Source: an uncultured SAR324 cluster bacterium
GTDB taxonomy: Bacteria; SAR324; NAC60-12
DNA length: 52,010 bases
Reading direction: 5' to 3'
Assembly: GCA_902590435.1 (NCBI GenBank)
Contig: CACIWU010000005.1
Location: 1-52,010, forward strand
The position numbers and the translations under genes are program-made. Position 1 is the stretch's first letter. The number at the start of each line of letters is the position of its first letter. The notes under the pieces are model-generated. The model saw nothing but the letters and a program-made list of their open reading frames with translations. It searched no databases and was not told the DNA's origin. Positions 1 through 52,010 of this stretch are shown in pieces.

Positions 1-2742
1 CTCAATTTCTAATGAAATGTTTATTCCTTTCTGAATTTTTACAATGTCTTTCTGACTAAGATTAGTGATGATTTTAGCAGCAATTTTCATTTTATTTCCG
101 AGTTTTTTACCTAAAGTTTTATAATTGGCTTTTGCACTCAAGTTTACAAGTTCTTCTTCATTAGAGGTGATTAAAAGTTCTTTAATGTTTAGTTCATTGG
201 TAATTAAATCAGCTAATTTTTCCAAAACTATTTTTGCTTTCGGATCCCGCGTTACAAGAAAAATTTTTGGCAGAGGTTGTCGTATTTTAAGCTGGTGTTT
301 AGCTCTAAGAGCTCTTCCCATAGAAACAGCTGAAAGAACAATATCCATTTGTTTTTCCAATTCAATGTTTCTAAAATTTGGATCTACTTCTGGAAATAAT
401 GCCAAATGTACACTCTTGTGATCTGTATCTTTTCGAAGTGACATGAATATTCCATCTGCTATATATGGTATGAAAGGAGCTATTATTTTGCTGAATTCTA
501 TTAAAACATTATAAAGTGTTGCATATGCAGCTAGTTTGTCCTGCCCTTGACCTGCTTTCCAAAAACGTCTTCTGCTTCGGCGAATATACCAATTTGTTAA
601 CAGGTCTATAAATCCCACAAATGGTGCTACAGAACGATTTAGATCGTAGTCATCCATTTCCTTTTTAACCTCTTTAATAAGTTTCTGTAATCTTGAAAGA
701 ATCCAGAGATCCATTGGATTATTTTTAATAACTGAAAGATTTTCTGAGGTTGGTTCCCATTCGTCAATTTTTGCGTATGTTGTAAGAAAAGATAATGCAT
801 TCCATAATGGTAATAGTTGTTGCCTTGTTGTTTCTATCAAACCTTTTTCAGAAAAACGTAAATCTTCACCACGAACGGCAGGACTGTTAAGCATATATAG
901 ACGAATAGCATCAGCTCCATATTTGTTTAACATTTCATTGGGATCTGGATAATTTTTGAGTCTTTTGCTCATTTTTTTACCGTCTTCAGCTAAAATCAAT
1001 CCATTGACAATGCAATTATTAAAGGCTGGTGTATCAAACAATGCAGAGCCTAATACTGATAAAGTGTAAAACCATCCACGTGTTTGATCCAATCCCTCGC
1101 AAATAAAATCTGCTGGGAAATTTGATTCAAAAAGCTCTTTATTATCAAAAGGATAATGCTCTTGTGCATATGGCATTGAACCTGATTCAAACCAACAATC
1201 CAGTACTTCTGGCACTCTTTTATATTTTGTCCCGTCCTTTTCAAAAAATATTTTGTCAACAAAATGTTTGTGAATATCTATTATTTTTTGACCTGAAATG
1301 TTTTCCAATTCGGCAACGCTACCTATACATAATAATTTCCCATCTTCACTTTTCCAAACTGGAAGAGGGGTGCCCCAAAAACGATTTCTGCTGATGGCCC
1401 AGTCACGAGCATTTTCTAGCCACTTCCCAAAACGGCCATCACGAATGTGATTAGGAACCCAATGTACTGTTTTATTATGAAAGACCATTCTATCCTTAAT
1501 TTTTTCAACATTTACAAACCAAGTTGATATAGGTTTGTAAATTAAAGGAGTGTCAGTGCGCCAGCAAAAAGGGTAACTATGATTAACCGTCTCATGAAGG
1601 AATATTTTTTTTTCTATTTTTAGATGTTGAATAATTTTTTTTTCTGCATCTTTGATATTAATTCCAGAAATGAAACCCATAAAATTTTTGAAATTACCTT
1701 CTTCATCAACAGGGTCAAATATTGGAATTCCTTCACGTTTGAATATTCTTACGTCATCCTCACCAAAACACGCTAAATGTACTATCCCTGTTCCACTCTC
1801 GTCGCTTACATAATCATCAATCTGCACAGTCCAAGTGTTAGTAAGGTCAACATGTTTTCTAGCAAAATCAAATAGAGGTTCGTATGTTATTCCCTTCAAA
1901 TCAGATCCTAAAAATTCATCTAGCACCTTATAACTTCCATGCTTGAAATATGAATCAATACGACTTTTTGTAAGAATGTATCTGTCTCCACTTTTTTGAT
2001 CTTTTATTGTACAATATTTAAGTTTGGGACCAACACATAATGCCATGTTAGAGGGTAAGGTCCATGGAGTTGTAGTCCATGCTAGAAGATGTAGATTGTC
2101 TTCTCCATTAATTTTGAAACGCATTGTAACTGAAGGATCCTGAATATCTTTATAATTCAAGTTTGCTTCAAAGTTAGAAAGTGGAGTAGAAACTCTCCAT
2201 GAATATGGAACCACTTTCACCCCTTCATATATGAGGCCTTTCTCCCAGAGACGTTTGAAAACCCACCATACAGACTCCATAAAATCAATATCCATAGTTT
2301 TATAATCATTTTCAAAATCAACCCAACGAGCCATTCTTTCAACAGTTTCACGCCATTCTCTTGTGTAACGTAAAACAATTGAGCGGCATTCTTCGTTAAA
2401 GTTTTCTTCTCCAAAATTTTCAATTTCATGTCGTCCATTTAGTTGAAGAGATTGCTCAACCTCATATTCTACAGGCAATCCATGAGTGTCCCAACCAAAA
2501 CGTCTTTCCACTCTATAGCCTTGCATTGTTTTGTATCGTGGTATTACATCTTTGATCGTTCCTGCCAAAAGATGACCGTAATGTGGAAGTCCTGTGGCAA
2601 AAGGCGGCCCATCATAAAAACTGAAAGATTTTTTTTCTGAACGTTCATCAATGGACTTTTGAAAAATATTTTCTTTCCGCCAGAAATCTAATATGCTTTC
2701 TTCCAACTCAGGAAATCCTAGCGTCGTGTTAACTTCTTTCAT
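1..2742 (-). CDS. ileS: isoleucyl-tRNA synthetase, 3' end truncated by window edge
   Basis: Manual minus-strand translation from ATG at 2742: MKEVNTTLGFPELEESILDFWRKENIFQKS...FYDGPPFATGLPHYGHLLAGTIKDVIPRYKTMQGYRVERRFGWDTHGLPVEYE; KMSKR motif near 960-990 (ILAEDGKKMSKRLK). Missing from the ORF track because no stop lies in the window. Confidence 0.95.
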   Translation of the reverse strand, partial: MKEVNTTLGFPELEESILDFWRKENIFQKSIDERSEKKSFSFYDGPPFATGLPHYGHLLAGTIKDVIPRYKTMQGYRVERRFGWDTHGLPVEYEVEQSLQLNGRHEIENFGEENFNEECRSIVLRYTREWRETVERMARWVDFENDYKTMDIDFMESVWWVFKRLWEKGLIYEGVKVVPYSWRVSTPLSNFEANLNYKDIQDPSVTMRFKINGEDNLHLLAWTTTPWTLPSNMALCVGPKLKYCTIKDQKSGDRYILTKSRIDSYFKHGSYKVLDEFLGSDLKGITYEPLFDFARKHVDLTNTWTVQIDDYVSDESGTGIVHLACFGEDDVRIFKREGIPIFDPVDEEGNFKNFMGFISGINIKDAEKKIIQHLKIEKKIFLHETVNHSYPFCWRTDTPLIYKPISTWFVNVEKIKDRMVFHNKTVHWVPNHIRDGRFGKWLENARDWAISRNRFWGTPLPVWKSEDGKLLCIGSVAELENISGQKIIDIHKHFVDKIFFEKDGTKYKRVPEVLDCWFESGSMPYAQEHYPFDNKELFESNFPADFICEGLDQTRGWFYTLSVLGSALFDTPAFNNCIVNGLILAEDGKKMSKRLKNYPDPNEMLNKYGADAIRLYMLNSPAVRGEDLRFSEKGLIETTRQQLLPLWNALSFLTTYAKIDEWEPTSENLSVIKNNPMDLWILSRLQKLIKEVKKEMDDYDLNRSVAPFVGFIDLLTNWYIRRSRRRFWKAGQGQDKLAAYATLYNVLIEFSKIIAPFIPYIADGIFMSLRKDTDHKSVHLALFPEVDPNFRNIELEKQMDIVLSAVSMGRALRAKHQLKIRQPLPKIFLVTRDPKAKIVLEKLADLITNELNIKELLITSNEEELVNLSAKANYKTLGKKLGNKMKIAAKIITNLSQKDIVKIQKGINISLEIE

Positions 2743-2818
2743 GTTATTGAGTTTATTTGTTATTTAATTACTAATAGTGTAAGTCTAATTTGAAATATTT
2801 ATTTGTTTGAGAAGATGA

Positions 2819-3820
2819 TCAAGATCTAGGGATTTCCCTAGAGAATCGAACAGCAAGATGAAAATAATCCATTGCTAATGAACTTAATTCCTCATTCTGT
2901 TGTGCAACTTTCATTTCACATGTTTTAACTCCCTGTTTAAGTGCACAATAAGTTTGAAATAAAGGAAGCATTTTTAACAAATCTTGATCCTTAGAAATCT
3001 CAATATATTGTTTCAAAAAAGTTTTAAGTAGAGTATTTTTATTTTTGCGAGCTAATTCTACGGTTAGAGATGAAACGTCATTTGCTACATCCATAACAGC
3101 GAATTTCTTTTGAACTTCCTGAGGACTGATAAAAAAAACCTGATTCCTATTAACAAAAATATGTTCAGGTAAAAAAGCACCGTGTCCGAAAACAACCTTT
3201 CCATTTCTGAGACGCCTATTGAAAAGTCGCTTGTTCTCATCTATAAATTTTTCCAATGGATGTCTAATCATATCCAAAATAGGTTGAGTTTTAGATGATT
3301 CAAAGTATCGCTTCATTTGAAAAAGTACGTCATCACATAGTGCTCTAAAAGCTTCGGGTTTTGCAGTATCTGCAGATTTGTCTTTTGCCGAAGATATTGA
3401 ATGTATTTCTGCAATTCGGTTAGCAATTTTAACAACAATCTCTTCCGAAATGGTGTTTTTATCTAAAAGTTGACTAAGTTGATTTTTTTCTGGAAGAGCT
3501 TCCATTTTTAATGAATACTCAACAGGAACACCTGATTCCCCGCCAACTTTAATATTTCCTCTTGTTTCCATGATTGGCAGTACTTCTAAATTCCAATCAG
3601 GATTAAAATGTTTGCTAAGCTTACATTCTTCGTGACAAAATGCTTCTTTTATCGCTAATGTTGAATATTCATTACCCGTCTTTTTTATTTTGTAAATAAA
3701 ATTATCTGATCTAAACAGATAAGAAGTAGACGTTTCAATCAAATTTATCTTTTTAGTTTTAATGCCATACGCGGATGGTTTTGATAATGCCTTTACCAAT
3801 TCTGAATTTTTGAATGACAT
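2819..3820 (-). CDS. aminoglycoside phosphotransferase-fold protein (APH domain of the AAA_33/APH bifunctional family), catalytic residues degenerate
   Basis: SYLFRSDNFIYKIKK...EECKLSKHFNPD...VLPI matches the N-lobe of the family; catalytic-loop region reads GHGAFLPEHIF...FFISPQEVQ...MDVANDVSSL. Confidence 0.7.
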   Translation of the reverse strand: MSFKNSELVKALSKPSAYGIKTKKINLIETSTSYLFRSDNFIYKIKKTGNEYSTLAIKEAFCHEECKLSKHFNPDWNLEVLPIMETRGNIKVGGESGVPVEYSLKMEALPEKNQLSQLLDKNTISEEIVVKIANRIAEIHSISSAKDKSADTAKPEAFRALCDDVLFQMKRYFESSKTQPILDMIRHPLEKFIDENKRLFNRRLRNGKVVFGHGAFLPEHIFVNRNQVFFISPQEVQKKFAVMDVANDVSSLTVELARKNKNTLLKTFLKQYIEISKDQDLLKMLPLFQTYCALKQGVKTCEMKVAQQNEELSSLAMDYFHLAVRFSREIPRS

Positions 3821-4002
3821 AGTTCTTTAAGAGAAACGAGCAATTTAATGATTAAAAAAACAAAAAATACGATAAAAATAAAGATCTTATATATTATCAT
3901 TATTTACATTTTTTTCCTAAGAATTAGCAGAAAAAAAATATAATGTATTAATTGTGAAAAGTGATTTTCAGACTTTATTAATAAAATTAAAATACTTTAA
4001 AA

Positions 4003-5223
4003 TTAAATATTAAGAATGTGACCTAGTTTATTTTTTTTTGTGTGCATGTAACTTTTATTGCCTGGATTACTTGGAATTTCGAGAGGGATCCTTTCTAATA
4101 CTTCTAACCCATGACCTTGAACTCCAACAATTTTTCGAGGATTATTTGTCATTAGTTTCATCTTCCGAACTCCCAAAAGATATAACATTTGCGCTCCCAT
4201 TCCATAATCTCTTAAATCAGCTTTAAAACCTAATTTATGATTTGCTTCAACAGTATCAGCTCCATCTTCTTGTAATTTATAAGCCCGAAGTTTATTAATC
4301 AATCCTATACCTCTGCCCTCTTGAGGCAAATAAAGAATTACTCCTTTCCCTTCCGATTGAACTTTTTCCATTGCAGCATGTAGTTGAGGTCCACAATCAC
4401 AACGAAAAGAACCAAAAACATCACCTGTGAGACATTCAGAGTGAACTCTTACAAGTATTGGCTCATTTTCTTCCCATGATCCTTTGATCAAAGCCACATA
4501 GTCGCTGTCATCTAGAACACTTTGAAATCCTACAACTTTAAATTCTCCAAATTTTGTAGGCAAAACTGCTTCTGCTTTTTTTACTACTAGTGTTTCGTTT
4601 TGTTTTCTATATTTTATTAAATCTTTTATAGTGATTATTAAAAGTTTGTGATGTTTTGCAAATTTTATCAAATCAGGAACTCTGGCCATAGTTCCATCTT
4701 CGTTCATAATTTCACAAATTACTCCTCCGGGAGACATTTTAGCCATTCTAGAAAGGTCTACAGCAGCTTCTGTGTGACCTGCCCTTCGCAACACTCCTCC
4801 CTCACATGCAAGTAGAGGAAAAACATGTCCTGGACTGCGAATGTCGCCAATTTTAGCCTTCGGATTTATTGCAGCTTTGATTGTCTTGGCTCTATCAGAT
4901 GCAGATATCCCGGTTGTTACTCCCATTGAAGCTTCAATACTAACAGTAAAATTGGTTCCCAATGCTGAATTGTTGTTATTTACCATTAGAGGTAAATTTA
5001 ATTTTTTTACTGTTTTAGCTTCAAGTGGGAGACATATGAGTCCTCTTCCATATTTAGCCATGAAATTAATTATTTCTGGAGTTGCAGATTCAGCTGCACA
5101 AATGAGATCTCCCTCATTTTCTCTATCTTCATCGTCAACGACTACAACTAATTCTCCACGTGCAATTGATTTAATTGCATCTTCAATTAAATCAAAATTT
5201 TTTTCATTATTTCTCATTATCAA
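4003..5223 (-). CDS. ribBA: bifunctional 3,4-dihydroxy-2-butanone 4-phosphate synthase / GTP cyclohydrolase II
   Basis: RibB motif DDEDRENEGDLICAAE; GCHII zinc motif SECLTGDVFGSFRCDCGPQL and PQEGRGIGL. Confidence 0.95.
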   Translation of the reverse strand: MIMRNNEKNFDLIEDAIKSIARGELVVVVDDEDRENEGDLICAAESATPEIINFMAKYGRGLICLPLEAKTVKKLNLPLMVNNNNSALGTNFTVSIEASMGVTTGISASDRAKTIKAAINPKAKIGDIRSPGHVFPLLACEGGVLRRAGHTEAAVDLSRMAKMSPGGVICEIMNEDGTMARVPDLIKFAKHHKLLIITIKDLIKYRKQNETLVVKKAEAVLPTKFGEFKVVGFQSVLDDSDYVALIKGSWEENEPILVRVHSECLTGDVFGSFRCDCGPQLHAAMEKVQSEGKGVILYLPQEGRGIGLINKLRAYKLQEDGADTVEANHKLGFKADLRDYGMGAQMLYLLGVRKMKLMTNNPRKIVGVQGHGLEVLERIPLEIPSNPGNKSYMHTKKNKLGHILNI

Positions 5224-5271
5224 ATTATTATTAATTTTTTTATACTATTGATAAATTAAATATTAATATTA

Positions 5272-5928
5272 TTATTTAAATTTTACTAGAACCAAGAAGT
5301 CTTTTCCAACTGGCGTAATTGAAATTATTTCAGTTTGTAAAATTTTTTCTAAATTACCTATATTTAAGTTTCCGCACCATGAAAGAGAGTCCTGCCCTCC
5401 AATTATTTTTGGTGCGATAAACAATGCAATATTGTTCACACAATGGCTTTTTAGGAAGCTCGCGTGAATTATGCTTCCACCTTCTACCAATAAATTCTTG
5501 ATTCCAAATTTTCTAAGTTCTGACAAAACCCAGAGAATCTCTGGGGTTTCACTTGGAGCTTCAATAATTTCTAAATTAGATAATTTTGGCCAAACTTTAC
5601 GGCGAGCTTTATTACCCTTGAAAATTATAACAGGGACACCGTCATTTTTAAATACTTGGCTTTGTCTTGGAATACGTGCATTTGAATCTAAGACTATTCT
5701 TATTGGAGATTCCCCATCAATAATATTTCTAACATTTAATTGAGGATCGTCAGCTAAAACTGTATTTATTCCAACTAAAATTGCATCGTTTTTATTCCTT
5801 AATTCATGTACTTCCCTCCTTGCTTTTTCCCCAGTTATCCATTTCGATTTGCCAGATGCAGTCGCAATTTTCCCATCTAAGGATATTGCTGCTTTTAAAG
5901 TGACATTAATTTCTGTGATGTTTTTCAT
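5272..5928 (-). CDS. RibD C-terminal-type reductase (5-amino-6-(5-phosphoribosylamino)uracil reductase-like), no deaminase domain
   Basis: VTLKAAISLDGKIATASGKSKWITGEKARREVHELRNKNDAILVGINTVLADDPQLNVR; LVEGGS.IHASFL; adjacent to ribBA. Confidence 0.85.
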   Translation of the reverse strand: MKNITEINVTLKAAISLDGKIATASGKSKWITGEKARREVHELRNKNDAILVGINTVLADDPQLNVRNIIDGESPIRIVLDSNARIPRQSQVFKNDGVPVIIFKGNKARRKVWPKLSNLEIIEAPSETPEILWVLSELRKFGIKNLLVEGGSIIHASFLKSHCVNNIALFIAPKIIGGQDSLSWCGNLNIGNLEKILQTEIISITPVGKDFLVLVKFK

Positions 5929-6199
5929 CAGAATATTAGATAAGATCCTTTATTAAACTATTTTAAAACTAATAATTAAAAAACAACTATATTTCAATTT
6001 GTGATAAATTCTATAGATATTAAGATAAAACAACAAGGGTTATCAAATTTAAAAACGGGTTACAATCATTTAAACTAAAATAATTTTTATAATTTAAAAA
6101 ATCATTCAAAAGATTTTAATATTGAGGGTTTAAAAACAATCAATAATCATAAAAGTAATAAAAATATAATATTTTTAATTGAAAAAAATCAAAAAAATC

Positions 6200-7228
6200 A
6201 TGTCTGCAATTGGTTTAGGAATAGATACTACTTTTGATGATACTTCTGTAGCTATTCTTTTTGGAAAAAGTGAAATATTAGCAAATCTTACACTTTCTCA
6301 ATTTGAGGATCATGAAGAATTTGGAGGAGTTGTTCCTGAAAGGGCATCTCGAAAACATCTTGAGGTCATACACCATTTAATTTCAAAAGCTTTGAAAGAG
6401 GCTGGTATAGATTTCAAGGAAATTGATTATATTGCAGTTTCAAACTATCCAGGATTGTTAGGTTCTTTATTGGTTGGATTAATGGTAGCAAAAAGTTTAG
6501 CATTTGCACTAAAATGTCCTTTGATTGGAGTAAATCATGTTGAGGCTCATCCTTATGCTAATGTTCTTACATATGGAGAAATAAAGTTCCCTATACTTCA
6601 TTTAGTTGTTGCAGGAGGACACACATTACTTATGAATGCCAAAGAGCATTTCGATTATAAAATTGTTGGTCAAAGTCTAGACGATGCTGCGGGTGAATGT
6701 GTGGATAAAGTAGCTAAAATGTATGGATATCCAATGCCTGGAGGTCCAATTGTGGACAAAGCTGCTCTAGAATATCCCGGAGATGCTTTTTCTTTTCCTC
6801 GTCCTCTCATGCATAAAAAAGATCACAATTTTTCATTCAGTGGTTTGAAAACAGCCATGTTGAGATTTGTTGAAAATAATTCAAAAAAATTTTATACAAG
6901 AAATAATTATTTAAATTTAGATGAGAGAGAAGGCCCTGTTCTATCCTCTTTTTTTCAAAGTGTGATAGACGTTCTAATATACAAAACTTTCAAGGCAGCT
7001 GAAAAATTTGAATTAAAAAATATTTCAGTATCTGGTGGATTGGCGGCTAGCAAGAAGCTAAGATTAGCTTTTGAAGAAGAGGCTGCAAAAAAAAACATAG
7101 ATCTTTTTTATCCTCCACCCAAACTTTGTACTGACAATGCTGCTATGGTAACTTGCCTTGCCGCTCATAGATATGAAGTTAAGCAGTTTGATGATTTGGA
7201 TCTAGAAGCATTCCCAAATCTTATTTGA
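6200..7228 (+). CDS. tsaD: tRNA N6-adenosine threonylcarbamoyltransferase
   Basis: GLGIDTTFDDTSVAI, NHVEAHPYAN metal motif, VAGGHTLL, GGPIVDKAA, SGGLAASKKLR. ORF opens at TTG 6179; the ATG at 6200 gives the more typical N-terminus. Confidence 0.95.
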   Translation: MSAIGLGIDTTFDDTSVAILFGKSEILANLTLSQFEDHEEFGGVVPERASRKHLEVIHHLISKALKEAGIDFKEIDYIAVSNYPGLLGSLLVGLMVAKSLAFALKCPLIGVNHVEAHPYANVLTYGEIKFPILHLVVAGGHTLLMNAKEHFDYKIVGQSLDDAAGECVDKVAKMYGYPMPGGPIVDKAALEYPGDAFSFPRPLMHKKDHNFSFSGLKTAMLRFVENNSKKFYTRNNYLNLDEREGPVLSSFFQSVIDVLIYKTFKAAEKFELKNISVSGGLAASKKLRLAFEEEAAKKNIDLFYPPPKLCTDNAAMVTCLAAHRYEVKQFDDLDLEAFPNLI

Positions 7229-7238
7229 ATTTGAACAA

Positions 7239-8168
7239 TTAAACATTTCTAAAAATTGGAGTACTTGCCCATGAAAGACCAACACCAAATCCAGAAAGAA
7301 TTGCGACTTTCATTTCTAGATTATTGAATTCATTTGCAAGAATCATTGGAACTGAAGAAGAAACCGTGTTGCCATAATTATTAGAGTTGAAAGGACATTT
7401 ATTTCGGGGAACACCAAGTTTATCTGCTATTGAGTTTACTATATGGAGACTTCCTTGATGTAGTAGAAAAAGATCTATTTTTTCGATGGATAGATTGTTT
7501 TCTTTAATTGTTTTTAAAATATTTTTCGGAATTACCCTTACAGTAAAAGAGAAAACTGCACGTCCATTCATTTGGAGAAGACCATTATCACTTACAATTA
7601 TACCTTCTTTTTTTGTACCGTCTGACCCAAAAATAAATTTTCCCAATTCAAAAACTGGTTTATTCGTCATTAATGTAACAGTAGCTCCGTCTCCAAATAA
7701 TGTCGCCGTCTTTTTGTCGTTATTATTAATGATTTTTGAATATGGGTCTGCAGTAAAAAGTAGTCCTTTTTTTAATCCGTTAGATTCCATGAAAGATTTA
7801 ATTATAGAAAGTCCATAAACATAACCGGAACAACCTAAAGAAATGTCAAATGCAGCACAGTCTCGAGGAAACGAAAGTTTTTCATGAATAATTGCGGAAG
7901 TGTGAGGAATTCCATGTCCATCAGGATTTTGAGTACATACGATCAGACAATCGATTTCTTTAGATGTAATTGAATTTTGTTTTTTTAAATTTTTCCAAGC
8001 TTGGACACAAAGATCAGAAGTTTCTTGTTCCATTGACTTTTTCGACAACTCTCTGAAACCTATTTTTTCATGAACAAAAGATTCATTCATATCAAATTTT
8101 TCTAAGGATTTCAAATTTGATGTCCGATTTTCTGGTAAATAAGTCCCAACTTCATTTATGCCAATCAT
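7239..8168 (-). CDS. 3-oxoacyl-ACP synthase III / FabH-like ketoacyl synthase
   Basis: Active-site Cys in DISLGCSGYVYGL, His in LFLLHQGS, Asn in NYGNTVSSSVP; thiolase-fold layout. Confidence 0.85.
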   Translation of the reverse strand: MIGINEVGTYLPENRTSNLKSLEKFDMNESFVHEKIGFRELSKKSMEQETSDLCVQAWKNLKKQNSITSKEIDCLIVCTQNPDGHGIPHTSAIIHEKLSFPRDCAAFDISLGCSGYVYGLSIIKSFMESNGLKKGLLFTADPYSKIINNNDKKTATLFGDGATVTLMTNKPVFELGKFIFGSDGTKKEGIIVSDNGLLQMNGRAVFSFTVRVIPKNILKTIKENNLSIEKIDLFLLHQGSLHIVNSIADKLGVPRNKCPFNSNNYGNTVSSSVPMILANEFNNLEMKVAILSGFGVGLSWASTPIFRNV

Positions 8169-8174
8169 ATTTTT

Positions 8175-9149
8175 TTATTTTTCCTTAGAAAATGGTTTCC
8201 CTATAGCTCTAGGGGCAACAGCTTTACCGACAAAGCCAGCCAAAATGACAACCGTAAGTACATATGGTGACATTTCCAATATACTATCCAATAGTTTCAC
8301 TGGAACAAAATCTTTCAATATTTCAGATATCTCAGGTTTGTCTTTTATAGCAAATAAAATAGAAAATGCTAAGCATGCGAACATTGCATAGAAAGGTCTC
8401 CAGTTCCCAACAATCATTGCTGCCAATGCTAAATAACCTTTCCCAGCTGACATATCTTTTACAAAAAATCCTAAATGTGCTGTAGAGAGATAGGCACCAG
8501 ACATCCCTCCTAGAATTCCGTTTAAAATAAGAGCCTGGTAACGTATTTTATTAACCGATATTCCAGTAGTGTCTACTGCTAAAGGGTTTTCACCCGTGGC
8601 TCTAAGCCGTAAACCAAAACTACTTTTAAATACCAACCATGCAGTTAAAGGTACACTTAAAAAAGCAATGTAAACTAAAATGTTATGACCACTTATTAAT
8701 TCAAAATATATTTTTCCTAATATTGGAAAATTTTTTAAAACTTCTGAAAAAGGTAATTCAATCGGTAGGAATCGTGCCTCTTTTGGGAGTTGTGGAGTTG
8801 TTCCACCCATACCAAACCATGCATTCGCAAGAACAACCGTCAAGCCCATCGCAAAAATATTAATAGCAACACAAGAAACTACTTGATTACCTTTTTTTGT
8901 TACGCTGGCATATCCATGAATTAATGAAAAAATTATACCGATACAAATAGAACCTATGAGCCCAATCCACGCAGATTGACTCCAATGAGCAACTGTAGCT
9001 GCAACAAAAGCCCCACCTAACATTTTCCCTTCCAATCCAAAATCTATAACTCCAGATCTTTCTGCAAAAATACCTCCCATTGCGGCAAAAACAAATGGCA
9101 CTGAAATCCTAAGTGTTCCATCTAATATTAATATTAAATCATTCCACAT
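8175..9149 (-). CDS. nucleoside-type ABC transporter permease (NupQ/YufQ-like)
   Basis: MWNDLILILDGTLRISVPFVFAAMGGIFAERSGVIDFGLEGKMLGGAF, typical of BPD_transp_2 permeases partnered with BMP proteins. Confidence 0.9.
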   Translation of the reverse strand: MWNDLILILDGTLRISVPFVFAAMGGIFAERSGVIDFGLEGKMLGGAFVAATVAHWSQSAWIGLIGSICIGIIFSLIHGYASVTKKGNQVVSCVAINIFAMGLTVVLANAWFGMGGTTPQLPKEARFLPIELPFSEVLKNFPILGKIYFELISGHNILVYIAFLSVPLTAWLVFKSSFGLRLRATGENPLAVDTTGISVNKIRYQALILNGILGGMSGAYLSTAHLGFFVKDMSAGKGYLALAAMIVGNWRPFYAMFACLAFSILFAIKDKPEISEILKDFVPVKLLDSILEMSPYVLTVVILAGFVGKAVAPRAIGKPFSKEK

Positions 9150-9183
9150 AAAAATTCTTTCAATATGCTATTCTAACAGCTAA

Positions 9184-10296
9184 TCAGAATAATTTAGTTA
9201 CATTAATTTTTGGCAAAAAATGTTTTACAATATTTTCTATTTGTGGTCTGAAAAGATTTTCAAGTGCTCCAGCAAATAGTATTACCAAACCTTGAATAAG
9301 AACAACCATATGTCGATCTATAGATTGAACTTCAAAAGAAAGTTCTGCTCCACCCTGATAAAGAATCCCAAATAATAGCGAGGCCAAAAGAATACCCAAA
9401 GGATGATTTCGGCCAATCAGAGAAACTGCAATTCCAGTGAATCCTATCCCTTCTTGAAAATTTAGCATTATTCTGTGACTAGATCCCATAATTTCATTGA
9501 TACCTACAAACCCCGATAATCCTCCACCAATAGTCATAGCAATAACAATGTTCCGAGATACATTTATTCCTGCATAAATGGCTGCCGATTCGCTCGTCCC
9601 AACGGTTCTCAATTCATATCCCCAGCGGGTATACCAAATAAAACGCCACACCAAAAATAAACAAACTAAGGCAAAGAAAAATGTTCCATTTAGAGGAGTT
9701 TGGGTTATTATTATTCCAAACCAGTCAAATATTTCATGCATTTGAGGAATCCAAACTTTTTCAGCAAAAACTCTTGATTCAGGAGACATTTTTTCGGGAG
9801 GTCTTAGAACATGTGATAGGAGGTATACCATGACTACTGAAGCTATAAAATTGAACATAATTGTTGTTACAACCTCATGACTACCATGCCTACCTTTTAA
9901 ATATCCTGGAATAGCTCCCCAAAGTCCCCCAAAAATTATTGAAACTACTACTGCTAATGGAAATACCAGCAAAAGTGGCCAGTTTTCAAACCAAAGACAT
10001 ATCAATCCAACAGCCATCCCTCCAATATATGCCTGTCCCTCTGCACCAATATTGAACAATCCACAATGGAAACACACTGCAAATGCTAACCCAGTAAAAA
10101 TGAAATTTGTGGTGTAATAAAGAGTGTATCCCAAACCTTCTTCATAACCAAAAGCACCATATAGCATTGTTTTTAAGGCAAACCAAGGATCTTCGCCAAG
10201 AGACCAAATTACGATACCAGAAATAATAAAAGCAACTAAAAGATTGGTTGTTGTAATTAGAGTAACTATAATATTGTTAGTTCTGCTTTCTTTCAT
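9184..10296 (-). CDS. nucleoside-type ABC transporter permease (NupP/YufP-like)
   Basis: GLAFAVCFHCGLFNIGAEGQAYIGG; overlaps the stop of the upstream ATPase gene by 4 nt. Confidence 0.9.
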   Translation of the reverse strand: MKESRTNNIIVTLITTTNLLVAFIISGIVIWSLGEDPWFALKTMLYGAFGYEEGLGYTLYYTTNFIFTGLAFAVCFHCGLFNIGAEGQAYIGGMAVGLICLWFENWPLLLVFPLAVVVSIIFGGLWGAIPGYLKGRHGSHEVVTTIMFNFIASVVMVYLLSHVLRPPEKMSPESRVFAEKVWIPQMHEIFDWFGIIITQTPLNGTFFFALVCLFLVWRFIWYTRWGYELRTVGTSESAAIYAGINVSRNIVIAMTIGGGLSGFVGINEIMGSSHRIMLNFQEGIGFTGIAVSLIGRNHPLGILLASLLFGILYQGGAELSFEVQSIDRHMVVLIQGLVILFAGALENLFRPQIENIVKHFLPKINVTKLF

Positions 10297-11822
10297 AACG
10301 CCTCTTTTTTTATTCCTGCCATTAGCAATCCAATTTCTCTTTCACTTGCGTTATTAGCCAAAATTTCTCCCATAATTTGACCTTCAAACATTACTAATAT
10401 TCGATCACTCAAAGATAGTATTTCATCTAATTCAACAGAAACGAGTAAAACAGCCTTACCTGCGTCACGCATATCAATTATTTGTCGATGTATAAATTCA
10501 ATTGCTCCTATGTCAACCCCTCTAGTTGGTTGACCAACTACCAATAATTTCGGATCTCTAGCTATCTCACGAGCTAAAACCAGTTTTTGTTGATTCCCTC
10601 CAGAAAAAAGAGATACTTTCAAAAAAGGATTATCCGGCCTTACATCAAAATGTTTCATATTCTTTTCACAGGATTTAACGATTGCAACTTTGTCCATTTC
10701 TAAAAATCTGTTATATGAGGGATCTTTATGGTAGCCTAAAATAACGTTTTCGTTAGCAGAAAATTCTGTCACTAACCCTCTACGTTGTCTATCTTCAGGA
10801 ACATGTCCTATTCCTAATTTCCTCATAACAGCTGAATCAACATTCATATCATTTGTGATTATTTTTTTGTTGATATGGATTCTTCCATTTTGCAAGGGCC
10901 TTATTCCAGTTATTAAATCCATTAATTCTGACTGACCATTTCCTGAGACACCCGCAATCCCCAAAATTTCGCCGGAATGTACTTCAAAGTTAACATCTTT
11001 TACTCTTTGAACATATGAATCATCAACTAAGTTTATGTTTTCAACTTTTAAAATTACTTCACCTGGTTTTGCTGGTTCTTTGTCAATTCGGAGTATTACT
11101 TTCCTACCAACCATTAGTTCAGCCAAGTCTTCCTTGTTTGTCTCAGATGTTTGTCTGTGAGCAACCATTTTACCACCACGCATTACAGAGACATTATCAG
11201 TTATTGCCATGATTTCTCTGAGTTTATGCGTAATAAAAATTACTGTTTTTCCTTGATCACGTAACTCAGACAGAATACGAAATAAATGGTCTGCTTCCTG
11301 TGGAGTGAGTACACCTGTAGGCTCATCAAGAATAAGTATTTCTGCACCACGGTATAGTGCTTTAAGAATTTCAACCCTTTGCTGAAGTCCAACAGGTAGT
11401 GTATTGATAGTTGCATTAATATCAACCTCAAGGTGGTATTCTTTTTCAATATAGCTTAATTCTTTTGAAGAACGGTCTAAAGATTCAGTCAGAGAGAATC
11501 CGGATTCAGTTCCAAGTATAATATTTTCCAATACTGAAAAATTGTCAACAAGCATAAAATGCTGATGGACCATACCAATACCAGCAGAAATAGCATCGTA
11601 AGCACTTCGAATTAAAGTTTGTTTACCATGAATATTTATTTCACCTGAATCTGCTTGATAAAATCCATATAGGACACTCATTAATGTTGATTTACCTGCA
11701 CCATTTTCACCAATTATTCCGTGTATTGTTCCAGCCTTGACTTTAAGAGATACGTCTTTATTAGCGCAAATTTTCCCGAAATTTTTATTAATTTTTTCAA
11801 GTTCTATTGCTAAATTAGACAT
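10293..11822 (-). CDS. nucleoside-type ABC transporter ATP-binding protein, two ATPase domains (NupO/YufO-like)
   Basis: Walker A GENGAGKSTL and second half VSGNGQSELMDLI; Walker B LILDEPTGVLTP; second signature FSGGNQQKLVLAREI. Confidence 0.93.
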   Translation of the reverse strand: MSNLAIELEKINKNFGKICANKDVSLKVKAGTIHGIIGENGAGKSTLMSVLYGFYQADSGEINIHGKQTLIRSAYDAISAGIGMVHQHFMLVDNFSVLENIILGTESGFSLTESLDRSSKELSYIEKEYHLEVDINATINTLPVGLQQRVEILKALYRGAEILILDEPTGVLTPQEADHLFRILSELRDQGKTVIFITHKLREIMAITDNVSVMRGGKMVAHRQTSETNKEDLAELMVGRKVILRIDKEPAKPGEVILKVENINLVDDSYVQRVKDVNFEVHSGEILGIAGVSGNGQSELMDLITGIRPLQNGRIHINKKIITNDMNVDSAVMRKLGIGHVPEDRQRRGLVTEFSANENVILGYHKDPSYNRFLEMDKVAIVKSCEKNMKHFDVRPDNPFLKVSLFSGGNQQKLVLAREIARDPKLLVVGQPTRGVDIGAIEFIHRQIIDMRDAGKAVLLVSVELDEILSLSDRILVMFEGQIMGEILANNASEREIGLLMAGIKKEAL

Positions 11823-11885
11823 TATGTGGTGCTTTTGGAAGAAGTGTTAATGATGGTTACCAGAGATATCATTTCAACATAATTT

Positions 11886-12827
11886 TTATAATCTTGAGAG
11901 TCGTTCTAAAATCAATTGGAAAAACCCATCTGCATTAATTTGATTTATAAAAATTGCGTTAGGAGTACGATCAGTAACATTCCACCAGTCAACTACTGAC
12001 ATACCAATTGTGAATTCGGAATTTATTTCTACTTCAACGTTGACATGTCTTCCTTCAAAAAGATCTGGTTGAATTAGATATGCGATTACGGTGGGGTCGT
12101 GAAGGGGCCCTCCATTAGATCCATATTTTTCTTTATCAAACCTTTCATAATAGCTTAGCATCCCGTATGCAGCATCTCCAATTGGTGTACCTAAATCTCT
12201 CAAATTATATAGCCATTTTCTTTGCATTAAAGCTTTATGTGTAACATCAAGTGGCAACATCACTATTGGACGTCCACAACTTAATACTATTTTAGCTGCG
12301 TGAGGATCTACAAAAAAATTAAACTCAGCCGTTGGAGTTATATTCCCGCCTTCAAAAAAACCTCCACCCATAAGTACTATTTTATTAATTTTAGGAAGTA
12401 TTTCGGGTTTTTTTGTAATTGCCAAAGCGATATTCGTTAATGGAGCAAAGCAGCATATTGTTACAGAATCGTCTTTGGCATTCATTAGAGTTTCAATCGT
12501 CCAGTCAACACCATGTTCTTTCTGTAATGAAAACTTAGGCAATGGAAGATTTACTCCATCCAAACCCGTCTTCCCGTGGACATGCTCAGCTGTAACTAGA
12601 GGACGAATTAGAGGCCTAGAACATCCTGCAAAAACTTTAGTTTCTGGTTTATTAGCCAATTCGCAAAGCATTCTTGCATTTTTGGAGGTTAATTCTAATG
12701 GTACATTACCTGCTACAGTAACAATTCCTAAAACATTAAGTTCTTCTGGTGATGCTAATGCTAACAGAATACCAATAGCATCGTCTTGACCTGGATCAGT
12801 ATCAATAATTATTGGGCGGGGAGACAT
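11886..12827 (-). CDS. inosine-uridine preferring nucleoside hydrolase
   Basis: PIIIDTDPGQDDAIGILLALASPEE; VLMGGGFFEGGNITPTAEFNFFVDPHAA; GGPLHDPTVIAYL. Confidence 0.93.
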   Translation of the reverse strand: MSPRPIIIDTDPGQDDAIGILLALASPEELNVLGIVTVAGNVPLELTSKNARMLCELANKPETKVFAGCSRPLIRPLVTAEHVHGKTGLDGVNLPLPKFSLQKEHGVDWTIETLMNAKDDSVTICCFAPLTNIALAITKKPEILPKINKIVLMGGGFFEGGNITPTAEFNFFVDPHAAKIVLSCGRPIVMLPLDVTHKALMQRKWLYNLRDLGTPIGDAAYGMLSYYERFDKEKYGSNGGPLHDPTVIAYLIQPDLFEGRHVNVEVEINSEFTIGMSVVDWWNVTDRTPNAIFINQINADGFFQLILERLSRL

Positions 12828-12910
12828 GTTTGGTAGGTACTCAAGAATTATAGAGTTATTTTAAATTTTTAAAATATCTGTGATTTAATATTATTATCAC
12901 CGATTCAAAA

Positions 12911-12947
12911 AAAGTGGCAAAAGTAAATATTTTACTTTTGCCACTTT
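12911..12947 (-). terminator. perfect stem-loop (17-bp stem, 3-nt loop) with T-tract on the minus strand, just downstream of the BMP gene
   Basis: aaagtggcaaaagtaaa (12911-12927) and tttacttttgccacttt (12931-12947) are exact reverse complements; minus-strand read-out ends in a run of Ts then gaatc. Confidence 0.85.
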
Positions 12948-12952
12948 AAATA

Positions 12953-13954
12953 CTAATTAACAGGACATTTATTGTTACTCATGTAATCATGAACACTTAT
13001 TTTACCAGAAATTATATCTTTACGAACTTGTCCAACCTTAGATTTCATAGCACTAGAAACCAAATTTGAATTGTGCTCGTCTAGTGCCCAACCGACACCT
13101 TCCTCTGCAAGTCCAAGTATTTTTACGCCAGATTCCCATGTCCCATCTTGGGCAGATTTGAAAACTTGGTAAGCTGCAACATCTACTCTTTTTAACATAG
13201 AAGTTAATACCGAGCCTGGTTGAATATGATTCTGATTGCTATCAACACCAATGGACAGTTTTTTATTATCTGCAGCAGCCTGTAAAACTCCAAGTCCAGT
13301 ACTACCAGCTGCAGCATAAACAATATCAGCTCCACTGTCATACATTGTCTTAGCTAATTGTGCTCCACGAGCTGGGTCACTCCATGCCGCTGGTGTTGTA
13401 CCAGTCATTTTTTGAAAAACTGTAGTTCCCGAATTAATGTGTTTTACACCCTGTACATAACCACATGCAAATTTGTGTATTAGTGGGATATCCATTCCAC
13501 CTACAAATCCAACCTTGCCTGTTTTACTTTTCATTGCGGCTAGCACTCCCACAAGAAAGGATCCTTCATGTTCCTTGAAAGCTATTCCTTGAATGTTTGG
13601 TGCATCAAGCCACCCCACGTCAATGATACTGAATCTAGTGTTAGGGAATTCTTTCGCTACTTTTGCCACAGCATCTGCTTGACCAAATCCGACAGCAAGT
13701 ATAGGATCAGAACCTCTGCTCGCAAGCTTACGTAAGAACTGTTCACGTTGAGCTTCTTGCCGTACTTCAAATTCACGGTATTTTATTCCTGTTTCTTTAC
13801 GGAACTTTTCTAGTCCGTTCCAAATCCCCTCGTTAAATGACTTATCAAATTTACCACCCATGTCAAATAGAACAGCTGGTTTAAATGCCATTGCTAGAGA
13901 GGTACTCCAAATAACTATTCCTGTTGTAAGGATTATGGGAATCAATCTTTTCAT
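12953..13954 (-). CDS. BMP family (basic membrane protein) nucleoside ABC transporter substrate-binding protein
   Basis: Signal peptide, then FKPAVLFDMGGKFDKSFNEGIWNGLEKF; GFVGGMDIPLIHKFACGYVQGVKHIN; GADIVYAAAGSTGLGVLQAA. Confidence 0.93.
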   Translation of the reverse strand: MKRLIPIILTTGIVIWSTSLAMAFKPAVLFDMGGKFDKSFNEGIWNGLEKFRKETGIKYREFEVRQEAQREQFLRKLASRGSDPILAVGFGQADAVAKVAKEFPNTRFSIIDVGWLDAPNIQGIAFKEHEGSFLVGVLAAMKSKTGKVGFVGGMDIPLIHKFACGYVQGVKHINSGTTVFQKMTGTTPAAWSDPARGAQLAKTMYDSGADIVYAAAGSTGLGVLQAAADNKKLSIGVDSNQNHIQPGSVLTSMLKRVDVAAYQVFKSAQDGTWESGVKILGLAEEGVGWALDEHNSNLVSSAMKSKVGQVRKDIISGKISVHDYMSNNKCPVN

Positions 13955-14191
13955 AATTTACTCCTTTAAAATTCCGTAATTGTGTCCGGAAATGTTTTCT
14001 AAAATCCTCCTAGATTTTCAACAGGAGGTATGGGAACGATAGCTTCGACGTAATTATATCATAGTGTGCTAAAGAATTATATATATTTTAATTTCAGAGA
14101 AGATACAACTAATATTTTAAAATAAATTAAACAGTTTTTACCTGGATTCATTTTTTTATTATAATTTTAAATGTTTTTAATTCATCTAATT

Positions 14192-15082
14192 TTACAAATC
14201 TAATCCATCTAATCCATTTTGCCACCTAGCGGCATTGACAGTGTTAGCCATTAGCATTGCAATGGTCATTGGTCCAACTCCTCCTGGAACAGGAGTAATA
14301 TATGAGGTTTTAAATTTTACTTCCTCAAAGGCTACATCTCCTACTAGCTTGCTCCCTTTTAGCTTACTGGGATCATTTTTACGGTTAATACCTACATCAA
14401 TTACGACAGCTCCTTGTTTTACCATTTCTGTGTTAACAAATTCTGGAATTCCAATTGCAGCTATAAGAATGTCTGCCTGTGAAGTAACTTCTGATAAATT
14501 GGAGGTCCTTGAATGACAAACTGTTACAGTAGCATCCCAGCCTTTACTTGAAAGTAAAGTGGCTATTGGACGTCCAACTAGATTACTTCTTCCAAGTACT
14601 ACTGTATTTTTACCAGAAGTATTAATTCCTGATTGTTTTAACATTTGTAATACTCCGAAAGGAGTGCATGATATGAATTTTGGGTTACCCATCGCAATAA
14701 GACCAGCATTTAATGGGTGTAATCCATCAACATCTTTTTCCGGTGAAATAGTAAGAATTATTTTATTTTCATCAAGATCTTTCGGTAAAGGGAACTGGCA
14801 TAGAATTCCATGTACTGTATTGTCATTGTTAAGGGTTTTTACTAATTCTTCTAAGTCTTTTTGAGATGTTGATGCTGGAAAATCATGACCTATTGAACGG
14901 ATTCCTATCTCTTCACAAGTTCTCTTCTTATTGCGGACATAAACTTCAGATGCTGGATCTTCTCCTACCAAAATAACTGCTAGGCAAGGTTCAATTCCAT
15001 TTAATTTAAGCTCTTTTACTTCTTTTCGCAGTTTATCATTTATTTTTTTACTAATTACTTTGCCAGAAATCAACTCACTCAT
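14192..15082 (-). CDS. folD: bifunctional methylenetetrahydrofolate dehydrogenase / methenyltetrahydrofolate cyclohydrolase
   Basis: LAVILVGEDPASEVYVRNKKRTCEEIGI; VVLGRSNLVGRPIATLL; TPVPGGVGPMTIAMLMANT. Confidence 0.96.
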   Translation of the reverse strand: MSELISGKVISKKINDKLRKEVKELKLNGIEPCLAVILVGEDPASEVYVRNKKRTCEEIGIRSIGHDFPASTSQKDLEELVKTLNNDNTVHGILCQFPLPKDLDENKIILTISPEKDVDGLHPLNAGLIAMGNPKFISCTPFGVLQMLKQSGINTSGKNTVVLGRSNLVGRPIATLLSSKGWDATVTVCHSRTSNLSEVTSQADILIAAIGIPEFVNTEMVKQGAVVIDVGINRKNDPSKLKGSKLVGDVAFEEVKFKTSYITPVPGGVGPMTIAMLMANTVNAARWQNGLDGLDL

Positions 15083-15139
15083 TTCTTATCCTTTATTTAA
15101 AAAAAAATTGGTTTACTAATTATTTATGCTTCATTTATA

Positions 15140-16240
15140 ATGCATAAACACTTTTTTAAGGGGGCTATGGAAATTTTTAAAAAAATTGATGCGCATCACC
15201 TCAAATTAGGATGTATTCTTAAAGAATTTGAAGGTGGAGTTCGCTTACCTATTAGTTATTCTGACAGATTATCTGAAGAAATCAATCTTCTCATTCATGG
15301 ATGTGGTTTGTTCGACCTGAAAGCATGTTGGCTTATAGCTTTGACAGGTAAAGACGCGGGTACTTTTTTACAGGGAATAGTTACTAGTGATGTTTTGAAA
15401 CTTAAAATTGGACAAATTCAATCGAGTTGGATTTGTGATAATAAAGGGAAAATATTGCATCATCTAAAAATATTAAGGAGCCATGAAATAGAATGGGTTG
15501 TTATTTGTGATCCTGGTCAAGGAAAATCAGTTGCAACTATTTTAGATAATTTCCATGTTCGTGAGAAGTTAGAATTAAGTTTACTTAATAATAAGGAAAT
15601 GTTTCGAGTCGATGTGATTGGCCCTAAATCTATAGCAATTTTAGAGGGAATGGGTTTTTCAGGGGAAAAATTGGAATGGGATTTTGAAGATTTCAAAATA
15701 TTGTCAGTTCAGTTTAATTTGGGGAAAACATTCCGTTTAATAAATTTTGTAAACGCAAAAGTTATTCTAAATTTTTTTAATCAAGTTATTAAGGACGATA
15801 AAGCAGATTTAGTTAGCCAAAAATCCTTCGATGAATTAAGGGTCTTAGAGGGAATTCCAAGGATTGGGATAGATTATAATATTGGTAATTTGCCACAGGA
15901 AGTAGGTTTAGGTGACCATATTTCTTACAAAAAAGGTTGCTACATAGGACAAGAAACTCACTCTAGAATGTTTTATCGAGGTCATGCTAACTGGATATCA
16001 GTCTGGTTATTCATTCCAGTGAATATTAAACCTCTTGCTGGAGAAAAACTGTTTCATGAATCTAAAGATATAGGAAAAATTACTAGCTTGGGCAGTTTTG
16101 AACTCAATGGATTTATTCAAGGAATTGGAATGATTAAAAATGAAGTAGCCAAAGATCAAATTATGTTGTCTCTTAAGGATAGGTCTGCACCAGTAATTAA
16201 GCAGAAAAAATTACCATTTTACATAGAAAAAACAAACTGA
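15140..16240 (+). CDS. ygfZ: YgfZ/GcvT-domain folate-binding protein
   Basis: Diagnostic KKGCYIGQETHSR motif, N-terminal GcvT-like region (LFDLKACWLIALTGKDAGTFLQGIVTSDV). Confidence 0.88.
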   Translation: MHKHFFKGAMEIFKKIDAHHLKLGCILKEFEGGVRLPISYSDRLSEEINLLIHGCGLFDLKACWLIALTGKDAGTFLQGIVTSDVLKLKIGQIQSSWICDNKGKILHHLKILRSHEIEWVVICDPGQGKSVATILDNFHVREKLELSLLNNKEMFRVDVIGPKSIAILEGMGFSGEKLEWDFEDFKILSVQFNLGKTFRLINFVNAKVILNFFNQVIKDDKADLVSQKSFDELRVLEGIPRIGIDYNIGNLPQEVGLGDHISYKKGCYIGQETHSRMFYRGHANWISVWLFIPVNIKPLAGEKLFHESKDIGKITSLGSFELNGFIQGIGMIKNEVAKDQIMLSLKDRSAPVIKQKKLPFYIEKTN

Positions 16241-16350
16241 TGCAAAAAAATAATATTTTTCGTATATTTCCTATTCCTATGGGATGTTTTACAGAAGTTG
16301 TATTAGTAATTATTTCCTTTATATTGATTTTCACGATTACTAAATTCTAG
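16240..16350 (+). CDS. 36-aa single-TM microprotein candidate, start overlapping the ygfZ stop (ATGA)
   Basis: Manual translation: MQKNNIFRIFPIPMGCFTEVVLVIISFILIFTITKF*; below the length cutoff of the ORF track. Confidence 0.5.
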   Translation: MQKNNIFRIFPIPMGCFTEVVLVIISFILIFTITKF

Positions 16351-17396
16351 TTTATAAAACGAAAAATACTATCATAAAATAGATATTGATAGAGGGTAAG
16401 ATTATTAGCTAGCAAATAATAGTAGTCATCTTCTAAATTTCTGTAGAATTTCCTTTGGATACTCCATTTTCGCTTATAATCATCCATGCTCAGTTTATTA
16501 ACACCAAAGTCAATATTAACTTTTTGATCAGACTGATTGAGATAGATAACGGAAGGAGCGAATTCGTTTCTGTTTGATTTAGAAATAATTTTTATTGAAT
16601 CTTCAAAAAATTGAAGTTTATAACTCAATACTTTAGGTGGATACCAAGCTTTTTTATCTTGATTATCAGTTAGTAAACTAGGTCGATGATCTAAAACATT
16701 TTGTGGTTTTTTAAAAGTATTATTTTTTATTTTTCCAATTACTTGTATTGGAGTTAGTTCACTGAAATTGACAAACTTTTTGAATTCATCATGTATAATC
16801 CCTGAATTTGATTTGCGTTTTATTTTAAGACCGATACTGTTTATTGTATAGTCCGTAAGTTGCATTAAATCAATACGGTATACCAAATCTTCTATGAAGA
16901 ATATTCCTGTTTCACCTGAAACATTTCCTGTTAATATTTTGTTATTAGGAGTATTAATTTTTACTTGTAAAATCATTTCGTCTGCCAATCTAAGATTGGA
17001 GAATAATTTATTAAATTCAAATTCAACTTTGCCTGTAATTAAAATCTTTTTCCAATGTTCCTTTTCTAAAAGTGCTTCTTTCAGTTCAGGATCTTGCATT
17101 AAAGTAGCTTCTAGTCTTTTAAATGCTTTTTTAAAATATTTTAAATTTAAAAAATTTTTATAAGTTTTAAAGTTTTCCTTTGACACATGTTTGTTAACTC
17201 TACTCAATGATTTTACAATTTTTAAATTGTTTGGATCTTCAATTAATGCTAAACGGTATTCAATTGCTGATTCTTCCCAACGTTTTTCTTTTTCTAATTG
17301 AATTCCTTTGTCATAGTGAATCGAACAACCTAAAAATAGAAATGAAATTAGAAAAAGTAAAAAAAAAACAATGTTTTCATAAAAGTAATTTTTCAT
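16347..17396 (-). CDS. lipoprotein with TPR-like N-terminal region, function unknown
   Basis: Lipobox FLFLGCS; GIQLEKEKRWEESAIEYRLALIEDPNNLKI reads like a TPR unit. Confidence 0.7.
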   Translation of the reverse strand: MKNYFYENIVFFLLFLISFLFLGCSIHYDKGIQLEKEKRWEESAIEYRLALIEDPNNLKIVKSLSRVNKHVSKENFKTYKNFLNLKYFKKAFKRLEATLMQDPELKEALLEKEHWKKILITGKVEFEFNKLFSNLRLADEMILQVKINTPNNKILTGNVSGETGIFFIEDLVYRIDLMQLTDYTINSIGLKIKRKSNSGIIHDEFKKFVNFSELTPIQVIGKIKNNTFKKPQNVLDHRPSLLTDNQDKKAWYPPKVLSYKLQFFEDSIKIISKSNRNEFAPSVIYLNQSDQKVNIDFGVNKLSMDDYKRKWSIQRKFYRNLEDDYYYLLANNLTLYQYLFYDSIFRFIN

Positions 17397-17856
17397 GATT
17401 TATCTTCATTTTTAGTAAAAGAGTTCTATTTTAATCGAAAAAACATTTTACGTGTAATTGTTAATAGAGAGATGAAAGACCTTTTTGAAAAGTTATAATA
17501 TTTTTAATGTTTGGAGGACCATTTTACTAAATTGTCTGAAATTAACTTTCAAAATTATGGTTGGATGTATTCTCTGAAACTCCAGTCAATGGTCGGACAG
17601 TAAACTAAATTAATTATATATACTGTCATCAAATCAGCTTTATTTTAAGAGAAAAAATCTAAAATAACTGACTTGGTTAGTATCCAAGCTTTATATTTAT
17701 AAAGTCAAGTTGATTGAAAAATAGTGTGATTATAATTTTTAAAAAAATTAATTTTTAAAAAATTTTGTCTTTTGACTTGTTCTCAAAATTTGTATCGGCT
17801 AGTATCTGCCTATGTTTTCGAGAATGTTAAGATTCAAAAGATAGACTATATAGATT

Positions 17857-18708
17857 ATGAAAAAAATTTACAAATTGCTTTTAAGTATAATGTTAATCGT
17901 GTTTAGTATTCAAAACATTGTGAATGCTATAGGGTGTAAAGAGCTAGAAACAGCGAAAAAAATAAATGATTTTATGAACAAATCCTACATGTCAAGCCCT
18001 TTACTTCAGAAAAACATAAGTTTAACTCTTATATTAGATGCATGTGAAGGAAAGGTCTGTAAGTCGAAAAAAAAACGTTCTACAGAAAAAGAAAATCTTC
18101 GTATTTTGAAATACGAAAATAAACGTCGTATTTTCGCAGAAAAAGGACCAAACGCTCCGCGTTGTATTATAAAAAGAGGGGGTCGTCGTTTTATTTGTTC
18201 AAGTTGTAGTTTAGTTTCGAATGAAAACTGCAGAAGTTTTCCATCAGATGAGAGTACTATTTTCCCTGGAACAAATATCGATTCGTCTGATTTTACTTTA
18301 ACATCAAAATTTGGAAAAGATTCGAGATGTTCTAAACTAAAAAATCCTAATTTTTTCAAAATAGAGACAAAAATAAAAGATGGATTAGTTGAAACTGGAG
18401 GGAATTATGATAGGGTGGTAAGTTTTTATGACAAAAAAAAAGGAGTACCCATATTAATGAATTTTTATGCAGAGAAAGTTCTCCGTAAAGTTTACCGTTT
18501 TTTCCCAAAGTATTATGTTAAAGTTGGAGGTAAATGGTTTTCATCTGTTATGAGAGTTCGTACAACATTAGGAACTGAAAAAAAGTTTGTTTTTGAAACA
18601 CTGACTCATGTCAAAAAAAATAAAGGTAGACTAAAACTTTATTTAAATATATCTGACGATCCCGACCTAAAAAATGTGCCACCTGAATCGTTATTCAGTA
18701 CGGACTGA
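17857..18708 (+). CDS. secreted Cys-rich protein, LolA-like (outer membrane lipoprotein-sorting protein-like) C-terminal half
   Basis: Signal peptide; C-terminal YDRVVSFYDKKKGVPILMNFYAEKVLRKVYRFFPKYYVKVGGKWFSSVMRVRTT resembles LolA-like partners of MMPL/RND proteins; eight Cys in the mature region. Confidence 0.6.
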   Translation: MKKIYKLLLSIMLIVFSIQNIVNAIGCKELETAKKINDFMNKSYMSSPLLQKNISLTLILDACEGKVCKSKKKRSTEKENLRILKYENKRRIFAEKGPNAPRCIIKRGGRRFICSSCSLVSNENCRSFPSDESTIFPGTNIDSSDFTLTSKFGKDSRCSKLKNPNFFKIETKIKDGLVETGGNYDRVVSFYDKKKGVPILMNFYAEKVLRKVYRFFPKYYVKVGGKWFSSVMRVRTTLGTEKKFVFETLTHVKKNKGRLKLYLNISDDPDLKNVPPESLFSTD

Positions 18709-18762
18709 ATATTTTCTATCCGACACTCCGGAAGTATTATTATTCAAGATTTTGGTAATGAA

Positions 18763-20835
18763 ATGGCCATAATTGTTAAGTTGTTTTTTTCGATTTTTTC
18801 GATTTCCATTTTAGTATTTCCTATTCCTGTTATTTCTCAAGAAAATAGTGAATCTGGAATTCATGAAAATTTTGTGAAAGATCCTCTATCAAAAAGTGAA
18901 TCAAATCAAATTTTCGATGAAGATCCCTTATCAGAAACCGATACAGATTTGGGTTTGGTTGAAGATCCTCAAATAAGTAATGAATCTGATCAGAGTTTCA
19001 AAAACACTAATATTGAAAATATTGGTCTAGATTCAGTTTCAGACGAAGACATTTTAGATGATAATCAATCAGAAGAATTAAGTCAGGAAGAAAACATTGA
19101 AGAGATCGATAAATCCTCTGATCTTGAAGTAGATCCTTTTGATGAGAATGAATCAGAAGGAGTAACTCAAGAAAATAATCTTGAAGAATCCGATGAAAAT
19201 TTAGGGTTGGAATCAGATCCTTTTGATGAGAATGAATCAGAAGGAGTAACTCAAGAAAATAATCTTGAAGAATCTGATGAAAATTTAGGGTTGGAAACAG
19301 ATCCTTTTGATGAGAATGAATCAGAAGGAGTAACTCAAGAAAATAATCTTGAAGAATCCGATGAAAATTTAGGGTTGGAAACAGATCCTTTTGAAGAGAC
19401 TGATACTAGTCTTGATTTAGGTGAAGATACTTTCTCAGAAGATTCAAATTATGAAAGTGAAAATATAAAAAAATATCAGAAGAATGGAAACCAGAATGAC
19501 ATAGAACAAATTTTGGAAGAGGAAGAGTTTACTCCAAAAGTATTTTTCAGTCATGAAGTAAAAACAATGCTTGGTGGTAGTGAGACTAAAGGACTTTCAC
19601 TATTAGATCCATTGTTAAGTGAAATCAAAGAAATCCGATTAGTGACAACCTATGATCAATCTGTAAAAGTTCAAACATCTCCTCAGATGTACAATTATTT
19701 CCGTCTTTCCATAAGTTTTTCACAAAATTATGAATTACAAAAAAAGAGAATTTTTGATGGTTTTGCAACTTTACGAGAAATTTATTCAAATTACAGGGTT
19801 GGTTCTCATCAGATTCGTTATGGAACTCAGATTTTTGATTTAGGTAAAGTTGATCTAGATAAGGTAATTGACGTTTTACATATGAACAACATTATGGGTA
19901 TTTACACTTTTGATCCTGATGACTCTAAAGATGCGATACCTTCAATTCGATATAATTGGTTTCGTGGAGGACATACAGCTACTTTTTTTATTTCTCCAAT
20001 ACGTCAGCAAACATTTGGTATGAGGTTTACTGAATTTCGTGAAGATGTGGAAAAAAAAGAACAAGGTAATGAAGGTGGAAAAGTCTCATTTTTAAGGGAT
20101 TATTATGGACTCCAATATCAATGGACTGGTGAAATAATGGATACTAGATTAGGTATGTTTCATTGGTTTGATTCTAATCCATATATTAAGCTTGAATATC
20201 AGAAAGTGGGAGACAATGGAACAACTTTACAAGGTTCTTTTGAGAATATGCTCTCAAACTATAATGAGAAAGAAACAAGATCAGATTTTCTAACTCTAGA
20301 AATAGATGCTACTTGGACAGATATGGTATGGAAATTTGAGTCTGGCTTTTTTAAAAAAAGAAATTTATATTCCTATGAAGTTCCAGAAGGAGAAGTAGTC
20401 AGACTTTCAACTTTAAGCGCACCACATTTTGCTTTTTCAACCTCGTTAGAAAGGACTTTTCCTTATTTTTATTGGCTTATGCTATTTTCTCATAGAAAGT
20501 GGTATGACGTTCCGTCAAATTCACATGTGTTTTTGTACGAAAATGAATCAGATCTTGTTTCTAAAAAAAGAGATTTATTTCGAAATCAAGTTTCAGGCGT
20601 GGCAGTTTTAAAGACACCTGATAATTCTTTGCGAATAACTCTTTTAAATTATCAAACATGGCCATTTAAACAGAAAGGATTTGCTTCTCTATTTACATGG
20701 GAGCGTTTTAAAGAAGATATGGAACTGGAACTAAAATTTTTTAGATTGGAAACAGAAAAACAAAAGATGCTACAAGACAAAATAAAAACAAACCAGATAT
20801 TTTTGACATACACTCAAAAATTTAAAGCGAACTGA
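18763..20835 (+). CDS. acidic-repeat protein with C-terminal outer-membrane porin-like (DUF1302-like) domain
   Basis: Signal peptide, Asp/Glu-rich N-terminal region with 28-aa repeats, then LREIYSNYRVGSHQIRYGTQIFDLGKVD and alternating beta-strand-like segments; between a LolA-like gene and an RND gene. Confidence 0.6.
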   Translation: MAIIVKLFFSIFSISILVFPIPVISQENSESGIHENFVKDPLSKSESNQIFDEDPLSETDTDLGLVEDPQISNESDQSFKNTNIENIGLDSVSDEDILDDNQSEELSQEENIEEIDKSSDLEVDPFDENESEGVTQENNLEESDENLGLESDPFDENESEGVTQENNLEESDENLGLETDPFDENESEGVTQENNLEESDENLGLETDPFEETDTSLDLGEDTFSEDSNYESENIKKYQKNGNQNDIEQILEEEEFTPKVFFSHEVKTMLGGSETKGLSLLDPLLSEIKEIRLVTTYDQSVKVQTSPQMYNYFRLSISFSQNYELQKKRIFDGFATLREIYSNYRVGSHQIRYGTQIFDLGKVDLDKVIDVLHMNNIMGIYTFDPDDSKDAIPSIRYNWFRGGHTATFFISPIRQQTFGMRFTEFREDVEKKEQGNEGGKVSFLRDYYGLQYQWTGEIMDTRLGMFHWFDSNPYIKLEYQKVGDNGTTLQGSFENMLSNYNEKETRSDFLTLEIDATWTDMVWKFESGFFKKRNLYSYEVPEGEVVRLSTLSAPHFAFSTSLERTFPYFYWLMLFSHRKWYDVPSNSHVFLYENESDLVSKKRDLFRNQVSGVAVLKTPDNSLRITLLNYQTWPFKQKGFASLFTWERFKEDMELELKFFRLETEKQKMLQDKIKTNQIFLTYTQKFKAN
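19132..19404 (+). repeat. 84-bp tandem repeat (28 aa), three full copies plus a partial fourth
   Basis: Unit DPFDENESEGVTQENNLEESDENLGLE(S/T) at 19132-19215, 19216-19299, 19300-19383, then DPFEETD from 19384; units nearly identical at DNA level. Confidence 0.95.
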
Positions 20836-20843
20836 AGCAAACA

Positions 20844-23800
20844 ATGTTTATTCGATTTTTCACTTCATTAAATCAATACCCTAAGTTGATTATTTTATGT
20901 GTACTTTTATCTAGTGTGTTTTTTTTCATTAAAGGAAAAGAGGGTCTTTTTGATTCAGAAAGTGGAAGATTACGTATAAACAGTACGGTTGAACCATTCA
21001 TAGAAAGAGATTCAGGTGCATACAAACAATTCCTCGAGGCTCGGGAAGCCTTTGGTAGCGAGGAGGTTGTAGTGATAGCACTTCATAATTCTGAAAAAAC
21101 TCCTGTGGATCTAGAAATCCTTTTGACACTTTCTCAAATGAAATCAGAAATTGAGTCAGGAGTTCCAGGAGTTTCGAGAGTACTTACGATGCTTGATATT
21201 CCTCAAGCATCTGGAAAATGTGCAGGAAAATCCTATTTTCACAAAATGGGCATAGGCTCAGTTTGTTTTTCAATTTTAGAAAAATATGAACATGAAATAT
21301 CATGCTTAAATGATACTACTTTAAAAAAACATCCATCATCCGATTCAGAAGATAGTTTGGATGAAGATATAGAAGATAGTTTGGATGAAGATATAGAAGA
21401 TAGTTTGGATGAAGATATAGAAGAAGGTTTGGAAGAGGATCTTGAAGTAAGTAATAAGGACTTTAATGGTGTTTTGCCTAAAGAAGATTCTTCTGATGTA
21501 TTATTTTTTAACTGTAAATTAAAAAAATCAGAAAAAACTTCACAACAAATTTATGCTGAAACGGAACTACAAATAAATAATATTGTTAATGGGTTAAAAA
21601 ATCATCCACTATTTCAGGGTGATTTGCTTTCAAAAAATTTGAATACAACAGCGTTGATACTTACCTTTAGTCCTGACTCAAAACCTGAGTCAGAAAAGAC
21701 TCAATCAATATTAAAGGGAATTATCAAAGAATATCAAAACAAGTCAGAAAATTTAAGTTTTCTTCGAATTGGATATGCCGGACAATCCAGGCAAATTAAC
21801 AAGGCTGGTTTTTTGATTCAAAATGATATGAAAATCATTCTTCCATTAAGTATTCTGTTAATAGTGGTAGTACTTTTAATTTCATTTCGAAGTATTAAGG
21901 CAGTAATTATACCTTTATCTGTAGTATTGTCTGGAATTATATGGACTGCCGGAATAATAGGCTGGATTGGAGATGAGCTTAATTTAGTTACAATGGCATG
22001 TGCTCCAATTATTATTTGCGTAGGTAGTGCTTACGTTATAAAGTTTATCAGTCAGTATCAAATAGAATCTAAAATAATAAGAGAATCAAAAAATGAAGGA
22101 GACCCTCTGGATTCAATTCCAAAGATTATTTCTGTAACTCTATCTACAGTGAGTATTCCTGTTACTGTTACTGCAATTACTACAGTTGCTGGTTTTATTG
22201 CCCTTATGATAAGTCCAATTCCCGCAGTACAGCAATTGGGTTTCTATTCAAGCGTAGGTATAATTTCAATTAATTTGTTTACTCTTACTTTAGCCCCTGC
22301 CTTACTTCATTACATTCAGATGCCCGAATTAGTAGTAAGTGGAAAAGGAGATGGTCTACTTAATCGTTTTTTTTACATAATAGTAGAATGGCTCAGAATT
22401 CATTCAAAACGATTAATATTGATTTGGATTTTAATTGCTGGGTTATCTGCTATTGGGATGTTGAGGCTTAGTATTAACAGTTCCACCAATACTTTCCCAG
22501 AAAACAGTTCACTAGTACAAGACTTAAAATTAATTGAAAATGAATTGTCAGGAACGGACACATTTCGCTTGTTGTTCAAAGCTAAAGAAGAAAAAAAATC
22601 TACTGAAATAAATCCTTTGACAACTGCTGAGACAATTATTGGACTAAAAAAATTCCAAGATTGGTTATTTCAGTTAAATGGAACTACAGAAATTGGGAAT
22701 ATTGATGGACTCAGAATTGATAAAATTCATTCTCCAGTAGAAGTTTTTGCTCATTACAGAAGGGGGCTTGAAAAACTAACTGATGAAGAAGTTGTTAAAT
22801 TTTTTAAAAAAACTAATAAAAATGGACCAAATTTTTTAAATGAAAAAGAAGATCTTATGCAAATTACTATAAGAATGAGAAGTAATGGATCTACTTCTTT
22901 TCTGGAATTAAGAGATTTGCTTATCAAAAAAATACCACAATTTTTGCCTTATTTACAGTTCAGTTATACGGGTGGAGGTATTCTTTCAAGTGAATCTGCA
23001 AATAACATTGCCCAAGGTCAAATAGATAGTGTGATTTTGGCTCTTGTTATTGTGTTTGTAATTCTTTCATTGCTTTTCCTATCTTGGAAGATGGGAGTAG
23101 TCGCATTATTCCCAAATGTTATAACAATTCTTATATTTTTTGGTTCTCTTGGTTGGCTTGATATTCCGATAGGGGTTACAATTTCAGTTATTGCCGCTAT
23201 CGCGTTGGGAATAGGAGTAGATGACACGATTCATTTTTTAAGTCACTACAACGAAAATGCCAATAAGCTAAGGAATAAAAGAGAAGCTTCATTGAAAACG
23301 TTGCCAATTGTAGGACGTCCAATGTTGTTTTCAACTACTGCTTTGTTCGCAAGCTTTATACTATTTTTACTATCGGATATGGAATCTATAGTCTTATTTG
23401 GTACTTTCACAGCGTTAACTCTTCTAGTGTGTGTCGCAATAGACATGACTTTTTTACCTTCTGTAGTAATGGAAACTGGGTTGATTACTGTTTGGGATTA
23501 TGTGGGTTTAAAATTTGATGAAAAATTTATAGAAGGCATAGACTTATTTCAGAATATGACTGTTAGAGAAGCAAAAATTGCTAGCCTGATGGCCTATACA
23601 GAAGATTTAAAGCAAGGGACATTACTATTTACAGAAGGTGAAATTGGTGACGAAATGTATGTTGTCCTTGAAGGATCAATTTCCATATTTATGCAAAAAG
23701 ATGGTAGTCGTACTGACTTAGCACTATTAGAAAAGGGTAATACATTTGGAGAAATGGGTCTTTTCAGAAAAGCAGAGCGAAGTGCAAGTGCCGAAGCTGC

Positions 23801-24458
23801 AGAAAAAACGAGGGTTCTAGTAGTTAATCGAGATTGTCTTGAGCCATTGAAAAAGCGTAATCCTAAAATTGCTGCGAAGTTGTTTTTAAACCTTGCCAAT
23901 CGGCTTCAAAATTCTCTAAAAGAAACAGACGAGAGGTTGCTTACACAAAAATTATTTGATCTGGCAAATCTAGAAAAATTAACTGATGACGTAAAATTGG
24001 AACAGCAAGAAAGCTTAATCAATCCTAATGAAATTTGGCAAAACTTAGGAGAAAAATGGCAAAATAAATTACTTTTGTTTAGTGAAACATATTCGGTCTT
24101 AAGAGGGAAAAGACTTTCAAAAATCAAAAATAGAAAAGGTGATTATTTATTTATCATTTCTGGAGAAATAGAGGTTGAATCTAAAGTTTCTCCTAATAGT
24201 GATAATTTTTCTGTAGGATATTGCTGGACAAGAAAAGGATTTGATTTAATTGGAGAATTTTCTCTATGTTCGGGAGGAGAAAAAGCTTTGGCTAGCACTA
24301 TTGCAAGACAAGATTCAACTTTGATTAAATTTACAAAATCAAATTTATTAGACTTAGCTGACCAGGAGTCTAGAATGGCTGTTAAATTCTTTGAGAACAT
24401 TGTTTGTCTCCTTTCCGATCAACTTGCTATTGCAGATAAACGTTTGCAAGTTCATTAA
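20844..24458 (+). CDS. RND/MMPL superfamily transporter with two C-terminal cyclic-nucleotide-binding (cNMP) domains
   Basis: Two multi-TM halves; GIGVDDTIHFLSHY motif; C-terminal GTLLFTEGEIGDEMYVVLEGSISIF...GNTFGEMGLFRKAERSASA (cNMP), then a second degenerate copy GDYLFIISGEIEVES...FDLIGEFSLCSGGEKALAS. Confidence 0.88.
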   Translation: MFIRFFTSLNQYPKLIILCVLLSSVFFFIKGKEGLFDSESGRLRINSTVEPFIERDSGAYKQFLEAREAFGSEEVVVIALHNSEKTPVDLEILLTLSQMKSEIESGVPGVSRVLTMLDIPQASGKCAGKSYFHKMGIGSVCFSILEKYEHEISCLNDTTLKKHPSSDSEDSLDEDIEDSLDEDIEDSLDEDIEEGLEEDLEVSNKDFNGVLPKEDSSDVLFFNCKLKKSEKTSQQIYAETELQINNIVNGLKNHPLFQGDLLSKNLNTTALILTFSPDSKPESEKTQSILKGIIKEYQNKSENLSFLRIGYAGQSRQINKAGFLIQNDMKIILPLSILLIVVVLLISFRSIKAVIIPLSVVLSGIIWTAGIIGWIGDELNLVTMACAPIIICVGSAYVIKFISQYQIESKIIRESKNEGDPLDSIPKIISVTLSTVSIPVTVTAITTVAGFIALMISPIPAVQQLGFYSSVGIISINLFTLTLAPALLHYIQMPELVVSGKGDGLLNRFFYIIVEWLRIHSKRLILIWILIAGLSAIGMLRLSINSSTNTFPENSSLVQDLKLIENELSGTDTFRLLFKAKEEKKSTEINPLTTAETIIGLKKFQDWLFQLNGTTEIGNIDGLRIDKIHSPVEVFAHYRRGLEKLTDEEVVKFFKKTNKNGPNFLNEKEDLMQITIRMRSNGSTSFLELRDLLIKKIPQFLPYLQFSYTGGGILSSESANNIAQGQIDSVILALVIVFVILSLLFLSWKMGVVALFPNVITILIFFGSLGWLDIPIGVTISVIAAIALGIGVDDTIHFLSHYNENANKLRNKREASLKTLPIVGRPMLFSTTALFASFILFLLSDMESIVLFGTFTALTLLVCVAIDMTFLPSVVMETGLITVWDYVGLKFDEKFIEGIDLFQNMTVREAKIASLMAYTEDLKQGTLLFTEGEIGDEMYVVLEGSISIFMQKDGSRTDLALLEKGNTFGEMGLFRKAERSASAEAAEKTRVLVVNRDCLEPLKKRNPKIAAKLFLNLANRLQNSLKETDERLLTQKLFDLANLEKLTDDVKLEQQESLINPNEIWQNLGEKWQNKLLLFSETYSVLRGKRLSKIKNRKGDYLFIISGEIEVESKVSPNSDNFSVGYCWTRKGFDLIGEFSLCSGGEKALASTIARQDSTLIKFTKSNLLDLADQESRMAVKFFENIVCLLSDQLAIADKRLQVH
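21348..21443 (+). repeat. 24-bp tandem repeat (EDSLDEDI), three exact copies plus one degenerate
   Basis: gaagatagtttggatgaagatata at 21348-21371, 21372-21395, 21396-21419; degenerate copy to 21443. Confidence 0.95.
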
Positions 24459-24576
24459 ATAATTTTTTAATTTTAATAAAATTATATTGCCCAATTTAAG
24501 TTTTATTTTGGAAGTGAGGGTAAAATTATTTAAAACAATATTATATAATTAAATAACATTATTTTATAGAATTTAA

Positions 24577-24954
24577 TTGTTAAGTTCAGATCAAAAAATA
24601 TTAATTGTTGATGACTTTGCAACTAGAAGATTCATTATAAAAAATATTTTAAATGAAATTGGATTTGCAAATATCTTTGAGGTTTCTGATGGTTATTATG
24701 CTTTGGCTAGTCTTAGGTCTATGATTTTTGATTGTGTGATCACAGAATGGGAAATGAAAGAAATGTCAGGATTAGAATTACTTAAACAAATCCGGGCGGA
24801 TCGATCACTCAAAAATATTCCTGTATTAATTGCCACAGAAGATGGGATTATCGAAAATATTGTTTCTGCAACTAAAGCAGGAGCAAACGGTTTCCTATTA
24901 AAGCCTTACAAAAAAGCAGTATTTTCCAAAAAGTTTGATGAACTTTTTGAGTGA
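24577..24954 (+). CDS. CheY-like single-domain receiver with Glu at the phospho-acceptor position
   Basis: LIVDDFATRRFIIKNILNEIGF...DCVITEWEMKEMSGLELLKQIRADRSLKNIPVLIATEDG...ANGFLLKPY; strong CheY-like layout, TTG start. Confidence 0.85.
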   Translation: MLSSDQKILIVDDFATRRFIIKNILNEIGFANIFEVSDGYYALASLRSMIFDCVITEWEMKEMSGLELLKQIRADRSLKNIPVLIATEDGIIENIVSATKAGANGFLLKPYKKAVFSKKFDELFE

Positions 24955-25019
24955 TTATGTCTTAAAAATATCAATTAATTTATTTGGTAAATCAAAATAA
25001 TAACTCTATTAACTTTTAG

Positions 25020-25298
25020 TCAGTATAGAATTTTGAAATCAGCAAAATTTTCTAGAGGCCTTGGTTTTTTTTCCACACGACTAACAATTGAGTTATGAGT
25101 CCCTTGATGACATAATCTCATAATACTTTCTATTGCGTTTTCCTTCCCCTGGACCAAAAGAGAAACAGATCCATTCTTTTCATTTCTTACATAACCTTTA
25201 ATCCCAAGAGATTCAGCTTTTTCTTTTATAAAATAACGATAACCTACTCCTTGAACTTTTCCAAATATAACTAAATCTATGCAGATAATGTTCTCCAT
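25020..25298 (-). CDS. acyP: acylphosphatase
   Basis: FGKVQGVGYRYFIKEKAESLGIKGYVRNEKNGSVSLLVQG; catalytic Arg and Asn present. Confidence 0.92.
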   Translation of the reverse strand: MENIICIDLVIFGKVQGVGYRYFIKEKAESLGIKGYVRNEKNGSVSLLVQGKENAIESIMRLCHQGTHNSIVSRVEKKPRPLENFADFKILY

Positions 25299-25304
25299 AA
25301 TAAT

Positions 25305-26288
25305 TTAATTATCATTATTTTTTTGTCTTTTTTCAAAAATAGTTTTTGCATTATGTTGGAGAAGGTTTGCGCTATTTCTAATAGGTTGTTTCCATAGTCG
25401 GTTGATCCTATCAGCAAGTAAATTAATATCTTCATGGATATACGTATTAGGAGCTGTATTTTTTAAGGTGTTTCTCTGAAGGAAAGATTTAGAAACAGCT
25501 GAATCAGTAAATAAACAACCAAAGAAATCACTTCTTAACATTAAATTTTCGTTGAGTGCGTTTTCCAAAACTGTTAATAATTCTAATTCACTAGGGTCAT
25601 TACATTTGTTGAAAATAATTCTGGGTCGATAGCGAATCCAATTTTGTTCTGCATTTTGAGATGCTTGTCTGTCTATATCAGATATTTTGTCTAATAATAC
25701 TCTAACTGTAAGGATGTCTTCTTTTATAGAAAGATTATATAATTCTTTTAATGTATTTTGAATAAAAGTGTTTTTCGGTAAAGATCTTTCGATGATACGA
25801 AAAGCAAAAAGTTTTAGGAATGTAAGCATGTTCATTGTTGATGTATGTTCTGTAGTAGTAACCATCAATCCAAGTTGAGTCATTCCAAAATAATCTAATG
25901 TATTATAAGTACTACCACTTCCTAAATCTAAGATAAGAAAATCACATTCTAATTTTCTTAAATTGTGTACTAGTCGCATTTTTTGAGCATGATGCATGTT
26001 TGCCAAAAACGGACTCCTAACATCACCAGCTAGAAAGCTTAGATTTTCAGTTTCAGTTGATACTAATTGATCTTCGAGACGACCAATGCGAGCTCTTAAA
26101 AAATCACCAATACCTGGATTCACATTGTGAATCCCTAAGCATGTATGAAGATTTGAACCTCCAAAATCAAGGTCGGCAATTATTACTTTTTTGCCTGCTT
26201 CTGCTAGCGCAATTCCTAAATTTGCAGCTAAAAAACTTTTCCCAACTCCGCCCTTACCACTAGCAATTGGTATAATCGTTCTTTCCAT
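25305..26288 (-). CDS. MinD/ParA-family (FlhG-like) P-loop ATPase
   Basis: Deviant Walker A SGKGGVGKSFLAANLG; ADLDFGGSNLHTCLG; CDFLILDLGSGSTYNTLDYF. Confidence 0.88.
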   Translation of the reverse strand: MERTIIPIASGKGGVGKSFLAANLGIALAEAGKKVIIADLDFGGSNLHTCLGIHNVNPGIGDFLRARIGRLEDQLVSTETENLSFLAGDVRSPFLANMHHAQKMRLVHNLRKLECDFLILDLGSGSTYNTLDYFGMTQLGLMVTTTEHTSTMNMLTFLKLFAFRIIERSLPKNTFIQNTLKELYNLSIKEDILTVRVLLDKISDIDRQASQNAEQNWIRYRPRIIFNKCNDPSELELLTVLENALNENLMLRSDFFGCLFTDSAVSKSFLQRNTLKNTAPNTYIHEDINLLADRINRLWKQPIRNSANLLQHNAKTIFEKRQKNNDN

Positions 26289-26398
26289 ATATAATTTATT
26301 TTTTTTAAGTAAAAAAAGTTTTACCCCCCCCAGATAGAAAAATAATAACTAAGTTAATATATAAAAGCAAATAAAAGTATATTTAAAAAATTACTTAC

Positions 26399-26878
26399 TT
26401 AGACTTTTTTTAAGAGATTAAGTTCAAAAAACATTACATCCGGTAACGGATTTTTGTAGTATGCAGAAATTTCATAAAAACCTAGTGATTTATAAATGCT
26501 TATTGCTGACTCCATACTAGTTGTAGTATCCAAACAAGCTTTTATATATCCCCTTTCTATGCAATATTCAAGAACTTTTTCCGTTAACCGTTTGCCCAAT
26601 CCTAATCCACGATAAGATGGTTTCAAGTAAAGGCGCTTAATTTCGCATGTAATATTGTCTAATTTGCGCATTCCAATACATCCTATAGATTCAAGATTAT
26701 TCGATGCCAAAATGATACAGCCATCAGGTTTTGCATATTTACCAGGAATGTTTTCTAATTCATTGTTAAAATCTTGAAAAGAGAGACTAAAATCTAGAGA
26801 TTGAGCATATTCTTTAAAAAGTAGCCTGGTGTTAAAATAATCTCTTTTACTTACTGCAAATTCTATCTTAATCTTCAT
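26399..26878 (-). CDS. GNAT family N-acetyltransferase
   Basis: KRLYLKPSYRGLGLGKRLTEKVLEYCIERGYIKACLDTTTSMESAISIYKSLGFYEI. Confidence 0.92.
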   Translation of the reverse strand: MKIKIEFAVSKRDYFNTRLLFKEYAQSLDFSLSFQDFNNELENIPGKYAKPDGCIILASNNLESIGCIGMRKLDNITCEIKRLYLKPSYRGLGLGKRLTEKVLEYCIERGYIKACLDTTTSMESAISIYKSLGFYEISAYYKNPLPDVMFFELNLLKKV

Positions 26879-27169
26879 AAAAAAATTTAATTGAAAAAAT
26901 TAATAATAATTTACCTTAAATAAGATTTTAAATAAACTTAACTTAGTTTAGACTAGTAAAAAAATACTTTTTAAAAGCTTAATTATCATATATTTGTGTT
27001 TATTTAATCGAGTACTTTAAATTTATTTTAGATAATTATTTAAAAAAATATTTAATTCTAATTTGTTACTCTAATTGAAAAAATGCCTTTTAAAATTGGT
27101 AATTTTAAAGTAAAATCAAACATATTAAAATACAAAATTAAAAACTTTTGAAATCTAGGAAAAACTTTT

Positions 27170-29074
27170 ATGAGTAAAAAAATAAAGCAAAAGTCGGAGA
27201 TTCATGAGTACCAAGCAGAGATGCAAAAGCTTTTGGAAATTTTGGTCCATTCTCTTTATACAGAGAGAGAAATATTTTTACGTGAGCTTGTTTCAAATGC
27301 TTCAGATGCATTAAGTAAGGTCCAACTTATTACCTTAACTGAGAAAAAAGTTCTAGATAAAGATACAGATTTACAAATCAAAATATCTTACGACGAAGAG
27401 AAAAGACATATTGTAATTGAGGATTCTGGTTGTGGAATGAGTAAGGATGAGTTGCTAGAAAATTTGGGAACAATAGCTAATTCAGGGACACTTAAATTCT
27501 TGCAGCAAGCTCAATCTGAAAATAAATCTGCCGAAAACCTAATAGGTCAGTTTGGTGTTGGTTTTTATTCTGCTTTTATGGTAGCTGATCGCGTTGAGTT
27601 GATCAGTCGCTCTTGGCATGATGATTCTAAAGCATGGCAATGGTCATCGGATGGAGGAGGACAGTATGAGATTAGTCCAGTTGATTATAAAAAACGAGGT
27701 ACACGTGTAACTGTATTTCTAAAAGAAGATGCTAAAGAATTTTGTAATGATTTCAGAATTGAATCAATAATAAAAAAATATTCAAATTACCTTCCATACC
27801 CGGTAAAGATAAAAGATAAAATAGTTAATCAGGTAAAAGCTATTTGGACACAATCTAAGTCTGAAATAAAACCAGATGAGTACAAAGAATTCTATAAGCA
27901 AATTTCTCAATCCCAAACAGATCCTCTTCATCACTTGCACTTTAATATCGATGCTCCCATCCAATATTATGCTCTACTTTATTTGCCTGAATCAGTTGGT
28001 AATGAGGTGCTATATTCCAGAGAAAGCAAAAACGTAGCTTTGTATGCCCAGAAAATATTGATCCAATCAGATAATACCAATTTGTTGCCTCCATATTTGA
28101 GGTTTGTACAAGGGATTGTAGATTCAGAAGATATTCCATTGAATGTTTCTAGAGAGAGTATTCAAAAAAACGCATTGATAGAAAAAATCAAAAGTAGTTT
28201 AACGTTGCGAGTTTTGAAAGAATTACAGTTTTTAGCAGATCAGAATGTAGATAAATTTAGAAAAATTTGGGAACCATACGGTACAATGATAAAAGAAGGG
28301 ATTTCTTCAGATTTTAAGAACAAAGGGAGATTGATGGAGTTGTTAAGATTTAATTCTTCTGTATCTGAGGATTCTACTCCCGATGTTTCTCTTAAAGACT
28401 ATAAAAGTAGAATGCGTGAAGGACAAAATGATATTTTTTATGTTACAGGAGGATCACGAGAAGCGATTTTGCACAATCCAAATCTAGAATATTTTCGTAA
28501 ACAGAATTTAGAGGTTTTGTTTATGACTGATCAAATAGATGATTTTATGGTCACAGATTTGAGAGAATATGACGGTAAAAAATTAAAAAATATTTCTCAG
28601 GAAGATATAGAAGGTATTAACGAAAATGATATTTCTAATGCTGAATCTCCTCTAACAAAAGAAGAGAAGAATGATATGTTGTCCTTTTTCGAGAATCAAT
28701 TGAAGGATCGAGTTAGTTCAGTTTCAGATTCAAAACGTCTTGTTGATAGTCCTTGTTCTTTGGTTACACCTAAAGATGGTATGACTGCACAAATGGAAAA
28801 GATGATGAAGGTGATGGATCAGAAATTTAAAGGGGAAAAAAGAAATTTGGAAGTAAATCTGAATCATCCAATTATTCAAAATCTTTCAGAAATACTTCAA
28901 AAAGATAAAAATAATTCTTTTCTTAAAGATTCCGTGGAACAATTATACGAAAACTCTTTGTTAGTTGAAGGGTTGCTGGATAACCCAGTTAGGATTTTAT
29001 CTAGATTTCAAAATTTTATGGTTTCTGCTAGTTCGTATGAATTGGAGAAATTTTCGAAAAATTCGAAAAAATAA
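27170..29074 (+). CDS. htpG: Hsp90-family chaperone HtpG
   Basis: LVHSLYTEREIFLRELVSNASDALSKV; GTIANSGTLKFL; LIGQFGVGFYSAFMVADRV; GIVDSEDIPLNVSRE. Confidence 0.97.
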   Translation: MSKKIKQKSEIHEYQAEMQKLLEILVHSLYTEREIFLRELVSNASDALSKVQLITLTEKKVLDKDTDLQIKISYDEEKRHIVIEDSGCGMSKDELLENLGTIANSGTLKFLQQAQSENKSAENLIGQFGVGFYSAFMVADRVELISRSWHDDSKAWQWSSDGGGQYEISPVDYKKRGTRVTVFLKEDAKEFCNDFRIESIIKKYSNYLPYPVKIKDKIVNQVKAIWTQSKSEIKPDEYKEFYKQISQSQTDPLHHLHFNIDAPIQYYALLYLPESVGNEVLYSRESKNVALYAQKILIQSDNTNLLPPYLRFVQGIVDSEDIPLNVSRESIQKNALIEKIKSSLTLRVLKELQFLADQNVDKFRKIWEPYGTMIKEGISSDFKNKGRLMELLRFNSSVSEDSTPDVSLKDYKSRMREGQNDIFYVTGGSREAILHNPNLEYFRKQNLEVLFMTDQIDDFMVTDLREYDGKKLKNISQEDIEGINENDISNAESPLTKEEKNDMLSFFENQLKDRVSSVSDSKRLVDSPCSLVTPKDGMTAQMEKMMKVMDQKFKGEKRNLEVNLNHPIIQNLSEILQKDKNNSFLKDSVEQLYENSLLVEGLLDNPVRILSRFQNFMVSASSYELEKFSKNSKK

Positions 29075-29122
29075 AAAATTTGGAGAAAAAATTAAAATAA
29101 ATTTAAGGGTCTAGATAATTCC

Positions 29123-29605
29123 TTAATTACACAAAGTTTCGTTGGAAATTTCTTCTTCAATCTTCATGATATTTTTTTCATATTCTCGAAGGGCAGTTTC
29201 AATTTGAATTGAGTATTGACGAAGTTCATTAAGTCGGTTAATGTAGTTTTTATTAGCCTCTTTATGCAAATAAAAATAATTGGGATTTTGTGGCTCTTTT
29301 TCCAACAATTCTTCGCAATCATCTGATAAAACAGCTAGGTCTTCTTTAATTGAGATAATTTGAAAAGTATCAGTTTCTCTGTAAGATAAAATTAGACTAG
29401 AATTATCAGAATTACCGTCATTATTTTTGCTGTGATCCTTCATATAAGTAGAAATTTCTTTCAAAATTTTATTGTAACGTTCTACCATAATTTCACAATC
29501 TTTGCGAAACATGAGAATATCATTTGGTAACTTGTAGAAAATTTTTCCCAAAGATACTCTAAGATAGTGTAAGAATATATGATTAATTGTGCTAATCAAA
29601 GTCAT
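29123..29605 (-). CDS. hypothetical protein, coiled-coil-like
   Basis: 160-aa open frame between htpG and yicC, charged, no recognised motif. Confidence 0.5.
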   Translation of the reverse strand: MTLISTINHIFLHYLRVSLGKIFYKLPNDILMFRKDCEIMVERYNKILKEISTYMKDHSKNNDGNSDNSSLILSYRETDTFQIISIKEDLAVLSDDCEELLEKEPQNPNYFYLHKEANKNYINRLNELRQYSIQIETALREYEKNIMKIEEEISNETLCN

Positions 29606-29715
29606 GGTTTTATTATTTATTTATTTATTTACAAGTAAAATAGCCTTATTAAAAAGCATTGTCAATTCTAGAAAAGGCAATCAAAGAAAATTCACAAATT
29701 GATCCGGGTAAAAAT

Positions 29716-30585
29716 ATGGCGATTTCTATGACAGGTTTTGGTGCGGCAGAATTTGAATGGGACGCTTGGTCTTGTCAAGTAGAAATTCGTGCTGTTAATC
29801 AACGATTTCTAGATGTGAAGTGTCGACTTCCTTTAGGTTTTCAGAAATTAGAATCAGATATAAAAAAACAGATAAAGTTAACTTGTTCTCGAGGAAAAAT
29901 AGATTGTTTTATAAGATTAGAAAAAACTATTGAATCTGAGGGAATGCAAATAAATCATGATCGAGCAAAACAATTCAGTGATATTTTAAAAGAATTTGAA
30001 GGATTGTCGGGAATAAATATTAATCTAGAAGCGAGAAGTTTGGCCAGCATGAATGTCATTGAAGATAACAAAAAAGCTGATCATCCTGTAGAATGTGAAA
30101 AATTAATTAAAAAAACATTATTAAAAGCGCTGAAGGAGTTAAAAAAAATGAAGATTAGTGAAGGTGAGGCTATGCAAAAAGATATTATCGTGCGATTATC
30201 TTTGTGTGGAGAACTTATCCAATCAATTGAAAAACTTTCTCTAGAGGAACCTCGATTATACAAAGAGAGGTTATATGCTCGTCTTTCAGATTTGAACTTA
30301 GATTCAAAAATAAATCCAGAAAGATTAGAACAAGAAATTGTTTTGTATGCAGAAAAACTTGATATTAGTGAAGAATTACTTCGCTTTAAAACTCATTTGA
30401 AGCATATGGATGAAATTTTTTCTCAACGTGAAGTTGGGAAAAAAGCGGAGTTCTTAATTCAAGAATTAAATAGAGAGGTAAATACAATCTCATCTAAAAG
30501 TAATCAAGCTGAGATAAGTCAAGGAACTGTTGAAATTAAAAGCGAGCTAGAGAAAATCAGGGAACAATTACAAAATATCGAATAG
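29716..30585 (+). CDS. yicC: YicC family endoribonuclease-like protein
   Basis: AISMTGFGAAEFEWDAWSCQVEIRAVNQRFLDVKCRLP; C-terminal LIQELNREVNTISSKSNQAEISQGTVEIKSELEKIREQLQNIE. ORF opens at TTG 29659; ATG 29716 fits the family N-terminus. Confidence 0.93.
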   Translation: MAISMTGFGAAEFEWDAWSCQVEIRAVNQRFLDVKCRLPLGFQKLESDIKKQIKLTCSRGKIDCFIRLEKTIESEGMQINHDRAKQFSDILKEFEGLSGININLEARSLASMNVIEDNKKADHPVECEKLIKKTLLKALKELKKMKISEGEAMQKDIIVRLSLCGELIQSIEKLSLEEPRLYKERLYARLSDLNLDSKINPERLEQEIVLYAEKLDISEELLRFKTHLKHMDEIFSQREVGKKAEFLIQELNREVNTISSKSNQAEISQGTVEIKSELEKIREQLQNIE

Positions 30586-30592
30586 TATTTTC

Positions 30593-31147
30593 ATGAAAAT
30601 AACACTATCTGGTAGTCCTGGTTCTGGTAAATCCACATTAAGAATAATGCTAGCGGAACATTATGGACTATCAACTAAATGTACCGGAGATTTTATGAGA
30701 GGACTATCAAGTGAACAAGGTTTCAATGATATTACTCAATTTCTGGTTGATTATGTTTCTCAGCATCCTGAAGTGGATCAACGTGTTGATGAAGAACAGA
30801 GAAAATTTGGCAAACAAAATGATAATTTTGTTCTTGATGCACATTTAGGTTTTTACTTTGTTCCAGACTCGATTCGTATCGGTCTAGTATGTGAATTGGA
30901 AGAAGCATCAAATAGAATTCTAAAGGATGTAACTAGAACGAATGAAAGTGCGAAGAATATTAGAGATAGTATTTTTGCTAGTAAAAAAAGAATGGATACT
31001 ATGCAGAAAAATTTTTATAAACTTTACAAAATTGATATTAATGATCCTTCAAATTTTGATTTACTGTTGGATACTACTAAATTGTCTTCATCAGAAGTTT
31101 TCAAAAGGGTTTCATCATTCATTGACGAAAAAATTAAAAAAATTTGA
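30593..31147 (+). CDS. P-loop nucleotide kinase, archaeal-type cytidylate kinase-like
   Basis: MKITLSGSPGSGKSTLRIMLAEHYGLSTKCTGDFMR; dispersed EVDQRVDEEQ and FVLDAHLGFYFVPDSIRIGL. Confidence 0.75.
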   Translation: MKITLSGSPGSGKSTLRIMLAEHYGLSTKCTGDFMRGLSSEQGFNDITQFLVDYVSQHPEVDQRVDEEQRKFGKQNDNFVLDAHLGFYFVPDSIRIGLVCELEEASNRILKDVTRTNESAKNIRDSIFASKKRMDTMQKNFYKLYKIDINDPSNFDLLLDTTKLSSSEVFKRVSSFIDEKIKKI

Positions 31148-31220
31148 TTGAATAATAAAATAACATTTAACTTATTTTTTCAAAATTTAACATGGTCTAC
31201 TCTAAATTTTAATATATTTT

Positions 31221-31297
31221 GCACCAGTAGCTCAACTGGATAGAGCAACTGACTTCTAATCAGTAGGTTATAGGTTCAAGTCCTATCTGGTGCGCCA
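31221..31297 (+). tRNA. tRNA-Arg (anticodon TCT), CCA encoded
   Basis: gcaccag/ctggtgc acceptor stem, actga-cttctaa-tcagt anticodon arm, ataggttcaagtcctat T-arm, gCCA end. Confidence 0.95.
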
Positions 31298-31303
31298 CCT
31301 TTA

Positions 31304-31549
31304 GCAACGGATTGTAGTTTTTTGAACACTTAAGGGAGCATCATTGGTGTCCACATAGGTGTCCATCGATCCAGAGTTATTACTATTTTTATCAAACCAT
31401 TTTAGACCTTTTATTTCTCCTTCCTTTACTAAATTGTATCTTAGAAAAGCGATATATGTTTTGTCCCCTGATATCTGTTTGAATGTGTAGTGATCGTTAC
31501 CTGCAAGTTTTAGGTTTTTGATTGCACAATAATGCAGACAATATTAATA
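31304..31549 (-). pseudogene. open frame without good start, possible gene remnant next to the tRNA
   Basis: Manual translation of minus strand: YCLHYCAIKNLKLAGNDHYTFKQISGDKTYIAFLRYNLVKEGEIKGLKWFDKNSNNSGSMDTYVDTNDAPLSVQKTTIRC*; only internal ATG is late. Confidence 0.3.
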
Positions 31550-31623
31550 CTTGATTTAAGATAAAAAATGGTTTTATATTGTTGAACTTTTCTAATTTTT
31601 TTAATTTGAAGGAGAATTAGGTT

Positions 31624-32400
31624 ATGCTTAAAAAAAGAATTTGGGAAATCCTTGAAATCAGTAAGGAAAACGATAATAATAGCAAATACTTTGACTATTT
31701 TATTTCTATATTAATATCTTTAAACGTTTTTGCAATAATACTTGAAACTGAAAAGACGTTAGCTTCTGAGTACAAATCTTTTTTTAATTATTTTGAGTTA
31801 TTTTCAATATTTATCTTCAGTATAGAATATTTGCTAAGGATATGGTCATGCGTTTCGGCGGAATTATATAAAAATCCTTTGACAGGAAGAATTAAATATT
31901 TTTTTTCACCTTTGGCCATCATTGACCTTATATCAATTGCTCCTTTCTTCATAGCATATTTTGTTGTTGATGCAAGAATACTTAGGATTTTAAGACTTTT
32001 AAGAATATTTAGAATTACCAAGCATATTCGTTATTCAAAAACCTTCCAAATTATTGTAATCACAATCGATAAGAAAAAAGAAGAGTTATTGTCTGCGTTG
32101 GTACTGATGTTATGTCTCTTACTGATTTGCTCAACTGGTGTTTATTTTGCTGAAAATGAAGCTCAACCGTACAAGTTTTCCAGTATAATTTCCTCAATGT
32201 GGTGGGCAGTTGCTACTTTGACTACGGTGGGATACGGAGATATTTTTCCTATAACTACTATGGGCAAATTGTTCGGTTCAATTTCAGCAATTTTTGGAGT
32301 GGGTCTTTTTGCAATTCCTGCAGGTATTTTAGCTTCTGGTTTCACTGCTGATATTGAAGTAAAATATAAGAATTGTCCGCATTGCGGTGAAAAAATATAG
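31624..32400 (+). CDS. voltage-gated potassium channel (6TM)
   Basis: S4-like DARILRILRLLRIFRITKHIR and selectivity filter TLTTVGYGDIFP; C-terminal CPHCGEKI. Confidence 0.93.
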   Translation: MLKKRIWEILEISKENDNNSKYFDYFISILISLNVFAIILETEKTLASEYKSFFNYFELFSIFIFSIEYLLRIWSCVSAELYKNPLTGRIKYFFSPLAIIDLISIAPFFIAYFVVDARILRILRLLRIFRITKHIRYSKTFQIIVITIDKKKEELLSALVLMLCLLLICSTGVYFAENEAQPYKFSSIISSMWWAVATLTTVGYGDIFPITTMGKLFGSISAIFGVGLFAIPAGILASGFTADIEVKYKNCPHCGEKI

Positions 32401-33697
32401 GGTACTTTCTAATCTTCATAAAAAATACGAAATGACTTTTCAAATAATTCACTTTTTAACAGATTTATTAAAAGATCCTATAATTCAATTAGGATTCAAA
32501 GAGGTAATAGCAAGAGAATTAGTTCGTGGGATTCTAATATTATTTATTCTTTTACTAAGTTTGTTTGTGTACAAAATTACACAGGGTCCATTTATTAAAT
32601 ATTTAGAAAAATTATCTACTAATACTAACATGCAATGGGATAATTATTTAGTAGAAAGAAGAGTTTTTCATCGCCTCCTTAATTTCATACCACTAATTTT
32701 AATTTACATATTAATTCCACCAGTTTTAGCTAAAACAAATTTTTTAACTTTTAGCCAATCATTAATAAATGCTTTGTTCATTATACTCGCAATGATGACA
32801 TTGGATGCTTTTTTAAATGCAGTTTTGGATATTTATGCCAAAACTTCAATATCAAAGGAAATTTCCATAAGACCTTTTGTACAGGTATTTAAATTGGTTC
32901 TTTATTTTGTGACGGTTATTTTATTGTTGTCATTAATATTACAAAAAACCCCATTATATTTTCTAAGTGGTTTAGGTGCATTAACAGCAGTACTAATGTT
33001 TGTTTTTAAAGATGTTCTTATGGGATTTGTAGCTGGGATTCAGTTAATTGCAAATAAGATGGTTGCTCCTAAGGATTGGATAGAAATGCCAAAATACGGA
33101 GCTGATGGTGATGTAATTGAAATAACTCTAACTACTGTAAAAGTAAAAAACTTTGATAACACAATTACAACTATCCCTACTTATGCCCTTATCAATGAGT
33201 CATTTAAAAATTGGCGCAATATGAGTTTGTCGGGAGGTAGACGTATAAAAAGATATGTAAATATTGATATTAGCAGCATCAAATTTTGTAATAATGAAAT
33301 GTTAGAAAAATTCAGAAGGGTTCAATTAATTAGTGGTGTCATAATGGAAAGGCAAGAAGAAATTAAGTTATATAATGAAAAACAAAGTGTTGATGAAAGT
33401 ACATTAGTGAATGGTCGTAGATTAACCAACATAGGTATTTTTAGAACTTATGTTGAGGAATATCTTAAGCAACACCCAATGATTCATAATGAAATGACTT
33501 TTCTGGTACGTCAATTATCTCCACGAGAAAATGGACTGCCAATTGAAATCTATGTTTTTTGCACAGATACAAACTGGGCAAATTATGAAAAAGTACAAGC
33601 AGATATCTTTGATCATATTTTGGCTGTTGTGCCAGAATTTGAATTAAGAGTATTTCAGGAACCTACAGGCTCTGATTTTCAAAGTCTTTCAAAATAA
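32387..33697 (+). CDS. MscS-family mechanosensitive channel (YbdG/MscM-like)
   Basis: FKDVLMGFVAGIQLIANKMVAPKDWIEMPKYGADGDVIEITLTTVKVKNFDNTITTIPTYAL; C-terminal FLVRQLSPRENGLPIEIYVFCTDTNWANYEKVQADIFDHILAVVPEFELRVFQEPTGSDF. GTG start overlapping the channel gene by 14 nt. Confidence 0.92.
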   Translation: MKKYRVLSNLHKKYEMTFQIIHFLTDLLKDPIIQLGFKEVIARELVRGILILFILLLSLFVYKITQGPFIKYLEKLSTNTNMQWDNYLVERRVFHRLLNFIPLILIYILIPPVLAKTNFLTFSQSLINALFIILAMMTLDAFLNAVLDIYAKTSISKEISIRPFVQVFKLVLYFVTVILLLSLILQKTPLYFLSGLGALTAVLMFVFKDVLMGFVAGIQLIANKMVAPKDWIEMPKYGADGDVIEITLTTVKVKNFDNTITTIPTYALINESFKNWRNMSLSGGRRIKRYVNIDISSIKFCNNEMLEKFRRVQLISGVIMERQEEIKLYNEKQSVDESTLVNGRRLTNIGIFRTYVEEYLKQHPMIHNEMTFLVRQLSPRENGLPIEIYVFCTDTNWANYEKVQADIFDHILAVVPEFELRVFQEPTGSDFQSLSK

Positions 33698-33813
33698 TAT
33701 TTATAATTAAGAAAAAACTAATGATTATAGATTATAAATCATATTTTTGACGGATTTGATTAAATTCTAAAAAGTTCCAAAATCTGAAACCCCACATTAA
33801 TAGTAAAAATTTT

Positions 33814-34059
33814 ATGGAAAATTTAATTCAACAATTGACTGACAACCCAATTCTTCTGGTAATAACTATAGTGCTTGTATCTGTTGCAGTTTACACGCTG
33901 GTGGAGCGACTGTTAAAGCCGGCATTGTTTCTATTGGTACTGTTTGCGGTCTATATCGGTTATCTAGTTATGACTGAACAAGAGCTACCCCAAGAACTTC
34001 AAAAAGGGGAGGAGTTTATTGAAGAAGTAGTTGAAAGGACTAAAACAGTTAAGGAATAG
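33814..34059 (+). CDS. small membrane protein, unknown function
   Basis: 81 aa with hydrophobic segments ILLVITIVLVSVAVY and ALFLLVLFAVYIGYLV and an acidic tail. Confidence 0.65.
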   Translation: MENLIQQLTDNPILLVITIVLVSVAVYTLVERLLKPALFLLVLFAVYIGYLVMTEQELPQELQKGEEFIEEVVERTKTVKE

Positions 34060-34143
34060 AACCTCTTAAAAAATAGGTGTCCATAAAATGAGTTTTGTAT
34101 GTATGCACAAAAAGATGAAGAAATGATGTTAAATTTATTAATT

Positions 34144-34265
34144 CCACCATTAACTAGCTGATTTTATTAGCTTGTATAAATACTTATATTCAGCAGGTTA
34201 TATGTCCAAGTACTATATTTTTAGCCTAATTATTCTAAGTGGTGCAGATTATAGGACACTTAAGG
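34144..34265 (+). other. degenerate tRNA-Arg-like sequence plus downstream flank
   Basis: cagcaggttatatgtccaagtactat (34191-34216) matches 22 of 26 nt of tRNA-Arg 31261-31286, followed by tggtgc and exact acacttaagg as downstream of the intact tRNA. Confidence 0.45.
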
Positions 34266-34378
34266 ATATTACTTTGTACTTTATATTTTTTAAGTAACTT
34301 TTCTATTTGAGAATATAATATTGCTATTTATTGTAAATTAATGACGCTTTTGATTTTAAAAAAATGTATAGTTTGTAA

Positions 34379-35290
34379 TCATTCATTCCTTTTGTCTTTA
34401 TACTGCTTATTCATCCTTCTTTTTTTCTGTTCAAAATTTGAATTCTGAGGTTCTGCTTTATAGCACCCCATAAAAAAGGGATAATCAATTGTCGCATGAT
34501 AGTGATAATCACCATCATGGGAATGTCCATTACAATTGTCTATAGCTGGCATGTGTTTCTTTCGATCAGCTAAGCCAAAAATTTTAAAACCATCAAATGA
34601 CCACCCAATCTGATTTAATGGATTTACTCCTAATGCATTACCTTTACTATTTTTTATGCACATTGGAGAAAAGTGATAATGATACATCCCTTGTGGATCA
34701 GCGTGAGAAGAACATTCATCTACAACTCGATTATATGGTGCAATCTTATCTTGCGAATCATATGGACCAGCAATAACGACACCATTCAAAGCTATTCCAA
34801 TTTCTTGAGTTTTTTCTGTAATTTTGTAAGGCACTTCTAGTAATTTAGGATTTTTAGGTATATAAAAACTATAATTTTTTGGTGTTGCCTCATTTGGATT
34901 TGTTCGAGTTAACACATGTTTCGGAATATTGTTTGTTTCGAAAATTAAGAAGTTTTCGTTCTCTGTAATATTAAGTCTACTATCAACAACATTATAGACG
35001 GTACCTTTTGCCATTCGAGGCCAAAGGCCTTCTGTTTTTTTCTGAATTTCTTCTACTGTTCCAGAAAGATTTGCTGCCGTTTCATATTGTTCTTCTGTCC
35101 CATTATTTACATCAAATGAATGATCTCCTAAATTTTGAATATCATTTTTTGTTAAAAGTTTATATTCGCTTTTTCCTCCATGACCATGACCATGACCTCC
35201 GTGCTTCCCTTTTCTGTGTCCTTTAGGTCCACAACTAGTTAAACCTAGTATAATTACAATTATGAAAATTATTTTAAATAAATGCTTCAT
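34379..35290 (-). CDS. YHYH-domain lipoprotein with His/Gly-rich N-terminus
   Basis: Lipobox GLTSC; HGGHGHGHGG; DPQGMYHYHFSPMC and NGHSHDGDYHYHATIDYPFFMGCY. Confidence 0.85.
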   Translation of the reverse strand: MKHLFKIIFIIVIILGLTSCGPKGHRKGKHGGHGHGHGGKSEYKLLTKNDIQNLGDHSFDVNNGTEEQYETAANLSGTVEEIQKKTEGLWPRMAKGTVYNVVDSRLNITENENFLIFETNNIPKHVLTRTNPNEATPKNYSFYIPKNPKLLEVPYKITEKTQEIGIALNGVVIAGPYDSQDKIAPYNRVVDECSSHADPQGMYHYHFSPMCIKNSKGNALGVNPLNQIGWSFDGFKIFGLADRKKHMPAIDNCNGHSHDGDYHYHATIDYPFFMGCYKAEPQNSNFEQKKRRMNKQYKDKRNE

Positions 35291-35429
35291 ATTTTCTCTT
35301 AAATTTAAAGATAAATTTTGTTTATAAGATAATCTTAAAATTAAAAAAATGATTTTAAGATTATTTTACGTTCTAGACTATGTTAAAAATAATGTAATTA
35401 TTTAAAATTATTAATTTATAAAATTTATT

Positions 35430-37370
35430 TCAATTACAGGCCCCGGATGCATAGTTTTTATTACCAATCCACTTGTTATTTTGAGCACCTGTAGTCGCTG
35501 GCTTACCATTATTATTAGAATTCCAGAAATCCGGGACACTATCTATATCTCCTGCCCAAGCACCCTTCATAAGAATGTTCATAGTATAACTTCCGGAGGA
35601 TAAGCAATTCGAACATGCACCATTTTCATCACCATTGGTAATTCCTTGAGCATGATAGTGATAATTGTAGTCACCATGATCATGACCACCAAAGGTATCT
35701 AAAGCATAAGCAGTATCCTCTGTATAGCCGTCCATATAATCATAGCTGGATTCATATTTCCCGTATAATGCTATACCATCTAGTCCAAATCCAATTAAAG
35801 GTGGATGCATGAAACCAACATAGTCTGAGAGATTATAAAGGTTTAATCCATTACCTGTTGCTCCATGTCCATCACCATGCCAGTGAAGGCCCATTCCCTG
35901 ACCTACATGAATACCTGAACTTGTTATTTCCGCTTTCTCAACTGCAGGCAAGAGAGTATTGTTATAAACTGGGTAAATTTGGACACCATCTATTGCTAAA
36001 CCAATTGTACTTATACTTGCGTGAGAATAGACTGTGTAGGTAGAACTACTTGCTTCAGTTGCTAAAGATATACTAAGGTTGTTATCGGTAACGCTTGTAA
36101 CTTCTCCATAGTCCTTTAATGGTATTTTGTGTAAAAAAGTCTGCAAAACTGCATCTCGTGTTACATTTGAGTCAGGATATGATCCAGAACCATCACCAGG
36201 AGGTACAGGAACATCTAACAGTCTATTGGGTCTGTCAGATATAGACCAAGAAAATATAACCATGAAAGGATGCCTAACACCACTATTGCATTCATCTGTA
36301 AAAAATACATAAGGTGCTGTATTTAATCCTACCGGAGCACCAACTATGGTTTCTCCAGCTACTTTTGTTTTGAGCAGTGCATTTCTATAAGCTAGGTATA
36401 CTGAAGTATCATATCTAAGTGAAGAACCGGCAGATTCAAGGTTACTTTTTATTGTAGAAAGCATAGATGATGCTGCAGTAGATGTAGTAGAATTATCTCC
36501 TGCAGATTCAACTTGTGATCGATAACTGGTGTGAGTATCAGTATACAACTTATTTTGATAAGTACCTGTGTATGTGTGGTTATCATAATGTGTAGCATAT
36601 GAAGACCACTCTACCCTGCTATTTGTGACCATACTTGATGACTTAGGATTAAAACTGCTTGGTAAAGTAAGATCCAAATCACCAGTATCATATGGAGTTA
36701 TTGAGGATGCTGATGACGATAACTTAAACAAAGAATTGGTACTATCAAATTCAACAGACTTTGAACTAAATGACGTGTCTTGAGTGAAACCATTAGAACT
36801 ATTATCGTATTTAAATCTTTTTGTAGCAGTCATTTGTGAGGAAGAAAAAGTGAAGCACAAATATCCAGTAGTATTATCTGATGTATTTTCAGCTTCTCTT
36901 TCATAACCAAACGTGTTCCTCATATGAAGCGTATTTGTGCTACTATTGTAATCTATTGAGTAATTAGAATGTTTTTCAGAATCTGCTCTATAACATGAAT
37001 GGTTTGATGAGTTATCTGATACAAGTTGAAACGTTTTTAAAAAAACATCATTGTAGGTAGTCAATGTTGAATCAAGTCCTATTGTAGTATAGCTAGAGTT
37101 GTCTAGTGACATGTATGCACTATTGTAACCTATCAAAACTCTGTCTAGATTTGAAACACTGGACTTAGAAGCAGGAGAGATACTAACTGATTTTTGTAAA
37201 ATAGAATTAAAATTATCAGGAGTATTAACACTAGAACTACAGGAAGATGTGCAAGATGTAGTTGCTCCAGACCAGGTTGAGCTACTGCTTGAAGAATCGT
37301 CTGAAGAGCTACAAGACTGAAAAATTAAAAAAAATACTATTGTTACCAAAAAAAATAATATACGTTTCAT
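35430..37370 (-). CDS. YHYH-domain lipoprotein, long Ser/Asn/Asp-rich N-terminal region
   Basis: Start at MKRILFFLVTIVFFLIFQSCSSSDDSSSS (lipobox), YHYH-type motif GGHDHGDYNYHYHAQGITNGDENGAC. Confidence 0.82.
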   Translation of the reverse strand: MKRILFFLVTIVFFLIFQSCSSSDDSSSSSSTWSGATTSCTSSCSSSVNTPDNFNSILQKSVSISPASKSSVSNLDRVLIGYNSAYMSLDNSSYTTIGLDSTLTTYNDVFLKTFQLVSDNSSNHSCYRADSEKHSNYSIDYNSSTNTLHMRNTFGYEREAENTSDNTTGYLCFTFSSSQMTATKRFKYDNSSNGFTQDTSFSSKSVEFDSTNSLFKLSSSASSITPYDTGDLDLTLPSSFNPKSSSMVTNSRVEWSSYATHYDNHTYTGTYQNKLYTDTHTSYRSQVESAGDNSTTSTAASSMLSTIKSNLESAGSSLRYDTSVYLAYRNALLKTKVAGETIVGAPVGLNTAPYVFFTDECNSGVRHPFMVIFSWSISDRPNRLLDVPVPPGDGSGSYPDSNVTRDAVLQTFLHKIPLKDYGEVTSVTDNNLSISLATEASSSTYTVYSHASISTIGLAIDGVQIYPVYNNTLLPAVEKAEITSSGIHVGQGMGLHWHGDGHGATGNGLNLYNLSDYVGFMHPPLIGFGLDGIALYGKYESSYDYMDGYTEDTAYALDTFGGHDHGDYNYHYHAQGITNGDENGACSNCLSSGSYTMNILMKGAWAGDIDSVPDFWNSNNNGKPATTGAQNNKWIGNKNYASGACN

Positions 37371-37711
37371 ATAATTTATTAGAAAATGTTGAAGAATTAA
37401 AATTAAATTACTACAAGTAATGCATATACAATCAAATCCAACAATCAAATCTAACAAATAAATTTAAAACAACTAAATTTAAAAATCTCAACAGTTACTA
37501 AATAAAGATTAAACATATAATTAAAAAAAGTCCTGAGATATTAATCGTAAAATTAATCGAATCATTTTGATTATATTTAATATGCACTAAAAATATATTT
37601 TAATCAATAATAATTTTAACTTTTCCATTAAGAAGAGTACTAAAAAATCATAAGAAAAAACGCCATTGAATAAGCTTAATTTTAAAATTTAAATGTTAAT
37701 ATATTATAAAT

Positions 37712-37978
37712 TTAAACTGATTTAAATGCTTTCCCATTAATATCTATTGTTCTTAAAACATTAAGTCCAAACTTTTCATACAAGCTCCATTCTAGATTAA
37801 TAGCATTAACAGGATATTTTTCTTCTAAAATCAATATACTTCTGCGTGGTCCCTTAAGATTTATATTGCTAATCACATTTACAGTTCTTAGAGATAAATC
37901 TGCAGATTACCCATCAAAAAATAGATCGGTTGAATTTAAGAATTTTCTGGAAACACAAAAAAAATGCTTTTTAATTTA
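37712..37978 (-). pseudogene. possible decayed gene with in-frame stop, unknown product
   Basis: Manual minus-strand reading: CVSRKFLNSTDLFFDG*SADLSLRTVNVISNINLKGPRRSILILEEKYPVNAINLEWSLYEKFGLNVLRTIDINGKAFKSV*; internal stop at 37907-37909. Confidence 0.35.
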
Positions 37979-38025
37979 TTAGGATCTAGTTTTCTTAGAT
38001 TTTCATAATTTTCTGAGAATAATAA

Positions 38026-38283
38026 TTAATTTTCATCAGCATATTTTTGTTTAATTTGGATAAGAATTTTTTCTAAGTTAGTCTCAATTTCAACACGCAA
38101 CACTCCTTCTGATTCGGAAGACAATGATGTTTTATAAGGTTTTTCAGAATGTGCCGAAGAAATTACAGGGAGTAAGAATAAAATAATATTTAAAAAATAT
38201 ATTAAAATTGTCTTTTTACAACGAATGTCCATTTTTAAAATAATTAGGAGAAATGTATTAATATTATTTTTTTGCAAGTACAT
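38026..38283 (-). CDS. small secreted hypothetical protein, possibly truncated
   Basis: Signal-peptide-like IYFLNIILFLLPVISSAHS then short acidic tail; likely start at internal MDIRCKKT. Confidence 0.35.
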   Translation of the reverse strand: MYLQKNNINTFLLIILKMDIRCKKTILIYFLNIILFLLPVISSAHSEKPYKTSLSSESEGVLRVEIETNLEKILIQIKQKYADEN

Positions 38284-38586
38284 AATTAAATTAATCGAAA
38301 ATAATTTAAATTTTTATCATCATACTTTGAACACAATTAACAGTTATCAAAAATATATTCTCTCAATATTTTTGAAGTTAATTTAGTTAATAGAGGATCA
38401 AGATATGCATAGTAAAATAAATTGATTTTCCTTTTTTATTCAGTATATTTACTAAAATTAATTATATTAATAAATATTATACTGAATTTAAATTACATTA
38501 GGTCTAATTTTGAAAATGTGAATTTAGAAATAACAAACATTCTTTCTGTTTTTACATACTTTAAGAAATGATTACAAACAAAGTAA

Positions 38587-41500
38587 TTGAAATTGCATAG
38601 AGTATCACTACCTATTTTTAATTATTCAATTGTTTTTATATTCTTGTCTATAATCATCATCCTTAATTCCTGCGATGAAGGTTATAAGGAAGAGTTCTCA
38701 AATTATACAATAGTATTAAAAGAAGTAACTGCTGTCACTTCACCTACCTCGGATAATACTCCTAACTACACATTTTCATCCTCAGAGTCAGGAACTATTT
38801 CATATGGAGGATCCTGCTCTTCAAGTACTACTTCTGCAATTGAAGGAAACAATACTATTACCTTAAATACTCTATTTGATGGAACGTACACTGACTGTAA
38901 AATTATTGTTTCAAATGTTATGTCTGATTCAGGAGATAATATAACCAGTTCACTTTCAATTTCACCATTTACTGTAGATACAATAGATGAATCAATTGAA
39001 GAAGTCACAGCAGTAACAACCCCAACTAACGATACTACACCAAATTACACATTTTCATCCATAGAAGCAGGAACAATCACATATGGGGGTTCATGTTCTT
39101 CAAGTACCACTTCTGCAATTGTAGGAAACAATACCATCACTTTTAACACTTTAAGTGAAGGAACATATTCTAATTGTACTATTACAGTTACAAATAATTC
39201 AGGTAATAGTGCCATATTGAGTATAAGTCCGTTCGTTATTGATACAACTGCTCCTTCTGTAAGCTCCTTCACTCTCGATGATACCGTGCTAAAGATTGGA
39301 GACACCCCTACTCTAACTCTGGTTTTTTCTGAGACAGTTACTGCCTTCTCTTCAGATAATATCTCTACTGATAATGCTGAAGGTACTCTCGGGACAATAT
39401 CCACCAGTGATAACATTACCTGGACAGGAACCTTCACACCTGCATCCAATACGGAAGCTACGAACAAATACTTCGTACTATTTCTTGGTTATACCGACTT
39501 AGCGGGTAACCCAGGTCCTGTTGTTCTTACATCGCCGATTGCGGGGATTAGTAATACTTTTATAATTGATACCGTTGCACCCGCTGTAAGTACTTTTACA
39601 CTCTCTGATACAGCTCTCAAGGCTGGTGACAATGCGACCGTATCGCTGGTTTTCTCAGAAGCGGTTGATTCCTTTGCCAGTTCTGCAGATATCACTGTCG
39701 CCAATGGTGCACTCGCAACGATGACTAGTAGCGACAACATTAGCTGGTCTGGAATATTCACTCCGACAACCGATACGGAAGATCCAACCAACACACTTTC
39801 GCTGGCCACTAGTTACACAGATACTGCTGGTAATGCTGGTCCTGCAGCGACAACTTTGAACTATGAGGTTGAGACACTGGCTCCTTCAGTAAGCTCCTTC
39901 TCTCTCGATGATACAAAGCTCAAGCCCGGTGACAATGCAACTGTAACTTTGGTTTTCTCAGAGGTGGTTACTTCCTTCTCCAGTAATGACGACATAACGG
40001 CGACCAATGGAGCACTTGCTTCTACAATGACTAGCAGCGACAACAGAACATGGACTGGGATCTTTGTACCGAGCTTTCCCGTGGAAGATTGGACCAACAC
40101 ACTTACTTTGTCTCCTTATTATGCAGATATGGCCGGTAATTCAGGACTTGTGGGGGCATCTACGAACTATATGGTTGATGATAATGATCCTTCTGTGACT
40201 TCCTTCACTCTCAATGATACAGCACTCAAGAGCGGTGACACCCCAACGGTAACTCTTGTTTTCTCAGAGCCGGTAGCCTCCTTCTCCAGTAATGACGACA
40301 TCTCGGTTACAAATGCAAATGGTTCACTCGCATCAATGATCAGTACTGACAACATAACCTGGACCGGAACCTTCACTCCATCCACCAATACAGAAGATGA
40401 AACAAACACACTTTCACTGGCCAATAGTTGGACAGACGTCGTAGGTAATACAGGAACTACGGCGACAACTTCGAACTATGAGGTTGAGACTCTGGCTCCT
40501 TCTGCAAACTCCTTCACTTTCTCTGTTACACAAGGCACTAGTTATACTGACACATCCGGTAGTACTACACCTGGATTCAAGCCAGGGGACAACGCGACGG
40601 TAACGCTGGTTTTCAGAGAGCCGGTTACTTTTTTCTCAAGTGATGACGATATCTCACATCCCTATGGAGATCTAACAACAATGACAAGCTCTGACAACAT
40701 AACCTGGACTGGAATTTTTACGCCGACATCCAATTCACAGGATTATAGTAACAGGTTTTCGCTAGCCACTAGTTATAAAGACGTTGCAGGTAATACAGGC
40801 ACTGCAGCAACATCTTCATATTATATAGTTGATACAAAAGACCCAGTAGTCTCGTCATTCTCTCCCGTTGACGGTAGGTGTTTTCCAGTTTCAGATAACA
40901 TTACAGTTACATTCGATAGTCCAATGACTACAAGTTATATCACGACTACCACAGCTGACACAACTTGTCGCGCAGAAACTATAAAGATGTCTTCTGACAA
41001 CTTTAGTACTTGTGTTAGGATGTCTTCAGAACCAGTGGCATCCAATTCAAACCAGACATTTACACTAGACCCAGTTGACACCCTCTCACATAACACTACT
41101 TACACTATTAATGTTTCATCTGGAGTAATAATGGATGTTTTTGATAACACTAGGAGTGTTGAAGATAATTCATCGTTTAAATCTTCCTCAAAACCTTCAT
41201 ACTCTTTAGATTCAGGAATTTTTATGGGAGTTGGTTATTATGGAAAAATCTTTAGATCTAACGACAATGGTTCATCTTGGGATAATGAGACTTGTGAATT
41301 ATTAACTACTATCCAAGAAGTCTCCTTTGGTAACAATACATTCGTAGTAGTGGGTAATTCTGGTTATATACTTAGATCAACTGACAATGGTTCTTCATTT
41401 AGTAGTGTAAGTCCTTATAACTCGAATCACAGTTTGGGAGTCGCTTTCGGAAACAATACCTTTGTGGGAGTTAGTAGTAGTGGGAAAATAGGGAGATCTT

Positions 41501-42057
41501 CAGACAATGGGTCCTCTTTTAGTTCTGTGAGTAATAGTACTTCAAAACATCTCTACGGAGTCTCCTTTGGTAACAATGTATTCTTGGTGGTTGGACAAGA
41601 TGGAAAGATCATTAGATCTACAGACGATGGCTCTAATTGGAATAGTATGACTTCCCCAATTTCAAACACACTCAGAGGAGTAACTTTTGGAAACAATAAA
41701 TTTGTGGCAGTTGCACATAATGGAAAGATCATAAGATCTACAGACAATGGGTCTTCTTGGGATAATGCAACTTCTCCAACATCTAACCATCTCTATGATG
41801 TAACCTTCGGGAACAATACCTTCATAGGAGTCGGACAAAATGGAAAGATCGTTAGATCTACAGACAATGGTTCATCATTTAGTTATTCTACAAATAATAC
41901 TACTAGCCATCTCTATGGAGTCACCTTCGGTAACAATACCTTCGTAGGAGTTGGACAAGGTGGAAGGATTGTTAGATCAATTGACAATGGTTCTACCTGG
42001 AATAGTACAACTTCTCCAACCGTTCATAATCTCTTAGGAGTCACCTTCGGTGAATAA
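38587..42057 (+). CDS. surface lipoprotein with about five Big_12-type Ig-like repeats and a C-terminal seven-repeat BNR/Ycf48-like beta-propeller
   Basis: Lipobox IILNSC; recurrent LKxGDxxTVTLVFSExVxSFSS...TSSDNITWTGTFTP units; seven 40-aa F(V)xVGxxGKIxRSTDNGSS...GVTFGNNT units. TTG start. Confidence 0.85.
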   Translation: MKLHRVSLPIFNYSIVFIFLSIIIILNSCDEGYKEEFSNYTIVLKEVTAVTSPTSDNTPNYTFSSSESGTISYGGSCSSSTTSAIEGNNTITLNTLFDGTYTDCKIIVSNVMSDSGDNITSSLSISPFTVDTIDESIEEVTAVTTPTNDTTPNYTFSSIEAGTITYGGSCSSSTTSAIVGNNTITFNTLSEGTYSNCTITVTNNSGNSAILSISPFVIDTTAPSVSSFTLDDTVLKIGDTPTLTLVFSETVTAFSSDNISTDNAEGTLGTISTSDNITWTGTFTPASNTEATNKYFVLFLGYTDLAGNPGPVVLTSPIAGISNTFIIDTVAPAVSTFTLSDTALKAGDNATVSLVFSEAVDSFASSADITVANGALATMTSSDNISWSGIFTPTTDTEDPTNTLSLATSYTDTAGNAGPAATTLNYEVETLAPSVSSFSLDDTKLKPGDNATVTLVFSEVVTSFSSNDDITATNGALASTMTSSDNRTWTGIFVPSFPVEDWTNTLTLSPYYADMAGNSGLVGASTNYMVDDNDPSVTSFTLNDTALKSGDTPTVTLVFSEPVASFSSNDDISVTNANGSLASMISTDNITWTGTFTPSTNTEDETNTLSLANSWTDVVGNTGTTATTSNYEVETLAPSANSFTFSVTQGTSYTDTSGSTTPGFKPGDNATVTLVFREPVTFFSSDDDISHPYGDLTTMTSSDNITWTGIFTPTSNSQDYSNRFSLATSYKDVAGNTGTAATSSYYIVDTKDPVVSSFSPVDGRCFPVSDNITVTFDSPMTTSYITTTTADTTCRAETIKMSSDNFSTCVRMSSEPVASNSNQTFTLDPVDTLSHNTTYTINVSSGVIMDVFDNTRSVEDNSSFKSSSKPSYSLDSGIFMGVGYYGKIFRSNDNGSSWDNETCELLTTIQEVSFGNNTFVVVGNSGYILRSTDNGSSFSSVSPYNSNHSLGVAFGNNTFVGVSSSGKIGRSSDNGSSFSSVSNSTSKHLYGVSFGNNVFLVVGQDGKIIRSTDDGSNWNSMTSPISNTLRGVTFGNNKFVAVAHNGKIIRSTDNGSSWDNATSPTSNHLYDVTFGNNTFIGVGQNGKIVRSTDNGSSFSYSTNNTTSHLYGVTFGNNTFVGVGQGGRIVRSIDNGSTWNSTTSPTVHNLLGVTFGE
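41221..42054 (+). repeat. seven tandem 120-bp (40-aa) repeats
   Basis: Units begin FMGVGYYGKI, FVVVGNSGYI, FVGVSSSGKI, FLVVGQDGKI, FVAVAHNGKI, FIGVGQNGKI, FVGVGQGGRI; the first six count exactly 40 aa, the last ends at 38. Confidence 0.92.
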
Positions 42058-42301
42058 CTCCAAAAACCAACCACAATATTCTTATATTAATAACTCCCAT
42101 CAGATATGCTTCTAGAAAACTAGGTTTATTTAGGTTTTCAGATAGGTATCTATATTTTATGAGTTCCTGACTTTTTTACGAAAATTTTTACCCATTTTAA
42201 ATCATACAACCAACAAAATTGCAAAATTTAGAAAATTTTGCTATAGATTGTTTTGAACAAGAAAGTCAGGCTAACTGATTTTGAAAACGAATAGTATTTT
42301 C

Positions 42302-43012
42302 ATGAAACTAAATAAATCTTCCTTATTAATATTACTCAGTTTAATTTATTCATGTGTTTTTTCCTTTGTAGAAGTGTTTTCCTATAAAAAAACGGATTTA
42401 AAGAAATTTAAAAACACAAAAAAATGTATTAAATGCGATTTAACTGAATTAAATCTTAGAAATTTAAACTTAAGTCGTAGAGATTTAAGTTATACAAATC
42501 TTAGTGGTTCAAACCTTAGTGGTACAGATCTTAGTGGTTCCAATCTGAGCAGTACAAATCTTACTGGTGCAAATCTTACTGGTTCAAATCTTACTGGTGC
42601 AAATCTTACTGGTGCAAATCTTAGTGAAATCATAATAGATGAAAATGCATTCTCAACAATAAACATTTCAGAGTATACTTTCATGAATAAATCTACATTA
42701 GCCCAAGAGAGGAGGAAGGAAAAGGAACTGAGGAAGAAAAAGGAAAGGAAGAAGAAAAAGGAAAGGAAGAAGAAAAAGGAACTGAGGAAAAGAGAGGAAA
42801 TGAAGAAGAAAAAAGAAATGAAGAAGAAAGAAGAATTCAGGAAGAAAAAAGAACTAAAGAAGGAAGAAGAACTTAGGAAGAAAAAAGAACTTAGAAAAAA
42901 AAAGGAAAAAGAACTTACAAAAGAACAAAAAGAAGAAGAAGCAGAACTTAAAAGGATTTTGTTGGATATGCAAAAAGTTCTTGATGCAGAAGAAAAAAGG
43001 AAAAAATCTTAA
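42302..43012 (+). CDS. secreted pentapeptide-repeat protein with C-terminal Lys/Glu/Arg-rich helical region
   Basis: NLSGSNLSGTDLSGSNLSSTNLTGANLTGSNLTGANLTGANLS then long KKKERKKKKELRKREE tract. ORF opens at TTG 42281; ATG 42302 gives a cleaner signal peptide. Confidence 0.8.
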   Translation: MKLNKSSLLILLSLIYSCVFSFVEVFSYKKTDLKKFKNTKKCIKCDLTELNLRNLNLSRRDLSYTNLSGSNLSGTDLSGSNLSSTNLTGANLTGSNLTGANLTGANLSEIIIDENAFSTINISEYTFMNKSTLAQERRKEKELRKKKERKKKKERKKKKELRKREEMKKKKEMKKKEEFRKKKELKKEEELRKKKELRKKKEKELTKEQKEEEAELKRILLDMQKVLDAEEKRKKS

Positions 43013-43224
43013 CACAATATTGATCATTGAAGAATGAACTATACTGTTAGTCAGTTAGGGTGAATTATGATTACTTTCAGACAGTCATTTTTTTATATTA
43101 TTATTTTTCGAAACGAGAATCTACTTATGAGGTAAGTTATTTAATGATATTTAAGAAGTAATTGTATATGATATTCAACCTTCAATTTTTGATTATCTGG
43201 TATTTTTAATTTTTTGTATGATTC

Positions 43225-43899
43225 ATGATAAATATAAGTTCCATTTTTGCTAAGTCACCTTTTAAACCACTAAGAGACCACATGGACAAAGTGGTTGAAA
43301 GTGTTGCCCCGCTTAATGATTTTTTTGAAGCATTATTTCGGAAAGATTATTCAAAATTAGAAAAAATTCACAAACAAGTTATTCAATCGGAAAAAGAAGC
43401 AGATTCAATCAAAAATGAAGTTAGGAATCACCTCCCACGCAATATTTTTATGCCTATTAACCGTCGAGATTTATTGGAAATGCTTGATATGCAGGATAGC
43501 ATAGCAGATGTTGCAGAGGACATAGTTATATTATTGAATCTAAGAAAAATGAACATAGAGGAAGAGTTGAGTGAAGACGTTATTCAGTTTGTTAAAAAAT
43601 CTCAGAATGTTTGTTATTTGGCGAGAGATCTTACTCATGAATTTGGGGATGTTATTGAATCAGGATTTGGGCGGCATGAAATCAAAAAATTACTAGAAAT
43701 GATTGAAAATGTTTCAATTTCTGAAACAGAGGCAGATGATTTAGAAGATGCTCTTATAAGTAGATTATATGAGGTAGAAGAAAAAATGAATCCCATAGAT
43801 GTTGTTTTCTGGTACAAGGTACTTGAATTGATTGGTGATATAGCAGATTTTTCTAAAAAAACTGGAAATAGGTTACGATTGATGATTGCTTCAAAATAA
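43225..43899 (+). CDS. DUF47/PhoU-like phosphate transport regulator (TIGR00153 type)
   Basis: SPFKPLRDHMDKVVESVAPLNDFFEALF...EADSIKNEVRNHLPRNIFMPINRRDLLEMLDMQDSIADVAEDI; directly upstream of PiT. Confidence 0.92.
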   Translation: MINISSIFAKSPFKPLRDHMDKVVESVAPLNDFFEALFRKDYSKLEKIHKQVIQSEKEADSIKNEVRNHLPRNIFMPINRRDLLEMLDMQDSIADVAEDIVILLNLRKMNIEEELSEDVIQFVKKSQNVCYLARDLTHEFGDVIESGFGRHEIKKLLEMIENVSISETEADDLEDALISRLYEVEEKMNPIDVVFWYKVLELIGDIADFSKKTGNRLRLMIASK

Positions 43900-43937
43900 G
43901 ATAATACTCTCACTCTTTTAAACAAAAAAAATATAAA

Positions 43938-45197
43938 ATGATTGTTGAATACGGATCAGTATTTTTTACACTGGCTGTGGTATTAGGACTCTACATGACT
44001 TGGGGAATAGGTGCCAATGATGTTGCTAATGCAATGGGCACATCTGTTGGTTCTGGAGCAATAAGTGTTAAGCAGGCAATTATAATTGCGGCTATTTTTG
44101 AATTTTCTGGAGCTTTTCTTGCCGGAGGTCATGTTACCAAAACAATCCGTAAAAGCATTATCGATCCTACCCCAATTATGGGTAATCCTGAGATTTTTGT
44201 ATGGGGAATGTTGTCTGCTTTGATCGCAGCTGCACTTTGGTTGACAATTGCAAGTTGGATGGGATGGCCGGTTTCAACAACACATAGTATTATTGGTTCA
44301 ATAGTTGGTTTTGCTATTGTAGGAATAGGAGTAGATGCAGTTAACTGGTCAAAAATCGGTACAATTGTACTAAGCTGGATTGTTTCACCTCTTGTTGGGG
44401 GTACCCTTGCGTTCATATTAATGAGAAGTGTGCAGAAATTTATTTTAGATACCAACACTCCACTTTTGAATGCTAAACGTTATGCACCATTTTATGTATT
44501 TCTTGTGGGATTTTTGATTTCTCTAGTAACACTTTTCAAAGGATTGAAACATCTTTACATTGATTTAAGTATCACACAGAGTTTTATATTTGCTGGTATA
44601 ATCGGATTTATTTTTGCAGTTTTAGCACAAATATTAATTAATCGGATTATTATTAAAAAGGAACTAAGCATTCATGATCAATTTAGTCAAATTGAGAAAA
44701 TATTTGGAATGATGATGATATTTTCTGCTAGTGCAATGGCGTTCGCACATGGTTCAAATGATGTCGCAAACGGAATTGGGCCATTGGCAGCAATAATTAG
44801 TATTTTGGAAAGTGGTGGAGAAATGACTCAGAAATCCAATCTACCTATTTGGATCTTACTGTTAGGTGGATTTGGAATTGTATTGGGATTGTCAACGTTG
44901 GGATATCGTGTCATAAAGACAATTGGAAGCAAAATTACAGAACTTGTACCTACTCGAGGCTTTTCAGCAGAATTAGCGGCAGCGGCAACTGTTGTAATTG
45001 CTTCTCGTACCGGTATACCTGTTTCTACCACACAAATTGCTGTAGGTGCTGTTATGGGTGTCGGACTAGCTAGGGGGATAGGAGCATTAGATTTACGAAT
45101 CATTGGAGGAATTATGATGTCATGGGTAATAACACTACCAGTTGGAGCAATTTTGTCCATATTCTTCTTTTTCTTTTTTCGTGGAGTCTTTCTTTAG
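43938..45197 (+). CDS. PiT family inorganic phosphate transporter
   Basis: WGIGANDVANAMGTSVGSGAISVKQAI and FAHGSNDVANGIGPLAAI duplicated signature. Confidence 0.95.
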   Translation: MIVEYGSVFFTLAVVLGLYMTWGIGANDVANAMGTSVGSGAISVKQAIIIAAIFEFSGAFLAGGHVTKTIRKSIIDPTPIMGNPEIFVWGMLSALIAAALWLTIASWMGWPVSTTHSIIGSIVGFAIVGIGVDAVNWSKIGTIVLSWIVSPLVGGTLAFILMRSVQKFILDTNTPLLNAKRYAPFYVFLVGFLISLVTLFKGLKHLYIDLSITQSFIFAGIIGFIFAVLAQILINRIIIKKELSIHDQFSQIEKIFGMMMIFSASAMAFAHGSNDVANGIGPLAAIISILESGGEMTQKSNLPIWILLLGGFGIVLGLSTLGYRVIKTIGSKITELVPTRGFSAELAAAATVVIASRTGIPVSTTQIAVGAVMGVGLARGIGALDLRIIGGIMMSWVITLPVGAILSIFFFFFFRGVFL

Positions 45198-45325
45198 CAA
45201 AAAGAAAGGGAGTACTCCTTCCAAAAATTTTTCAAAGAAATATAAATTTTTGTCATATGTTTAAATTTATCCTATAGATTTTATTTCTTATAATATTAGA
45301 ATTGAATTACTTTTACTGACATAAA

Positions 45326-46693
45326 ATGAATAATACATCTAGTATACGACCTTGGATTCCAAAAGAGATTGAGCAATTTATTCAGAAGCATGCCAAGCAT
45401 TATCAGCAATTATCTTTTAGTGAATTGGAATCCAAGGCGTTCGGGTTGATAGAAGCACATGAGAAATTGATGGATCATCAAAGTATTGTGCTATATGCGG
45501 GATCTAATGTAATTAACCCAAATGTTGCGAAAATGCTTTCTTCCAGTATAGGTGTCAGGCCTAGTCTTGGATATCCAGGAGCAAAATACAACAAGGGCAT
45601 GGATCATGCCAACCAGTTAGAAATCATGCTGATGTCACTCTTAAGGAAATTATTCAGGGCTAAGTATGTAGAGTATCGTGTTCCCAGTGGGTCGATAGCA
45701 AACCTATACGCTTTCATGGCAACAACCAAGCCTGGTGATAAAATAATGGCTTTTTCTGATCATGCTTCAGGACATGTGACACATCATGCCGATGGAGCGG
45801 CCGGACTTTACGGTCTGGAAATTCATGAAGTCCCATTTGATTACTCACAAATGGACGTTGATAAAGAGGCTTTGTTGGCAAAAGCAAAAAAAGTTCTTCC
45901 AAAACTTATTATTGTAGCCGGAAGCATGTGTTTGTTTCCATACTCTTTGAGTGAAGTGCGTAAGGTTGCAGATGAAGTGGGAGCGTGGGTTCTATATGAT
46001 GCAGCTCATATGGGCGGTTTAATTGCGGGAGGAGAGTTTCAACAACCACTGCAGGAGGGTGCAGATTTGATGACAGGTTCAACATATAAAAGTTTTGGAG
46101 GTCCTCCTTCAGGAATTGTTTTAACAAACTCACCGGAACTTGGAGAGCGTATTGATAAAATTGCTTTCCCTGGTCTGACAGCAAATTTTGATCTCAGCCG
46201 TACGTCCGCAATGATAATTGCTGTGTTAGATCTGCTGGCTCATGGTAAGGAATATGCCAAGATGTGTGTATCCAATGCAAAAGCACTCGCTGAATCTCTT
46301 AATAATTTAGGTTGTGAGGTTTTTCAGATCAACGGAAAAGGCTTTACAAATTCGCAGCACATTGCAGTTCCTGCAGCTTCATATGGAGGTGGGGATAAGG
46401 CTTCAGAGATTTTAGAGAAAGTAAATATTATCACAAGTGGGATTGAGTTGCCTTTGCCTCCGGTTAAAGGAGATTTTAATGCGATGCGTCTTGGTACTCA
46501 AGAAATAACACGCAGGGGAATGCGTCCCGAAGATATGATTAAGTTAGCTAACTTTTTTTACAGATCCCTTGTAGAACGTGAAAACCCTATTAATCTCAAA
46601 GAAGACGTTATAATCTTTCGGAGATCTTTTCAGGATCTTCATTTCATTCGCAGAAAAAATAAATATAACCCAAATGTTAATCATCCTCTTTGA
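45326..46693 (+). CDS. serine hydroxymethyltransferase-like PLP-dependent enzyme, divergent
   Basis: GYPGAKYNKGMDHANQLE, PSGSIANLYAFMA, DAAHMGGLIAGGEFQQPLQEGADLMTGSTYKSFGGPPSGIVL align with GlyA blocks. Confidence 0.82.
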   Translation: MNNTSSIRPWIPKEIEQFIQKHAKHYQQLSFSELESKAFGLIEAHEKLMDHQSIVLYAGSNVINPNVAKMLSSSIGVRPSLGYPGAKYNKGMDHANQLEIMLMSLLRKLFRAKYVEYRVPSGSIANLYAFMATTKPGDKIMAFSDHASGHVTHHADGAAGLYGLEIHEVPFDYSQMDVDKEALLAKAKKVLPKLIIVAGSMCLFPYSLSEVRKVADEVGAWVLYDAAHMGGLIAGGEFQQPLQEGADLMTGSTYKSFGGPPSGIVLTNSPELGERIDKIAFPGLTANFDLSRTSAMIIAVLDLLAHGKEYAKMCVSNAKALAESLNNLGCEVFQINGKGFTNSQHIAVPAASYGGGDKASEILEKVNIITSGIELPLPPVKGDFNAMRLGTQEITRRGMRPEDMIKLANFFYRSLVERENPINLKEDVIIFRRSFQDLHFIRRKNKYNPNVNHPL

Positions 46694-46852
46694 TCAAAAA
46701 TTATTCTAACAAAAAAATCAGTAGAAGGAGAAGAAGTTAAATGGTCTCAAAAAGTTATATTTTGTATGCCACTTTATTCAAAAAAATTATAATACAATTA
46801 TGACTTAAAATTGATTCTCGCAATCTTGACATTTATAAATATATTTTGTGCT

Positions 46853-48511
46853 TTATAAGAATGCCCTCTCATCTGAGTCCGTTATGTTTATAATTGTATA
46901 TACAGCAATACCAGTAGCTACTAACAAAATAGTAGAGAGTGAGGCGGCTGTTCCAAATTCTCCATCTAGTACTGCCAGATAAATACGCACTGGCATTGTA
47001 ACTGTTCCTCCAACATAAAGAATAATTGAAGATGAAAGTTCATTAATACCTGTTATAAAAGCCATCATTCCCCCTGCAAAAACACCTGGCATCATTAATG
47101 GAAGTGTTACTTTTAAAAAAGCCTTAGAAGGATTTGTTCCAAGGCTTATGGCTGCTTCTTCTAGACCGATATTAATTTGTTTTAGTATAGAAACACTAGA
47201 CCTAACTGAATATGGAAGTCTGCGGATGAAAATAACGAGTATGATAATTATTGATGTGCCGGATAGGACTATAGGTTTATTATTAAATGATACTATAAAT
47301 CCCAACCCAAGGACTACACCTGGAACTATATAAGGTATCATTAACATTGAGTCAAGCGCTCCAGTAAGAATTGATTGTTTGCGTGCGACAACATAACCTA
47401 TTAACGTACCGAAAATAACAATCATTATTACTGCGGAAATGGAAAAAATAAAACTATTAATAATAGCTTCGGGTACGTCGTTAATAATTCTCAGATAACT
47501 ATCCAATCCAAAACCAGGTTTGAAAACGGGGCCACTAGTTTTTCTAAAAGAGTTATAAATAACTACTAGTGAAGGTAGTGAACTCAAAAATACAATTAAA
47601 TAACAAGTAATATGTATAGGTATAGAAGTAATTCTATTTAATTTTTTAACCTCTGGATGGTTTAACATATCACTACCAAAGTCTTTTTTTCTGATAATCA
47701 GTCGTTGAGTGTAGACAAATATAAGTGAAACCGCTATTAGCAGTATGCTAACTGTTGATGCTAGACCTGGATTACCTCCCATTTCACTAGTATATAAATT
47801 ATATGCAAGTGTAGATAGTACACGAAAATTACGCCCAATTATAGAAGGGGTACCAAAATCAGCCAGTGAAAGTACAAATGATAGCAGTGCTCCTGTGCTA
47901 ACAGCAGGTAATATTAATGGTAGTGTAACATATAGGAACTTTGAGAATGGTCGGTATCCTAGGCTTTCGGCAGCATCTTCAAGAGAAACGTTAATTTTAC
48001 TTAGTGCTCCAGCTGTTAATAGATATACGAAAGGATATAATTTAAGACTAAAAACAATAATTATACCTAAAGGTCCGTATATTGTAGGAATAGTTATTCC
48101 AATTGATTCCAACCCGTGGCGCAACCATCCGTTTGAGCCAAGCATAGTTATCCAAGCATATGCCCCTATAAATGGCGGGGATACTAAAGCTAAGATAGCT
48201 AATGTTGAAATAATTGACTTCCCATAAATTTTAAAACGTGATGTAAAGAAAGCTAATGGAATACCAATTATTAATGATCCCACCATGCTAAAAAAACCAA
48301 CAAAGATCGAATTATAGATTGCTTCTCGGTAATAACTTCGTCCGAGGATATCAGTATAATTTTGAAACGTAATTGAACCAGTTTCGTTATCAACAAAACT
48401 TGATATAAAAATATTGTATAATGGTAAAATAAGTAGCAATCCAACTATTACAAATGCAAATAGTGTTACAAAACTCCATATATTTTTGAGTGAATTTACT
48501 AGACGAATCAC
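46853..48511 (-). CDS. ABC transporter permease, fused two-unit (Fe3+/phosphonate/2-AEP family)
   Basis: Two EAA-loop-type segments (EDAAESLGYRPFSKFLYVTLPLILP and EEAAISLGTNPSKAFLKVTLPLMMPG) in one polypeptide. Confidence 0.9.
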   Translation of the reverse strand: MIRLVNSLKNIWSFVTLFAFVIVGLLLILPLYNIFISSFVDNETGSITFQNYTDILGRSYYREAIYNSIFVGFFSMVGSLIIGIPLAFFTSRFKIYGKSIISTLAILALVSPPFIGAYAWITMLGSNGWLRHGLESIGITIPTIYGPLGIIIVFSLKLYPFVYLLTAGALSKINVSLEDAAESLGYRPFSKFLYVTLPLILPAVSTGALLSFVLSLADFGTPSIIGRNFRVLSTLAYNLYTSEMGGNPGLASTVSILLIAVSLIFVYTQRLIIRKKDFGSDMLNHPEVKKLNRITSIPIHITCYLIVFLSSLPSLVVIYNSFRKTSGPVFKPGFGLDSYLRIINDVPEAIINSFIFSISAVIMIVIFGTLIGYVVARKQSILTGALDSMLMIPYIVPGVVLGLGFIVSFNNKPIVLSGTSIIIILVIFIRRLPYSVRSSVSILKQINIGLEEAAISLGTNPSKAFLKVTLPLMMPGVFAGGMMAFITGINELSSSIILYVGGTVTMPVRIYLAVLDGEFGTAASLSTILLVATGIAVYTIINITDSDERAFL

Positions 48512-48515
48512 AATT

Positions 48516-49613
48516 TTAATACCTTAAACCGTTATCTTTATTAAAAAACATTATTGAATTATGAGGTAATTCCAAATAAACATTTTTACCAATGTCTTCG
48601 AGGATTTTTTCGTCTGGACGTGTAATATTTGCTATAACAATTGTATCGTCATCCAATCGGACATGACATTGAGCCTCGCTTCCAGAAAAAAAGATTTTTT
48701 CAACTATACCTGAAAGTTTTAATGAATTGTTATCTTTCTTCGGATTTTTATTTGATATAACTACATCTTCAGGGCGAATACCTAAAATAAATTTTTCACC
48801 ACTATCTAAGTTTAATTTTTCCTCAGATGAAAATTTGATTTTACTTACAATTTTTTCAAGATTAAAATTTTTTATACTGCTAATTGGACATGGTAAAAAA
48901 ATCATATTCCCAATGAATGAAGCTACAAAGTGATCTATTGGATTTTTGTAAATTTCCCAGGGTGTTCCTACTTGAATCATTTCTCCTGAACGCATAATAC
49001 AAATTCGATCAGAAATTACTAATGCTTCTTCTTGATCATGAGTTACATATATTGTAGTAGTACCTAGGTTTTTTTGAATTTGCCGTATATCTTCACGAAG
49101 TTCAATTCTTAGTTTGGCATCAAGATTAGAAAGTGGTTCGTCCATTAATAAAATTTTTGGTCTAATTACCATTGCTCTGGCAAGGCCAACTCTTTGCTGC
49201 TGTCCTCCACTTAACTCATTTGGCATCCTTTTTCCCAAACCAGAAAGTTGTACTGTTTTTAAGGCATCTGAAACTCTATTTTCAATTTCAGTTCGAGATA
49301 ATTTCCTATTTTTAAGACCAAACGCAATATTATCTTCAACTGACATATGGGGGAAAATTGCGTAATCTTGAAATACCATTCCAATGTCTCGACTATATGC
49401 TGGTAGGTTATCAATTCCTACTCCGTCAATCTCTATAGTTCCACTATCTTGTTTGTTGAAACCTGCAATAGTTCTAAGAAGAGTTGTTTTACCGCAACCA
49501 CTCGGTCCCAGAAGTGTAAATAGCTCTCCTGATTTGATTTCTAAAGATAAATCCTTCAGAGCTTCAACTTCGGAATATTTTTTTTTAAGGTTATTCAACT
49601 GGACTTTTGACAT
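48516..49613 (-). CDS. ABC transporter ATP-binding protein (FbpC/PotA-like)
   Basis: Walker A LLGPSGCGKTTLLRTIAG, signature LSGGQQQRVGLARAM, Walker B ILLMDEPLSNLDAKLR. Confidence 0.94.
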   Translation of the reverse strand: MSKVQLNNLKKKYSEVEALKDLSLEIKSGELFTLLGPSGCGKTTLLRTIAGFNKQDSGTIEIDGVGIDNLPAYSRDIGMVFQDYAIFPHMSVEDNIAFGLKNRKLSRTEIENRVSDALKTVQLSGLGKRMPNELSGGQQQRVGLARAMVIRPKILLMDEPLSNLDAKLRIELREDIRQIQKNLGTTTIYVTHDQEEALVISDRICIMRSGEMIQVGTPWEIYKNPIDHFVASFIGNMIFLPCPISSIKNFNLEKIVSKIKFSSEEKLNLDSGEKFILGIRPEDVVISNKNPKKDNNSLKLSGIVEKIFFSGSEAQCHVRLDDDTIVIANITRPDEKILEDIGKNVYLELPHNSIMFFNKDNGLRY

Positions 49614-49650
49614 ATAGAAATTTAAATGAAAAATATAACTTAAAGGCTGA

Positions 49651-49696
49651 AAATTACTTGGTGAAAACTTAAAATAAATTAATCACCAAGTAATTT
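49651..49696 (-). promoter_or_regulatory. inverted repeat between substrate-binding and ATPase genes
   Basis: aaattacttggtga (49651-49664) and tcaccaagtaattt (49683-49696) are exact reverse complements, 18-nt loop. Confidence 0.75.
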
Positions 49697-49729
49697 CATT
49701 TTAGATAGTGCAGGATTTACTATATGCGG

Positions 49730-50719
49730 CTAATCGCCAATCAAAATATTGTTCCATTTTTTTCGGAACAAATCCTTATTGCTGGCTGACCATGAAAAAT
49801 CATAAGGTACCACTTTGAATGCAGAAAGAGGAGGAAGATCTCCACTAGCAGAAACATCTTTACGAATTGGACGACGTCCCATTTTTTGAACAAGAAAATT
49901 TTGTGTTTCCTTTGAAAGTGCCCAATCAATAAATCGTTTACCATTTGAGGAGTTAGGTCCATTTTTTACTAGTGCAATTCCATCAGGAGCCGCGACTGTT
50001 CCATCTTCAGGGTAAACTATTTTTACAGGACCACCACCAGAAACGTATTTATAAGCATTGTCTTCCAGAGTTACACCTACAGATGCCTCACCATCGTTTA
50101 CAAACCTCGGAACAGCACTTGAACTTCCGGACAATACAAAATTCTTTAGAATGGGCCTATAAACATCCCAACCATTATCCTTATAAATTGTTAGAACTGT
50201 TGCTAATTGCATGTATGATGAGCCAGATTTATCAGCTCGTGCAGATGAAATCTTCCCTTTAAAATCGGGTCTAGCTAAATCCCACCAAGTACGTGGAAAT
50301 TGTGAAGGTTTTAAAAGGTTTGTATTAACGATAAATACGTTTACAATTGCAGTATAGGGTAACCAATTTTTCCCTACTTTAAAAGCCGATTCTATTTTGT
50401 CATAACCAGCAGGTGTATAGTTTTCTAGAATATCAGAACTAGCTTCTAATTGTTCGCCACCAATAGACCAAATTACATCAGCCTGAGGATTAGAGCGTTC
50501 TGCATTTGCTCGGTTGATAATATCTCCAGAACCAGCTTTAATAACTTCGGCTTTAATGCCTGTTTTTTTTTCAAAACGAGGAACCATTGCATCTATAATG
50601 GATTGTTTGTGAGCACTATAAAGTACAACTTTCCCAGCTGCAAAAACTGAGTTCCCGAAACAAATACAAATTATTCCTAAAATATTGAATAAAATAAAAT
50701 TTTTGAATATTTTTATCAT
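49730..50719 (-). CDS. family-1 ABC transporter substrate-binding protein (Fe3+/phosphonate/sugar-phosphate type)
   Basis: Signal peptide; KVVLYSAHKQSIIDAMVPRFEKKTGIKAEVIKAGSGDIINRANAE...ADVIWSIGGEQLEAS. Confidence 0.88.
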   Translation of the reverse strand: MIKIFKNFILFNILGIICICFGNSVFAAGKVVLYSAHKQSIIDAMVPRFEKKTGIKAEVIKAGSGDIINRANAERSNPQADVIWSIGGEQLEASSDILENYTPAGYDKIESAFKVGKNWLPYTAIVNVFIVNTNLLKPSQFPRTWWDLARPDFKGKISSARADKSGSSYMQLATVLTIYKDNGWDVYRPILKNFVLSGSSSAVPRFVNDGEASVGVTLEDNAYKYVSGGGPVKIVYPEDGTVAAPDGIALVKNGPNSSNGKRFIDWALSKETQNFLVQKMGRRPIRKDVSASGDLPPLSAFKVVPYDFSWSASNKDLFRKKWNNILIGD

Positions 50720-51045
50720 GTTTACTCCAGAGTATTTTTGATTTAAAATAAATTGTTATTATATTATTGACACCTTAAAATTAATCCATTTTAGCCTAAA
50801 AAAACAAAATAAAATTCCATTTAAATTACCTAAAATATAAAGCTTATTAATTTCTTTGGGGATCAATTGAAAAAACAAAAATATCATAGGAAATTTTAGT
50901 GTCAAGCCTTAAGACTTTTAAATTAGCTGATTTTTTTGATAATTTAGTCAAAAAAATAATTTTGTATGTTGTTATTTTTTAATTTTTATAAAATTAAAGG
51001 AAGCAATTAAAAAAACTATTATTAATAAACATATATTAAAAATTA

Positions 51046-51927
51046 ATGCAAAATACTACACTTTTGATTTTAGCTGCTGGAATGGGTTCCCGTTTTAATG
51101 GATTGAAGCAAATGGCTCCAATAGGAGAAAATGGAGAATCTATCCTTGATTATTCTGTTTATGACGCTATTAAATCAGGATTCAACAAAGTTGTTTTTGT
51201 AATTAGGACAGAATTTGAAAAAGAATTCAGAGAAAAAATTACCAAAAAATTTGAAAATAAAATTAATGTCGAATATGTTTTTCAAAATTTAAATGATTTG
51301 CCAAATGGTTTTTCATGCCCAAAAGATCGAAAAGTACCTTGGGGTACTGGTCACGCAGTTTTATCAGCATCAAATATTATAAATGAACCATTTTGTGTAA
51401 TTAATGCTGATGATTTTTATGGTTATGAATCATTTAAGAAAATAATAGAATTTTTTTCTGAAGATTCTAATAATTTATGTATGGTCTATTTTAAATTGGG
51501 GAAGACATTATCGCCTTTTGGAGGAGTTAACCGTGCAATTTGTAATTTAGATAAAGGACTACTAAAAAATTTAATAGAAAAATTTAATATTCAAAAAAAA
51601 AATAATACAATATTGTCTAACAATAAACAAATTCTTGATTCTAAAACCCCTGTTTCTATGGGAATGTGGGGATTTAGACCTTCTATATTTGTAAAATTAG
51701 AAGAAATTTTAAAAGAATTTTTAAAAGGGAATATTAAAAAATTAAATAGTGAATTTTTAATTCCTGAAGCTATCAATTCTATCATACAAGATCATAGAGA
51801 AAAAATGTTTGCTCTAAGTACCAATTCTAAATGGTATGGCATAACCTACAATGAAGATTGTATTTTCGTGAAAGAAAATGTTAAGAAAATTGTTGATGGT
51901 GGAGAATACAAAAAAGAATTGTTTTAG
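51046..51927 (+). CDS. nucleotidyltransferase (NDP-sugar pyrophosphorylase-like)
   Basis: TLLILAAGMGSRFNGLKQMAPIGENGESILDYSVYDAIKSGF; CVINADDFYG. Confidence 0.85.
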   Translation: MQNTTLLILAAGMGSRFNGLKQMAPIGENGESILDYSVYDAIKSGFNKVVFVIRTEFEKEFREKITKKFENKINVEYVFQNLNDLPNGFSCPKDRKVPWGTGHAVLSASNIINEPFCVINADDFYGYESFKKIIEFFSEDSNNLCMVYFKLGKTLSPFGGVNRAICNLDKGLLKNLIEKFNIQKKNNTILSNNKQILDSKTPVSMGMWGFRPSIFVKLEEILKEFLKGNIKKLNSEFLIPEAINSIIQDHREKMFALSTNSKWYGITYNEDCIFVKENVKKIVDGGEYKKELF

Positions 51928-52010
51928 CTTGTTCTATATTTTGTGAGAATTGATCTTATTTAAAAAATTAAATTTATAAAAAGTTTTTTTAGTTAAATAA
52001 GTATCTTTTT

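Follow-up and report, generated by a model that had tools for sequence, protein, structure and literature searches.

In Castellaniella defragrans, an RND transporter of the HAE3 family is encoded together with a LolA-superfamily (DUF1329) protein and a DUF1302 protein as AmeABCD, and deletion of ameABCD increased net dye influx and decreased monoterpene tolerance (PMC6394551). Substrate movement by characterised HAE3 proteins is described as outward (PMC6394551). Two adjoining Thalassolituus genes (TOL_3187 / TOL_3188) encode an MMPL protein, which bears a LolA-like domain, and a porin-like protein; both were strongly raised on long-chain alkane (PMC6304351). Fusions to cyclic-nucleotide-binding (CNB) domains are mentioned for MFS transporters in the part of a review of transporter control considered here, which names no RND example (PMC10710835). 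Our literature searches, covering few subscription journals, returned nothing relevant on RND-CNB fusions or on SAR324 in connection with cyclic nucleotides.

Here, we describe three close-packed genes (positions 17857-24458) in a SAR324-cluster MAG, encoding a LolA-fold protein, an outer-membrane barrel and an RND transporter fused to CNB domains. The window (i.e., the whole 52,010-nucleotide stretch of DNA that was analysed) is contig C5 of a 1.5 Mb genome that is 54% complete. The initial annotation placed four co-directional genes here, with short gaps between the first three. All four ORFs were recovered at those positions on the + strand, with intergenic gaps of 54, 8 and 118 nt, in order. 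The features are as follows.

17857..18708, + strand: Cys-rich LolA-fold periplasmic protein, 283 aa, proposed carrier (ORF, PF17131, AlphaFold model, Cys conservation)
18763..20835, + strand: outer-membrane beta-barrel, 690 aa, predicted remote DUF1302 relative and proposed conduit (ORF, barrel model, profile match)
19131..19403, + strand: acidic tandem repeat (3.3 copies of an 84-nt unit) within the N-terminal part of the barrel protein (repeat analysis)
19510..20832, + strand: predicted beta-barrel domain, residues 250-690 (structure model, fold matches)
20844..24458, + strand: HAE3/MMPL-type RND with two C-terminal CNB domains, 1204 aa (ORF, family profiles)
21318..21461, + strand: insert of acidic repeats (24-nt unit) between C154 and C224, first periplasmic loop of the RND (repeats, alignment)
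23214..23231, + strand: TM10 motif GVDDTI at residues 791-796, with acids that are candidates for proton relay (alignment)
23586..23879, + strand: CNB domain 1 (CNB1), residues 915-1012, with phosphate-binding cassette FGEMGLFRKAERSASA (PF00027, alignment, PDB matches)
24066..24455, + strand: CNB domain 2 (CNB2), residues 1075-1204, with degenerate cassette (second cNMP_binding stretch, alignment)
24577..24954, + strand: CheY-like receiver, a neighbour judged to lie outside the system (family profile, neighbourhood comparison)

The third gene was initially read as an RND-cNMP fusion, and MMPL and two cNMP_binding stretches were indeed found within the single 1204-aa protein. Matches to MMPL (Pfam; E = 4.5e-35, two stretches) and to TIGR00921 HAE3 (E = 3.7e-50, under the subfamily cut-off) place residues 1-880 as an HAE3/MMPL RND transporter at the level of sequence profiles. 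Hydrophobic segments fall into two clusters, with loops at about residues 32-329 and 543-728. D793 and D794 of TM10 are invariant in the homologue alignment, and HAE3 proteins of the phylum that lack CNB domains have a GVDDTI-like motif too. The TM4 acid of many relatives is absent from the window RND (VGSAYV). The acidic insert in the first periplasmic loop is flanked by the invariant residues C154 and C224, and a 24-nt repeat runs for 4.2 copies through this part of the gene (21347-21447).

The C-terminus of the RND had been proposed to form cNMP domains, and sequence profiles recognise CNB domains there at high significance (PF00027 cNMP_binding, E = 1.7e-25, 89.2 bits where the cut-off is 27.5, two stretches). 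The tail lies C-terminal to the last TM helix and is hence expected, from RND topology, to be cytosolic. PDB matches for CNB1 include the regulatory domains of CRP, PKA, PKG and Epac, and its cassette is of the CRP and PKA type (Gly-Glu...Arg-Ser-Ala). Across 15 diverse homologues, G969 and R979 are invariant and E970 is nearly so; in one copy (L042) the motif is altered and lacks the Glu. CNB2 is degenerate, its Arg motif having been lost in the alignment, and relatives have weak CNB matches at this position. Some CNB folds bind other ligands and some bind none. Class III cyclases were detected in 40/40 genomes examined, with four matches in the window's own genome.

The first gene product, originally described as a Cys-rich LolA-like protein, matched PF17131 below the Pfam cut-off (E = 1.7e-4, 21.7 bits against 30). 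Nonetheless, its AlphaFold model (pLDDT 77) was matched by Foldseek to 3BK5 (E = 1.3e-8), 3BUU (2.9e-7) and the DUF1329 structure 4Z48 (3.1e-7), and the predicted fold is that of LolA/DUF1329. Six cysteines are invariant among 16 homologues (C6, C82, C93, C96, C104 and C137, trimmed numbering) and two are nearly so (C42 and C47), upholding the Cys-rich description. These eight positions make it probable that the carrier represents a disulfide-rich branch within the LolA fold. Against ordinary PF17131 carriers from its own phylum, the profile match was weak (E = 0.004, probability 9), and we therefore claim the fold rather than sequence-level membership of LolA-like/PF17131. By eye, the protein appears to carry a type I signal peptide.

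The second gene product returned no Pfam match at E values up to 1, PF06980 (DUF1302) included. Its residues 250-690 were modelled as a confident beta-barrel (pLDDT 86.8), to which the nearest solved folds are AlgE and porins, with uptake channels such as OccK also among the nearest. A profile built from 20 homologues matched an alignment of SAR324 DUF1302-type proteins (probability 97%, E = 3.1e-11, 244 columns); the match to a single Pfam-recognised DUF1302 protein was lower (probability 62%), and two partner proteins that themselves lack a DUF1302 match gave 0.4% and 4.5%. On these profile matches, the barrel is assigned as a remote DUF1302 relative. Acidic, repetitive sequence makes up its first 250 residues, and with the barrel model and the 3.3 copies of the 84-nt unit this bears out the first reading of an acidic-repeat outer-membrane-like protein. 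The further statement that two partners carry acidic repeats also stands, the second site being the periplasmic insert of the RND. Nearly all genus members have an acidic N-terminus on the barrel protein (about 26-35% Asp+Glu), with differing repeat units and lengths. Such constancy of composition alongside variation in repeat number and unit would be in keeping with a rapidly evolving spacer or a linker that binds ions.

To what extent the three genes belong together was assessed across the phylum; a single-sequence scan of genome contigs gave 3 loci, and the distribution beyond SAR324 is drawn from plasmid searches. The trio is kept within the window's genus at about 66%-73% RND identity and recurs in three families (f1, f2 and f3) in unrelated contexts, in the order LolA-OMP-RND, in the order RND-LolA-OMP, or with a divergent OMP gene. 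Among 52 phylum genomes, the LolA-like gene was found in 27, the barrel gene in 29 and the CNB-fused RND gene in 30, nearly always together. Outside the genus, co-occurrence of the LolA, OMP and RND-CNB genes gave Fisher P values of 9e-9, 1.3e-6 and 1.3e-7, which are uncorrected for kinship. The changing context around a constant trio provides evidence of co-conservation that is independent of such a correction. One apparent exception (G033) is a contig end that cuts the RND gene, and in G019 the barrel gene begins at a contig end; G022 is a true exception, with parts of the trio partly scattered. Co-conservation of the LolA-like, barrel and RND genes, whose absence was named at the outset as refuting, is thus strong across the phylum and three families, and the three genes form a conserved set.

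The fourth gene, a CheY-like receiver, had been counted as part of the block, and a single four-gene signalling-transport unit would be in keeping with its position: it is on the same strand, starts 118 nt past the RND-CNB gene, keeps this place throughout the genus, and the 118-nt gap yielded no terminator-like site. However, the whole neighbourhood is syntenic within the genus, so the constancy of the receiver there says little. The receiver stands beside the trio in the window's genus alone; none of the trios elsewhere has it as a neighbour, not even that of the sister genus g4 (G019), where the AcyP-ParA-HtpG flank is kept. Membership of the receiver in the unit is therefore largely refuted and highly improbable, and we rejected it as a fourth component. 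Its description as a pseudo-receiver holds for some species, such as that of the window, which has Glu at the phospho-acceptor position, but not in general, as 9/14 genus members have Asp.

The adjacency and joint conservation of RND, LolA-fold and DUF1302-type barrel genes is shared with AmeABCD, and the remote DUF1302 barrel and LolA/DUF1329-fold carrier make the trio a variant of the AmeABCD-type cassette. The locus had been put forward as a candidate for an undescribed system, which is too strong because a cassette of RND, LolA-like and DUF1302 proteins is already known (PMC6394551). Several differences are nonetheless apparent. No CNB tail is reported for AmeD (787 aa), whereas the RND here has one; the barrel and carrier are only remotely similar to the families of the Ame proteins; and the Cys-rich carrier and acidic inserts are particular to the trio in this comparison. 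AmeABCD also includes AmeC, a YCF48-like periplasmic protein and its fourth component, which the trio lacks: no YCF48-like gene was found beside it in the window or at the loci of relatives. A YCF48-like stretch occurs 14 kb from the trio, in a different protein. The Thalassolituus pair differs from the trio in that no CNB domain is reported and expression is tied to long-chain alkane. The hopanoid transporter HpnN belongs, like the window RND, to the HAE3 family, but the window RND scored 107.6 bits against the HpnN profile, far under its cut-off of 751.85, and no hopene cyclase was detected in the 52 phylum genomes; hence, hopanoid export was rejected as a function.

Within the SAR324 phylum, sets comprising a CNB-free RND, a PF17131 LolA-like protein and a DUF1302 protein are common (L153, L155, L159, L164, L166 and L168). 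These consist of the same three kinds of parts, but their RNDs lack the CNB tail and belong to a different clade, and their carriers and barrels are of the ordinary PF17131 and DUF1302 types. Several of their barrels have acidic N-termini as in the trio, so that acidic N-termini are not special to the CNB-fused system, and the case for acidic repeats as a mark of the trio is weakened. What is new is the lineage of RNDs fused to CNB domains, in a cassette of an already known kind. CNB domains fused to MFS transporters are a likeness in that an added regulatory module is carried, although, in the portion of the review considered, this concerns a different transporter superfamily.

When 47 RND proteins were placed on a tree from an alignment stripped of its CNB columns, all 22 CNB-bearing rows fell on one side of one branch (SH-aLRT 93). 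Two CNB-fused groups were resolved with support of 100 each, namely, the SAR324 trio, and a protein encoded on a Thalassospira marina plasmid together with that of SAR324 genome G049. The fusion may have had a single origin, which is uncertain on this tree given that the support of 93 lies below the starred level and the branches are long. The Thalassospira plasmid (pCSC3H3; L137: WP_101286616, WP_101286615 and WP_101286614) encodes, in a row, a LolA-like protein, an RND-CNB protein that shares its side of the branch with the fusions of SAR324, and a possible barrel of 464 aa, an arrangement like that of SAR324. This third protein had no Pfam match and no significant profile match to the window barrel. 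In contrast to the SAR324 trio, the Thalassospira set has one CNB domain only, and lacks the acidic insert and the Cys-rich carrier. The Thalassospira and G049 fused RND genes each have as neighbours a LolA-like gene of the ordinary PF17131 type and a possible barrel gene, and in G049 the next gene encodes a PfaA-like synthase.

The reading that we favour, if only by a modest degree, is that the trio encodes a proton-driven trans-envelope transporter of hydrophobic compounds or lipids, composed of an HAE3 RND, a LolA-like carrier and a DUF1302-type barrel, and gated by cAMP or cGMP. If it works like AmeABCD (PMC6394551) and HAE3 transporters generally, the RND would draw on the proton gradient via the TM10 Asp pair to extract its substrate, hydrophobic or lipid-like, from the inner membrane; a periplasmic crossing on the LolA-fold protein would follow, and the barrel would release the molecule into the outer membrane or conduct it across. 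CNB1 would bind cAMP or cGMP from the class III cyclases and turn the pump on or off, setting its rate, and CNB2 is probably structural. The initial interpretation was along these lines. Its conserved trio, its CNB tail (with an intact motif) and its acidic repeats are retained, while receiver membership and the undescribed status are not.

The tail could alternatively be a structural or docking element of an otherwise ordinary RND/LolA-like/DUF1302 transporter, with no cyclic nucleotide bound and no gating. The degeneracy of CNB2, the existence of CNB folds that have no cyclic-nucleotide ligand and the tail-free cassettes of the same kind elsewhere in the phylum would all agree with this. We nevertheless consider it rather unlikely, as the CNB1 cassette, including its Glu and Arg, has been retained across deep divergence and in the Thalassospira/G049 branch, and cyclases are present in every sampled genome.

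Gated export also has to be weighed against movement in the opposite direction, i.e., uptake of hydrophobic compounds or retrieval of lipid from the outer membrane. Induction of the Thalassolituus protein and its adjoining porin by long-chain alkane (PMC6304351) points that way, as do the uptake channels, porins and OccK, among the nearest barrel folds. The outward movement described for characterised HAE3 proteins and the ameABCD deletion phenotype, with more dye entering and less monoterpene tolerated, argue the other way (PMC6394551), and uptake is an unlikely but live rival. As for what might be exported, the position of the CNB-fused RND gene of G049 and its LolA-like and possible barrel partners next to a PfaA-like synthase gene suggests polyunsaturated fatty-acid-type lipids. 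However, PfaA has no match in the trio genomes G026, G028, G033 and G034, and many PfaA genomes have no trio. As the occurrence of PfaA does not follow that of the trio, a product of these synthases is unsupported as a general substrate, and we regard export of such lipids as very improbable.

Returning to the gated transporter, discussion of RND pump control, as in the part of the review considered (PMC10710835), usually centres on transcription or on small partner proteins. We tentatively suggest that the lineage described here may instead be under direct, post-translational control by cyclic mononucleotides, with the fused CNB domains switching a three-protein line for lipids or hydrophobic compounds that is common to SAR324 and at least one alphaproteobacterium. 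If true, a second messenger would here be linked directly to the traffic of lipids or hydrophobic compounds in the envelope, in a marine phylum in which all genomes sampled carry class III cyclases.

The CheY-like receiver adjoining the trio is conserved only within the genus, and its phospho-acceptor position carries Glu in the window and four relatives and Asp in nine others. Conservation of the TPR-type lipoprotein-like gene upstream of the trio is likewise confined to the genus; elsewhere in the window, a pentapeptide-repeat protein follows the Big_12/Big_5/YCF48-like protein.

Window 16347-17396: TPR-type lipoprotein-like gene, divergently transcribed
Window 24577-24954: CheY-like receiver
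Window 31624-33697: overlapping genes for a voltage-gated-type ion channel (Ion_trans) and an MscS-type mechanosensitive channel
Window 38587-42057: protein of 1156 aa that combines Ig-like stretches of Big_12 (five) and Big_5 stretches (two) with a YCF48-like propeller at its C-terminus

DUF1302-type barrels from CNB-free sets of SAR324 are also strongly acidic at their N-termini, which makes acidic linkers in the periplasm seem a habit of the phylum.

L155 1472-3247, L159 3656-5110 and L153 1152-2561: CNB-free SAR324 barrels

Comparison loci with CNB-fused RND genes, and a synthase encoded in the window's own genome (G000), were as follows.

L037 (G022:C19) 5961-14411: two CNB-fused RND genes, tail-to-tail, and one LolA-like gene
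L141 (G049:C86) 19-11725, minus strand: PfaA-like synthase together with genes for a barrel, a LolA-like protein and an RND protein with one CNB domain
G000 contig C17, 11251-18732: PfaA-like PUFA synthase
L137, Thalassospira marina plasmid pCSC3H3, 5134-10419: consecutive LolA-like, RND-CNB fusion and possible barrel (464 aa) genes

In G022, partner genes of the fused RNDs are spread across other contigs. The L141 synthase, a 2071-aa polyketide/PUFA type, lies immediately downstream of the three other genes and hints at the substrate of that fused-RND branch. The G000 match contains a single TGA codon in frame, which may be an error of the assembly. The L137 row has an alphaproteobacterial host, and this Thalassospira marina set is a possible culturable model of the cassette.
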